This document shows, piece by piece, positions 1-45,781 of a DNA stretch of 45,781 bases; the stretch's first letter is position 1, and every line of letters starts with the position of its first letter. Origin of the DNA: a virus; the IMG/VR virus record IMGVR_UViG_3300037258_000493, positions 1-45,781 of that record; one strand, given 5' to 3'. The notes under the pieces are model-generated. The model was not told the DNA's origin. It saw nothing but the letters and a program-made list of their open reading frames with translations, and did no database searches. The translations under genes and the position numbers were made by a program.

Positions 1-126
1 TGTGGCGCTATTGATCTCGACCGGGGCGAGTCGCTTACTGAGCAGGTGAATGATCGTAGCGTGGTGACGGCCGCCTAGCGCTCGCCCAATGCGGGGCGTG
101 CTCCATCCCATCCTCCGCAGTGCGAC
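1..126. repeat. Terminal direct repeat, left copy
   Basis: These 126 bases are identical to the last 126 bases before the final base of the window (45655-45780); the 127th base differs (c here, t at the right end). This is either an assembly overlap of a circular molecule or true terminal redundancy. A gene reading continuously across the join supports circularity or terminal redundancy of one complete genome. Confidence 0.95.
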
Positions 127-462
127 CGCGACCTCGTAGCGGGCCGCCACGAACTGTGGCTGCTGGCTCTTGCCGAGTACGGACGCCGGCGAAACGCCTA
201 GCCGCCTCGCTGCGCGCCTGACTAGGTCGCAGACGATAGGCGGCTGTTTGTCCCATGCCTGGGGAATTTGTGCAAGGCCTCTCCGTGCGGGTGCTGGTGT
301 GGACTGCTCCAGCGGGCGATAAAGGCCGTCACGCTCCGTTATAAGTCGATCGAGCAGGACACCATAGGCCCTCCGCGCCGGCGGCGGATGCGTGATCAGT
401 CGATCGAGTTCGGCCATACGCGCCGAGTCAGGGAGGGAATGGGGAAGCATTGGGACGGGCAT
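1..462 (-). CDS. DnaA domain IV-like DNA-binding protein (N-terminal 154 of 172 residues; continues across the junction)
   Basis: The gene starts at ATG 462-460, overlapping the stop of the upstream initiator gene as TGATG, and runs off the left edge. Joined to the right end, it finishes at the stop at 45600-45598, giving 172 residues. Residues about 76-145 resemble the C-terminal DNA-binding domain of DnaA: LGVSPASVLGKS, then AARYEVAVALRRMGWSTPRI, then GRALGGRHHATIIHLLSK, which matches the DnaA signature GGRDHTT. No AAA+ domain is present. In bacterial DnaA the D-H-T residues of this signature contact the DnaA box; here they are H-H-A, so specificity is probably changed. It likely binds the phage origin or an operator, working with the initiator gene just upstream. 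The assignment to the domain is firm; the role is inferred. Confidence 0.85.
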   Translation of the reverse strand, partial: MPVPMLPHSLPDSARMAELDRLITHPPPARRAYGVLLDRLITERDGLYRPLEQSTPAPARRGLAQIPQAWDKQPPIVCDLVRRAARRLGVSPASVLGKSQQPQFVAARYEVAVALRRMGWSTPRIGRALGGRHHATIIHLLSKRLAPVEINSAT

Positions 463-1922
463 CAGCGGCCTCCCGTGGCTTCCGCCAAACCATCATTGAG
501 AAGGTCGCTGGCGATCTGCTTGATATACGCAGACTCATTCGGATCGGCAAGCATGGCGCGGCACGCCGCGATTTCTGCGGCGCGCCGCGCCGGATCGACC
601 TGGCAGGCGGACTTAGCTTGCTCCTGCGCCAATGGCCGGAGGGTCCGCACAAAGTCACCGGCCCAGCTCACGATTAAGCCGAGTGAGCGCGGGCCGTGAG
701 GATGCGCCGGCGATCGCGCCGGCAGCGCGCCGAGCGCGTTGCGGTCGAGGCCCTTGAACTTGGTCACCACATAGTCGAGGAAGGGCTCCATGTACGCCGG
801 CGACACGAGGCGCAGGATCCGGCGGACCGTCACGACGTCGCATTTGCGCTCGGGTGAGAGCAGTTCGCGGCTGAAATCGGTATGCGGGAAGGCGAGCTGT
901 GCTTGACGCAATGTCCGGAACGCCAGATCTTCCGCTTCGCGTTCTTCGCCGGACAGTTCAGGCATGGTGACCGCGGGTAGCTGATTGAGCGACTTCTTGC
1001 CATCGTTGGGAAGGGGTTTGCCGGCGCGAGCACGGGGCATTCCAGAGACTACAGCCGCCCGCTCTGGCTCTTCTCTGGTAGTTCTCTGCGGCAATAAGGT
1101 AGCGGGTGTTTGAGCATTCTTTTCCGGGGGTGTGTACACAGTCGAATTGCGGGTTTGTACGAACTCGGCAACTGTACGTACATACTGCTGGACAGCCGGG
1201 GCGGCGGTCCTGAGCCGGGCCTCCCGGGCCGCGACATCGTCAGGGTCGGCCTTGCGCGGCGGGTGCTCTTCGCGGATTTTCTTCACTCCGAACTCGCGAA
1301 ATAGGCTATCCTCTCTGTCAGCGATGACGGAGCGGAGAGCGGCGACGAGTTCGGCTTGGGCGGTCCTGAGGGTCTCTTTCTCGTTGGCGAAGATTTGGCG
1401 AAAGCGGTCCTGTTTTTCCGGCTCCCATTTATTGATTTGATTGAGGATGTATGGCGGAAAACTGTCTGTACAGACAGTGTCATTTGCTGTTTCTTCGCCT
1501 TCCGCTTCTTCTTTGGGTTTCGGCACGTCGCCCCGGAGATAGAGACGGCGCTGTCCTTCGGCCTTTGTTCCGTTGCGCCAGAGCCCTTTCTCGACGCCCT
1601 CCCGCCACGTTCGGTAGGCATTGCCTTCGTCCATGCCGAGGTCTTCCGCCACGTCCTCGATAGTTCGGACCTCTCGCAGGACGTTTACGGCGAACTCGCA
1701 TCGGCGCCCCCAGAAAATCGTGTGATCGCACATCCAGCTCCACATGCGATAGAGCGGAGGTTCGCCCTTGGCGCGCTGCCATTGGTGCTGAGACGGCGGG
1801 ATAGGGCTGAACCCTGACTTGCTGCCCATGCGCTTCATGAGCGCCATCACAACCTGAAAGTCGCTGAGACCTTCCGCCCACTTGAAGGGAGCCGCTTCGC
1901 CCTGCTTTACCGGGCCGCTCAC
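462..1922 (-). CDS. Putative replication initiator / replisome organiser with N-terminal winged helix
   Basis: A 486-residue protein starting at GTG 1922, with GGAGGG six bases upstream. Residues about 55-125 look like a winged helix-turn-helix of phage replication proteins (LYRMWSWMCDHTIFWGRR, then TIEDVAEDLGMDEGNAYRTW and a basic wing). The middle is charged and low in complexity. The C-terminal third is helical (TLRQAQLAFPHTDFSRELL, then RRILRLVSPAYMEPFLDYVV). The gene is followed with a TGATG overlap by a DnaA domain IV-like gene, which fits an initiator. Two groups of perfect palindromes lie inside the coding sequence (1131-1182 and 1461-1478), as expected if the origin sits within the initiator gene, as in lambda O. 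No helicase or polymerase motifs are seen. It could instead be a transcriptional regulator; I favour replication from context. Confidence 0.6.
   Translation of the reverse strand: MSGPVKQGEAAPFKWAEGLSDFQVVMALMKRMGSKSGFSPIPPSQHQWQRAKGEPPLYRMWSWMCDHTIFWGRRCEFAVNVLREVRTIEDVAEDLGMDEGNAYRTWREGVEKGLWRNGTKAEGQRRLYLRGDVPKPKEEAEGEETANDTVCTDSFPPYILNQINKWEPEKQDRFRQIFANEKETLRTAQAELVAALRSVIADREDSLFREFGVKKIREEHPPRKADPDDVAAREARLRTAAPAVQQYVRTVAEFVQTRNSTVYTPPEKNAQTPATLLPQRTTREEPERAAVVSGMPRARAGKPLPNDGKKSLNQLPAVTMPELSGEEREAEDLAFRTLRQAQLAFPHTDFSRELLSPERKCDVVTVRRILRLVSPAYMEPFLDYVVTKFKGLDRNALGALPARSPAHPHGPRSLGLIVSWAGDFVRTLRPLAQEQAKSACQVDPARRAAEIAACRAMLADPNESAYIKQIASDLLNDGLAEATGGR
1131..1182. repeat. Cluster of GTAC-centred palindromes inside the initiator gene (candidate origin sites)
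   Basis: TGTGTACACA (1131-1140) and TGTACGTACA (1173-1182) are perfect 10-base palindromes, with TTTGTACGAA between them. The centres of the two palindromes are 42 bases apart, about four helical turns. They sit 280-350 bases downstream (in gene direction) of the longer GTAC-centred palindrome at 1461-1478. Possible initiator iterons or autoregulatory operators. Confidence 0.5.
1461..1478. repeat. Perfect 18-base palindrome in the initiator gene
   Basis: ACTGTCTGTACAGACAGT reads identically on both strands and shares the TGTACA core with the cluster at 1131-1182. It lies beside the most AT-rich stretch of the gene (around 1425-1450). It is a candidate binding site for the initiator or a repressor. 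The coding meaning (TVCTDS) does not require this symmetry. Confidence 0.55.
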
Positions 1923-2185
1923 TGGAGCCCTCCGACCCTGCTATCATGGCGAACGGTCTTGACCCGGCCAAGGGGTGAGGAGTGAATGGACCGGTGCGAT
2001 GTGCGGTGCCCCTTGGCTGCTCTGCCACATCCGGGGAGAAATGCCTGCCACCGTAAACTATCGATGGCGATGCCTTCTCCCCGCCGGCTATTAATTTCAC
2101 CGTAGGGTTCCTTCCATTTGAACTTCCACTGCTCTGGGGACTGCTGCGTTGCTGTGGGCATTCTTACGTTTCTCTCCAAATTCAC
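1919..2185 (-). CDS. Possible small leader ORF of the replication operon
   Basis: An open frame of 88 codons from GTG 2185 (or 79 from an internal ATG at 2158, preceded by GGAGAG). It ends with a GTGA overlap at the start of the initiator gene. Translational coupling argues for a gene. The C-terminal half, however, is basic, rich in H/R/S and looks like untranslated leader read as protein. Three overlapping frames are open here and I cannot choose between them with certainty. Function unknown; the stretch may be only a 5' leader. Confidence 0.3.
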   Translation of the reverse strand: MNLERNVRMPTATQQSPEQWKFKWKEPYGEINSRRGEGIAIDSLRWQAFLPGCGRAAKGHRTSHRSIHSSPLGRVKTVRHDSRVGGLQ

Positions 2186-2506
2186 GGGTTAGGCTCTTTT
2201 GGTGCTTGGAGTGAAACGCGGAGGCAGGGTAAACTGAACGTACGCGGACCCCTGTCAAAGGGGACTGCGGCTCCTCTCGGCGTTTCACGTTTCATCCGAG
2301 CGGGCTGACTCCACTTGGCGGTTTTGGCAGCCTGGTCGGAATTTTTCGGCGCCGCCGGGAGGCGGACGTGCTAGCCGGCGGATAGTCTTGGGCTCGTGGT
2401 TGCGCGCTACAATCACCACTTGAAGCGGTAGTCCTAGGCCAAAACTCGACTTACTTAGAACCCCTTCCTCTTTCCCCGAAGCGTCCCGACGCCGTAACAT
2501 CGGCGA
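2186..2506. other. Divergent control region between the replication operon and integrase 1
   Basis: No convincing gene lies in this roughly 320-base stretch. On the minus strand TTGACA (2258-2253) is followed 18 bases later by a poor -10 (GTTTAC), a candidate promoter for the replication operon. On the plus strand TACAAT at 2408-2413 could be the -10 of integrase 1, but its -35 is weak. AT-rich patches occur at 2340-2346 and 2440-2470. An attachment site might be here, but I see no repeat that identifies one. Confidence 0.4.
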
Positions 2507-3430
2507 GTGTCCCTCGAAACCATGGAACGATTGCGCGCGCGCGAATCGGCGTTGCGTTCTGGATTGCGTGCACGTAACACGTTGCTGGGTTATGAGTACG
2601 ACTGGAAATACTTCACCACCTGGTGCAAGAGTGAAGGACTCACTCCGCTGCCGGCGACGAGCGATACGGTTGGCCTTTACGTCGCATCCATGATCGAAAG
2701 GGGTCTCGTGGCCACTACCGCAACGCGTGCGGTCTCTGCGATCGGCTATCGGCACCGCAGGGAAGGGCACAATAATCCGGCCGATAATGCGGTGCGCGAA
2801 CTGCTCGATGGCGCGCGCCGGATGCGCGCCGATCCTCCGATCCAAATGAAGCCGCTCAGTGTCGCGCAGCTCGCGGAGGTCTGCGGGAAGCTGACAGGCG
2901 GCCAACCGCGTGCGGTGCGCGATCGTGCGATTCTGCTGGTTGGCTTCTGTTCGGCTTTGCGGCGTGCGAGCCTCACAGCGTTGCGCCTGGACGATGTCGA
3001 CCTCAGCGGCGGCCGCCTGTCGATTCGGGTGCGGCGCGAGAAGACCGACCAAATAGGGCGCGGCCGCTGGATAGGCATTCCGCCGGCGAAGAATCCCAAC
3101 AACTGCGCCGTCCTGGCTCTGGCCGGCTGGATCGAAGCGCGGGGAAGCGCTGAAGGAGCCCTGTTTACTCGCATCGGAAGCCTCAAGCACCTTCACCCGG
3201 ATTCCGTGTATCGAGTGGTGCGGAGACGCCTCGCGGAGGCCGGCATCGATCCGAACGGCTACGGCGGTCATTCGCTCCGCGCGGGCTTCGTCACAGCAGC
3301 GTGCGAGGCAAACGTTTGCGATGCACTCATCCAGGCCCAGACTGGACACAAATCCGTGGCTGTGCTGAGGCGCTACTTCCGGCGCGCTGAACTCTTTCGC
3401 GCCAACGCTGCCGGGATGATCGGGCTCTAG
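2507..3430 (+). CDS. Tyrosine recombinase / phage integrase 1
   Basis: A full-length 307-residue tyrosine recombinase from GTG (ATG at 2522 is an alternative start). The N-terminal SAM-like core-binding domain covers about residues 10-105 (NTLLGYEYDWKYFTTWC). The catalytic domain follows, with the complete set of residues visible: R152 (SALRRASL), K179 (RREKT), H255 and R258 (GGHSLRAGF), H281 (TGHKS) and the nucleophile Y290 (LRRYFRR). It should catalyse site-specific recombination, either integrating and excising the phage or resolving dimers. It is divergent from the replication operon and convergent with the LuxR-type gene. A second, shorter recombinase lies at 42.4 kb, so the division of labour between the two is unknown. 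Confidence 0.93.
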   Translation: MSLETMERLRARESALRSGLRARNTLLGYEYDWKYFTTWCKSEGLTPLPATSDTVGLYVASMIERGLVATTATRAVSAIGYRHRREGHNNPADNAVRELLDGARRMRADPPIQMKPLSVAQLAEVCGKLTGGQPRAVRDRAILLVGFCSALRRASLTALRLDDVDLSGGRLSIRVRREKTDQIGRGRWIGIPPAKNPNNCAVLALAGWIEARGSAEGALFTRIGSLKHLHPDSVYRVVRRRLAEAGIDPNGYGGHSLRAGFVTAACEANVCDALIQAQTGHKSVAVLRRYFRRAELFRANAAGMIGL

Positions 3431-3608
3431 CAAGTTCGTCATTCTGTCTCTCGGAAAAGAGGTGGATTGGGGGACATCCGGTTTCCGAAGGCAATGACGT
3501 GCCTCACGGATGCCCGCCGCAACCGCAACCGGGAGCTACCCGGTCAGGCCGATTATACGCAAGCGGAGCGCGGCGCGCAATAGCCGAACCGAGAAGCATT
3601 TTCTGCAT

Positions 3609-3646
3609 AAATCGGGGCGCTGATTCTTATAATTGTATCCCGATTT
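3609..3646. repeat. Inverted repeat between convergent integrase and LuxR-type genes
   Basis: AAATCGGG (3609-3616) and CCCGATTT (3639-3646) are perfect 8-base inverted arms around an AT-rich 22-base loop. They lie in the 227-base gap where integrase 1 and the LuxR-type gene converge. There is no long T-run, so it may be a weak bidirectional terminator, an operator or a recombination arm. The rest of the gap holds nothing I recognise. Confidence 0.4.
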
Positions 3647-3657
3647 CCTTTGGGGGA

Positions 3658-3942
3658 TCACGCCGCCGGGAGCAGGCACGCCGGAATCCGCGGTTCGCGC
3701 GCGACGGGCACTCCATTGAGCGCCTCCGGATGGCAGACGCACCAGAGAGCCACCTCGACCCGGCTGGATAGCCCGAGAAGCAGGAAGAGCCGGCAGGTGT
3801 ACACCTTGACCGTCCCCTCGGTGATGCCCAACTGGTGGGCGATGGTCTTCTTCGCGGCCCCGAGGGCGATCAGGCGCAGGACCTGGCGCTCACGCGCAGC
3901 GAGCTGTAGCCGTTCGCCGTCCTCAGTCCAGAAAATCCGCAT
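3658..3942 (-). CDS. Solo LuxR-type helix-turn-helix regulator
   Basis: A 94-residue protein from ATG 3942. Residues 14-68 form a LuxR/GerE HTH: LAARERQVLRLIALGAAKKT, then IAHQLGITEGTVKVYTCRLF and LLGLSSRVEVALW. No receiver or autoinducer domain is present, so it would act as a stand-alone DNA-binding regulator, probably a phage switch or late-gene regulator. The frame stays open upstream to 4074. There a strong GGAGGAGG precedes an ATT codon rather than a normal start, so the true start is uncertain. ATTCTAAGAAT, a perfect palindrome 26 bases before the ATG, is a candidate operator. The next gene on the plus strand begins divergently. Confidence 0.8.
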   Translation of the reverse strand: MRIFWTEDGERLQLAARERQVLRLIALGAAKKTIAHQLGITEGTVKVYTCRLFLLLGLSSRVEVALWCVCHPEALNGVPVAREPRIPACLLPAA

Positions 3943-4425
3943 ATGAAACGAACGGGGCCCGCGTACTATTCTAAGAATGTGCCAACCTCCTCCAGTACGA
4001 AAGTAACCCCCTTCCGGAAGCCAATTTCCACGATGACCGCAGAAGAGCTGGCCGATCACCTCGGCGAGCTCCATCGCCAGGTGAGCCTGTTTCAGCCCAC
4101 CGCGAATGAATACGAGGCCGCGAAAAAGCGGCTCGTTGAAATGGCCGAGGGCAACTCAGCGGAGAAAAGCGTAGAGGTCGCCGGCCGCGACTATGTCGTG
4201 CAGCTCGGCGCGCGCAAGAACGAGCGCACGATCACCCATCCCATAAAGGCGTTTACCCTTCTGACCAAGCGACTCGGCAAAGCGGGCGCGATCGCCGCCG
4301 TCACCATCCCGCTCGGCGCGATCGACAAGGTGGCGACGTCGACCGAGCAGAGCGCGTTCATCGTCAAAGAGCAAGTTGGATCGCGAAGCGTCGACGTCGT
4401 CGCGCGCCGTCCGTTGGCCGCTTGA
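3943..4425 (+). CDS. Hypothetical protein, first gene of the packaging region
   Basis: A 160-residue frame. The ATG at 3943 lies back-to-back with the LuxR-type start, with no ribosome site; ATG 4033 (MTAEELADHLGELHRQ) is a likelier start and gives 130 residues. The N-terminal half is helical and charged. The C-terminal half alternates beta-type strands (VEVAGRDYVVQLGARKNE, then AAVTIPLGAIDKV). No catalytic motif is recognised. It precedes the probable small terminase with a TTGA overlap, so it belongs to the late operon. Function unknown. Confidence 0.7.
   Translation: MKRTGPAYYSKNVPTSSSTKVTPFRKPISTMTAEELADHLGELHRQVSLFQPTANEYEAAKKRLVEMAEGNSAEKSVEVAGRDYVVQLGARKNERTITHPIKAFTLLTKRLGKAGAIAAVTIPLGAIDKVATSTEQSAFIVKEQVGSRSVDVVARRPLAA
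3968..3978. promoter_or_regulatory. Palindrome upstream of the LuxR-type gene (candidate operator)
   Basis: ATTCTAAGAAT is a perfect 11-base palindrome in the short region between the divergent LuxR-type gene and the first gene of the late region. A regulator binding here could control both. It overlaps the N-terminal codons of the plus-strand frame if that gene starts at 3943, which argues for the later start at 4033. Confidence 0.35.
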
Positions 4426-4850
4426 CCGTCAAGAAGAAGGGCAAGGGCAGCAGGGCGGCGAAGGAAGCCAAGCGCCGCGTCGTTGCGGCCGGCGTGATCG
4501 CCGGCAAGCCCACCGGCGAGATTGCGCGCGACGCCAAATGCGACGCGCGTCACGTCGAGCGCCTGGCGAACGAGCCCGCGACCCGGTTCCTGATCGCGGA
4601 TGCGATGGCCCCGCACCGCGAGAGACTTACGCGCTTAGCCGGCAAAGCCGTCGCGGCAGTCGCCGGAGCGCTGGGAGCAAAGACCACCGACAAGGCCGAT
4701 CACATGGCGCGGTTGCGCGCCGTAGGCAGGTTCGGCGACCTGTGCAAGCTCGCTCAGGGCGTCGAAGAAGCAGATGCAGCGAGCGCGCGGCAGTTCACGT
4801 GGGAAGAGTTCCTGATCGTCTGGCGGAGACGCCAAGGAGAAACAGAGTGA
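4422..4850 (+). CDS. Probable terminase small subunit
   Basis: A 142-residue protein starting at TTG 4422, overlapping the previous stop as TTGA. Residues 17-50 form a helix-turn-helix (AAGVIAGKPTGEIARDAKCD, then ARHVERLANEPATR). They are followed by helices (HRERLTRLAGKAVAAVAGAL, then DHMARLRAVGRFGDLCKLAQ) and a final FTWEEFLIVWRRR. This HTH-plus-helical arrangement and its position ahead of the large terminase fit a packaging-site recognition subunit. Two small genes and a sigma factor gene separate it from TerL, which is unusual. It could instead be another HTH protein of the region. Confidence 0.55.
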   Translation: MTVKKKGKGSRAAKEAKRRVVAAGVIAGKPTGEIARDAKCDARHVERLANEPATRFLIADAMAPHRERLTRLAGKAVAAVAGALGAKTTDKADHMARLRAVGRFGDLCKLAQGVEEADAASARQFTWEEFLIVWRRRQGETE

Positions 4851-4981
4851 CAGAACTACGGCAACGATGCGGAGCGGACCGCGAAGAAGCAGCAATCCGG
4901 CGAGCGAGAGCCGTGCTGGCGCAAGCGAGAGCCGCGCGGAGACGCGCCGCAGCCTTCCTGGCGCACGCGAAAGCGGCGTGA
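4847..4981 (+). CDS. Small Ala/Arg-rich helical ORF
   Basis: 44 residues from GTG 4847. It is coupled by GTGA overlaps both to the preceding small-terminase gene and to the following sigma gene, the same coupling seen at most junctions of this operon. The sequence is one predicted amphipathic helix rich in Ala and Arg, with a single Cys. Unknown function; the overlaps are the main evidence that it is translated. Confidence 0.5.
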   Translation: MTELRQRCGADREEAAIRRARAVLAQARAARRRAAAFLAHAKAA

Positions 4982-5571
4982 CCCAGGCCGAACGGGACGC
5001 GCTGGTATTGCAGAACATACCGATCGCCCGCAAAATTGCACGCGCCGTCTGGCGCAAACTCACACACGCCGGCCAAGGCGGCTACACGTCTCCCATCGAC
5101 ATCGAGGACGTCGAGGGCTGGGCGATGGTCGGACTGGTCCAGGCGGCCAAGCGCTACCAGGCCGGCAGGGGCGTCTTCACTCACTTCGCCTGCAGGCGGA
5201 TCCGCGGCGCGGCGATCGACGCGTACAAGCGCCGGGCGTATGCGGAAATGTTGCACGTCTCGGCGGACTCGATGCTCGCCGACTGTGCTATTGACGATTC
5301 GAACGGGACGCGAGACCTGGTCTTGCTTATTCACACTGACCCCTCGCCACTCCCTGACGAACTCGCAGCCCGGGCCGAGCGCGATCGCGCGCTCGATCGC
5401 GCGATCGCCACGCTGCCCGGCGATGAGCGCAGAGCGCTGCGCCGGTCGCTGGCAGGCGAGAGAGTGGTCTCGATCGGCGCACGGCGCGGCAAGTCCGCGA
5501 CTTGGGCGCGCGGCAAACTCACCAGCGCGAGGCAGAAAGTAGCGGAGGCGATGCTGCCGAGGGCGGCGTGA
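4978..5571 (+). CDS. Phage-encoded sigma-70 family factor (regions 2 and 4)
   Basis: A 197-residue protein from GTG 4978, overlapping the previous stop as GTGA; an upstream ATG at 4867 in the same frame is unlikely because it would overrun the small gene before it. Region 2 spans about residues 8-80 (LQNIPIARKIARAVWRKL, then DIEDVEGWAMVGLVQAAKRY and GVFTHFACRRIRGAAIDAYK), resembling FliA/SigF-type region 2 with its RIRGA motif. Region 4 follows at the C-terminus (LPGDERRALRRSLAGERVVS, then IGARRGKSATWARGKLTSA), a degenerate HTH. It probably directs host RNA polymerase to phage promoters, possibly late ones. Lying between the terminase subunits, it would be made with the packaging genes. Confidence 0.85.
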   Translation: MTQAERDALVLQNIPIARKIARAVWRKLTHAGQGGYTSPIDIEDVEGWAMVGLVQAAKRYQAGRGVFTHFACRRIRGAAIDAYKRRAYAEMLHVSADSMLADCAIDDSNGTRDLVLLIHTDPSPLPDELAARAERDRALDRAIATLPGDERRALRRSLAGERVVSIGARRGKSATWARGKLTSARQKVAEAMLPRAA

Positions 5572-5574
5572 GCA

Positions 5575-5733
5575 ATGCTCTATTCGCGTAAGTTCGGCAG
5601 TTGGACCTTCGAGATCGTATGGACCGGCGGCGTGCTCGTTGGGTTCACGCTCCCGTTAATTCCCTTCTACGGCAATCGGGTCTGGTCCGTGAGCTTGACT
5701 GTCATCACCCTGGTGCTTTGGTCTGAGGCGTGA
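5575..5733 (+). CDS. Small two-helix membrane protein
   Basis: 52 residues from ATG 5575, just after the sigma gene. It ends with a GTGA overlap into the large terminase gene. Two hydrophobic segments, about residues 13-32 and 37-49, are separated by a short polar turn (YGNRV). It could be a holin-like or other small inner-membrane protein, but its place before TerL is not a typical lysis position. No family recognised. Confidence 0.6.
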   Translation: MLYSRKFGSWTFEIVWTGGVLVGFTLPLIPFYGNRVWSVSLTVITLVLWSEA

Positions 5734-7424
5734 AAGCGCCGGAGGATCTTTACCGCGGCTTCCAAGACCACGAGGAGTTTTGCAGGCGCTCGCTCTCCGT
5801 CCTCGATAAGCGCGGCCACACCGTCCCGATGATTCTGGGCCCGGCGCAGCGCAAGCTCAATGACATCGTCACTCGCTGCCAGGAGCGGCGCAAGGCCGTC
5901 CGCATCATCGTGCCGAAGGCGCGCCAGGTGTGGGTGTCAGTCGGCGTCGCGGCTCACTTCTTTCACGGCACGCCCTTCCTCGCCGGCCAGCATGCGCTAG
6001 TGCTTGCGCAGCTCGATCAAACCGCGCTGGCTCTTTTCAAGCACTACCAGAAGTTCGCCGAGACATACAGGCCATTCGCCGAGCTGGTCCGCCTACCTGA
6101 TGAGAAGAAGAACAACACGGGCGAAATCGAGTGGGTCAATGACAGTTGGATCCAGTGCCACACGACGCGCACCCTTTCGGTCGGCCGCGGCATGCAGCTG
6201 CGCCGCGTTCACTTCTCGGAAGCAGCCTACTACGCGGATTTGAAGACCAGCCTCGCAGCGATCATGGCGGCCGTCCCGGACGATCCCGACACGATGGTTG
6301 TGGTGGAGTCGACCGCCAACGGCGTTAGCAACGAGTTCCATCGCATGTGTCTGGCCTCGGCGCGCGGCGATTCGGACTGGGAGTTGATGTTCTTCGGCTG
6401 GTGGGAGCATCCCGAATACACGCGGCCGCTCGAGAATCCCGGCCGCTTCCAGGCCTCGCTCTCCGATGAAGAGCGCGAGATGATGCGCCAGTTCAACCTG
6501 CAACTGGAGCAACTGCACTGGCGGCGTTGGTGCATCGCGAACAACCTGAACGGCGACGCGACGATGTTCAAGCAGGAATACCCGGCGACCTTCGAGGAGG
6601 CGTTCCAGGCCTCCGGCCGCCCGAGGTTCTCGCTCAAGCACGTGGCGAAGATGCCGCTGATCCACGACTCGCCGGTCGGAGGCCTCGAAGAGCAGATGTA
6701 CGGCGGAACGCCGCGGCTTCTGTTCCTGCCACGGGAGCGAGGTGAGTTGAAGCTCATCCGCAAACCGGACCCGGCCCGCTCGTACATCATCGGCGCCGAT
6801 AGCGCCGAGGGAATCGACGCCAACGAAGGAGACGGCGACGCGGATCCGGATTTCTCCGTTGCGGTGGTACGCGATCGCGAGACTGGCGACCAGTGGGCCA
6901 CGCTGCGCGAGCGCATTGAGCCAGCCGAGTTCGGGCGGCTGCTGGCGTTGCTCGGCAGGTACTTCTTTATGGCGAGCATCGTGCCTGAGTCGAACAACAC
7001 CGGCATCGCAACCATCGACGCGCTGCTCGCCGCGCAATACCCGCCGGGGCTCATCTACCACCGGCTGAAGAATCCGGACGACGATCCCAAGGAGCAGGCG
7101 GAAAAGATCGGCTGGAAGACAACGCAGGTGACGCGGCCGCAGTTGATCTCGTGGTACGACGCGGCGATTCGCGAGATGTCGATCTTCATCCGGGATCCGA
7201 TTGTCGCGGCGGAAGCCAACACGTTCGTGATCAAGCCGAGCGGAAAGCCGCAAGCGCAAAAGGGCTGTCACGACGATTGCGTGATCGCTGACGCGCTCAC
7301 GGTGGTCGGCATCATGCAGATGCCGAAGCCGAAACCGCGGGGCGAGCCGATGCGGCCCGAGGTGCGCAAGTACGGGCGGCTGGGCGAATCAGGGAGCAGG
7401 GGAAGGATCGTGAGAGTCAGATGA
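5730..7424 (+). CDS. terL: Terminase large subunit (packaging ATPase and nuclease)
   Basis: 564 residues from GTG, overlapping the previous stop. The ATPase half has a Walker A-like element at residues 63-71 (KARQVWVSV) and a Walker B at 189-195 (MVVVEST, E193 the likely catalytic carboxylate) followed by ANG. The nuclease half has the RNase H-fold acidic residues: D357 (IIGADSAEG), E420 (VPESNNTG) and D521 (HDDCVIADAL). It should pump DNA into the prohead and cut concatemers. The Walker A lacks the usual GK; other TerL groups also use KARQ-type elements, but the Trp at the Gly position is odd. The portal gene follows after one small ORF, the standard order. Confidence 0.95.
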   Translation: MKAPEDLYRGFQDHEEFCRRSLSVLDKRGHTVPMILGPAQRKLNDIVTRCQERRKAVRIIVPKARQVWVSVGVAAHFFHGTPFLAGQHALVLAQLDQTALALFKHYQKFAETYRPFAELVRLPDEKKNNTGEIEWVNDSWIQCHTTRTLSVGRGMQLRRVHFSEAAYYADLKTSLAAIMAAVPDDPDTMVVVESTANGVSNEFHRMCLASARGDSDWELMFFGWWEHPEYTRPLENPGRFQASLSDEEREMMRQFNLQLEQLHWRRWCIANNLNGDATMFKQEYPATFEEAFQASGRPRFSLKHVAKMPLIHDSPVGGLEEQMYGGTPRLLFLPRERGELKLIRKPDPARSYIIGADSAEGIDANEGDGDADPDFSVAVVRDRETGDQWATLRERIEPAEFGRLLALLGRYFFMASIVPESNNTGIATIDALLAAQYPPGLIYHRLKNPDDDPKEQAEKIGWKTTQVTRPQLISWYDAAIREMSIFIRDPIVAAEANTFVIKPSGKPQAQKGCHDDCVIADALTVVGIMQMPKPKPRGEPMRPEVRKYGRLGESGSRGRIVRVR

Positions 7425-7570
7425 CAGTCGCGCAGCTCATCATGCGCCTCCAGGCTTTTCCGCAGAACGCGCCCGTCCTCCGCATGCAGGCAGAGCACGG
7501 CAGCAACTCTCTCGTAGACGTGGATCACGTCCGCTATGTCCCCGAGGCCGTTGAGGTAGTGCTCGAGTGA
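7421..7570 (+). CDS. Small conserved phage-type protein between terminase and portal
   Basis: 49 residues, coupled by ATGA to the terminase stop and by GTGA to the portal start. It begins MTVAQLIMRLQAFPQNAPVL, continuing into acidic and beta-type residues (DVDHVRYVPEAVEVVLE). Short phage proteins starting with a 'VAQLI..L..FPQNAPV' helix followed by a strand are common, though their role is unknown. The coupled starts and stops and the sequence pattern support it as real. Confidence 0.75.
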   Translation: MTVAQLIMRLQAFPQNAPVLRMQAEHGSNSLVDVDHVRYVPEAVEVVLE

Positions 7571-9726
7571 CCCAGGAAGACTTCCAGCTTCGATGGCCGG
7601 CGGCCGAGATCAACCGCATTTCGAGCCGCATCGAGACCGACTACCGCAACGCGCTCGCCGATCACAACCGGCGCATGGCGCGCTGGCGCGAGTATTACCG
7701 GCGCTGGCGCTGCTCGGTGGATCCGCCGGCTGCCGGCGAGGAGACCGCGTCGAACGTTCCAGTGCCGTTCATTCGCTGGAACATCCTCACGAAGCTGGCG
7801 AAAGAGATCGATTCGCTCTTCGGCGACGACGCCGAGGTAGTTGCCGTTCCTGTTGGGCCCAGCGACGCGAAGCGGGACGCGAAGGTCGGGAAGTACATGA
7901 CCTGGCGCGTGCTGAATTCGATGAAGCTGATCAAGCCGATCTGCGTCTTCACCCTGCGCAAGCTGATCTTCGGCCGCTCGATCGCGTACTCGCCGTGGAA
8001 GCGCGACACCTTCGAGGTGTTGAACCCGGCGAAGGACTATAAGCCCGAAGAGGTGGTCGATTACGAGGGGCCGGATTTCAAGCCGCAGTGGCCAGACGAC
8101 ATCATCGTGCCGTGCGAAGACGCCGAATCGATTCACGACTTCTCGTTCGTCATCCGGAAGTACCGCGCCACGCCCGACCAGCTTCTCACAGGCGAAGAGG
8201 AAGGCCGCTACCAGAACATCAAAGACAACTGGCGTCGCATCGTCGAGCTGGCGCAGAAGACTCCGCAGCGCGAGACCGAAGGCGACGAGATCAAGCGCGA
8301 GAGCGATGAGGCCGAGGGCCTGTTCTACGAGCGCCCGCTTTCCGCCGGCGAGGGCGTGCTGATCCTGGAGTGGTACGGCCGCTGGCGGCCGCTGAAGGGC
8401 AAGACGGACGGCGGCGAGTTCAACCTGAAGCGGCGCGAGGCGAAACAGAAAGACTTCGTGGTGAGGCTGCTATGGGATCTCCGTCTCATCGTCGGCATTC
8501 AGGACCTGCAATACCTGTACCCCACGGTGAAGAACCGGCGCCCATTTGTCGAGTCCGCCATGTTGAGCGATGGCTCGTACTGGCCTGCCGGCCTGGCCGA
8601 GATGCTGCTCGACCTCGAAGACGAGCTGCGCGTGAATCACAACCAGGCCACCGACGCCGGGCAGCTCGCCGCCACGCCGATGTACGGCTACCGGCCAGGC
8701 GCGGGAGCGAACCCCGAAACATTCGAGGTCGAGCCCGGAATCTTCATCCCGCTCGACAACCCGCAGGAGGACGTCGCGGAGATCAAGACCAGCTTCGACC
8801 TCGCGATTCCAACGTGGAAAGAGCAGTGCGTCCTCGCATATGGCGAGAAGGTGACGGGTCATGGCGACTTACAGATGGGCCGCCAGGTCGATCGACCGAA
8901 CGCGCCGCGCACAGCCGCGCAGACGCAAATGCTGCTCGAGGAGGGCAACGTCCGGATCTCGCTCGACACCAAGATACTGGCCGACGACATGTCGGGTGTG
9001 CTGTGTCACTTCTGGGGACTGGAATATATGTTCTCGCCCGAGGAGACGTTCTTCAGAGTGACTGAGGAAGACGCGGACGGGCTGTTCGCGGTGAACAACG
9101 GCGGCTCGATGCTGACCATGGAAGACAGAGACGGTCGCTACGACTTCCGCCTGCAGTTCGCTAACTCGGTTTGGTCGCGCGAGGCGAAGAAGCAGCAGAC
9201 GCTGGCGCGCTATCAGCTCGATTTGCAGAATCCGCTGATCGCGCAGAATCCGCAGGCGCTGTGGGAAGTGACTCGCGATGCGCACGAAGCGCTGGGCGAT
9301 CCGAACTTCGAAGACACTGTGCCGAGGCCTCCGGCGCCGGATATGTCGATCGATCCGAGGGTGGAGTGGGTGAACCTGCTGCACGGCGAAGACGTACACG
9401 TGAACCCGCTCGACAACGATCTGCTACACATGACCCGCCACATGAAGGACCTGCAGACGGCCGAGAAGGACCCAGGCAGCGATCGAGACGCGATGAAGAA
9501 GCTCGTGGTGCACTACCACGATCACATCATGCAGCTCCAGCAAAAGCGGATCCAGCAGGCCGTGATCGAGCAGGCGGTGCAGGCTGCAGGGCAGCTCGCC
9601 GCCGGCGGGAAGATGCCGGCGTTCGCGAATGGGCTGTTCGGCGGGCCGCCGAATCTGCCGCAGAATCCGCAGGGCGTGGGGCCGTTCCCGTTCAGCGGGC
9701 ACAGCGAGGTGATGCATGAGCAGTGA
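7567..9726 (+). CDS. Portal protein
   Basis: A 719-residue protein immediately downstream of the terminase block, the size expected for podovirus (P22-type) portals. Typical portal features are an N-terminal helical region (NRRMARWREYYRRW), a central clip/stem-like part (SYWPAGLAEMLLDLEDELRV followed by NHNQATDAGQLAA), and a long helical C-terminus rich in Gln (IMQLQQKRIQQAVIEQAVQA), like the barrel helix of P22-type portals. It forms the dodecameric DNA gate at the capsid vertex and docks the terminase. Start is GTG with GTGA overlap. Confidence 0.88.
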   Translation: MTQEDFQLRWPAAEINRISSRIETDYRNALADHNRRMARWREYYRRWRCSVDPPAAGEETASNVPVPFIRWNILTKLAKEIDSLFGDDAEVVAVPVGPSDAKRDAKVGKYMTWRVLNSMKLIKPICVFTLRKLIFGRSIAYSPWKRDTFEVLNPAKDYKPEEVVDYEGPDFKPQWPDDIIVPCEDAESIHDFSFVIRKYRATPDQLLTGEEEGRYQNIKDNWRRIVELAQKTPQRETEGDEIKRESDEAEGLFYERPLSAGEGVLILEWYGRWRPLKGKTDGGEFNLKRREAKQKDFVVRLLWDLRLIVGIQDLQYLYPTVKNRRPFVESAMLSDGSYWPAGLAEMLLDLEDELRVNHNQATDAGQLAATPMYGYRPGAGANPETFEVEPGIFIPLDNPQEDVAEIKTSFDLAIPTWKEQCVLAYGEKVTGHGDLQMGRQVDRPNAPRTAAQTQMLLEEGNVRISLDTKILADDMSGVLCHFWGLEYMFSPEETFFRVTEEDADGLFAVNNGGSMLTMEDRDGRYDFRLQFANSVWSREAKKQQTLARYQLDLQNPLIAQNPQALWEVTRDAHEALGDPNFEDTVPRPPAPDMSIDPRVEWVNLLHGEDVHVNPLDNDLLHMTRHMKDLQTAEKDPGSDRDAMKKLVVHYHDHIMQLQQKRIQQAVIEQAVQAAGQLAAGGKMPAFANGLFGGPPNLPQNPQGVGPFPFSGHSEVMHEQ

Positions 9727-9961
9727 GAGCGCGATGGAAGCGAGGGCGGTATTTGCTATGGACGCGACGGTCTCGGAGGCCGGGCATCTCGACCTAAACG
9801 TGCATAATTCGCACGTGGTCGGCTTCGTGCGCACCCGTGAGGCGATGACCCAAATCCGGGACGAACTCGATCGAATTCTGCGCGAAGGCGAAATGCGCTG
9901 CCCGTTCAGCGCGAGACGCAGAAGGGCCGAGGCGCCAGAGCGCGATGCAGCCCAAGCTTAA
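9716..9961 (+). CDS. Hypothetical small protein downstream of portal
   Basis: 81 residues from ATG 9716, overlapping the end of the portal gene by 11 bases. The N-terminal half shows strand-like segments (VFAMDATVSEAGHLDLNVHN, then VVGFVRTR). It is followed by a helix (MTQIRDELDRILREGEM) and a basic tail. No family recognised. The tight packing within the operon supports expression. Confidence 0.65.
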   Translation: MSSESAMEARAVFAMDATVSEAGHLDLNVHNSHVVGFVRTREAMTQIRDELDRILREGEMRCPFSARRRRAEAPERDAAQA

Positions 9962-10199
9962 CCCCTCGCCGCGTCCGGATGCGATCGACGCGGAGCGCTT
10001 CCGCGAGATGACGCGCTCGCCGCTCTTCGCGCTGTTCTGGGACCGCGTCGGCGCCGAGCTTCGCCGCGCGCTCGATGCGTGCGAGCGCGCGAATGACGTC
10101 CGCGAGCTTCGCCGCGCGCAGGGCGCCGCGGCGGCGCTGCGAACGATCGATGGGCTGCCCAATAAAATTTGCGTCGAGTTGCGGAAGAAAAGCGTCTAG
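9945..10199 (+). CDS. Hypothetical helical protein
   Basis: 84 residues overlapping the previous gene by 17 bases. Almost entirely helical and Arg/Ala-rich (FALFWDRVGAELRRALDACE, then RAQGAAAALRTIDGLPNKI). No motif recognised. It is probably a minor head-assembly or packaging accessory protein by position only. Confidence 0.65.
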   Translation: MQPKLNPSPRPDAIDAERFREMTRSPLFALFWDRVGAELRRALDACERANDVRELRRAQGAAAALRTIDGLPNKICVELRKKSV

Positions 10200-10201
10200 G
10201 C

Positions 10202-10210
10202 GTCGAATAC
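10202..10210 (+). promoter_or_regulatory. GTCGAATWC element, copy 1 (GTCGAATAC)
   Basis: Lies just after the TAG of the previous gene and exactly 6 bases before the ATG at 10217. It contains TCGAAT, a 4/6 match to a -10 hexamer, placed so that transcription would begin at or near the start codon. TTGCGG lies 18 bases upstream of TCGAAT. See the three other copies at 16637, 24942 and 30265. Confidence 0.5.
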
Positions 10211-10216
10211 GGAGCC

Positions 10217-10525
10217 ATGGAGCAAGAGTTCATTCAGCTTGGCCACGAGCAACCCAAGCGGCCCGACTTCCCGTTTCCCGATCTGATCCCCGTTGGCGGC
10301 CTGCTCATCGCCACGCGGCACATTGTGTTCGTCAGATTCGATCCCGACGTAGAAATCCACCTATCGAGTGGGCGCGTACTGCACTTCGCGGACGAAGGCG
10401 AAGTCGCCTACCTCAGACACCTGTTCCTCGGCTACGCGCCGTCATTTGGGCCGCCGGCGCAACCCGAACCAGCTCCGGCTGGCGCGGAGGCTATGCGGAC
10501 ATCCGATGAGCACACCGCACTTTAA
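10217..10525 (+). CDS. Hypothetical protein
   Basis: 102 residues from ATG 10217. An in-frame start at 10169 exists but would overlap the preceding gene by 31 bases, and the GTCGAATAC element sits between. The middle contains clear beta-strand alternation (GGLLIATRHIVFVRFDPDVE, then IHLSSGRVLHFADEGEVAYL) and the end is Pro/Ala-rich. The GGAG before the ATG is only two bases away, too close for a normal ribosome site. Function unknown. Confidence 0.7.
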   Translation: MEQEFIQLGHEQPKRPDFPFPDLIPVGGLLIATRHIVFVRFDPDVEIHLSSGRVLHFADEGEVAYLRHLFLGYAPSFGPPAQPEPAPAGAEAMRTSDEHTAL

Positions 10526-10709
10526 CGACCGGACGCGCGCCCGCGGCGGACACTCCGCGGCGCATCCCGGGTTCAATGCCGTTGCGGGCAAGATCGCGGA
10601 CAAGGAAGGCGTCTCGCGCGATCGCGCGGGAGCGATTCTCGGCGCGGCCACGCGGCGCGCCGGGCCCAGCGCCCGCAAGGCGAACCCGCGGCTGAACCGG
10701 GTGAAGTAA
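10506..10709 (+). CDS. Small basic phage protein of the head-gene cluster
   Basis: 67 residues from ATG 10506, overlapping the previous gene by 20 bases. The conserved-looking part is VSRDRAGAILGAATRRAGPS followed by ARKANPRLNRVK. This 'AGAILAAATR.AS..AK..NP.L..VK' type of sequence occurs in small proteins beside portal and scaffold genes of many phages. Its function is not known to me. Strongly basic; possibly DNA- or scaffold-associated. Confidence 0.75.
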   Translation: MSTPHFNDRTRARGGHSAAHPGFNAVAGKIADKEGVSRDRAGAILGAATRRAGPSARKANPRLNRVK

Positions 10710-11324
10710 GTGAGTCACTCTGGCGACGCGCGGGCGCTCGCGCTCGCAACCTGCACGCTATGCGGCGGCGCGGGGCAACTCATTCTGTGGGAGGGTCGCA
10801 GGGGAGTAGAACGGACGCGGTGGTGCAAGTGCACCTACAGGCGCGCGTTTCGAGCTTGCCTCAAGCAGTACCACCGCTGCGCGCAATATCCCGACCCCGG
10901 ACCCCGCTGGGAGCTCTCGACGCGCGGCTATTTTGCTTCGCTTCCACGCGCCGAATACGTCGCCGATTTCGAGCTGTGCGGCAAGCGCCTGCTCGCCGGG
11001 CGGCCGACGCTGAGACCCGTCTTCGAACTGCACTACCTGATGGGCCTGGCTTTCGATAAATGCTGTGCGCGGCTGAAGTGCGATAGAGGCCAATTCTTCC
11101 ATCGCGTTTACGAAACCGAGGCCATCCTGGGAAAGGCGTTCCTCGAGCTCGAGCCCTACGCACTTTTCCCCCGCGACTATTTCTCACGGCGCACAACCGA
11201 GCCGCCTGTGCGAGCACGGCGCTCGATGAGGCGGACGCAGAGGATCCTGGGGCGTACTGGCGTTGCGCCATCCTTCACGTTCGCGCCGAACAGGCCGGGG
11301 GTGGGGCTTGCTGCCGCAGCTTGA
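10710..11324 (+). CDS. Zinc-ribbon-containing hypothetical protein
   Basis: 204 residues from GTG, immediately after the previous stop. An N-terminal zinc-binding motif is visible (CTLCGGAGQL, then RWCKCTYRR), like a split treble-clef/DnaJ-type CxxC pair. A helical region resembling a small DNA-binding or packaging accessory fold follows (HYLMGLAFDKCCARLKCDRG, then QFFHRVYETEAILGKAFLEL). A basic tail ends the protein. Function unknown. Confidence 0.65.
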   Translation: MSHSGDARALALATCTLCGGAGQLILWEGRRGVERTRWCKCTYRRAFRACLKQYHRCAQYPDPGPRWELSTRGYFASLPRAEYVADFELCGKRLLAGRPTLRPVFELHYLMGLAFDKCCARLKCDRGQFFHRVYETEAILGKAFLELEPYALFPRDYFSRRTTEPPVRARRSMRRTQRILGRTGVAPSFTFAPNRPGVGLAAAA

Positions 11325-11655
11325 AAGCGTCCGGTGTAACTACTGCTCGAAGCATCGCTTCCGCTTTCGCGTTCATCGACTGCAGAGCGGCCAGGCGATT
11401 TGCGACTACTGCCTCGACTGGCATAACCACGCCGTCGCGTTCCTAGGCGGCGAGACGCCGCGCGGGTGCCAGGGGTGCGGGCTCACGTGGCAGACGCTGC
11501 GCGATTCGACTACGGGCGTCGAAGTACGGATGTGGGTGGTCATAAAGGACGGGATCTACCAGCTCCTGTGCAAGGCGTGCGTTGCGCCCTACGTGGCGCA
11601 ACGCGCGGACCTTTACAAAGGCACCAAATTCGGACGTGAGGAACTAAAGCTTTGA
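11263..11655 (+). CDS. Multi-Cys zinc-binding hypothetical protein
   Basis: 130 residues if read from TTG 11263. A later TTG near 11308 (LLPQLESVRC) would avoid most of the overlap with the preceding gene and is plausible. Four CxxC pairs are visible (CNYC, CDYC, CQGC, CKAC), enough for two zinc sites, with beta-type sequence between them (VEVRMWVVIKDGIYQLLC). No enzyme motif. It forms a pair with the preceding Cys-rich gene. Unknown role. Confidence 0.65.
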   Translation: MRHPSRSRRTGRGWGLLPQLESVRCNYCSKHRFRFRVHRLQSGQAICDYCLDWHNHAVAFLGGETPRGCQGCGLTWQTLRDSTTGVEVRMWVVIKDGIYQLLCKACVAPYVAQRADLYKGTKFGREELKL

Positions 11656-12446
11656 CACCAACTCCACAGACGCCGCCAACGCCGGCCATAGCGCCAGCCG
11701 CTACTCCCGAGGAAGTCGCGGCGCTGAAAGCGCAAGTCGCCGACTTGACGGGCAAGGCAGCGCAGGCCGACGAATTCAAGCGCACCGCGGAATTCTGGCA
11801 CGGGAAGGCCACGGCCGCCGCGCCGGCGCCGGCGCCCAAGACGGGGGATGCGGCAGAGGACGAAGACGAGCAGGACCTGCTCGAAATCATCACGAGCAAG
11901 GGCGCTAAAGGGCTCGACCAACTGCTGAAGAAGCGTGGATTCGTGAGCGCGGCCGAAGTCAGCACGATGGTGAACTCGAAGGCCTCGCAGATCCATGCCG
12001 AAGGCGAGCTGGTCAAACAGTTCCCCGAGCTGGGCGACGCCAATTCCGAGTTTTTCAAGGCGACGGCCCAAGCCTACGGAGTCCTCAAACAGGAGGGCGT
12101 CCCCGAAGCAAGAGCCATGGTGCTGGCAGCCAAGCAGACGGCGCTCGATTTCATCACAGCAGGAAAGATGAAGACGCCGGGGCAGGTCGCAGAGGAAACC
12201 AAGGCCACGAAAGAAGCGGCTCGCCTGGCGCGCATCGCCGCGCAAGCCGGCGACCGCGACAACCGCCGCACCGCGGGCGAGGACGACGAAGCCGACACGG
12301 AACTGAACGACGCGCAGCGGCGCGTGGCTCTCAGCATGTTAGTGGGAGCGCCGGGCAAAGACGGCAAACCCATGGATGAAGCGGCGGCGATCGCCGCGTA
12401 CCAGGCGCGCGCCAAGAACGGCGTGGCGATGAGTTCGAAGAGGTAA
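11652..12446 (+). CDS. Probable head scaffolding protein
   Basis: 264 residues from TTG 11652, overlapping the previous stop as TTGA. The composition is typical of scaffolds: a Pro/Ala-rich start, coiled-coil segments (ATPEEVAALKAQVADLTGKA), an acidic linker (AAEDEDEQDLLEII), then helical Ala/Lys-rich sequence to a basic C-terminus. It lies between portal and capsid genes, the usual place. Scaffolds diverge quickly, so the call rests on composition and position. Confidence 0.65.
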   Translation: MTPTPQTPPTPAIAPAATPEEVAALKAQVADLTGKAAQADEFKRTAEFWHGKATAAAPAPAPKTGDAAEDEDEQDLLEIITSKGAKGLDQLLKKRGFVSAAEVSTMVNSKASQIHAEGELVKQFPELGDANSEFFKATAQAYGVLKQEGVPEARAMVLAAKQTALDFITAGKMKTPGQVAEETKATKEAARLARIAAQAGDRDNRRTAGEDDEADTELNDAQRRVALSMLVGAPGKDGKPMDEAAAIAAYQARAKNGVAMSSKR

Positions 12447-12449
12447 CCG

Positions 12450-13331
12450 ATGGCGACGAACAGACGACGAGCGCCGGCGCAGCCGGATCCATCCGCGGCG
12501 GCGAACCGGAAGGTTCTTGCCGATCGCGCGGCCCGCGAGGCCGTGAAGCCGAAGATCGCGCCGGCCGCGCCGAAAGAGAGCGCCGCGACCGATCCGCTGG
12601 AGTTTCTCAGCGACGAGTTCGACCGCAAGAATTTCGGCGATGGACTGCCGACGATCCAGCGGGTCATCTACGGTCCCGATCCCTTACTCGACAATGCCGA
12701 CTTCAAGGAGCGCATCGAGAAGTTCGGCGTCGACGAAATAGCCGAGTGCTCGAAGCGGGCCATTCTCGACAAGGGCGCGATGGCGTTCACAGGCGCGCAG
12801 ATGCAGTCGGTGATTGCGCGATCGATCAAGAGGTTCGGCGTGGAGAAGGTCGCGCAGGCGATGTACGACCGCGTGAAGCTGATTCCCGTGCGCACGGTCG
12901 AAGTGGAAGTCGACCGCGAAGACGAGATGCTCGGCAATCCGCTGAAAGAAGCGGTGAACCGCTATGGTACGCCGGGCTTCGCGCCCAAATTTATGTCGGA
13001 GGGCTGCATTGCGCAGCTCGGCATGCGCGGCTACCGCATCGTGCGCGAAATCAACGGCGACCCGGTGAAGGTGGGCACGCTGATCATGACCGAGATCCCG
13101 ATCGCGATCGCCGAGCGGCGCGAGCGGCAATACGTCGAGGAGAGCCAAGACAACGTACGCGAGGCGCAAGAGCATTACGCCGAGGCGGTCGACCGGATAT
13201 TGACGGAAGCGCCCACCGCCGGCGCGCGCGTGCTGAGCGCGGGCGAAACCGTCAGCGCCAATGCGACCGAGAACGAGAGCTTCCTGGGGCAGCAGCGCAG
13301 CGCGGGAATTTTTAACGAAGAGGTTTTATAA
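12450..13331 (+). CDS. Hypothetical structural-region protein
   Basis: 293 residues from ATG 12450. The N-terminal 45 residues are basic and Ala/Pro-rich. The central part is predicted alpha/beta (DFKERIEKFGVDEIAECSKR, then VIARSIKRFGVEKVAQAMYD and VRTVEVEVDREDEMLGNPLK). The C-terminus is acidic and helical (VEESQDNVREAQEHYAEAVD). I do not recognise the family. Its position between scaffold and decoration protein suggests a capsid-assembly or minor head protein. Confidence 0.7.
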   Translation: MATNRRRAPAQPDPSAAANRKVLADRAAREAVKPKIAPAAPKESAATDPLEFLSDEFDRKNFGDGLPTIQRVIYGPDPLLDNADFKERIEKFGVDEIAECSKRAILDKGAMAFTGAQMQSVIARSIKRFGVEKVAQAMYDRVKLIPVRTVEVEVDREDEMLGNPLKEAVNRYGTPGFAPKFMSEGCIAQLGMRGYRIVREINGDPVKVGTLIMTEIPIAIAERRERQYVEESQDNVREAQEHYAEAVDRILTEAPTAGARVLSAGETVSANATENESFLGQQRSAGIFNEEVL

Positions 13332-13334
13332 GCG

Positions 13335-13901
13335 GTGGCGAACATTAACAGTCCATTCGGCTTCCGGCCGATCAACAATCTGGCGGGCGGACCGTACGCG
13401 GTGAACGAGTACGCGAAGCCGGCGAGCGACACCAACGACGCGATTTTCATGTTCGACCTGGTGGGCAAGGCGGCGTCTTCGGGCGCGGCCCCGACCGGTC
13501 TGGGCAACCCCGCGCCGGGCGTGCAGAGCGGTCAGAACCTGACGCCGGGCACGTCGCTATGGCTGGGCGCGTCGCTGAATTACGGCGCCGTCAGCACGCT
13601 GACTTACCACTATGTGACCGATCAGCCGGATACGGTTTACATCGCGCAGGTGGACGCAACGACGTCAATCACTGTGGCGTCGCACGTCGGCAAGAACGCC
13701 AACGTGCTTACCACGGCAGGAAGCGCGACGACGAAGCAATCCGCCATGAGCGTGAATCACTCCGGCATCGCGACGACGAGCTCGCTTGACTTACGAATTC
13801 GGGCGGTATCGAATATCTCGCCCAACGCGGAGGGCGTGTTCGCGATCGTCGAAGTGACGATCAATAAGCACGAGAACGGATTGCAGACCGCGGGCGTTTA
13901 G
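13335..13901 (+). CDS. Putative head decoration/stabilising protein
   Basis: 188 residues from GTG 13335. It starts MANINSPFGFRPINNLAGG, a pattern shared by small capsid-associated proteins of many podoviruses and siphoviruses. Ser/Thr/Gly-rich beta sequence follows (TLTYHYVTDQPDTVYIAQVD). It lies directly upstream of the major capsid gene. Role as a capsid decoration or stabilising protein is inferred from sequence style and position. Confidence 0.6.
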   Translation: MANINSPFGFRPINNLAGGPYAVNEYAKPASDTNDAIFMFDLVGKAASSGAAPTGLGNPAPGVQSGQNLTPGTSLWLGASLNYGAVSTLTYHYVTDQPDTVYIAQVDATTSITVASHVGKNANVLTTAGSATTKQSAMSVNHSGIATTSSLDLRIRAVSNISPNAEGVFAIVEVTINKHENGLQTAGV

Positions 13902-13991
13902 CGCGCGGGCTGTGTAAGACGGGAGGGCGGCGCGGATCCGGAGACGGACAAGCGCGGCCCCCCGAGTTCAAAAACTTTCGGAGGGTGACAG

Positions 13992-14912
13992 ATGTTTATC
14001 CGGACAATTTTCCCGGATCTGTTTCTTACGTCGATGCTTCCGGCGATCGACGAAGTGGTCATGGGGCGCTATTCGCAGTTCCCCGACCAGTACAGCCGGT
14101 TTTTCCGCATGGAGACGTCCAACCGGTGGGGCGAGCAGACCACCGAAGTGACGGGCTTCGGCCAGATGGCGGTGGTTCCCGAAGGCAAGCAGACCGTCTA
14201 CGACGAAGCGCTGCCCGGGTTCAACAAGACCTACACCCACACCCAGTACAGTTTGGGCTTCAAGGTCTCGAAGATCGCGATGGACGACGACCGTTTCGGC
14301 GTTGTGCGCAAGCTGGCGAGCGAGCTGGGCAAGTCGGCCAAGGAAACCAAGGAAGTGGTGTGCGCCAACGTGTTCAACACGGGCTTCACCTCGGCCACCG
14401 GTCCGGACGGCGTAAGCCTGTTCTCGACCGCGCATCCGCTGATCGGCGGCGGCACTCAGACCAACCGGTTGAGCTATCCGTCCGATCCCGACGTGACCAG
14501 CGTGCGCATCGCGCTCACCGACATGCGCAAGACAGTCGATCACCGCGGCAAGAAGGTGCGCATCGCGCCGCGGCGCATGATTACGCCGCCCGATCTGGCC
14601 TTCGTGGGCAGCGAACTGCTGGGCGGCAACGACCGGCCCGACACGGCGAACCGCGCGATCAACGCGTTCAAAAAGATCCCGGGGATGCCAAACTTCGACA
14701 CCGTCGACGTCTGGGAATATCTGACGGATCCGAACGCCTGGATGATCCAGGGCGACGTGCAGGAGACCGAGTTGCGGCACTACAACCGCGAGGCCTTCAA
14801 CACGGTTCACGACATCGAGTTCGATTCGCGCTCGGTCAAGACGGCCGGCTGGATGCGCTTCTCTGTCGGCTACAACGGCTTCTACGGCATCTACGGGGCG
14901 CCGAGCTCCTAA
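13992..14912 (+). CDS. Major capsid protein
   Basis: 306 residues from ATG 13992 with a strong ribosome site (GGAGGGTGACAG). The sequence is typical of HK97-fold/Mu F-like capsid proteins: an N-terminal arm, a conserved capsid region (KETKEVVCANVFNTGFTSAT, then GPDGVSLFSTAHPLIGGGTQ), spine and A-domain strands, and an ending in SVGYNGFYGIYG. It forms the icosahedral shell. The 90-base gap before it holds only the ribosome site and GC-rich leader; the strong site fits high expression. Confidence 0.9.
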   Translation: MFIRTIFPDLFLTSMLPAIDEVVMGRYSQFPDQYSRFFRMETSNRWGEQTTEVTGFGQMAVVPEGKQTVYDEALPGFNKTYTHTQYSLGFKVSKIAMDDDRFGVVRKLASELGKSAKETKEVVCANVFNTGFTSATGPDGVSLFSTAHPLIGGGTQTNRLSYPSDPDVTSVRIALTDMRKTVDHRGKKVRIAPRRMITPPDLAFVGSELLGGNDRPDTANRAINAFKKIPGMPNFDTVDVWEYLTDPNAWMIQGDVQETELRHYNREAFNTVHDIEFDSRSVKTAGWMRFSVGYNGFYGIYGAPSS

Positions 14913-14921
14913 GGGGGATCC

Positions 14922-15548
14922 ATGGCAGTCAATAGCGATTTCGTACGCGCCACGCGCGTGCGCGAGCTTCACGTGACAGCCCGCGGCGCGCTGGCGAAGG
15001 GTAAGGAACCGAGCATCGGCACTGGCACGTACGTGCCGTCGAAGATCGTCATCAACACGTCCCTGCAAACGGTCCCGGCCTTCACTGTGGAAGACCAGAA
15101 CGGGAACGTGCTCTTCTCGATCGACCAGACGGGCGGGATCGCAACCGGTCCGACGCCGTCGACGGGCCTGGTAAGCGATGGCGTTGCGCATGCGATCTAC
15201 AACTTCGCGGTGGACGGCGGCGCAAGCTGCACGCCCGCCGTGAACGCCACGATTCCGGCCAACGCAATCATCACCGGAGCGACGATCAACTCCGTCACGG
15301 CCGTCACGGCAACCGGCTCGGCCACTGTGGCGATCGGGACGTCAGCGGGATCGAGCGCGAGCTCGATTCTCACTGCGACGGGAAAGGCGAGTCTCTCGCT
15401 TGACGCCCTGGTTAACGGCACGGTAACGCTGGCGGCGCCGGTGAAGCTGAGCGCGGCGGGGCAGGTTGCGATTGCGGTTGCGAGCGGACCTCTGACAGCC
15501 GGCGTGATCGAAATCTTCGTCTACTACGTGGTGGCGGCCAACTCGTAA
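14922..15548 (+). CDS. Putative virion protein (head fibre/decoration type)
   Basis: 208 residues from ATG 14922, with a GGGGG ribosome site. The N-terminus binds-like segment (TRVRELHVTARGALAKGKEP) precedes low-complexity Ala/Thr/Val beta repeats (ATIPANAIITGATINSVTAV, then TATGSATVAIGTSAG), like head-fibre or collar proteins. It lies directly after the capsid gene. Structural assignment is by composition and context. Confidence 0.6.
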   Translation: MAVNSDFVRATRVRELHVTARGALAKGKEPSIGTGTYVPSKIVINTSLQTVPAFTVEDQNGNVLFSIDQTGGIATGPTPSTGLVSDGVAHAIYNFAVDGGASCTPAVNATIPANAIITGATINSVTAVTATGSATVAIGTSAGSSASSILTATGKASLSLDALVNGTVTLAAPVKLSAAGQVAIAVASGPLTAGVIEIFVYYVVAANS

Positions 15549-15549
15549 A

Positions 15550-15978
15550 ATGGCGCATCCGAAGACAGCCAGGGTGCTGATCGCATCCGGGGCCGCGACG
15601 GCGTCGCAGGCCTCGAAGGTGCAACAGGATGAGCACGCGCGCGGGATCCGGCTTTATCTCACGATTACGGCTTCGAGCGGGACCGGGGGTCTCCAGGTGG
15701 TGATCCGCGGCTACGATCGCGTGCCGGGCGCGGGAAACGCTCAGGATGCCGGCCTGCCGGCGAACCCGATCACGGGCGGCACGGTTCAACTGAGCGCCGG
15801 CGGAGCGCCGGTGACACAGGTTGGGACCTACGCGTACGAGCTATCGCCCCAGGGCGGAACGCCGCGCGGGGCTGTCATGGATGTGACCCAGGCGGCGCTG
15901 CCCTGGCGCTGGGACGCGCTGGTCGTCGCGGCCGACAACAGCAGCTACACGTATTCATTGAGCGCCGAGACGGCGTAA
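15550..15978 (+). CDS. Putative beta-sandwich virion protein
   Basis: 142 residues, starting one base after the previous stop. Predicted all-beta: GIRLYLTITASSGTGGLQVV, then GTYAYELSPQGGTPRGAVMD and WDALVVAADNSSYTYSLSAE. Small proteins with this 'R..R.YL.IT..SGT' pattern are frequent near phage capsid genes and probably decorate the head. Role inferred. Confidence 0.6.
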   Translation: MAHPKTARVLIASGAATASQASKVQQDEHARGIRLYLTITASSGTGGLQVVIRGYDRVPGAGNAQDAGLPANPITGGTVQLSAGGAPVTQVGTYAYELSPQGGTPRGAVMDVTQAALPWRWDALVVAADNSSYTYSLSAETA

Positions 15979-15990
15979 GGGAGAAGAAAA

Positions 15991-16635
15991 ATGTTTCCAC
16001 CGGTCAGAGTAGGACAGGGCGCGGCGGCGGACGGATCGCTGACGCAGCCGCGGGCGGGACGCTCGCTCGAGCAAATCGTGGCGGACGGCCACGCGCGCTA
16101 CCAGGAGCCGACCTATCGCCAGAACATGTTCAGCATGACGCTGACGGCCACGACGACGGGCATAGCGGCGGGCAACATCGTTGGCGCGGCCGCGGCGGCC
16201 GCGACGAACTTCGCGCTGTTCAACCCAGTGGGATCGGGCAAGAACCTGGTGATCGTGAAGTTCGGCATGGGCGTCATTTCGGGCACGCCAGGCGCGGGTC
16301 CGATGTTCCACGGCTACATCGGCAACGTGCCGACGGCAGTGTTCACGGGCGTGCCTCTGAACAACTTCGTGAACGGTCCGGCCTCTGTAGCCAAGGGATA
16401 CGCAACGGCGGCCGGCACGACGCTTACGGCAGGCCTGGCGCCCGTAACGCTCCGCATCGCGGACTTTGCGTCGAGCGGCACGGCCGCGGCCTCGCCCGGC
16501 GAATTGAAAGCGATCGAGTACGTGGACGGAGACATCGTCATTCCGCCCGGCGCGGGCTGGCTTCCGCTATGGAGCGGGGCGGGCACGTCGCTGCTCAACG
16601 GATACTCCGTGACTTGGGAAGAGATCCCGCTCTAG
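15991..16635 (+). CDS. Hypothetical virion protein
   Basis: 214 residues from ATG 15991 with a GGGAGAAG ribosome site. The N-terminus is short and polar. The bulk is Ala/Gly/Thr-rich beta sequence (GSGKNLVIVKFGMGVISGTP, then ELKAIEYVDGDIVIPPGAGW), with a final Trp-containing strand. It belongs to the run of small capsid-linked proteins. Unknown exact role. Confidence 0.6.
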   Translation: MFPPVRVGQGAAADGSLTQPRAGRSLEQIVADGHARYQEPTYRQNMFSMTLTATTTGIAAGNIVGAAAAAATNFALFNPVGSGKNLVIVKFGMGVISGTPGAGPMFHGYIGNVPTAVFTGVPLNNFVNGPASVAKGYATAAGTTLTAGLAPVTLRIADFASSGTAAASPGELKAIEYVDGDIVIPPGAGWLPLWSGAGTSLLNGYSVTWEEIPL

Positions 16636-16636
16636 A

Positions 16637-16645
16637 GTCGAATAC
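16637..16645 (+). promoter_or_regulatory. GTCGAATWC element, copy 2 (GTCGAATAC)
   Basis: Follows the TAG of the previous gene by one base and lies exactly 6 bases before the GTG at 16652. TTGGGA lies 18 bases upstream of its TCGAAT hexamer, the same spacing as TTGCGG in copy 1. No good Shine-Dalgarno sequence precedes the GTG. Confidence 0.5.
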
Positions 16646-16651
16646 GAAAGA

Positions 16652-18763
16652 GTGAGACTCCTCGCGCTCGCTCTGGCGTTTGCGGACCTGGCCGCCGGCC
16701 AGGCCATCACCAATTCCGCAAGCCCGACCAACATGCCCAACCAGGTCAGCGTCACGACGGCGTGGCTGTACCTGAACAAGATGCACTACGCCGGCGCGTG
16801 GTCGAGCGCGTCCACTTACAGCTCGCAGGATACCGTGACCTACTCCGGCTCGACGTATGTGAGCCTGCAGGCCGGAAACCTTAACCAGCCGCCCGCGTCT
16901 TCGCCGAGCTACTGGGCGCCGATCGGCGGCGGCGGCGCCGTCGCAAGCGTCTTCGGGAGAACGGGAGCGGTAACCGCGCAGACGGGCGACTACACTGCTT
17001 CGCAAATTGGGCTTACCGACGTTTCTAACGCCGGTAAGGTGATCGCCGTCCAGGGCGTTGCCGTGGCCGTGACCGCGCCCACCAACGGGCAGGTGCTGAC
17101 TTACAACAGCGGCTCGTCGAGCTATGCGCCCGCGACCCCCAGCAGCGGCTCCGTCACAAGCGTCTTTGGGAGAACGGGCGTGGTAACCGCGCAGACGGGC
17201 GACTACACCGCTTCGCAAATTGGGCTTACCGACGTTTCTAACGCCGGCAAGGTGATCGCCATCCAGGGCATTGCCGTTAATGCAACGGCCCCCACTGACG
17301 GCCAGGTCCTCAAATACAGTAGCGGCTCATCGAGCTATGTGCCGGCGACCCCCAGCAGCGGATCGGGCTGCACTGTAACCGGGAACGCCGGGCGCATACC
17401 CTTCGACAATGGCAGCACAGGTTGCTCAGAGGACAGCAACCTGGTGTGGGACTCGACCAACCACTATTTGGAGATTGGGACCGGCACGGCCACGGCGCCG
17501 CTCTCTATGACTCGCGCTTGGAGCTACACAGGCACGGGCAATTCGCAGGACATGGTGTTGCTTCACCCGACCTGGACCGAGGCGAGTGCGGACGGGACCA
17601 GCACCTTTCGCGCGCTGGACATTGCGGCGACATGCGAGCTTTCGGGCAACACGTGCGCGGGCGTATACAGCACCGCGACGGCGGGGCCAAGCTCTTCGAC
17701 AGCTCACGCATTTGCCGGCATCTTTCGCGGCGTGAACGACACCAGCGGCACGGGTGGCTCATCGGTTGTGATGGGCGCCGTCTACGGCGATCTGACGCTG
17801 CCGGCCAGCGTAACGCTCGGGAATGCGGATGATTTTGATTCGTTCGGAATCACCTTGGGCGGCTCTGGCATCACGCAATCTATTACTTCCAGCGTGGCTT
17901 TCCGCGCGACTTTCGCCGCGAATCCTTCTGGGCTTGGGACCGTAACGCTCGGGGGGAATTATGGGTATTGGTGTCCGCAGATGACTGGCACGGTCATAGG
18001 CACGTCGAGCGCCTGCCTCGCCATCGGCGGCACTCCAGGCTCAAACCGAACGAAGGATGCGATCTACATCAATTCCACCGGCGCCGGCGGCGGCCCGATT
18101 ATCACATTCGACAAGCTGCTTTTCGGGTCGCCAACGACCTACACAGCTTTTGTGACCGCGACGGGCCTGGAATATATGGACTCGACGTTCGTGCGGCCGC
18201 AGACCAGCACAGGAGAGCAGTACGCGAAGTACATAATGCTCAACCACAATATTGGCTCCGCCAACACGATCAACGAGTATGGCGGCATCCGCGTGGATGA
18301 CGAGCCAGCCAACACCGGCACGAACACAACGCGCTACCTCTTCAGCGCCAATGCGGCCAATCTCAGCAGCGCAACCACGACGACAATTGCCATGTTCCAT
18401 GGGCAGATGGGTGGCGCGGCGGACGGATCGCCGAACGGCACGTTCTCCGTTAATGGCACCGTGACTTCGCTCTATGGGTTCGATTTTGCGTTGGGCGCTA
18501 ACGGGACCGGCACGGTGGGTACGATTGCGGGGCTCAACCTCGGCACTCTCTGCCAGGTCGGATTGACGATCACGAACTGCTACGCGGTGCATTCAACGGA
18601 CGCGACTGCGGTGGCGAGCTTCGCTGGGCCACTCAACGCATCGACTATTACCGCGAGCGGGCAGAGCGGAAACGTTGGACAGGCCGCCTGTTACAAGGCT
18701 GGCGGAACGCTTGGTATCTGCTCCTCGGTGGTGGGAGCGGGAGGGGCATGTACATGTGGTTAG
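16652..18763 (+). CDS. Tail-fibre-like protein with an apparent signal peptide
   Basis: 703 residues from GTG 16652. The first 18 residues (MRLLALALAFADLAAGQA) look like a Sec signal peptide, which is unexpected for a virion protein. Residues about 40-90 resemble a CBM5/12-type carbohydrate-binding module (YAGAWSSASTYSSQDTVTYS, then GSTYVSLQAGNLNQPP). Two tandem 71-residue repeats follow (SVFGRTGAVTAQTGDYTASQ), a motif common in phage tail fibres. The remainder is Gly/Thr/Ser-rich beta sequence. It ends in a Cys-containing Gly-rich tail. The start of the next gene overlaps by 16 bases. Most likely a receptor-binding fibre, or an exported fibre-derived adhesin. Confidence 0.7.
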   Translation: MRLLALALAFADLAAGQAITNSASPTNMPNQVSVTTAWLYLNKMHYAGAWSSASTYSSQDTVTYSGSTYVSLQAGNLNQPPASSPSYWAPIGGGGAVASVFGRTGAVTAQTGDYTASQIGLTDVSNAGKVIAVQGVAVAVTAPTNGQVLTYNSGSSSYAPATPSSGSVTSVFGRTGVVTAQTGDYTASQIGLTDVSNAGKVIAIQGIAVNATAPTDGQVLKYSSGSSSYVPATPSSGSGCTVTGNAGRIPFDNGSTGCSEDSNLVWDSTNHYLEIGTGTATAPLSMTRAWSYTGTGNSQDMVLLHPTWTEASADGTSTFRALDIAATCELSGNTCAGVYSTATAGPSSSTAHAFAGIFRGVNDTSGTGGSSVVMGAVYGDLTLPASVTLGNADDFDSFGITLGGSGITQSITSSVAFRATFAANPSGLGTVTLGGNYGYWCPQMTGTVIGTSSACLAIGGTPGSNRTKDAIYINSTGAGGGPIITFDKLLFGSPTTYTAFVTATGLEYMDSTFVRPQTSTGEQYAKYIMLNHNIGSANTINEYGGIRVDDEPANTGTNTTRYLFSANAANLSSATTTTIAMFHGQMGGAADGSPNGTFSVNGTVTSLYGFDFALGANGTGTVGTIAGLNLGTLCQVGLTITNCYAVHSTDATAVASFAGPLNASTITASGQSGNVGQAACYKAGGTLGICSSVVGAGGACTCG
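16945..17370 (+). repeat. Tandem 213-base repeat within the fibre-like gene
   Basis: Two in-frame copies (16945-17157 and 17158-17370), each coding 71 residues. The first 120 bases or so of each copy are almost identical and the rest have drifted. Such duplications lengthen fibre shafts and are recombination-prone. Confidence 0.85.
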
Positions 18764-19089
18764 TCAGGATCATCTTAGTTGGCGTCATCGCGCTCGCCGG
18801 ATCGTTTGCTCTTGCCGAGAGGGATGCAATAGTTGCGCAGGAAGCAGCAACACAGACGCCTAAACCTCCCGAAATAGGACCCGTGTCGCCCTGGTGGCGA
18901 GACGCACAAATCAGCGGGATACCTGTTCAATTTGACGCGTTTGAAATCACTGACCATGACCGCTTCGTCATGGCCATCGACATGTCGGGGCACGTGAGAT
19001 TCGGGAAAGGCTATTCCCCGGACGTCGCTACGAAGCAGTTCATGCACGAGATGTCCAAATACTTCCACAACCAAAAACCATGCCAATGA
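18748..19089 (+). CDS. Small secreted protein
   Basis: 113 residues from ATG 18748 (or 18754), overlapping the end of the fibre-like gene. The signal peptide is clear: R7, hydrophobic core IILVGVIALAGSFA, cleavage likely after ALA. It is followed by a polar A/Q/T/P linker and a compact domain (VQFDAFEITDHDRFVMAIDM, then SGHVRFGKGYSPDVATKQFM). No family recognised. It would be exported across the inner membrane. Confidence 0.65.
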   Translation: MYMWLVRIILVGVIALAGSFALAERDAIVAQEAATQTPKPPEIGPVSPWWRDAQISGIPVQFDAFEITDHDRFVMAIDMSGHVRFGKGYSPDVATKQFMHEMSKYFHNQKPCQ

Positions 19090-19439
19090 AGACCTTGATC
19101 GTATTTATCTTAGCGGCGGCGGCGAGCTTCGTTCTGGCTCAAACGCCCGCGCCTGTTGACCCGGCGGCTGACGAGCCGAAGGCAGCGGCCCAGACGCCAA
19201 AACCGAGACTCACCCCGGAAGGCCGCGAGGCCTACCACGTCGCGCTCGAAAACATCATGGCTGCCGACGCGCGAGCCAGCGCGCTGCGGCTGGAGATCCG
19301 CGAAAAGCTTCAACCCGCGCTCGCGGCCGAGTGGCAAAAACTCGTAGCGACATGCGGTGGGGATCCCAAACCCGACGAAAAGGGCGTACTGCAGTGCGCG
19401 CCCGCGCCCGTTAATAACTCACCAGGAGGCGGTAAATGA
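19080..19439 (+). CDS. Small secreted protein with helical mature region
   Basis: 119 residues from ATG 19080 (ATG 19086 is an alternative). It has a signal peptide (MKTLIVFILAAAASFVLAQ, cleavage after VLA), then a T/P/A-rich linker and a charged helical segment (LENIMAADARASALRLEIRE). Two Cys lie near the end (ATCGG and VLQCAP). It overlaps neighbours on both sides, so the secreted genes form one translation-coupled block. Function unknown. Confidence 0.65.
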   Translation: MPMKTLIVFILAAAASFVLAQTPAPVDPAADEPKAAAQTPKPRLTPEGREAYHVALENIMAADARASALRLEIREKLQPALAAEWQKLVATCGGDPKPDEKGVLQCAPAPVNNSPGGGK

Positions 19440-20080
19440 AAACGCTTGTAGTGTTTCTCGCGACCGCGGTCGCGCTCATGGCACAGGCTGCCCAAACGGC
19501 CCCTGCGACCCAAACTGTTCCGACTCTGTCGGTGATGCCGGTTGGAACGCAAACGGCCTACCCGGGAGCCACCCTCAGCCTGCAGGTGAACCTCTCAAAC
19601 TCATCGGGCGCCAACCTCCAAGCAATCGGGATTACGGGCTGGACCGGCGCGAGCGCGGCAGCGGCGGGAACGGCCTCGACGGCCGCGGCCAAAGCTCTCT
19701 GGAGCCAAGGATCGACCTATCTGCTGGTTGGCTTCCCGAATCCGCCCGGCGTGACTTCGATGCCAACGAACACCGCGTTGTCGGACGGTCAGTTGCTCAC
19801 GTTTTCCTATTTGGTGCCGCCGACGCAGGCAGTCGGTTCCAACCTGACCGTGTCGGTACCGACTACGGTATTCGCGGGTTCGGTGTTCGGCTCAGACCCC
19901 ACTGGAGCATCGATCCCTATGGCAGTTGCGCCGCTGTCTCTACCCGTAGTCGCGAATCCCACCTGCATAGCTACGATCAAAACGGACATCGGCAACTTCC
20001 TCGCCGCGCCATCGCAGGTATTGGAAGCTAAGATCGAGACCGATCTGACCGCGGTAATCGCCGGCGGCTCCTGCCAATGA
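19436..20080 (+). CDS. Secreted beta-rich (cohesin-like) protein
   Basis: 214 residues from ATG 19436, with AGGAGG upstream and an ATGA overlap. The signal peptide MKTLVVFLATAVALMAQA is followed by an immunoglobulin/cohesin-like beta sequence (TQTAYPGATLSLQVNLSNSS, then GQLLTFSYLVPP) and two Cys near the C-terminus. The 'YPGATLSLQVNLSNS' style occurs in many exported proteins of Acidobacteria. It may be host-derived cargo or an exported adhesin; it lies among virion genes. Confidence 0.65.
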   Translation: MKTLVVFLATAVALMAQAAQTAPATQTVPTLSVMPVGTQTAYPGATLSLQVNLSNSSGANLQAIGITGWTGASAAAAGTASTAAAKALWSQGSTYLLVGFPNPPGVTSMPTNTALSDGQLLTFSYLVPPTQAVGSNLTVSVPTTVFAGSVFGSDPTGASIPMAVAPLSLPVVANPTCIATIKTDIGNFLAAPSQVLEAKIETDLTAVIAGGSCQ

Positions 20081-21021
20081 CGTGGGGACAGCTCAGGCAT
20101 CAACTCTCGATTAGCGCGCCGGGCGTCTCGATCGATCTCATCGACGGATGGCTGAACAAGCGCTACGCGCGCGTGCTGCAGGCGACTGACTGGAAGGGCA
20201 TAGAGGCGCACGCGACGATCCAGACGCAGGCGGCCTATCAATCCAGCACTGACTCAGTGACTCTCACGGTGGGCAGCGCCGCGGTTACAGGCGCCGGCAC
20301 GGCGTGGACGAACGCCATCACCGGACAGAAGTTCTATCGCCCCGGTGACAACGCGATCTATGGGGCGACGTATGTCTCCTCCACATCGCTCACGCTCGAT
20401 CGAGCCTTCGAGGGCGACGGCGTTGACGCGGCCGGGACGGTCTTCACAGCCGCGCAATACGTGCTGATGCAGAACGTTTACGGGCTTCCCCCGGATTGCT
20501 CGAGTGTGGTCAGCATCCTCAATCCGGTCGACGGGCTGCCGATGGACGGGATGTCGAAGGCGGAGCTCGACCGCTCAGTCGGACCGCGCACGCTGATCGA
20601 CAACCCCGAGATTTACGCGATCTACGACGACTCGCCGGAGACCGATCCGCCCGTTCTCCACCAGGTGGAGTTCTACCCGCCGCCGCGCTATTCGCGCGGC
20701 TTCGTGCTGGACTACCGGCGCGCGGCGCTTGGTTTCGACGGCGGTAACACCAGCGGTTCGCCGCTGCCATTCGTTACGGACGGAGTGTTGCTCGCGGGCG
20801 TGCGCGCCGACATCGCGAAGGAACTGAAAGAGCTCGGGCAGGCCGTCGCCTACGAGGCTGAGTTCGACGGCGAGCTGAAAGCCGTGATCAAGGTCGAGCA
20901 TGAGCAGCGGCGCAAAAAGCCCGTGATGCGCATGGCGGCGCGCTTCACGCGTCACCGCTTTCTGCGCGCGATCCGCGGCTACAACAACAACTGGGGTCCG
21001 GGCCAGGGCGGTCCGAACTAA
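20077..21021 (+). CDS. Putative head-tail adaptor / connector protein
   Basis: 314 residues from ATG 20077 (ATGA overlap). The N-terminal helix (SIDLIDGWLNKRYARVLQAT) resembles adaptor proteins that dock below the portal. A beta region follows (SVTLTVGSAAVTGAGTAWTN) with conserved-looking WxN and PPRYSR segments. The C-terminus is basic and helical. It is immediately followed by a second adaptor-like gene. The assignment is by sequence style and order. Confidence 0.6.
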   Translation: MTWGQLRHQLSISAPGVSIDLIDGWLNKRYARVLQATDWKGIEAHATIQTQAAYQSSTDSVTLTVGSAAVTGAGTAWTNAITGQKFYRPGDNAIYGATYVSSTSLTLDRAFEGDGVDAAGTVFTAAQYVLMQNVYGLPPDCSSVVSILNPVDGLPMDGMSKAELDRSVGPRTLIDNPEIYAIYDDSPETDPPVLHQVEFYPPPRYSRGFVLDYRRAALGFDGGNTSGSPLPFVTDGVLLAGVRADIAKELKELGQAVAYEAEFDGELKAVIKVEHEQRRKKPVMRMAARFTRHRFLRAIRGYNNNWGPGQGGPN

Positions 21022-21728
21022 TGCAGCTCTCCGATATGGTCACGCGAGTGTCGCAGCGGCTGGCCGAGGCGGGGATACCGGTGTTTTATCCGAGCGCCGA
21101 GATCGTCGCGGCGCTCAACGAGGCGCAGAGGTTCTTTGTGTTGCTAACGCTGGGCCTGGAAACGACGCAGCCGTGGAACGTGCCGGCGGCGACTACGTTC
21201 TTTCACATGCTCACGTTCTTTACCGACTGGATGGTTCCGTTGCGCATCACCACCTCGACGGGCGCGAAGGTTCGGCCGTCCCGTTTCGAGGATCTGGGCG
21301 CGCTCGATTCGAACTGGCGCAACTCGCCGGGCGCTCCCTATCGCTATGCGGCGGCCGGCGCGGACTTTTTGGCGCTCTACCGGCAGCCGGCCGGAAGCGG
21401 CACGACGTTGAGCGTGACCTACGCGCGTGCGCCGGTTCCACTCGTTAACGACACTGACGTGCCGGAGATTCCCGAAGAGTATCACTCGAAGCTCGTCGCT
21501 TACGGCATCTACCGGCCGCGCCAGGTGGAGGGCGGTCAGGAGTTCGCAAAGACGCTGCCTATGCTCGGGGAGTTCCTCGACGGAGCGCAGCACTACGCGA
21601 ATTACGTGCGGGCGCGCAACCGCGGCTCGCAGTACGATAAGACGCCCTTCGAACTTGAGAAGTTCGATCGCTCGACGCTGCTAAAGCTTCGCAAGGACCT
21701 GATGCCGTCGCGGCCGCCGGCGAATTAA
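21021..21728 (+). CDS. Putative adaptor / tail-completion protein
   Basis: 235 residues, start overlapping the previous stop as TAATG. The N-terminus (VTRVSQRLAEAGIPVFYPSA) leads to an EIVAALNEAQRFFVLL helix typical of small adaptor proteins. The middle region contains FEDLGALDSNWRNSPGAPYR, followed by YAAAGADFLALYRQP. The end, EIPEEYHSKLVAYGIYRPRQ, matches a helical segment seen in head-tail connector proteins of podoviruses. Role inferred. Confidence 0.65.
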   Translation: MQLSDMVTRVSQRLAEAGIPVFYPSAEIVAALNEAQRFFVLLTLGLETTQPWNVPAATTFFHMLTFFTDWMVPLRITTSTGAKVRPSRFEDLGALDSNWRNSPGAPYRYAAAGADFLALYRQPAGSGTTLSVTYARAPVPLVNDTDVPEIPEEYHSKLVAYGIYRPRQVEGGQEFAKTLPMLGEFLDGAQHYANYVRARNRGSQYDKTPFELEKFDRSTLLKLRKDLMPSRPPAN

Positions 21729-21733
21729 GAGAC

Positions 21734-24004
21734 ATGGGCACTCCCGTCGCAGTCTTTCCCGGCGCAGTGGTTACCGATAACCAACTGCGCGTCGCAAACA
21801 ACGGTATCGAGACGCAGCTCGCCTCGCCGATGCTTTCCACCGACACCGCGGCGACGGTGATCAACGCCACCGGCATTGCCGGCAATTCCATCGTCACTAT
21901 AGACAACGAAAAGTGCGCGGTGTATAGCGTCTCCGGGAACGTCCTCACGTTCGGCAAATCCGGCTCGGCCAACCTGGATGGACGCGGGTTCGACGGTACG
22001 GCGGCGGCGCCGCACGCCGCCGACGCGGCCGTCGCGATGAACGAAGACGCCTGGCACCACAATGCGCTAAAGGAAGAGGTGAAGGCGATCCAGGCAGCTC
22101 TCGGAGCCTCGCTCTCTAACATTCCCTCGGGCATGCCGCAGCTCCTGATGTCGAAGTACGCTTTCACGCCGCAGACTCCAGGCGGCAGTCTCTCTCCCGG
22201 AAGCAACACCATCGCGCTTTCCCCGGTCCCCCCGGGAGTCAACGGCGCGGATTCCAACCATTACCTCTACATCTCCGGCGGCACTGGAACGGCCGAAGCG
22301 GTGCTCATCACCGGAGGGACCGCTGTCGCCGGGAATCCCTCAGGCACGCTCATCGTGACATGCGCCAACTCCCACACGGGAGCATGGACGATCCAGAGCG
22401 CGACAGGCGGCCTGTCGGAAGCAATCGCCGCACTCCCATCGGGCGGCGGCGCGATTCTCTGCGGCGCGGGGTCGGCAACGTTGCACGCGCCCGCATATAA
22501 CCGGCCGATCCCGATGTGGATCGAAGGCCTCGGCCAGGAAACCACCACGTTCATCGTGGGCTCCGATTTTCCATTGGCCGCGACCGGAGTCTTCAACTGG
22601 ACAAGCAATCCGGGAGGACCGACCGCCCTGCAGCCCGGCGGCATGCGCAAGTTCACCTTACTTTTTCCGCAGCCGGACTCGACCAACGTCGCGACCTACA
22701 CCCATTGGCCGCCCGCACTCTATTTCACCAGTTGCCACCGGCCCGAGTTCTCCTCGATCAACATCCAGTGCGCATGGACGGGATTTTTCAGCTCAAGCAA
22801 TGACGGGCTGACGGCGAAGGACATTACGCTTTCGTTCTTCAGCCGCGGTTTCGACCTCGACGGACAGACCGACACCGTCCGACTGGAGAACATCCACGCC
22901 TGGCCGACCGGGTGCACCGCCAATCAGGACACCGCTTTCACCGCCCCAAGCACGGCTAACGTGCTGTTCTGGCTCGGCAACGTCCAGGATTTCAAAATCA
23001 CAAATTTCGGCTCCATTTCGGGGGGCGGTCCGCTCAACGCGCACTCAGGGACGGGCGGCTGTCCGGTTGGCCAGCTATCGAACTGCGATGCCGACACCGT
23101 AGGCGAATTCGTCGTTCAGGACGGAATCATTGAAGCGGTAAACATCCAAATGTCAATGGTGGGCGCCGTGGACGGCTTCGTGGTCAACGGCGGCCTCCTG
23201 ACTATCACCGGCGCCTCGGTTTTCGTCAACAACGGCGTTACGGGCACGCCCCTGAAAGTGCGCATAAACCAGAGCGCCACCGGGGCGGCGGCAACGATCA
23301 CGCCGGGACTCCAGGCCACCGCAGTGACCGTAATCCAGGGGAGCACGGACATTAATTCCGTGCAGGCCACAACCGCGACCGGCTTCACAGGTACAGCCGA
23401 GTGTCAGTTGATCGCATGCCGGTTCGAACGCTCAGCCAACGTGTCCTACAGCAGCGCCACGGTGAGCCAACTGAGCGGCACGGGAACGATGCGGATGAGC
23501 GTTGTCGCAAACAAATTCTCGGACGTGGGGTCAGGCTCTGTCACGGCCATCTTACTGCAGGATGACAACAACCACGAATGCATCGGCAATTCGGGCGGCG
23601 GCGGTTCGTTTTCCTTGGCGGCCACTACCAAGACTCTATGGATCGGAAATAACAAGTTTGCGTCGAACGTCAACCGTTTCCTCGACCCCGTCTACCTGCA
23701 ATCCGGTACGGCCACGGCCACGACGGGCGCCGCTACGCTGAATACTCAGGCTGGCGTCGTCACGTCGGAAGCGCTCACAACTGCGGCGGGCTCCGACTAT
23801 ATTCTGACACTCACGAGCTCGCTCGTCACCGCCGCATCGCAGGTTTTCGCATCGGCGGCGCTGGGATCGAGCACGCAAGGGATTCCGGGCGTCATTGCAG
23901 TAACGCCCGGCTCCGGCTCGGTCACGATTCGGATTCGCAACTTTCATGCGACGCTCGCGTTCAACGGCGCCATCAAGATCGCCTTTCAGGTGAACCCGAG
24001 CTGA
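21734..24004 (+). CDS. Putative tailspike / beta-helix virion protein
   Basis: 756 residues from ATG 21734. The N-terminal 120 residues form a virion-attachment-like region ending in a helix (HHNALKEEVKAIQAALGASL). The central part is rich in short beta turns typical of a right-handed beta-helix (FTLLFPQPDSTNVATYTHWP, then NIQMSMVGAVDGFVVNGGLL). The C-terminus is Thr/Ala/Ser-rich. It probably recognises or degrades surface glycans. A CGAATTA element close to the recurring GTCGAATWC motif precedes the start by 6 bases. Confidence 0.65.
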   Translation: MGTPVAVFPGAVVTDNQLRVANNGIETQLASPMLSTDTAATVINATGIAGNSIVTIDNEKCAVYSVSGNVLTFGKSGSANLDGRGFDGTAAAPHAADAAVAMNEDAWHHNALKEEVKAIQAALGASLSNIPSGMPQLLMSKYAFTPQTPGGSLSPGSNTIALSPVPPGVNGADSNHYLYISGGTGTAEAVLITGGTAVAGNPSGTLIVTCANSHTGAWTIQSATGGLSEAIAALPSGGGAILCGAGSATLHAPAYNRPIPMWIEGLGQETTTFIVGSDFPLAATGVFNWTSNPGGPTALQPGGMRKFTLLFPQPDSTNVATYTHWPPALYFTSCHRPEFSSINIQCAWTGFFSSSNDGLTAKDITLSFFSRGFDLDGQTDTVRLENIHAWPTGCTANQDTAFTAPSTANVLFWLGNVQDFKITNFGSISGGGPLNAHSGTGGCPVGQLSNCDADTVGEFVVQDGIIEAVNIQMSMVGAVDGFVVNGGLLTITGASVFVNNGVTGTPLKVRINQSATGAAATITPGLQATAVTVIQGSTDINSVQATTATGFTGTAECQLIACRFERSANVSYSSATVSQLSGTGTMRMSVVANKFSDVGSGSVTAILLQDDNNHECIGNSGGGGSFSLAATTKTLWIGNNKFASNVNRFLDPVYLQSGTATATTGAATLNTQAGVVTSEALTTAAGSDYILTLTSSLVTAASQVFASAALGSSTQGIPGVIAVTPGSGSVTIRIRNFHATLAFNGAIKIAFQVNPS

Positions 24005-24008
24005 CCAC

Positions 24009-24701
24009 ATGCCTACCGGGACAATCCTATGGGGTTCGACGCCGTGGGGAACCTCCGGTTCCTTCATTGGGAGCGGCGCTGTCCTCGACGCCCAGAGCTG
24101 CGTCAGCGATGCGGTCTACAGGCTGGGATTTTCGAGCCCGAGCGAAATCGCCAGCGTCTCCTGGGTGACACTCGCCGAGCTTTACCAGTGGGCCGACGAG
24201 GCAGCGAAGGAGCTGGCGTACGAGGCCGGCGTCTTTCTGACCGAGGACACATCGATTACATCGGCGCAGGGAACGGCGACTTACGAGTTGCCCTCGACGC
24301 ACGTGTTCGCGTTGGCGGCGTGGCTGGGCGCGCAGGCGCTGCGCATCACGGCCGTGCGCGATCTGTGGGCGCTCGACGCGAACTGGGTGACGACGTCGGG
24401 GAATGCGACGCGCTGCTCGTTCGACGCCGGCGGCGTGGGGACCGTGACACTCTACCCGAATCCTGTCACTGGCGGGGACACGCTGGCGCAGATCTGCCAG
24501 GAGATCCAGGGAACGCTCGCGGCGGGGAGCTCGACCATCGCGCTGCCCACCGTGCTGCAGGATTTCTTCACTTACGCGATGCTAGCCGGCGCGCGGGGCA
24601 AGGAGAGCGAGGCGGCGATGCCGGAGATGGCGGCCCACTTCGAAGGGCGGCTCAAGCTGTACGAGCAGGTGATTGAGCATCTGTGGGGACCGGGGCAGTA
24701 G
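24009..24701 (+). CDS. Adaptor-like virion protein
   Basis: 230 residues from ATG 24009. It contains helices and strands like those in the adaptor gene at 21.0 kb: LAELYQWADEAAKELAYEAG, then ATYELPSTHVFALAAWLGAQ. The C-terminus (VLQDFFTYAMLAGARGKESE) is followed by an amphipathic helix ending in LYEQVIEHLW. Probably a head-tail connector component. It is the last gene before a single minus-strand gene interrupts the late operon. Confidence 0.6.
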   Translation: MPTGTILWGSTPWGTSGSFIGSGAVLDAQSCVSDAVYRLGFSSPSEIASVSWVTLAELYQWADEAAKELAYEAGVFLTEDTSITSAQGTATYELPSTHVFALAAWLGAQALRITAVRDLWALDANWVTTSGNATRCSFDAGGVGTVTLYPNPVTGGDTLAQICQEIQGTLAAGSSTIALPTVLQDFFTYAMLAGARGKESEAAMPEMAAHFEGRLKLYEQVIEHLWGPGQ

Positions 24702-24720
24702 AGGGGCTACCGGAACTTCA

Positions 24721-24909
24721 TTACACCCTCGGAGGCCAGTTCCACTCACGGTTGCCGTTCCCACAATTGACGCCGCCGACGCTGATCGGCCCATCGTATC
24801 CGAAACAGAAGAGGCGTACGGCTCCAGATTCATGCACCTCGTTGATTATGGCGGGCAACATCACCCCGTCATGGTTATAAATCACGATCCGGCCGATGGT
24901 GGGCTTCAT
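24721..24909 (-). CDS. Small phage protein in antisense orientation inside the late region
   Basis: 62 residues from ATG 24909, with GAAAGG just upstream; longer in-frame starts exist but are less likely. The sequence (MKPTIGRIVIYNHDGVMLPA, then GGVNCGNGNREWNWPP) matches a widespread small phage protein type: 'GRIV.Y......PAI..EVH..G...L..F' ending in a W.WPP box. Its function is unknown to me. It is the only minus-strand gene among about 34 kb of plus-strand late genes. Confidence 0.75.
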   Translation of the reverse strand: MKPTIGRIVIYNHDGVMLPAIINEVHESGAVRLFCFGYDGPISVGGVNCGNGNREWNWPPRV

Positions 24910-24941
24910 CCTTTCTAAAGCATACATCGCCCCCCGCGCTT

Positions 24942-24950
24942 GTCGAATTC
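24942..24950 (+). promoter_or_regulatory. GTCGAATWC element, copy 3 (GTCGAATTC)
   Basis: Seven bases before the GTG at 24958, in the gap right after the antisense gene, where the plus-strand late operon must restart. There is no Shine-Dalgarno sequence before the GTG, which would fit leaderless transcription from this element. Confidence 0.5.
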
Positions 24951-24957
24951 CCACCTA

Positions 24958-27900
24958 GTGCCTTACGAGAGCAAGAAACTCCAGATACTCGGCGGCGGCT
25001 TCAACGCACTGCCGCCGGTGGACAAGGTCCCATCGACCGATTACCTGATCGCGCAGAACTGGCGCGTCGACCGCACGGGGCGGCTGGTCTCCCGCTTTGG
25101 CTACCAGCAGAAGTTCTCGATCGCGTCGGCCGGCATCGCGCATTCGGCGGCTCTTCACGGCGGAGTGGACGGCGATTATTACGTGGGATGCAACACGTCG
25201 ATCGCGAGCCCGACGCCGTCGAAGCTCTACTGGAACTTCAACGCCTCCGCGATCGCGTCCGGATTCGACGGCAACCGCATCGGCATGGCCGCGATGAACG
25301 GCTGGATGTACTTCATGAACCGCGGCGCTCAGGGGAGACACCAGGCGTCGCTGGGCGCGGGAACGTCGCAGGCCTGGAACCTCGACGCGCCGTCGAGCTC
25401 GCCGGCGGCGTCAACGACTTCGACTCCGTCGACCAGCACATCGGTCACTTACAGCTACACGCTGCAAAGCGACCCGACGTACATCCACTCCCTGACGATT
25501 GCAGGAGTCACTTACCAGTTCGCAGAGAACGGCTATTCGGCCGGCCAGCTTCCGCTCGTGATCGCAAGCCTCGCATCGGCGGACCCGAACTGCACGGTGA
25601 CTTATAGCGGTACGGGATCCGACGTGGTGATCGCGCCGATCCAGTCAAACGTGCTGATCGCGGTGAGCGGGTCGGACAGTAACACGCCGACGAACCTGGC
25701 GAACGGCTCCGTGACGTCGCTGCCCAATGGGATCTACACACTGTATGTCACCTACCAGACGGCGGATGATTCGCTCGAGAGTAACCCGAGCCCCGTATCG
25801 AACGCGGTGACGGCTGCGAACCAGGCTGTCAGTCTCACGAGCATTCCAGTGAGCGCGGACGGCCGCGTGGGCGTGCGCAACGTCTACGCCATCGGCGGCA
25901 CGCTGGCGTCGGCCTATCTGATCGGCAGCATCGCCGATAACTCGACGACGAGCGCGACCTTCTCATGGGCGGACCTCGATGTCACTAATGCCGGCATTAC
26001 GATGCCGACGACGAACGATCCGCCGCCGGCGGCGTCCGGCGTTGCGGGCCCGCACTTCAGCCGGCTCTTCGCGTGGTCGACCGCGGCGAACCCGAACCGG
26101 CTGTTCTACACCGAACCGGACTTGCCGCAATACTGGCCCGGCTCCGGCGATCCGGCGGTAGGCAACTGGGCGGACGTCGGGACCGAGGGCGAGGCCATTC
26201 TGTGGTGTACGTTCCACGGCAATACGACCGTGATCTACAAAGAGCGCTCGATCTGGATGCTGGTGGGCGATCCCTCTACGGGCTACCTGCAGCGACTGCG
26301 CGATGACCTCGGCCCCGACAACGCATTCGCGATCGTGGAAGCCGGGAGCATCGACTACTTCGTAGCTGCGGGTTCGCTGCAATCCTTCGACGGCAACAAT
26401 GCCGCGGATGGATTCGCCGCGGCCGTGCAGCCGCTCTTCACCGGCAGCCTGACGTACAACCCGATGAGCCCGACCCCGCCGGGCAGCGTGCTTCCCGGAT
26501 CGAGCTACAACGCAAGCTCCACCGCCAAATACGCAGTCGCGCTCGGCTATGCGCTGGGCAAGCTTTACGTGGGCTACGCCGAACAGGCCGGGTCGACCTC
26601 GTATTGCCTGCTCGTCTACCACGAGGACAGCGCGCGCTGGTTCTATCACCGCAACGGCATCTCCGGAGTGACGGGCTTCTTTGGCTTCGTTTTCGACGGC
26701 GTCCAGATGGTGGGACTTTCCGGATCCACCGGCGGCGCCGCGATCGGCGAGAACCTGGACGACTTCCGGGCTTTCGCGACGACGGATCCCGGCAGCGCTG
26801 CGATCGCGTGCGCATACCAGTCGCACTATGAAGACTGTGGGCTGCCAGACATTGAGAAGGTCTGGCTGGAAGCCGCCATCGATTACGAGTTCTCAGGCGA
26901 CACGGCGAACGTGTATATCGGGACGGACGGCGGCGCCACGTTCGCGGCGATCGGCACGATCGCCGGAACCGGCCGGATAACGAAGTCTTTCCCGCTGGCG
27001 TTCCTCTCGGGTACGGCGGTAATCAAGGACCCATCCGTCACGGCGCAGACCGATCTACTCGCCAAGAATCTCTCGATTGCGATCGCAGGCAGCGCGAGCA
27101 ATGCGCTGATTCTGCACAACGTGTACCTGTACTACTACGCCGAGGCGCGGCTTTCGTCGGCCGTTTCCACCCTGCCGAGCGACCTTGGCTTGCCCGCGGT
27201 GAAGCAGTGCAAAGAGCTCGAGGTGGACGTCGACCCGAATGGAAACGCGGTGCAGGCGATCGTCGGGAGCGATCTGCCGGGCAACCTGATGGCGGTGCGG
27301 CAGACACTCGCCGTATCCAGCCAGGCCGGCCGGGCGCTTCTCAAAGTTCCGTTCGCCGTGACCGAGGGCTACCTTTGGAAACTGGCGCTGGCCTCGACGG
27401 CCGGGCCGTTTCGCGTCTACGGCGCGCGGCTGCTGATGCGGCCGATCGGCGTTCATGTCGACGCGTATGAAGCGGCCGCGGGATTTGTGTGGGACTCGGA
27501 GGCGATGTCGTTCGACTCGGGAGTCACCCACATCCCGCGCGGCTACGCGATCGCGCTTGCCGCGTTGCCGATCAAGCGAGCGCGCAGCATTTCTCTCGAG
27601 ATCGAGACGTTCGGCGGGAACGTGACGGTGGCGCTGCTCACTGACTTACCGGGAGATGCGCAGGCGGTGCGGTTCACAGACACGGTAGTCAACACCGGGA
27701 CGGCAGGCAGGCGGTTTGTGCGCATCCCGCTTCCACAGGGGACGACGCCGGCGATCGAGGGCAGAATGTTCCGCCTGCAGATCTCCGGGGCCACCGCGTT
27801 CCGGCTCTACGGCGCGGCGGTCGAGATCCTGGCGGTGGGCGTGTACATCGAGGCGTATGAAGCGGCCGGCGGCGCGGTGTACGATTCGCGCGAAATCGAC

Positions 27901-29445
27901 TTCGGGATCCCCGCGTTCAAGGAAGCGCGCGAGCTGGAGCTGGACCTTGAGACAACGGGAGCGATTAGCGCCCAGCTACTCGGAGACGCAAACGCCGGCG
28001 GAACGATGGTGAGCGAGGCGTCGCAAGCCGGACTCACTACCACCGGACGCCAGAAGCTGATCGTTCCGCTGACCGTCAACGCGGCGACCTCGCAGTTCGT
28101 CGAAGGCCGCATGTTCCGCCTGATCCTGAGCGGGACCAACGCGTTCCGGCTCTACGGAGCACGCCTGCTGGTGCGCCAGTTCGGATGCTATCTCTCGGCA
28201 TCAGAGACCTCCGGGGGCGGCCTCTGGGATTCGACTGAGCTTGACCTCGGAAGCCAGACAGTCAAACAGCTGCGCGAGATCGAGCTCGAGATCTGGGCAT
28301 ACGGGAGTTACACCGTCACGGTCTACACCGATCTGCCCGGGAACGCGATGGCGGTCCGGGCGGCGCCGACTCTCGGCGCAACCGGCGGCCGCACGAAAGT
28401 GCAGATCCCGCTTCCGCAGGGCCAAGTGCCGGATAACTACCTGTTCGGCCGCCTGGTGCGAGTCACAGTGACCAGCGCGTCGGCGTTCAAGCTATTCGGA
28501 GCGCGGATCCACGTGCGGCCGATCGGCGTGTACGTCGAGAGCTACGAGGCGGCCGGCGGCGCGGTGTGGGATTCGACGCCCACGAATCTCGGCAGTCCCA
28601 ACGACAAGACGTTCGACGAGCTGCGCTTCGAGATGGACACGGACGGCGCGGCGCAGGTTACGGCGTACACCGACTTGCCCGGGGAGGTCTTTATCGCCAA
28701 GGGCCAATACCCGCTCACCACGGGCGCGACGTCGCGGCACTGGGCGACGGTTCCCCTGCCGGCCGGGATTGAGGGGCGCTCGGTGCGGCTTGTGGTTTCG
28801 AGCGCGGCGGGCTTCCGGATCTACAAGGCGCAGGTGCGGCACTCGCGCATCGGCCGCTACCTGTGCGCCGCCACGCCGGCGGGCAATGACTCCTTCAGGT
28901 CACTCGAGTTCGACTTCGGCAGCGAGCGCGTGAAGCCGTACAAGAAGATCGAGCTGGACATGCGGGCGGACGGCCAGGTGGCTCTTCAGGTGCTGACCGA
29001 CCAATCGGGCGCGCTGGCGGTCATGTATTCGCCAATGGTGGCGACTCCAAACGGGCGGCAGACGCTCAACATCACCCTCCCGCCGGGCATCCGGGGACGG
29101 CTGTTGCGCGTGGGGCTGACTAGCTCGTCGCAGGCGCGCATCTACCGGCTACGCGTGTGGACGCGCCGGCTGAACGAAGGCGCCGGCGAGCGGTGGGGCT
29201 GGGACGACTACCCTCTCGAAGAGAGCGACGTGCTGCCGGCGTGGGCCGACCTGACCGTGCCGGAGACTCCGGACGGCTTCAGTTGGGCGGACCTGCCTGT
29301 CGAGCCGACGAAGCCGGAATGGACATGGGCGCCGTTCCCGGTGAACCCGACCGAGGCGCAGTGGTTCTGGGCGAAGGTGCTGAGCGTGCCGGAGACTCCG
29401 GACGAATGGACGTGGGTCACCGTGCCCCTCGAGGCGGCCGCATGA
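24958..29445 (+). CDS. Giant repeat-containing tail protein (tail nozzle/stabilisation type)
   Basis: 1495 residues from GTG 24958; an in-frame TTG 18 bases earlier is less likely because the GTCGAATTC element sits between. The N-terminal 700 residues contain DYLIAQNWRVDRTGRLVSRF and NGWMYFMNRG-type segments seen in podovirus tail nozzle and stabilisation proteins. From about residue 735 to 1400 six degenerate modules of 105-130 residues repeat: each carries a TDLPGN-like strand, a GRMFRL-like strand and an (F/R)LYGAR-VRPIGVYVEAYEA block, at about 820, 950, 1064, 1179, 1288 and 1395. The last 85 residues are Trp-rich tandem repeats (WADLPVEPTKPEWT, WAPFPVNPTEAQWF). Likely an adhesive, receptor-facing tail component. 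Confidence 0.7.
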   Translation: MPYESKKLQILGGGFNALPPVDKVPSTDYLIAQNWRVDRTGRLVSRFGYQQKFSIASAGIAHSAALHGGVDGDYYVGCNTSIASPTPSKLYWNFNASAIASGFDGNRIGMAAMNGWMYFMNRGAQGRHQASLGAGTSQAWNLDAPSSSPAASTTSTPSTSTSVTYSYTLQSDPTYIHSLTIAGVTYQFAENGYSAGQLPLVIASLASADPNCTVTYSGTGSDVVIAPIQSNVLIAVSGSDSNTPTNLANGSVTSLPNGIYTLYVTYQTADDSLESNPSPVSNAVTAANQAVSLTSIPVSADGRVGVRNVYAIGGTLASAYLIGSIADNSTTSATFSWADLDVTNAGITMPTTNDPPPAASGVAGPHFSRLFAWSTAANPNRLFYTEPDLPQYWPGSGDPAVGNWADVGTEGEAILWCTFHGNTTVIYKERSIWMLVGDPSTGYLQRLRDDLGPDNAFAIVEAGSIDYFVAAGSLQSFDGNNAADGFAAAVQPLFTGSLTYNPMSPTPPGSVLPGSSYNASSTAKYAVALGYALGKLYVGYAEQAGSTSYCLLVYHEDSARWFYHRNGISGVTGFFGFVFDGVQMVGLSGSTGGAAIGENLDDFRAFATTDPGSAAIACAYQSHYEDCGLPDIEKVWLEAAIDYEFSGDTANVYIGTDGGATFAAIGTIAGTGRITKSFPLAFLSGTAVIKDPSVTAQTDLLAKNLSIAIAGSASNALILHNVYLYYYAEARLSSAVSTLPSDLGLPAVKQCKELEVDVDPNGNAVQAIVGSDLPGNLMAVRQTLAVSSQAGRALLKVPFAVTEGYLWKLALASTAGPFRVYGARLLMRPIGVHVDAYEAAAGFVWDSEAMSFDSGVTHIPRGYAIALAALPIKRARSISLEIETFGGNVTVALLTDLPGDAQAVRFTDTVVNTGTAGRRFVRIPLPQGTTPAIEGRMFRLQISGATAFRLYGAAVEILAVGVYIEAYEAAGGAVYDSREIDFGIPAFKEARELELDLETTGAISAQLLGDANAGGTMVSEASQAGLTTTGRQKLIVPLTVNAATSQFVEGRMFRLILSGTNAFRLYGARLLVRQFGCYLSASETSGGGLWDSTELDLGSQTVKQLREIELEIWAYGSYTVTVYTDLPGNAMAVRAAPTLGATGGRTKVQIPLPQGQVPDNYLFGRLVRVTVTSASAFKLFGARIHVRPIGVYVESYEAAGGAVWDSTPTNLGSPNDKTFDELRFEMDTDGAAQVTAYTDLPGEVFIAKGQYPLTTGATSRHWATVPLPAGIEGRSVRLVVSSAAGFRIYKAQVRHSRIGRYLCAATPAGNDSFRSLEFDFGSERVKPYKKIELDMRADGQVALQVLTDQSGALAVMYSPMVATPNGRQTLNITLPPGIRGRLLRVGLTSSSQARIYRLRVWTRRLNEGAGERWGWDDYPLEESDVLPAWADLTVPETPDGFSWADLPVEPTKPEWTWAPFPVNPTEAQWFWAKVLSVPETPDEWTWVTVPLEAAA

Positions 29446-30263
29446 GCGATCAGATTCCCGCAATTCCGGCGGCGACGACGCTCGCGCAGCTCGTGATCGC
29501 GCTGAACGACCGGATCCGGCGCATCAACGTGGCGCTGGGAGGCTCGGGAGGGAGTGACTCGAGTCCGGCCGCCTCGGTGTCATACGGAACTCATCGCCAG
29601 CGGCTGACTACTTCCGCGAAGACGGCGGCCGACGCATCGCTCTGGTTCGAAGCGGACCGCAACAACGTGGAGTATCAGGCGCAGAATAATGTATGGGCTT
29701 ACGCCGGCGGAGCGATGGCGGCGGCGATCGCATCCCGGCCGGCGGACCTCGGGGCGACTGACAAAGGGTTTCTGTTTCTGGCCACTGACACGTTCCAGGA
29801 GTTTCAGTGGAGCGGGAGCGCCTGGGTGGAAGTGACGCAGGGGAATTTGGCGCAGGTGGCGTATGGCGCCTCCGCCCTTTCTCTCTCCGGTTCGTTCGGC
29901 GACATCCCCGGCTGCACGCTGACGCTGACCCGCGCCGGCCGACACATCATTTTCGGCTGTTTCGATTTCAATGGCGCAGGCGTAGGTGACGTGAATCAGC
30001 AGGCCAGCGGCCAACTGCTCGCCAATGGCTCTGCGCAATCCGGGATGCCCGTGTATAACCCGCTGGTATGGGAAGTCCAGGGCAGCGGAGTATCGGGTTC
30101 TCCAGTCGTAGTCGGAAACCGAGCGACGGTTTTCCAGCAGTGGGCATTCACCGCGAGCGCGGCGGGGCAGGTAGTCCTGCTGCAGGCGCAAAAGAGCGGC
30201 GGTACGGGCACATCGAAAGCCGATGTCAATTCGAGCATCGCCGCGCTCTGGATCGGTCCATAG
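29442..30263 (+). CDS. Putative tail/virion protein
   Basis: 273 residues from ATG 29442 (ATGA overlap with the giant gene). The N-terminal helix ATTLAQLVIALNDRIRRINV looks like a virion-binding oligomerisation segment. The middle (GTDKGFLFLATDTFQEFQWS-like sequence with SAWVEVTQG) resembles tail-fibre or tip proteins that carry a 'FLFLATDT.Q....W.GSAWV' motif. The C-terminus is a beta sandwich (FGCFDFNGAGVGDVNQQASG). Function inferred as fibre or tip. Confidence 0.65.
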   Translation: MSDQIPAIPAATTLAQLVIALNDRIRRINVALGGSGGSDSSPAASVSYGTHRQRLTTSAKTAADASLWFEADRNNVEYQAQNNVWAYAGGAMAAAIASRPADLGATDKGFLFLATDTFQEFQWSGSAWVEVTQGNLAQVAYGASALSLSGSFGDIPGCTLTLTRAGRHIIFGCFDFNGAGVGDVNQQASGQLLANGSAQSGMPVYNPLVWEVQGSGVSGSPVVVGNRATVFQQWAFTASAAGQVVLLQAQKSGGTGTSKADVNSSIAALWIGP

Positions 30264-30264
30264 C

Positions 30265-30273
30265 GTCGAATTC
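30265..30273 (+). promoter_or_regulatory. GTCGAATWC element, copy 4 (GTCGAATTC)
   Basis: One base after the TAG of the preceding gene and 7 bases before the ATG at 30281. No Shine-Dalgarno sequence is apparent. Same arrangement as the other three copies. Confidence 0.5.
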
Positions 30274-30280
30274 CCGAGAC

Positions 30281-31138
30281 ATGGACGAAATCCGCCTGGT
30301 CGAGCCGTTCCCCGCCTGGCAGTGGCCGTTGGCGTGGGCATGGTTCGAAGGATCCCGCCGCTTCGCGGCCGACGACTTCTCCCCGTGCACGGCCGAAGCC
30401 TTCGTCGAATATAGCAATGGGGCGTACGCCACAACGTTTGGAGTGGAGCGCGGCGGCCGTTTGGGCGGCGCGATCGCATTTCAGCAGGCGTCGCCGGCGA
30501 CGGCGATCATGCACGTGCTGTTCGCGCCCTGGTTTATCCGCCAGCGGGGCGCGGCCGGGCGCGCGTGCCGCGAAGCGTGCCGGCGGCTGCTGGCCGCAAC
30601 GCGGACGGTGAAGATTCTGGCGCTGATTCCGGCCAACAACAGGCTGGCGATCGCGCTGGCGAGGCGCAACGGCGGGCGCGTGGAAGGCCTGTTGCGCAGT
30701 CACACGCTGCGCGACGGTAAGCCGCTCGACGCGGTTGCGGTGGGAATTACGCGAGAGGAGTTCGAGGCGCTAGAACATGGGACTGAGTTTCGGGGGAACG
30801 AGCTCCAACAATGCATCGAACTCGTCGAGCACGCCGACGTACAGCGGCCTTCAGAGCGGGCTGCAGAGCACGCTACTGAGCGCGCTCCAGTCGTTCCTGC
30901 CAACGGCGGCGACCGGCGGCATCGGGCCAAACGTTTCGGCAGTACAAACGCAAAACGCGGACACGATCAACAAAAGCTACTCGTCGATCGGCGACCGGAT
31001 GAGCAAGTTTCTGGCGGCGCGCGGATTCGGACAAAGCGGCCAAAGCGGGCAGACGCAGTTGCAGACGGAGCTGGGAAGGCAGGGCGCGCTGGCGACAAAC
31101 AACTCAAGCGCCGCCGGCCTGCAACTCAGTCAAAATAA
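30281..31138 (+). CDS. GNAT-like N-acetyltransferase-fold protein with an overrunning C-terminus
   Basis: The frame from ATG 30281 encodes a GNAT-like domain over the first 165 or so residues: VEYSNGAYATTFGVERGGRL, then MHVLFAPWFIRQRGAAGRAC and ILALIPANNRLAIALARRNG. Such domains occur in many phage tail clusters. The frame then continues without a stop for another 120 codons, fully overlapping the next virion gene in a different frame; this tail is Arg/Lys-rich and looks like an out-of-frame shadow. A TAG one frame away at 30771 suggests that a single-base change removed the natural end. The gene would have ended near 30773. Confidence 0.6.
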   Translation: MDEIRLVEPFPAWQWPLAWAWFEGSRRFAADDFSPCTAEAFVEYSNGAYATTFGVERGGRLGGAIAFQQASPATAIMHVLFAPWFIRQRGAAGRACREACRRLLAATRTVKILALIPANNRLAIALARRNGGRVEGLLRSHTLRDGKPLDAVAVGITREEFEALEHGTEFRGNELQQCIELVEHADVQRPSERAAEHATERAPVVPANGGDRRHRAKRFGSTNAKRGHDQQKLLVDRRPDEQVSGGARIRTKRPKRADAVADGAGKAGRAGDKQLKRRRPATQSK

Positions 31139-31289
31139 TTCCTGGCTGCAGGATGCGTTCGAAGCCGCGTTCTCGAATCCCGGCTCTACGGCCACGGGTA
31201 CGACCAACGGCAGCAGTTCGGGATGGAGTGTTGGCCTCGGGGGCGGCGTGGTAGGCGGTCCGAGTGGAACGGCGTGGGGAATCGCCTAA
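30777..31289 (+). CDS. Ser/Gln/Gly-rich virion protein
   Basis: 170 residues from ATG 30777. Low-complexity Ser/Asn start (MGLSFGGTSSNNASNSSSTP), then helical Gln/Leu-rich sequence (GLQSGLQSTLLSALQSFLP) and a Gly/Ser-rich C-terminus. Small proteins of this composition before internal virion proteins are common in podoviruses and may form the injection apparatus. It overlaps the extended GNAT-like frame by 362 bases. Its own coding character is much better in that stretch, so this is the real gene there. Confidence 0.7.
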   Translation: MGLSFGGTSSNNASNSSSTPTYSGLQSGLQSTLLSALQSFLPTAATGGIGPNVSAVQTQNADTINKSYSSIGDRMSKFLAARGFGQSGQSGQTQLQTELGRQGALATNNSSAAGLQLSQNNSWLQDAFEAAFSNPGSTATGTTNGSSSGWSVGLGGGVVGGPSGTAWGIA

Positions 31290-32522
31290 ATGCCGGCGTT
31301 CCCCGAGCCCATGTCCACGCAGAACCCATACGCCGGCGCGGCGGCCGACGCGGCCAACGCCGCGGGGCGCATGGCCTCGTCGATGGCGGACAACCTCGCG
31401 GCCACGGCGCGGCAAAAGCAGCAGCTCGCCCAGCAGCAGGACCAAGCCGCCAAGCAGGAAGAACTCGAATACTGGAAAGAGATTGGGAGCGGAAAGGCGG
31501 TTCCCTTCGAGCCGTACTCCGTGCAGGCTCCCGATTCCTCTGGCCTAGTCAAGCGCACACCAAACCAGCCGCCAGGAAACGGCCAGGTGCGCGATCTGAA
31601 GGCCTTTGGCAAATCGCTCTACTATCCGACCGACCAGGAAAAGGCGGCCGCGAAGGCGAAGGCGGCGCCCGAACTCGACGAATCCAATAGCATCGCGCCC
31701 ACTGGCGAGCTGTCCGACGCGCTGACCAAGGCCGGCTGGAAGCCGGGGCAGCGCATTAAGCCGGCCGACGCGCATACGCTGCTCGAAAGCCTGACGCTCG
31801 CGATCCCGAAGGACGAGAGCGACATCCACTACTCCGACGATCCGGACGGGACGCTGCACGTCTTCCACACCGACAAGAAGACGGGCCAGTCGGCCGAGAC
31901 GGCGACCTTCCCGGGCACGGGCAAAGGAACGGCCGCCAAGTCGGCCAAGTCGTACCAGTTCAGCTACCACACCGACGACGCCGGCAACGTGCACGTGCTG
32001 CGCGGCGATCCGGACAGCGGCAACGTCGACGAAGTCAAAGTAGTGAAGGGCGCGGGAGCGAAGCGGAAGGATCCGGACGCGCAGGCGGCGGCGAAGCCGC
32101 CGAGCCCCGGGCAGCTCCGCGCCGTTGCGCAGAAAAAAGGCGACGGCCTAGCCAAAGCGGAGGGCGAATTCCAAAAGGAGATGCAAGGCGCGCTAACTCC
32201 AGAGGACCGGCAGACGGCCATCGGGAATCTGACGCGCGCCAAACAGGCAGTCCAAAACGAGTACGAGGAAAGCCTGGGCACTCTTACCGGTCACGACGTG
32301 CCGCATTTCGATTACGGCAGCCAAGCGCAGCCAGCGCAGGCTCCTGCCCAGGCCGCGGCGCCTGGCAGCGTACCCCAGGGCGGCCGAGGCGCGAACGCCG
32401 CGCCGGCGCAAGCAAAACCCCAAGGGCGGATCCGCGTGAAGCTGCAAGACGGACGCACCGGTTCCGTTGACGCCGGCGAGTTCGACGCCAAGACCATGAC
32501 GAGGCTCGATGGAGCCAAATGA
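31290..32522 (+). CDS. Putative internal virion (ejection) protein
   Basis: 410 residues, starting directly after the previous stop. The N-terminus is a Gln/Ala-rich coiled coil (SMADNLAATARQKQQLAQQQ). The centre is predicted beta (YHTDDAGNVHVLRGDPDSGN, preceded by a similar YSDDPDGTLHVFHTDKKTGQ, an internal duplication). The end is Pro/Ala/Gln-rich with a small beta motif (GRIRVKLQDGRTGSVDAGEF). It overlaps the giant polyvalent gene by 14 bases. Likely ejected into the cell with the DNA. Confidence 0.6.
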   Translation: MPAFPEPMSTQNPYAGAAADAANAAGRMASSMADNLAATARQKQQLAQQQDQAAKQEELEYWKEIGSGKAVPFEPYSVQAPDSSGLVKRTPNQPPGNGQVRDLKAFGKSLYYPTDQEKAAAKAKAAPELDESNSIAPTGELSDALTKAGWKPGQRIKPADAHTLLESLTLAIPKDESDIHYSDDPDGTLHVFHTDKKTGQSAETATFPGTGKGTAAKSAKSYQFSYHTDDAGNVHVLRGDPDSGNVDEVKVVKGAGAKRKDPDAQAAAKPPSPGQLRAVAQKKGDGLAKAEGEFQKEMQGALTPEDRQTAIGNLTRAKQAVQNEYEESLGTLTGHDVPHFDYGSQAQPAQAPAQAAAPGSVPQGGRGANAAPAQAKPQGRIRVKLQDGRTGSVDAGEFDAKTMTRLDGAK

Positions 32523-35500
32523 CGGCACGCCGAAAAGCTTCATCGCCGATGACGCGCCGGCGACGCCGGTAATCCCGAAGAGCTTCATCGCGGATCCAGT
32601 CGCGCCGCAAAAACCCTCCGATTTACTTCCCCGGCCCGAGGACGTGGACGCGCAGACCACGGCGGCCGCGCGCGCGATCGCGCAGCGAGTGACTCAGCCA
32701 CAGGCGCCTCCGGCGGGCCCCACGATTGGGCCACGTACGCCGAGCTTCATGGAGCGCCTGGTTGCGCCATTCCGCGATAGCCAGATCGGCCACGCGTTCG
32801 GCGTCGACACGCGTACGGATGCGGCGCGCCAGGCGCAACCCGACCAGCTCGTCAACTTCGGCGCGGCGCTCGACCAAAACTCGCATGGAGTCCTGCGCGG
32901 CATCGCCGATTTCGCAAGCGGCATGACCACGCCGGAAAACCTCCTGCTGATGGCAGGGACCGGCGGCCTGGGCGCCATCGATCGCCAGCTCGGCGCGTCT
33001 GGGCTATCGAAGTTAGTAAGTGGCGGGTTCTCGGCGCAGATGTTATGGGACGCAGTTAGGCAGTCGCCGGAATTTGCGCGCCAGGTTAAGAGCGGCGACT
33101 CGGCCGGCGCGAGGGAAACACTCACCAAGATCGTATTGGGCGGCCTGATGTCCGCCGCGGCGCTGAAGCACGGCATGGCGGCCGAAACGCCCGCGCCGGC
33201 GGCAACGCCCACGATGGTCCAGGATGCCCAGAGCCCGTTCGTGGATCCGGGAGCGCCGTATCCGGCCGCGCCGCCGACGAACCGGGACGCGCGTCGAGCG
33301 ACCGCGCAACCGCCGGAGAGCGGCACGCCCGAAGGCGTCGCCCGCGGCGTGGACGCGCGCGAGCGTATCGCGCAGCAGCTCGCGGGGAAACCGTTCGGCC
33401 AGCTTTCCGCCGGCGAACAGAACGCGATCGATGAACTGATCGCAGAGAACAACAAGGGACAGGCCGGCCGCGAGAAGACGCCGGCGTCGTTTATTCCAGA
33501 CAAGGAGCAACCAAATGAAAAAGAAACCAATGCCCGCGAAAGCGGCGCCGAAACCAAAAAGCAAAGCGGCGAGCAGCCCGACGACGGGCGGCCTACTGCA
33601 AGCCCTGAACCAAGCATCGAACGGCCGGCCACCGAACAGGGGCCGCTGTTAGCTGAGCAGCCACAGTCGGAACCCGCGGCCCCGGCGCCCGGGGCGCGTG
33701 AGCCGGCAGTCAAGCCGGCATACGGCCGCCACGCGAGCGTCGCCGTCCCGGGCGAGGCGACAAACTATCCGATGCGGTACGCCGTGCGAGAGGCGGCGGA
33801 CGTGCAGCCGTCGCACAACCCGCACAGCTTCGAGCCCAATCCGGATTACGAGCACCGTAACGACCGCGACTATTCCGAGGCCGGCAACGCCGCGCGCGTG
33901 GTGCAGTATGCACAGGAGTTCAGGCCGGACTTCATGCTTACTGACGCGCCCACGGCTGAGCAGGGCGCGCCACTGATCGACCAGCGCGGCAACGCCCTCG
34001 GCGGCAACAACCGCACGATGACGCTGAAGCGCGTCTACCGGCAATCGGCGGATTCAGCCGCGGCATACCGTTCGGCCTTGCGCGATCGCGCGCCGCAGTT
34101 CGGCATCGATCCGCGCGAAGTCGATCGATTCCGCGAGCCGGTGTTGGTGCGCGAGGCGACTTACCCGATGGACCGGCAGCAGGCGCAGATCGCGATCACC
34201 GACTTCAACAAGTCAAGCGCGGCCGCAGCTTCACCGGCTGAGCAGGCGGTCCGCGATGGCAGGCGCATGACGCCTTCGACCGTTGCCGAACTGGGGGCGC
34301 GGATCCAGGACGCCGGCGAAACCGGAACGCTGGCGCAGGCGCTGCAAGGCGAGGATGGCGCCGCGGCGCTCAACCACCTGATGCGAGACGGCGTGCTCAC
34401 ACAGCAGGAAGCGAACGGCTACGTCGACGAGCGCGGGCATCTGACGGCCGAGGCGAAAGACCGCATTGGTAAAGCGCTGGTGGGCAGGTTATTTGAATCG
34501 CCGGCGGAATATAACCAGACGCCGCCCGAGCTGCGGGCGAAGCTCGAGCGCGTGGCACCGCAGGTTTTGCGCGTCGAGGGACGCGAGGGCTGGCAACTGA
34601 CGCCGGCGGTGCGCGATGCGCTGAGCGCGATCGGCGATGCGCGCGCGCACGGCATCCGGAATCTCGACGACCTGGCGCGGCAGGAATCGCTCGGAGGCGA
34701 GACGCGGAGCTATTCGCCGGATGCGATCGCAATCGCCAAAGCGCTGAACAATGGACCGCTCACCGCGGCGCAGGCCTTCCGCCGCTACGCGAATGACGAG
34801 GCGCTTTCGCGCGACGGGGCGCAAGGCTCTTTCTTTACGCCGCCCACGCGCACGGAGGCGTTCGACGACGCCTTCCGCCCGCGCGCCAGCCAGCGCGGCG
34901 CAATCTCGCCGCAACTGCTCACGCTGGGCGCAGAACAATTCTGGACCGACGACGTTGCGCCGGCGCTGCACGACGCCGCGGCGACCGTGGTCGAAGCCGC
35001 GGATGATGTTCTGAAAATATTAGCGCCTACGGCGCGATCGCGGCCGGCGCAAAGGGCCGGTCTCATCATGCGAAATAAGCTCGCGGAGTTGGCGCGGCGC
35101 AGCGATCGCGCGGAGGCCTCGCTCAAAGAGGCGAAGCGGGCGTTCGACCGCATGACGCCGGCCGAGAACTATGAGTTCATCCGGCGCGTGGAGGCCGGGC
35201 AAAAGCAGCAGGCGCCCGAGCTCGACGCGATCGCCGGGCTGCTGCGCAAGATGCTCGACGAACGGCGCGCGGACGTGCAGGCGCTGGGCAAAGGCAAGCT
35301 CCAGAGCTTCTACCAGGACTACTTCCCGCACATCTGGAAAAAGCCGAAGAGCGCGGCGAACGCATTCGCAAGCCTGATGGGACGCCGGCCGCTCGAAGGG
35401 CCGAAGAGCTTTTTGAAGAAGCGGACGCACATCACATTCGAAGACGGCCTCAACGCCGGACTGAAGCCCGCGACCGACAACACGGTCGAGATGGCGCTGC

Positions 35501-37917
35501 TCAAGCTGCGCGAGATGGACCGCTACATCGTCGCGCACCAAACGCTGGCGGACTGGAAGGCGAACGGGCTGGCGCGGTTCATCGACGCGCGCAACGGCAA
35601 AGCGCCGGCGGGATGGACTAAAATCACCGATCCCATCGGGGCCGTGTACGGGCCGAGTCAGATCGGCGTGAAAGAGTACCTGAACAAGGGAATCGTCGAT
35701 GGCTTGCGCCGCACGCTCGCCGGGCTGAAACTCGATCACCGGCGTAAGATGCGCGTGTCGGGCGCACCCGGCGCGCTGGGCGTGGCGTTCAAAGGGACGA
35801 ACCGCCTGCAGACGAAGTTCGCATCGGATGAACAAACGCTCGCGCATGAGATCGGGCATCACCTCGAGTGGCAGTATCCGTTCGTCGACCGGATGATGAA
35901 GCATCCGGACGCGAAGACGCGCAAGATCCTGAACCAGGAGCTCCGCACCCTGGTGGACCAGCGCTTCGCCAGCAATCCGAACGTCTCGCAGTATTACAAG
36001 AGCTATGTGCGCCAGGGGGACGAGAAGGCGGCTGCGATCGTGCAGGCTTACGTTTCGGCGCGGCCGCTGTTCCAGCAGGTGGCGCCGCGCGTGCTCGCCG
36101 AGTTCGAGAACCACATCGGCGGCATTCCGTCGCTGAGCGGCTTGCGAAACACGCGCGCATCGCTCGAGCACGAAGCGCTAGAAGGCCAGGTGGATGCCGG
36201 CGGCCTCGTAATCCGCGGCAACTACTACGCTCCGGAAGGCGCTGCGCGCATTCTGAACAACTACCTTGAGCCCGGGCTGCGCGTGCATGGGGCGTATCGC
36301 GCGCTGCTCGGCGCGAACAACGTGCTCAACCAGTTCCAGCTCGGGATGTCGGGCTTCCACGCGGGATTCACTTCGGCGGAAACGGTGGTCTCGAAAGGCG
36401 CGCTCGCGATCGAGCAGGCTATGCGCGGCAAGTTCGCCGCGGCGGCGAAGAGCGTGGCGCAGATGCCGATCGCACCGGTGAAAACGTTCCTCGAGGGAAG
36501 CAAGGTACTGCGCGAGTGGTACAAGCCCGGGAGCGAGGGCGCGCCGATCGCGGCTATCGTGGACGCGCTCGAGAAGGGCGGCGGCCGCGCGCGCATGGAC
36601 CGCACTTACCAGACTGACATCGGCGAGAACATGATGCGCGCGTTGCGGCGCGGCAACTTACTCGGCGGGTTAGTCCGCGCGCCGTTCGCCGGCGTCGAGG
36701 CGATGAGTAATCTCATCATGAAAGAGCTGGTACCGCGGCAAAAGCTCGGCGTGTTCGCCGACCTGGCGCGGCACGAAATGGAGCGTCTCGGTCCTGGCGC
36801 GACGGTGGAGCAAACGCGCGATGCGATGGCGAAGGCCTGGGACTCGGTCGAGAACCGCTTGGGCGAAATGACTTACGACAACCTGTTCTGGGACCGCACG
36901 GCGAAAGACCTGGCGATGCTAAGCGTTCGCTCGGTGGGCTGGAACCTCGGGACGCTACGCGAAGTAGGCGGCGCTGGGACCGACGCTGCGCGCATCGCCG
37001 GGAGGTTGGCGCGCGGCCGCTCTCTCGAGGGAATCAACACGCACAGGCTGGCGTATGTGGCATCGCTCACGGTCACCGGGGCGGCCATGGGCGCGATCTA
37101 CCAATATCTCGCCACCGGCAAAGGGCCGGAGGAGCCGAAGGACTATTACTTCCCGAAGACGGGGCAGCTCGACGAGGCAGGGCGGCCGCAGCGGATGAGC
37201 CTGCCGCTATACGTCAAAGACATCTACCATTACTTGACGTCGCCGGGTAAGACGCTCGCCGGGAAGGCCTCGCCGCTTGTCTCGCTGATGGCCGAGATGA
37301 TTCGCAACGAAGATTTTTACGGCGCGAAGATCCGCAACGAAGACGACCCACTCGTGAAGCAGCTGCACGACGAAGCGATGCACGTGGCGCGAACCGCCGT
37401 ACCGCTGAGCGTGCGCAATCTGGAGCGCGAGGCCGGCCTCGACGCGCCGGTGTTGCAACGGGCGGAACAGTTCGCAGGCATCACGCCGGCGCCGGCCGAC
37501 CTGGAGCGCACGCCGGCCGAGTTGCTCGCCCACGAACTGGCGGGCGCGCACGTGCCGGCGGGCAGCCGCACGTCGGAGCAAGTGGAGCGCACGCGCCTCA
37601 AGAGCGAGTTGGCGCGATCGCTGAGGCTAAAGCGGGGAATCCCAGCCGAAGTGACCGCGGCGCGCAAAGCCGGCGATTTGACCGCGAAAGACATCCGGGA
37701 GGCCGCGGCGGAGTCGAAACAGGCGCCGCTGGCGCGCGCGTTCAGCCACTTAGGCGTGGAGGACGCAATCAAGGTGTACCGGGCCGGTAATATACCGGAA
37801 CGGAAGGCCTTACGGGCGCCGCTGGTGAAGAAAGCGCGAAGCGCGATCGCAAACCTGCCGCCGGAGGAAGCGCACCGCGTAATCGAGAAGCTGAAAGCGG
37901 CGCTGGCGTCGAAATAG
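32509..37917 (+). CDS. Large polyvalent ejection protein with DdrB-ParB-like and zincin-like domains
   Basis: 1802 residues. A disordered N-terminus with repeated PKSFIAD motifs (twice in the first 30 residues) is followed by a helical region. Around residues 418-560 lies a DdrB/ParB-like domain (YAVREAADVQPSHNPHSFEP, then GAPLIDQRGNALGGNNRTMT and LKRVY). At H1113-H1118 sits HEIGHH (TLAHEIGHHLEWQYPF), a zinc metallopeptidase (zincin) motif. The C-terminal region (NLFWDRTAKDLAMLSVRSVG, then WNLGTLREVGGAGTDAAR) resembles a large-polyvalent-protein-associated domain, possibly LPD38. Such proteins are packaged and injected with phage or plasmid DNA, where their enzymatic domains act early on the host. 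It is the largest gene of the genome and ends the virion block. Confidence 0.8.
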   Translation: MEPNDGTPKSFIADDAPATPVIPKSFIADPVAPQKPSDLLPRPEDVDAQTTAAARAIAQRVTQPQAPPAGPTIGPRTPSFMERLVAPFRDSQIGHAFGVDTRTDAARQAQPDQLVNFGAALDQNSHGVLRGIADFASGMTTPENLLLMAGTGGLGAIDRQLGASGLSKLVSGGFSAQMLWDAVRQSPEFARQVKSGDSAGARETLTKIVLGGLMSAAALKHGMAAETPAPAATPTMVQDAQSPFVDPGAPYPAAPPTNRDARRATAQPPESGTPEGVARGVDARERIAQQLAGKPFGQLSAGEQNAIDELIAENNKGQAGREKTPASFIPDKEQPNEKETNARESGAETKKQSGEQPDDGRPTASPEPSIERPATEQGPLLAEQPQSEPAAPAPGAREPAVKPAYGRHASVAVPGEATNYPMRYAVREAADVQPSHNPHSFEPNPDYEHRNDRDYSEAGNAARVVQYAQEFRPDFMLTDAPTAEQGAPLIDQRGNALGGNNRTMTLKRVYRQSADSAAAYRSALRDRAPQFGIDPREVDRFREPVLVREATYPMDRQQAQIAITDFNKSSAAAASPAEQAVRDGRRMTPSTVAELGARIQDAGETGTLAQALQGEDGAAALNHLMRDGVLTQQEANGYVDERGHLTAEAKDRIGKALVGRLFESPAEYNQTPPELRAKLERVAPQVLRVEGREGWQLTPAVRDALSAIGDARAHGIRNLDDLARQESLGGETRSYSPDAIAIAKALNNGPLTAAQAFRRYANDEALSRDGAQGSFFTPPTRTEAFDDAFRPRASQRGAISPQLLTLGAEQFWTDDVAPALHDAAATVVEAADDVLKILAPTARSRPAQRAGLIMRNKLAELARRSDRAEASLKEAKRAFDRMTPAENYEFIRRVEAGQKQQAPELDAIAGLLRKMLDERRADVQALGKGKLQSFYQDYFPHIWKKPKSAANAFASLMGRRPLEGPKSFLKKRTHITFEDGLNAGLKPATDNTVEMALLKLREMDRYIVAHQTLADWKANGLARFIDARNGKAPAGWTKITDPIGAVYGPSQIGVKEYLNKGIVDGLRRTLAGLKLDHRRKMRVSGAPGALGVAFKGTNRLQTKFASDEQTLAHEIGHHLEWQYPFVDRMMKHPDAKTRKILNQELRTLVDQRFASNPNVSQYYKSYVRQGDEKAAAIVQAYVSARPLFQQVAPRVLAEFENHIGGIPSLSGLRNTRASLEHEALEGQVDAGGLVIRGNYYAPEGAARILNNYLEPGLRVHGAYRALLGANNVLNQFQLGMSGFHAGFTSAETVVSKGALAIEQAMRGKFAAAAKSVAQMPIAPVKTFLEGSKVLREWYKPGSEGAPIAAIVDALEKGGGRARMDRTYQTDIGENMMRALRRGNLLGGLVRAPFAGVEAMSNLIMKELVPRQKLGVFADLARHEMERLGPGATVEQTRDAMAKAWDSVENRLGEMTYDNLFWDRTAKDLAMLSVRSVGWNLGTLREVGGAGTDAARIAGRLARGRSLEGINTHRLAYVASLTVTGAAMGAIYQYLATGKGPEEPKDYYFPKTGQLDEAGRPQRMSLPLYVKDIYHYLTSPGKTLAGKASPLVSLMAEMIRNEDFYGAKIRNEDDPLVKQLHDEAMHVARTAVPLSVRNLEREAGLDAPVLQRAEQFAGITPAPADLERTPAELLAHELAGAHVPAGSRTSEQVERTRLKSELARSLRLKRGIPAEVTAARKAGDLTAKDIREAAAESKQAPLARAFSHLGVEDAIKVYRAGNIPERKALRAPLVKKARSAIANLPPEEAHRVIEKLKAALASK

Positions 37918-37922
37918 GAATT

Positions 37923-38105
37923 GTGGACGGGGCGATGCAAGCGACGATGTACGAAGGCCGGATTCGGGCCGTAGAAGAACGCCAGAGCGCGCAGGAAGCG
38001 CGGATGGACAAGCTCATGCTGATGATGGTAGGGACGCTGGCTAGCTCGTTGGCGACGTTTATCGCGGTGGTGCTGGGATTCCTTTTGAAAGGGGCGGCCA
38101 GGTGA
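37923..38105 (+). CDS. Putative holin / XhlA-like membrane protein
   Basis: 60 residues from GTG 37923. A short amphipathic coiled coil (RIRAVEERQSAQEARMDKLM) is followed by one strong transmembrane segment (MLMMVGTLASSLATFIAVVL) and a basic end (LKGAAR). This coiled coil plus one-TM layout is that of XhlA-type holin-associated proteins. Position after the virion genes fits lysis. No endolysin is recognised next to it. Confidence 0.65.
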   Translation: MDGAMQATMYEGRIRAVEERQSAQEARMDKLMLMMVGTLASSLATFIAVVLGFLLKGAAR

Positions 38106-38124
38106 CCGTCCGCTTCTGACCTCG

Positions 38125-38289
38125 ATGAGCGAGCCGCTCCGTAACTGGAAGACGACGGCCGTGGGCATCGCCGTCATCGCGATCGCCGTGGCGTTCGTCA
38201 TGGGACGCATTCCTCTCAACGAATTTCTCGGCGCCTTTGCCGTGCTCACGGGCGGCGGCCTGGCGCTGGCGAAGGACTCGGGGAAGTAG
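38125..38289 (+). CDS. Small two-helix membrane protein, possible second lysis protein
   Basis: 54 residues from ATG 38125. Two hydrophobic segments are visible (AVGIAVIAIAVAFVMG and FLGAFAVLTGGGLALA), with a basic N-terminus and a KDSGK tail. Short two-TM proteins beside XhlA-like genes are often holins or antiholins. Nothing more specific can be said. Confidence 0.6.
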   Translation: MSEPLRNWKTTAVGIAVIAIAVAFVMGRIPLNEFLGAFAVLTGGGLALAKDSGK

Positions 38290-38290
38290 C

Positions 38291-38455
38291 GTGTGGGAGC
38301 TTTGGGAGGAAGGCCCGGTCTATGAGTCGCCCGCGTGGGATTTATGCGGACGGCGATCAGCGATCCGGACGCGCGGGCGCTCCGGAGAATGTCACCGTAT
38401 CGCCGGCGCCCTCAAGAGCCCGGTAGCACTTCTGCAACATCGAGACCGTCTGTGA
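38291..38455 (+). CDS. Possible short ORF after the lysis genes
   Basis: 54 codons from GTG 38291, directly after the previous stop. The first 18 residues (WELWEEGPVYESPAWDL) look protein-like. The rest is Arg-rich and overlaps the antisense zinc-ribbon gene by about 100 bases, where one of the two must be a shadow. Low confidence. Confidence 0.3.
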   Translation: MWELWEEGPVYESPAWDLCGRRSAIRTRGRSGECHRIAGALKSPVALLQHRDRL

Positions 38456-38629
38456 GACGCCGGGCTTAAAAGGCGCCGCGCAGCGCGGGCACTCCGAGGG
38501 AACGAAAAAGGGACTCTGCGGCCCTGAGAGTTCGACCTCCATGTCTAGCGTCAAGCGCGTTCCGCAGCGTTCGCAGGCAAGCGTCACGAAGCGGAGATCC
38601 CGCATGGAGATGAGGAACTGTTTGTCCAC
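38357..38629 (-). CDS. Zinc-ribbon hypothetical protein
   Basis: 90 residues from ATG 38629. Two CxxC pairs (ACERCGTRLTLDM and ECPRCAAPF) form a single zinc ribbon with about 25 residues between them. A helix near the C-terminus (VSMLQKCYRALEGAG) follows. Probably a small nucleic-acid- or protein-binding factor. It is the last of a minus-strand group and converges with the late operon. Confidence 0.65.
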   Translation of the reverse strand: MDKQFLISMRDLRFVTLACERCGTRLTLDMEVELSGPQSPFFVPSECPRCAAPFKPGVSQTVSMLQKCYRALEGAGDTVTFSGAPARPDR

Positions 38630-38678
38630 GGCTTCAGTTTAACGGAACCGACAATGGAGGCGGCATAAGTTCCGCAAT

Positions 38679-38694
38679 GTGGCTGCGCAGCCAC
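38679..38694. repeat. Perfect 16-base palindrome in intergenic DNA
   Basis: GTGGCTGCGCAGCCAC can form an 8-bp stem without loop. No T-run follows on either strand, so it is not a typical terminator. It overlaps the first copy of the 19-base direct repeat described next. Confidence 0.6.
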
Positions 38695-38801
38695 AAAGTG
38701 TAATCAGCCTAAGTTATTGATTCCTCTTCCTTCGCACCCGCTACCACTGGTAGAACGGGAATATTTCTGCGCGTAGCGCTTTAGCCACAACGTGTAAACA
38801 G
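38689..38801. repeat. Pair of 19-base direct repeats around a small palindrome (candidate recombination or regulatory region)
   Basis: AGCCACAAAGTGTAATCAG (38689-38707) and AGCCACAACGTGTAAACAG (38783-38801) match at 17 of 19 positions. Between them CTACCACTGGTAG (38741-38753) is a 13-base palindrome. The whole 179-base gap between two minus-strand genes is less GC-rich than its surroundings and contains no gene. The repeats could be integrase arm sites, a relic of a host repeat, or protein-binding sites. Confidence 0.5.
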
Positions 38802-38808
38802 GGCGTTT

Positions 38809-39276
38809 TCAGAACGCCGCCGAGCTGCTCGGCTTCAGCTCCTGGACGGTGACGGAGGTGACGGAGATCGGACTGGGCGGGTTGGTGGAGATATCGGAGG
38901 CGGGAAGCACGAAGACATAGGTATACGCGGCCGTCGAGCTCGATGGCTGCGCCGCGGGAATCGCGACGACTCCGACCTGGCCGGTACTGCCCTGCAGCGA
39001 GGTCGTGACCACGATGCGCACGCCAACCACGCCAGGATCCGTGGTGACGGCTTTTACGATGAACAGGCGATTCAGTACTGAGCTGTACAGGCCGCCATCG
39101 CCGGCCGCGGCAGTCAGTCCAGCTTGGTAGCTCGTGGGATTGAGATCGGTGCACGTCACTGTAAGTGAGCCCTGCGTGACCGGGCCAGAGAGGCAACCAG
39201 GAACGGGGGTGGGAGGCTGCTGTGCTTGGGTGGCCGCCGGAGCCACAATAACCATCAGCAAGATGAGCGTTTTCAT
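38809..39276 (-). CDS. Secreted beta-rich protein
   Basis: 155 residues from ATG 39276 with GAGGG upstream. Signal peptide MKTLILLMVIVAPAATQAQ (cleavage after TQA), then a Q/P-rich linker and an all-beta domain (SLTVTCTDLNPTSYQAGLTA, then GVRIVVTTSLQGSTGQVGVV and YTYVFVLPASDISTN). Two Cys may form a disulphide. The start resembles those of the secreted genes at 19.1 and 19.4 kb. A candidate lysogenic-conversion or surface protein; function unknown. Confidence 0.65.
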   Translation of the reverse strand: MKTLILLMVIVAPAATQAQQPPTPVPGCLSGPVTQGSLTVTCTDLNPTSYQAGLTAAAGDGGLYSSVLNRLFIVKAVTTDPGVVGVRIVVTTSLQGSTGQVGVVAIPAAQPSSSTAAYTYVFVLPASDISTNPPSPISVTSVTVQELKPSSSAAF

Positions 39277-39289
39277 TTTTTCTGTCCCT

Positions 39290-39781
39290 CTATTTACTCG
39301 TAAGCATCTTTGGAAAGAACACGCGGACCATCGTCACGTCTTTGCCGTCGGAGATTAGCGTCGAGAGCACGACTTCGCGATCCGCGTACGCGATGTGAAT
39401 TTCCTTGATAGGCGGAACCGGCCCGGGGTCAACTTCGACCCACACTCTTGGGTTCTCCTCCTCGGCCTTAGAATGAAGCGCGTCATAAAGTGCTTGCACT
39501 ACCGAGCGCGGCGCATCGGGCGAGGCGTATAGGCACACGCGCGTCAAAACGTCGCGGCGAAAAACAACATCGCCGATCGACGACCAACCTGACCGGCCCT
39601 GCGTGAGGAACTGATAGGAGTCTGTCGCAATTTCTTGCAGTCGCGAATGGGGCGCGACGGCGAGCTTGGCAAGGGCAGCGTCCTTGGGCATCCCTACCTG
39701 CAGTTCAACGCCCCCGATCTGTATGCCGGCTGACTCCGCAGCCAAGACCCAGGCGAACATAGCGAGCGCGGCGACTTTCAT
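39290..39781 (-). CDS. Secreted hypothetical protein
   Basis: 163 residues from ATG 39781, with GAGGT upstream and only 10 bases after the stop of the zinc-ribbon gene, so probably cotranscribed with it. Signal peptide MKVAALAMFAWVLAAESAG, then a domain starting GGVELQVGMPKDAALAKL. The rest is alpha/beta, with a two-strand end (EIHIAYADREVVLSTLISD). The G.ELGM...L start is typical of small exported proteins in environmental bacteria. Not a known phage family. Confidence 0.65.
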   Translation of the reverse strand: MKVAALAMFAWVLAAESAGIQIGGVELQVGMPKDAALAKLAVAPHSRLQEIATDSYQFLTQGRSGWSSIGDVVFRRDVLTRVCLYASPDAPRSVVQALYDALHSKAEEENPRVWVEVDPGPVPPIKEIHIAYADREVVLSTLISDGKDVTMVRVFFPKMLTSK

Positions 39782-39791
39782 TTAGTTGACC

Positions 39792-39959
39792 TCACGCGGC
39801 GTGCTTTGTGGACGGGCGCCCGCGCTTCAACTTGCCAGCGGGAACGTCCCATCGCGGCTGCTTACAGTGCGGACAGTTGGCGGGGCGCCCCGCAGTCCGC
39901 CTTATCCACTGGTGACCGCACCGGAGGCAGCGACACATCATAGCGGCCGGAATGTTCAT
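39792..39959 (-). CDS. Zinc-ribbon protein, possible regulator
   Basis: 55 residues from ATG 39959. Two Cys knuckles (CRCLRCGHQW and NCPHCKQPRWD) form a zinc ribbon, followed by a basic, AT-hook-like tail (AGKLKRGRPS). It heads the secreted minus-strand group and faces the divergent near-consensus promoter of the 40-42 kb operon. It may bind DNA or RNA. A TATATC -10 lies 11 bases before the ATG, so its transcript would have almost no leader. Confidence 0.7.
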   Translation of the reverse strand: MNIPAAMMCRCLRCGHQWIRRTAGRPANCPHCKQPRWDVPAGKLKRGRPSTKHAA

Positions 39960-39970
39960 TCTGTGATGAT

Positions 39971-40020
39971 GATATACCAATTTTTAGTTCTTGACAAAAT
40001 GATATGATGATCCTATCATC
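39971..40020. promoter_or_regulatory. Divergent overlapping promoters with operator-like inverted repeat
   Basis: Plus strand: TTGACA (39991-39996), 17-base spacer, TATCAT (40014-40019), a near-consensus sigma-70 promoter for the 40-42 kb operon. Minus strand: TTGTCA (39997-39992) and TATATC (39976-39971) face the zinc-ribbon gene, so the two -35 boxes overlap almost completely. GATGAT-CCT-ATCATC (40006-40020) is a perfect inverted repeat over the plus -10, with further GATGAT copies nearby. This is the layout of a regulated switch. Confidence 0.75.
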
Positions 40021-40062
40021 TTTTTAGCCCGCCTCAGAGGGCGGCGGAAAGAGAGAGAGTCA

Positions 40063-40656
40063 ATGAGAGAGACAATCGAGTTCGACCCCAACGTTCCCCA
40101 GCGGGTCGCGCTCCAATACAGCACAGGAAGGATCGTAGACGGCCGCAACGGGCAGCGGGTTATGTTCTCGCTGGTCGACGGCCGCGTGATGTTCCTCGAC
40201 TTAGAAGTCGCGGAGCAAGTCAACCAGCTCAGGCCGAAGCCGGGCGAAACCCTCACCGTGTGCAAATCAAAGAGCGGACGGGAGACAGCGTGGTTTGTCG
40301 AGCGCGAACCGCGCTCGGGCGAGCAGGGTGACGGCACGTTCGCAGTGCCGGCGGTTAAGGCCACGGCAGCCGTACCAGCGGCCGCCGCGGCAAATGCAGC
40401 CTCTCAGCCGCACCACAACAACGGTAGTAATGGTAGCATCCCCGTGAACGGGAACGGCAACCACGCGGCGCCCGCGCCGCCCACGCCGCCCGCCCCGCGC
40501 ACGCAACTCGAGGACGCGCTTCGCACGGTGGTATTCGCCTGTCACCAGGCGCGCCTGTACGCCAAGGAGATTGGCTATGAGGCGATGCCGCCCTTCACCA
40601 GCGAGGACATCCGGACGATGGCCAACACAATCCTGATTCAGAGGGGAGGCCGCTGA
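40063..40656 (+). CDS. Hypothetical protein with beta-barrel-like N-terminus and helical C-terminus
   Basis: 197 residues from ATG 40063 with a GGAAAGAGAGAG ribosome site. The N-terminal 80 residues are strand-rich (QRVMFSLVDGRVMFLDLEVA) and may form an OB-like or PilZ-like barrel. A low-complexity Ala/His/Asn/Pro linker follows, then a helical end (LEDALRTVVFACHQARLYAK, then PFTSEDIRTMANTILIQ). It is the first gene behind the strong promoter, so probably the best expressed of the early operon. Function unknown. Confidence 0.7.
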   Translation: MRETIEFDPNVPQRVALQYSTGRIVDGRNGQRVMFSLVDGRVMFLDLEVAEQVNQLRPKPGETLTVCKSKSGRETAWFVEREPRSGEQGDGTFAVPAVKATAAVPAAAAANAASQPHHNNGSNGSIPVNGNGNHAAPAPPTPPAPRTQLEDALRTVVFACHQARLYAKEIGYEAMPPFTSEDIRTMANTILIQRGGR

Positions 40657-40949
40657 TGCCGCGCGCATGCATCGTGCTGAACTGCAAGAACGCAGGGCCG
40701 CTGTGCCGCCCCTGCTACGAATTTCTGACGACGGGCCGCGCCAACGGAAGCGCGGCCTATCACTTGGCGCGCGCGGCCGCGCGGCCGGTCTATGACGCGC
40801 TCGCCATCATCACCGGCGCCGCCGATTCGTGGCATACGTTCCACCAGCATACGCAAATTCAGTGCGACGACATCTGTGCTGCGTTGCCGGCCGCCACTGA
40901 AGCTCTCGAAACGTACGAAGCGTACGAGCGGGAGGCGCGCCATGTCTAG
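40656..40949 (+). CDS. Small Cys-containing hypothetical protein
   Basis: 97 residues, start overlapping the previous stop by one base (TGATG). Cys/His positions near the N-terminus (CIVLNCKNAGPLCRPCYEFL) suggest a zinc site. A helical remainder with ICAALPAATEALETYEAYE follows. No family recognised. Confidence 0.65.
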   Translation: MPRACIVLNCKNAGPLCRPCYEFLTTGRANGSAAYHLARAAARPVYDALAIITGAADSWHTFHQHTQIQCDDICAALPAATEALETYEAYEREARHV

Positions 40950-41328
40950 CTACAGCGCCGATGAGTTGCTCGATCTCGCATGGGACGCGCAGCAGGGCGC
41001 GGCCTATGAAAGCTTCGCTGCCGCGGACGAAGACGCGCCGGAAGCCACGGATCCCGAAGGCGACGAAGACGATGACTGCATCTGCGCGGAATTGCGCTGC
41101 GTCATTGAAGCGGCGAATACCGCCGCTGAAGTCTCGGCGGCAATCCACGCGCATCAGCGGGTATGCCTCGTCTGCTTGTATGACCACGAGCCGGCGTGCT
41201 ACTGCACTCAAACCGATGTGGATCTCCTCGACGCGCGGGGCTGCGACCTGCATGACCCGCGCAGCGAGTGGAATGCGCGGTTGCGCGCCGTGACTGCCGT
41301 CGAGCGCTATCTCCCGGAGGTGGCGTAA
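40942..41328 (+). CDS. Acidic Cys-rich hypothetical protein
   Basis: 128 residues from ATG 40942, overlapping the previous gene by 8 bases. The N-terminal third is very acidic (AADEDAPEATDPEGDEDDD). It is followed by several Cys (CICAELRC, RVCLVCLYDHEPACYC) that could bind zinc or an iron-sulphur cluster. Acidic early phage proteins are often DNA mimics or inhibitors; that is speculation here. Confidence 0.65.
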   Translation: MSSYSADELLDLAWDAQQGAAYESFAAADEDAPEATDPEGDEDDDCICAELRCVIEAANTAAEVSAAIHAHQRVCLVCLYDHEPACYCTQTDVDLLDARGCDLHDPRSEWNARLRAVTAVERYLPEVA

Positions 41329-41330
41329 TA

Positions 41331-41474
41331 ATGACGCTCCTCCAGCGATTCCGCTTCTATAAGCAACGCAACGCGCCGGCCCTGGCCTACTATTTTGCGC
41401 GGCGCAAGCACGTGGGGGATGGCTATTCCGTGCCGGAATTCCTCGTCGTCGCGTGGGTTGGAGGGCGGTCATGA
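41331..41474 (+). CDS. Small hypothetical protein
   Basis: 47 residues from ATG 41331 with GGAGG upstream. Short basic helix (LLQRFRFYKQRNAPALAYYF) then a hydrophobic end (PEFLVVAWVGG). Possibly membrane-associated. Coupled to the next gene by ATGA. Confidence 0.6.
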   Translation: MTLLQRFRFYKQRNAPALAYYFARRKHVGDGYSVPEFLVVAWVGGRS

Positions 41475-41749
41475 CCGCACCTAGCATCACTCCCTTCGCT
41501 CTCGACTGCGCGGCCGTCGCGATCGCCGAGCGCGCAGGCCTCCGCATCGAGCGCCGCATGTCGATCGAGATCACCGACCAGGCCGCGCTCGCCGCGGCCG
41601 GTCTCACTGTCACCAAGGAGGCGCCCGACTACGGGCGCCTCCGGCGCCTGCTCGCGGACGGCGCCAATGTCCCCGGCGCGCAGCTCGCCGGCGTCGAGTA
41701 TGTGTTGCGGCCTAGCGGCGGCGCGGCGCAGAATGGTGAGCGTCCATGA
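41471..41749 (+). CDS. Hypothetical protein
   Basis: 92 residues from ATG 41471 (ATGA overlap). Alpha/beta, Ala-rich (ALDCAAVAIAERAGLRIERR, then DYGRLRRLLADGANVPGAQL). No motif recognised. Overlaps the next gene by 4 bases. Confidence 0.6.
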   Translation: MTAPSITPFALDCAAVAIAERAGLRIERRMSIEITDQAALAAAGLTVTKEAPDYGRLRRLLADGANVPGAQLAGVEYVLRPSGGAAQNGERP

Positions 41750-41988
41750 ACGATGACACCCAACTCGGCAAAATCGACGCGATCCTCGAGGCGATGCACG
41801 GCATGCAGGATCAGGTCGACGGCCTGATCTGTCTGGTGAGCGATCTGGACGGCCGCCTCACCCGCATGGCCGCTGCGGTGGCCGCGTGCACTCACTGCGG
41901 GCGGCCGTCGCGGCCGGGCGTCGAGCTGTGCGGTGACTGCGCACTCGAGGTGGCGCGGCGGCTGCTCGACGATGGGGGGATAGCGTGA
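41746..41988 (+). CDS. Coiled-coil plus zinc-knuckle protein
   Basis: 80 residues from ATG 41746. The first half is a short coiled coil (LEAMHGMQDQVDGLICLVSD). The second half is a zinc knuckle (CTHCGRPSRPGVELCGDC) and a helix. Coupled to its neighbours at both ends. Such small zinc proteins recur throughout this genome. Confidence 0.65.
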   Translation: MNDDTQLGKIDAILEAMHGMQDQVDGLICLVSDLDGRLTRMAAAVAACTHCGRPSRPGVELCGDCALEVARRLLDDGGIA

Positions 41989-42248
41989 GTGCGCGACGGA
42001 TGATGACGGCGAGGGAGATCCGCGACATGCGCGCCCGCTGGGAAAACGAGGCTCGCGATGCGCGAGCCCGCATCGCCGGCATCGCCGCGCTCGATCCGAT
42101 CCTCAAGACTCACGATGCGCGAACCCTCGCCGACGAGGCGTTCTATTCCTATCGCATCGCCGGCATCGCCGCGCTCGATCTAGTCCTCGGGGACAGGGAC
42201 ATGGGCGCGCTGGTGATGGAGCGGATGGTCAGCTCGACGTCGAAATAG
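41985..42248 (+). CDS. Hypothetical protein with internal repeat, last gene of the early operon
   Basis: 87 residues from GTG 41985. The helical segment RIAGIAALD occurs twice, coded by an exact 28-base direct repeat (42067-42094 and 42153-42180). The gene ends 23 bases before a strong terminator. Function unknown. Confidence 0.65.
   Translation: MSARRMMTAREIRDMRARWENEARDARARIAGIAALDPILKTHDARTLADEAFYSYRIAGIAALDLVLGDRDMGALVMERMVSSTSK
42067..42180 (+). repeat. Exact 28-base direct repeat in the last early gene
   Basis: CGCATCGCCGGCATCGCCGC starts both copies (42067-42094, 42153-42180), 86 bases apart. The spacing is not a multiple of three away from frame, since both are read in the same frame as RIAGIAALD. 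Likely a recent duplication. Confidence 0.8.
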
Positions 42249-42271
42249 TCTGTAGCGGCTTGTTTGATCAG

Positions 42272-42305
42272 CCCGCGGCCAGCATTCTCCGGCCGCGGGT
42301 TTTTT
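42272..42305 (+). terminator. Rho-independent terminator of the 40-42 kb operon
   Basis: A perfect 9-bp GC stem (CCCGCGGCC / GGCCGCGGG) with a 10-base loop, followed by six T. It lies just after the last gene and before integrase 2. Confidence 0.92.
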
Positions 42306-42321
42306 CAGCTTCACGCCCCAG

Positions 42322-42425
42322 ATTGGACATTACAGCCATAAATGCTCCCCGAGGACCAACCGGAAATCAGTAACTTACAGACCCAAAATGAGCCATCATT
42401 GGACAAAGTAACTATTCTGTCCAAT
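42322..42425. repeat. ATTGGACA half-sites upstream of integrase 2
   Basis: ATTGGACA occurs at 42322-42329 and 42398-42405, and inverted (TGTCCAAT) at 42418-42425; the last two form an 8-base inverted repeat with a 12-base spacer. ATTACAGCCA is also repeated directly at 42329-42338 and 42461-42470. The inverted pair ends 10 bases before the preferred start of integrase 2. Confidence 0.6.
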
Positions 42426-42434
42426 GAGGCGGAT

Positions 42435-43070
42435 ATGGGCCTTAGAGCCAAAGTCGTTGAATTACAGCCACTTAGCGGACCGCCGAAAGACGGTACAAAG
42501 AAGCGCAAGCCGCGCGGCAAGACAGCCCCCGATTACCTCCAGCCTGAGGAGTGGGAGCGGCTCATCAAGGCCATCGCCAGCGTACGCGACCGCGCGATTT
42601 TCCGCGTCGCCTACCATGCCGGCCTCCGAGCCTCTGAGGTGGGCGGGCTGGATATGCGGGACTACCAGCCGCGCACAGAGCGCCTCTACGTGCGCGCGCT
42701 GAAGGGCAGCAACTCCGGAGACCACCACATGTGTCGCGAGGAATCGCGGGCTCTGCGCGCCTGGCTGAAGGTGCGCGGCTCACAGCCCGGTCCGTTATTC
42801 CCCTCGAAGAAGCGCGGCCCGATTAGCCGCAAGATGCTCGACGTGCTGATGAAGCAGTACGGCGCGGCCGCCGGCATCCCGCCGCGGCTGCGCCACTTCC
42901 ACACGCTTAAGCACAGCTGCGGCACGCACCTGATGTCGCGCGGCTTCGGTATCGAGCAGGTGCAGGATTGGTTGCGCTTGGCGAATGTGCAGAACGCCAG
43001 CATCTACGCCAAGATCACAAACCGCCGGCGCGACGAGATGGCGGCGCAACTGCGCGACACGTGGCGTTGA
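42435..43070 (+). CDS. Minimal tyrosine recombinase / integrase 2
   Basis: 211 residues from ATG 42435, which has GAGG at good spacing; an in-frame ATG at 42342 lacks a ribosome site. Little more than the catalytic domain is present. Seen residues: R65 (AGLRASEV), K90 (RALKGS), H156 with K159 where Arg is usual (FHTLKHSCGTHL), a Leu at 182 where His/Trp normally lies, and Y191 (NASIYAKITNRR). The Lys replacement occurs in some recombinase groups; loss of the second His is less common and may slow catalysis. It is isolated between a terminator and a hairpin, as a mobile or separately controlled cassette. It may act in excision, resolution or inversion. Confidence 0.85.
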   Translation: MGLRAKVVELQPLSGPPKDGTKKRKPRGKTAPDYLQPEEWERLIKAIASVRDRAIFRVAYHAGLRASEVGGLDMRDYQPRTERLYVRALKGSNSGDHHMCREESRALRAWLKVRGSQPGPLFPSKKRGPISRKMLDVLMKQYGAAAGIPPRLRHFHTLKHSCGTHLMSRGFGIEQVQDWLRLANVQNASIYAKITNRRRDEMAAQLRDTWR

Positions 43071-43071
43071 G

Positions 43072-43094
43072 TTGTCCGATCAAATCGGACAACT
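43072..43094. repeat. Hairpin with ATCGGACA half-sites downstream of integrase 2
   Basis: GTTGTCCGAT-caa-ATCGGACAAC is a perfect 10-base inverted repeat. Its arms differ by one base from the ATTGGACA sites upstream of the gene. GCGTTGAGT is repeated on both sides of it. No T-run, so it may be a recombination or protein-binding site rather than a terminator; it lies between convergent transcription units. Confidence 0.6.
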
Positions 43095-43107
43095 GCGTTG
43101 AGTCGCT

Positions 43108-43317
43108 TTAGACCCCGCGCGCGGACGGGACGCGCGTCCCGCGCCACGTTCGCCTAAGCAACTCGAGGATGGGGTCTTCGTTGCGCCTGCCGAACTGTAG
43201 CTGCTTGATTCTTTTGGCGGCGATGCGGACGGCGGCTCGCAGCTCGGCGTTGGCGCGTTCGAGGTCGGACATGAGTAATTGTCGGCCGACCTGGTCGGAG
43301 ACTTTAGTGTCGGTCAT
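43108..43317 (-). CDS. Small coiled-coil protein, last gene of the early minus operon
   Basis: 69 residues from ATG 43317, overlapping the previous stop as ATGA. Helical throughout (MSDLERANAELRAAVRIAAK, then RIKQLQFGRRNEDPILELLR) with a basic end. No family recognised. It ends the leftward operon, just before the hairpin behind integrase 2. Confidence 0.65.
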   Translation of the reverse strand: MTDTKVSDQVGRQLLMSDLERANAELRAAVRIAAKRIKQLQFGRRNEDPILELLRRTWRGTRVPSARGV

Positions 43318-43688
43318 AATTCCCAGTGGTCACGGCAGTAATGCCGGTTATCGCCAACCTCGCGGTGATGGCGAAAGCAGACGGGATTGCCGCAGGAGAG
43401 AAGCCGCTCCGTTGTGAACGTTGCGTCCGGAGATCGATATTTCGCGTAAGGCCACGGGTGGCCCTGAACCACTACCGTCACCAGCAGGAGTTCGGAGTGA
43501 GGCACCCTCTCGATCTCGGCAATTCGGCCGCGCTCCTTATTCTGGTAGATCCAGACATCACCGATGGAAGCCTCCTCAATGGGCAGGATGATCTCCGTTG
43601 GAACCTTCCAATCGCAGAAGACCGTTTCCTCCGTCGAGCGGCAGATGGAGCAGGCAACCCTGCTGGAGGGAACCGTGGAGGGAATCAT
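43314..43688 (-). CDS. Cys/His-rich hypothetical protein
   Basis: 124 residues from ATG 43688. N-terminal Cys pair (CSICRSTEETVFC), central beta region (LLLVTVVVQGHPWPYAKYRS), and a C-terminal Cys/His group (LLSCGNPVCFRHHREVGDNR, then HYCRDHW), suggesting zinc binding by distant cysteines. The C-terminal CxxxxCxxHH pattern recalls HNH or zinc-finger folds but lacks a catalytic signature. Unknown. Confidence 0.65.
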   Translation of the reverse strand: MIPSTVPSSRVACSICRSTEETVFCDWKVPTEIILPIEEASIGDVWIYQNKERGRIAEIERVPHSELLLVTVVVQGHPWPYAKYRSPDATFTTERLLSCGNPVCFRHHREVGDNRHYCRDHWEL

Positions 43689-43883
43689 TTATCCAAGCGG
43701 GTCTTCCTCCGCGTTCCTGCGCACGATCTCCTCAGCCACGCGACGCGCCCAGAGCGCGCGCTTGGCCTCTCTCAGGCAATACGCCGCGAGGGCTGGGGTG
43801 TCATAGCCGCCGACGCCCGCCTCGAGCGCGGTGCGGATCAGGGCGTCTTCGGCTGGCGTGAGGGGCGGGACGGGGTTCGTCAT
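43689..43883 (-). CDS. Small helical hypothetical protein
   Basis: 64 residues from ATG 43883, overlapping the upstream stop. Three short helices (LTPAEDALIRTALEAGVGGY, then PALAAYCLREAKRALWARRV). No motif recognised. Confidence 0.6.
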   Translation of the reverse strand: MTNPVPPLTPAEDALIRTALEAGVGGYDTPALAAYCLREAKRALWARRVAEEIVRRNAEEDPLG

Positions 43884-44059
43884 AGGAGCTCCAACTGTTC
43901 CGCGGCCGTCGCCGGTGTGCGTCTTCGCCGGCGCGCTCTGCGTTCGTCGCGCGCCGCCTGGCGAAGGCGGAAGTCTGTTAGCCGCTCGCGAACGATTTGG
44001 CGCATCGATGGACGCTTTGGCGCGCGGTAGAGGAGATCGAGCTTGCGTTGGCGCTTCAT
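43880..44059 (-). CDS. Small Arg-rich protein
   Basis: 59 residues from ATG 44059, chosen because it overlaps the HNH gene's stop as ATGA; a longer in-frame start would overlap more. Highly basic (RLRQAARDERRARRRRR), probably nucleic-acid binding. Unknown. Confidence 0.6.
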   Translation of the reverse strand: MKRQRKLDLLYRAPKRPSMRQIVRERLTDFRLRQAARDERRARRRRRTPATAAEQLELL

Positions 44060-44520
44060 ACGCGAATTACCCCTTCCCACCTTATCGGCCTCGCCGCATC
44101 CTTGCGCGTGGCGCGGGTCTCACGGTGGTGCAGCTTGTCGTAGTTCAGGTGGCACCACTGACAGAGGAACTTCAGGTTCTCGTCGCGGTCATCGCCGGAG
44201 ACGTGGTTGAGATGGGCAACTGTGCAGACGATACGCACCCGCCGCACGCGTTTCCACTGCGTCCCATACAAGAGAGTTCCCGTGTCGCCCCGGCCATCCG
44301 CGCAGGAGTGCCATACCTGGCCGTCGCCTTTAACGCGCGACCAGAGCTGTGTCGTGAAGACGCCGCCAAAGATCTCGCGCCAGGAGAATACCCACACGCG
44401 CCGATGGTTGGGCTTCCCGCACTGCTCGCAGCGATTCTTGGCGCGCTTGACGATGCGTTCGCGTGTAGCTAGCCAGGCCGGGCCGCGATAGAAGGGGCGA
44501 AGATCGGGGCGGATCGGCAT
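44056..44520 (-). CDS. HNH endonuclease
   Basis: 154 residues from ATG 44520. A zinc-binding HNH core: C31-x2-C34, then H103/H106 (VAHLNHVSGDD), N115 and C120-x2-C123 with H124 (NLKFLCQWCHLNYDKLHHRE). It should nick or cut DNA with a metal ion. Phage HNH proteins often assist packaging next to terminase; here the gene is in the early replication operon, so a role in replication, recombination or as a homing nuclease is possible. Confidence 0.88.
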   Translation of the reverse strand: MPIRPDLRPFYRGPAWLATRERIVKRAKNRCEQCGKPNHRRVWVFSWREIFGGVFTTQLWSRVKGDGQVWHSCADGRGDTGTLLYGTQWKRVRRVRIVCTVAHLNHVSGDDRDENLKFLCQWCHLNYDKLHHRETRATRKDAARPIRWEGVIRV

Positions 44521-44729
44521 CAGAGCGCCCTGATCCTGGCCGAGATGGTGGCCGCGCAGGCCCTCCAGCCGTTGCGGTAGATCCGATCACCGTCTACGTG
44601 GCTGGCGTCGAGGTAGGCGTCGGCGATCTCCGCGCAGGTCTTGCGCGTCCCCTCGATCGCCCGCTGAATCTGCCACATCATTTGATCCACCGTCACGGCG
44701 GGGACCTGGTCGTCGTCGGCGTTCGGCAT
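44520..44729 (-). CDS. Small helical hypothetical protein
   Basis: 69 residues from ATG 44729 with GGAGG about ten bases upstream. An acidic start, then helices (TVDQMMWQIQRAIEGTRKTC, then AEIADAYLDA). Ends overlapping the HNH start. Unknown. Confidence 0.6.
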   Translation of the reverse strand: MPNADDDQVPAVTVDQMMWQIQRAIEGTRKTCAEIADAYLDASHVDGDRIYRNGWRACAATISARIRAL

Positions 44730-44730
44730 G

Positions 44731-44922
44731 CTAGTCCTCCTCTCCGGTTGGAAGGTGAAAGCCATCCTGGAGAGCCTGCCGCGCATCGCGATAGGGTCCG
44801 TAGAGCTTGCCGCCCCAGTCGATCCAGTGCTCGCGCGATGCGATCTGGGAAGCGGCCTCCTGGACGTCCGAGACGCCTTGGCGAAGGCGCTCCTGGATGG
44901 CGCCGACTGTTATTTCACACAT
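44731..44922 (-). CDS. Small hypothetical protein
   Basis: 63 residues from ATG 44922. Amphipathic helix (VGAIQERLRQGVSDVQEAAS), then a Trp/Tyr-containing polar region (EHWIDWGGKLYGPYRDAR). The acidic end carries GGAGAGGAGG, the ribosome site for the next gene. Unknown. Confidence 0.6.
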   Translation of the reverse strand: MCEITVGAIQERLRQGVSDVQEAASQIASREHWIDWGGKLYGPYRDARQALQDGFHLPTGEED

Positions 44923-44926
44923 GGCA

Positions 44927-45169
44927 TCACGCTTCCTCCAGCCGCTTAGCGAGGCGAATCAGGTCGGTCGCCGTGGCTGTGAAATGATACGCCACCGCGG
45001 ACGCCTCGCACAGCGCGGCTGCATCGCCGTACCCCAGAACCGAAGAGACGTTCGCCGCGCGGTGGTGCAACTCGGCCGCCGCGATCGCGATCGCGCGCAA
45101 CTCGGCCGCCGCGCGCTCGGCGATGTCGGCGAGCTCGGCGCCGGTGGTTACCGTCACTGTGTCGCTCAT
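44927..45169 (-). CDS. Small Ala-rich helical protein
   Basis: 80 residues from ATG 45169, overlapping the upstream stop as ATGA. Almost wholly helical (LADIAERAAAELRAIAIAAA, then ATATDLIRLAKRLEEA). Possible coiled-coil adaptor. Unknown. Confidence 0.6.
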   Translation of the reverse strand: MSDTVTVTTGAELADIAERAAAELRAIAIAAAELHHRAANVSSVLGYGDAAALCEASAVAYHFTATATDLIRLAKRLEEA

Positions 45170-45357
45170 GCGCTTGCCGCCTCTCTCAGCGGTTCGTCAG
45201 CTTCCCGCCGCGCCTTGTCTCTCATCAGCGCGCGGCGCACCCGCGCGTCACCCATCCAGCGCTCGCGCGCGCGTTCGTCGAGCAGCACCCACAGTTCGAT
45301 GATCGTCCTGTCGCTCGCGTGGAACTGCACATTGCGGCGCACGCCGGTTGTTTGCAT
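45166..45357 (-). CDS. Small hypothetical protein
   Basis: 63 residues from ATG 45357 (TGATG overlap); GTG 45360 is an equal alternative. N-terminal strands (RRNVQFHASDRTIIELWVLL), then Arg-rich helices (ERWMGDARVRRALMRDKARR). Unknown. Confidence 0.6.
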   Translation of the reverse strand: MQTTGVRRNVQFHASDRTIIELWVLLDERARERWMGDARVRRALMRDKARREADEPLREAASA

Positions 45358-45569
45358 CACGGCCGCCTCCCTTGCGCGCGGCCGGCGAGCGGGCGCATAA
45401 TGCCGAGCTGGCGAATCGCGTCGTAGCTGACGTCGACGGCCTCGCGCGAAGGGCGGCCCTTGACGCGCACCGTGAGGTACTTGGGGTGCAGCTCCACAAC
45501 GAGGGCGTCGCCGCGCTCAAAGACGTCGGTCTCCCGAACGAGTGGTTTACCGGTAGGCAGCTTGGTCAT
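45357..45569 (-). CDS. Small hypothetical protein
   Basis: 70 residues from ATG 45569, 28 bases after the end of the DnaA-like gene. Beta-rich centre (GDALVVELHPKYLTVRVKGR) with a basic tail. This is a compact, possibly nucleic-acid-binding fold. Unknown. Confidence 0.6.
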   Translation of the reverse strand: MTKLPTGKPLVRETDVFERGDALVVELHPKYLTVRVKGRPSREAVDVSYDAIRQLGIMRPLAGRAQGRRP

Positions 45570-45597
45570 GCGCTTTGGCCCTCGCTTTCTCGGCTGA

Positions 45598-45781
45598 TCA
45601 GATTGCCCATATGCCGCTCTCGTCCGCGCCGCTAACGGAATCGATATCCGACCGTGTGGCGCTATTGATCTCGACCGGGGCGAGTCGCTTACTGAGCAGG
45701 TGAATGATCGTAGCGTGGTGACGGCCGCCTAGCGCTCGCCCAATGCGGGGCGTGCTCCATCCCATCCTCCGCAGTGCGACT
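45598..45781 (-). CDS. DnaA domain IV-like protein, C-terminal part (continuation of the gene at 1-462)
   Basis: This stretch carries the last residues of the DnaA domain IV-like gene: the recognition helix region, duplicated in the terminal repeat, then a unique 18-residue tail (RSDIDSVSGADESGIWAI) and TGA at 45600-45598. When the ends are joined it completes the 172-residue protein that starts at 462. Confidence 0.85.
   Translation of the reverse strand, partial: VALRRMGWSTPRIGRALGGRHHATIIHLLSKRLAPVEINSATRSDIDSVSGADESGIWAI
45655..45780. repeat. Terminal direct repeat, right copy
   Basis: Identical to bases 1-126. The unique genome is therefore about 45.65 kb if circular. Confidence 0.95.

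Follow-up and report, generated by a model that had tools for sequence, protein, structure and literature searches.

For a tailed phage, the cytoplasm is where structural proteins are expected to be synthesised and put together, and the known tailspikes and depolymerases of the P22 and G7C type are made there without a signal peptide. Exported phage proteins are known from other settings, such as Lom and Bor of phage lambda, both small and produced in the lysogen as outer-membrane proteins or lipoproteins. A search for signal-peptide-bearing tail fibres of tailed phages found no paper in an open-access subset of the literature, which is weak evidence, and the nearest case was that of the Porphyromonas gingivalis prophages (Nixviridae), with five genes of unknown function that carry signal peptides and follow the host's preference for glutamine after the cleavage site (PMC10367356). 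Other Acidobacteriota are the hosts of the isolated Tunturi phages, of which Tunturi_3 is a podovirus (PMC11924767). Phage-encoded proteins with signal peptides are already known, but neither that subset of the literature nor the phage records searched yielded a lineage-wide cassette of exported, disulfide-type fibres or spikes within the virion operon.

The stretch of DNA considered here, the window, is the IMG/VR virus record IMGVR_UViG_3300037258_000493 at its full length of 45,781 bases. Its recognised late genes include a terminase (5730-7424), a portal protein (7567-9726), two phrog_399 structural proteins (21021-21728 and 24009-24701) and a large internal virion protein (24940-29445). 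The gene for the major capsid protein (MCP; 13992-14912, + strand; phrog_371, 4.5e-17) forms the left flank of a variable cassette, and the conserved right flank is a gene for a tail adaptor-like protein with weak tail PHROG matches (20077-21021, + strand). After three small post-MCP genes and before the adaptor gene lie four genes, g1 to g4, which overlap by 16 nt (g1/g2), 10 or 4 nt (g2/g3) and 4 nt (g3/g4), and the 3' end of g4 overlaps the adaptor gene, which starts at 20077, by another 4 nt. We consider it fairly probable that g1 to g4 represent, in this phage, a variable cassette of predicted exported spikes, which occupies a fixed site in the late operon of a phage lineage of soil Acidobacteria (Bryobacterales) that has a short-tail-type gene order.

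A sequence-only reading had described the region from 16652 to 20080 as four consecutive, overlapping genes with Sec-type signal peptides, and both the gene coordinates and the signal-peptide scores bear this out. The score is a home-made one rather than SignalP, calibrated on 13 known E. coli signal peptides (range 5.5-8.1), and the gene caller was home-made too. With scores of 8.3, 7.7 and 7.9, g2, g3 and g4 are in line with the E. coli controls, and g1, at 5.05, falls slightly under them. Shuffles of each gene's own composition reached its score in 2.3% of cases for g1, 0.1% for g2, 0.1% for g3 and 0% for g4, and 0.45% of shuffled N-termini without a signal peptide reached a score of 5. On the home-made score, the cassette proteins have the tripartite form of a basic n-region, a hydrophobic h-region and small residues at −3 and −1; the signal peptide of g1, with an Asp in its h-region, is the weakest of the four, and the orthologues of g1 have clear ones. 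An artefact of start choice or composition was rejected on the strength of these shuffles and of the recurrence of signal peptides at the same site in relatives. Other genes of the window mostly score far under 5, the exceptions being a holin-like protein and, downstream of the late operon, two genes on the minus strand, 38809-39276 (−) and 39290-39781 (−), which are without homologues among the fetched loci; the former has a weak SOUL match.

The first gene, g1 (16652-18763, + strand), has a GTG start and encodes 703 amino acids, comprising a signal peptide, a CBM5/12-like domain, fibre repeats and a mature part with 12 cysteines. The predicted signal peptide (16652-16705, + strand; MRLLALALAFADLAAGQA) is supported by Gln17, which is invariant in 12 homologues, and it is followed by a conserved N-terminal cap (PTNxPNQ..YLYxNKMHYAGAW; 16706-16948, + strand), with the CBM5/12-like module at residues 49-88, and by two fibre repeats (VFGRTGxVTAQTGDYTASQIGLTDVSNAGKVIA..; 16940-17352, + strand). 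The repeats, which had been noticed from the sequence alone, are confirmed by matches to phrog_16348 and to the tail fiber family phrog_35419 (9e-9). The carbohydrate-binding module proposed at the same time was found as a match to PF02839 (CBM_5_12, E = 4.5e-4), but at 20.6 bits it stays below the Pfam gathering cut-off of 26.2. Comparison of the g1 N-terminus with solved structures in the PDB gave weak matches to chitinase-CBM and tail-fibre profiles (E 0.03-0.1), and an AlphaFold model of it, with a pLDDT of 59, is too weak to confirm the fold.

The nearest orthologue of g1 found in one of the searches aligns over residues 2-88 only; the orthologue L058:8864-10474 has in common with g1 the signal peptide and the N-terminal 88 amino acids (59%), but not the C-terminus. 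Across the family the letters of the signal peptide diverge, and the mature start, with Gln17, YLYxNKMHYAGAW and the CBM5/12-like stretch, is kept. With its fibre repeats and family match, and with a conserved N-terminus joined to a variable C-terminus, g1 resembles tail fibres and tailspikes, and a tblastn search with it against 50,697 phage records gave no match. The cassette of the closest relative of g1 also holds a gene resembling family-4 glycosyltransferases (L002:6523-7575; PF20706, GT4-conflict, above cut-off).

The other three genes are small. The product of g2 (18748-19089, + strand) has 113 amino acids, is predicted to be exported by a signal peptide at residues 1-23, and has weak coding statistics in its N-terminal part. 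The predicted exported product of g3 (19080-19439, + strand) has 119 amino acids, or 117 from the ATG at 19086, and one cysteine pair, as does the 214-residue product of g4 (19436-20080, + strand), also predicted to be exported. The latter has a weak cohesin-like match under the cut-off (PF00963, E = 0.14), and its AlphaFold model (pLDDT 48) is too weak to confirm a fold. Neither g2 nor g4 had homologues among the relatives or the Bryobacterales genomes searched, and none were found for g3, so the place of g2 to g4 in the cassette is argued from signal peptide and position. An Rfam search found nothing.

Relatives were gathered by MCP-based searches, which gave 80 viral loci and four loci from metagenome-assembled genomes (MAGs), with the loci being mostly fragments and the MAG binning uncertain. 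Three of the MAGs are labelled Bryobacterales or Bryobacteraceae, and the label of the fourth, Streptosporangiaceae, is probably a mis-bin; from these MAG prophages the host is placed in Bryobacterales (Acidobacteriota). After dereplication, 48 loci had both an MCP and an adaptor gene, the window included. At least one signal-peptide gene lies between the capsid genes and the adaptor in 31 of the 48, with two more narrowly under the cut-off, and no such gene was called at the site in 17. When cassette positions are taken as those after the first two post-MCP genes, 33/69 genes there score at least 5.5, as against 17/814 elsewhere, some of which are holins (Fisher p = 2e-28). Loci with and without signal peptides are interspersed on the MCP tree, the median gap from the last cassette gene to the adaptor is 6 nt, and in further Bryobacterales prophages, with MCPs of 67, 53 and 35% identity, signal-peptide proteins again adjoin the adaptor. 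A general habit of acidobacterial phages was not borne out, as no signal peptide was seen among the Tunturi_3 and Tunturi_4 structural and tail genes tested. Two unrelated phage contigs (L026:7041-10010 and L027:7041-9644; GC 44% in L026) encode a fibre-like protein of ~870-990 amino acids that starts with a clear signal peptide (MRYLVFIIALFAAVQTNAQ), so fibres of this kind are not confined to the Bryobacterales phage lineage.

The signal-peptide proteins of the relatives match pectate lyase/beta-helix, LamG (lectin) and GDSL esterase domains as well as a tail-fibre PHROG; matches to collagen or CBM77 in their cassette proteins are weak, and a CPxGY..GxCV motif is present in other cassette proteins. 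Because of these domain matches, the cassette may be regarded as a changing assortment of spike-like proteins directed at glycans. Among the explanations put forward in the sequence-only reading, a secreted glycan-binding system is the one that fits best, given the LamG, pectate-lyase, GDSL-esterase and CBM-like matches. The host-derived cargo proposed alongside it fared poorly, as the g1 cap occurs in only 2/257 Bryobacterales genomes, once beside a phage MCP and once beside homologues of phage structural genes, and the genome searches with g2 and g4 came back empty, although this last is weak evidence against recent acquisition from the host.

Exported proteins tend toward even cysteine counts (PMC7678975). 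Here, counts are even in 39/44 signal-peptide proteins of at least 200 amino acids, compared with 155/329 (47%) of the proteins without one (p = 7e-8), and in only 12/32 fibre-like proteins of the same phages that lack a signal peptide; the cysteine density is 1.5 per 100 amino acids with a signal peptide and 0.7 without. These even counts, together with conserved cysteine pairs, give the cassette proteins the signature of oxidative folding. A spike-like protein of the window (21734-24004, + strand) provides a natural comparison, for it has no signal peptide, none lies in frame upstream of it, and it matched no solved structure. Six homologues at the equivalent place (G021, G003, L227, L228, L236 and L237) have a signal peptide ahead of the same mature start. 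A cysteine pair (AVCA...SSCPNL) is present in all six, and both of its cysteines are replaced in the window copy. The natural reading of this single case is that the window spike lost its signal peptide, and with it the need for a disulfide, a direction suggested by the signal-peptide form being the commoner one.

The cleavage sites carry a mark of the host as well. Glutamine follows the cleavage site in 48/72 phage signal peptides and 25/50 host ones, against a background of ~4%; the host figure comes from contigs L214-L224 and L230-L232, as an [AGS]Q near the site. Such a "Q-rule" has been described as specific to Bacteroidetes (PMC5837995), and the signal peptides of the Bryobacterales host resemble it. 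Cysteine parity, the fact that the window spike lacks both the signal peptide and the cysteine pair, and the recurrence at one site across the lineage all argue that export of the cassette proteins is real, and give it support well beyond the signal-peptide call, albeit from sequence.

It is possible to envisage how such a cassette would work. Its proteins would be made together late in infection, exported by Sec and processed by signal peptidase I, in many cases to a new N-terminal glutamine, and would then form disulfide bonds and fold in the periplasm. Lysis would then release them in bulk, and they may act on cell-surface or extracellular glycan, as adhesins or as spikes active on polysaccharide, with g1 as the large fibre or glycan-binding member and g2 to g4 as small exported companions. 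No C-terminal sorting signal was recognised in the cassette proteins, which leaves it unexplained how they would get across the outer membrane ahead of lysis. Directly after the large internal virion protein stands a gene without a signal peptide but with an NDRLRRI-type N-terminal motif (29442-30263, + strand), and a gene of this type, variable in its remainder, holds that place in most full contigs that cover the region. Its product is the probable canonical tail fibre, and since it is the likelier candidate for that role, the exported set looks accessory to it. G012 (27001-27822) and G016 (29814-30686; both in late-gene orientation) have minus-strand genes close to the one for the large internal virion protein; these have a YPGGK..G start and resemble DNA adenine methylases as assigned by eye.

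The most serious competitor is that the proteins are receptor-binding fibres of the virion, disulfide-folded in the periplasm and docking on the particles at lysis, which we rate as unlikely, though with an appreciable chance of being right. In lysates, particles that lack tails can acquire P22 tailspikes, and maturation outside the cytoplasm need not keep a tailspike from joining particles once the cells lyse. The cassette genes adjoin the adaptor and tail-type genes, the N-terminus is kept and the C-terminus swapped in the style of receptor-binding proteins, and tailspike-type domains occur in the relatives. The signal-peptide-less window spike at the equivalent place also fits, and it means that export is dispensable for that spike family. 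However, no single docking domain is common to all the signal-peptide proteins, 17 of the 48 relatives have no such gene called at the site, the small companions are unlike fibres, and a probable fibre with a conserved N-terminus and no signal peptide is already present. The assembly route that this would imply, a tailed virion built in two compartments with late spikes that are exported by Sec, disulfide-bonded in the periplasm and attached only when the contents mix at lysis, seems doubtful to us.

Improbable, in our estimation, is a set of lysogenic-conversion morons, in which exported proteins at the cell surface modify the lysogen, by superinfection exclusion or adhesion, and are parked in the late operon as lom is in lambda. 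An integrase-like gene is present in the window (2507-3430, family assigned by eye), the two further signal-peptide genes lie on the minus strand at 38809-39781, and the GC3 of g2 to g4 (0.62-0.71, with other window genes mostly about 0.8) is low, as expected for recent acquisitions. A role expressed in the lysogen is nonetheless argued against by the tight packing of the late operon, with starts and stops overlapping up to the adaptor gene, by the lack of an internal promoter match, and by the way the cassette recurs at one site even in deeply separated branches. A sigma-70-like scan of the + strand from 13000 to 20080 gave no match, acidobacterial promoters being possibly different, and no terminator match was seen on that strand inside the cassette; the surface decoys raised in the sequence-only reading, taken as a lysogen-only role, are less likely. 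There is very little to recommend the idea that the hydrophobic N-termini are virion anchors or chance starts, despite the weak g1 signal peptide and the home-made score, since they have a charged n-region, an h-region and an AxA/AxQ cleavage pattern, their letters diverge where the mature start is conserved, and cysteine parity and the paired absence in the window spike speak for export.

The preferred reading, an exported accessory spike cassette, draws on host-type Sec signal peptides, position, C-terminal variability, the glycan-type domains of relatives and cysteine parity. Should real export signals sit on a swapped set of fibres and depolymerases, such phages would have either a secreted second arm of infection, in the form of free glycan-active adhesins released late, or spikes that mature in another compartment, and soil might yield stable enzymes active on polysaccharides in the form of exported, disulfide-bonded spikes. 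Bordetella phage BPP-1-type podoviruses come close in a Bbp16-like match adjoining the MCP (E 0.006, under the Pfam cut-off) and presumably in gene order, and no signal peptide is known to us on Mtd or the other tail proteins of BPP-1. The Tunturi phages share the phylum of the host, with no signal peptide on the Tunturi_3 and Tunturi_4 genes tested. Lom and Bor are signal-peptide proteins in or beside a late region, but here long fibres are found, with no membrane anchor and translationally tied to the late operon. The P. gingivalis prophages share signal peptides that follow the host's glutamine preference, whereas here large fibre or spike proteins bear them, with domains of glycan type, at one fixed site of the virion operon, lineage-wide and with cysteine evidence. 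Tailspikes of the P22 and G7C type share the beta-helix, SGNH/GDSL esterase, lectin and collagen modules and the conserved N-terminus with a variable C-terminus, and the proteins described here differ from them in having signal peptides and in being rich in cysteines, which tend to be even in number.
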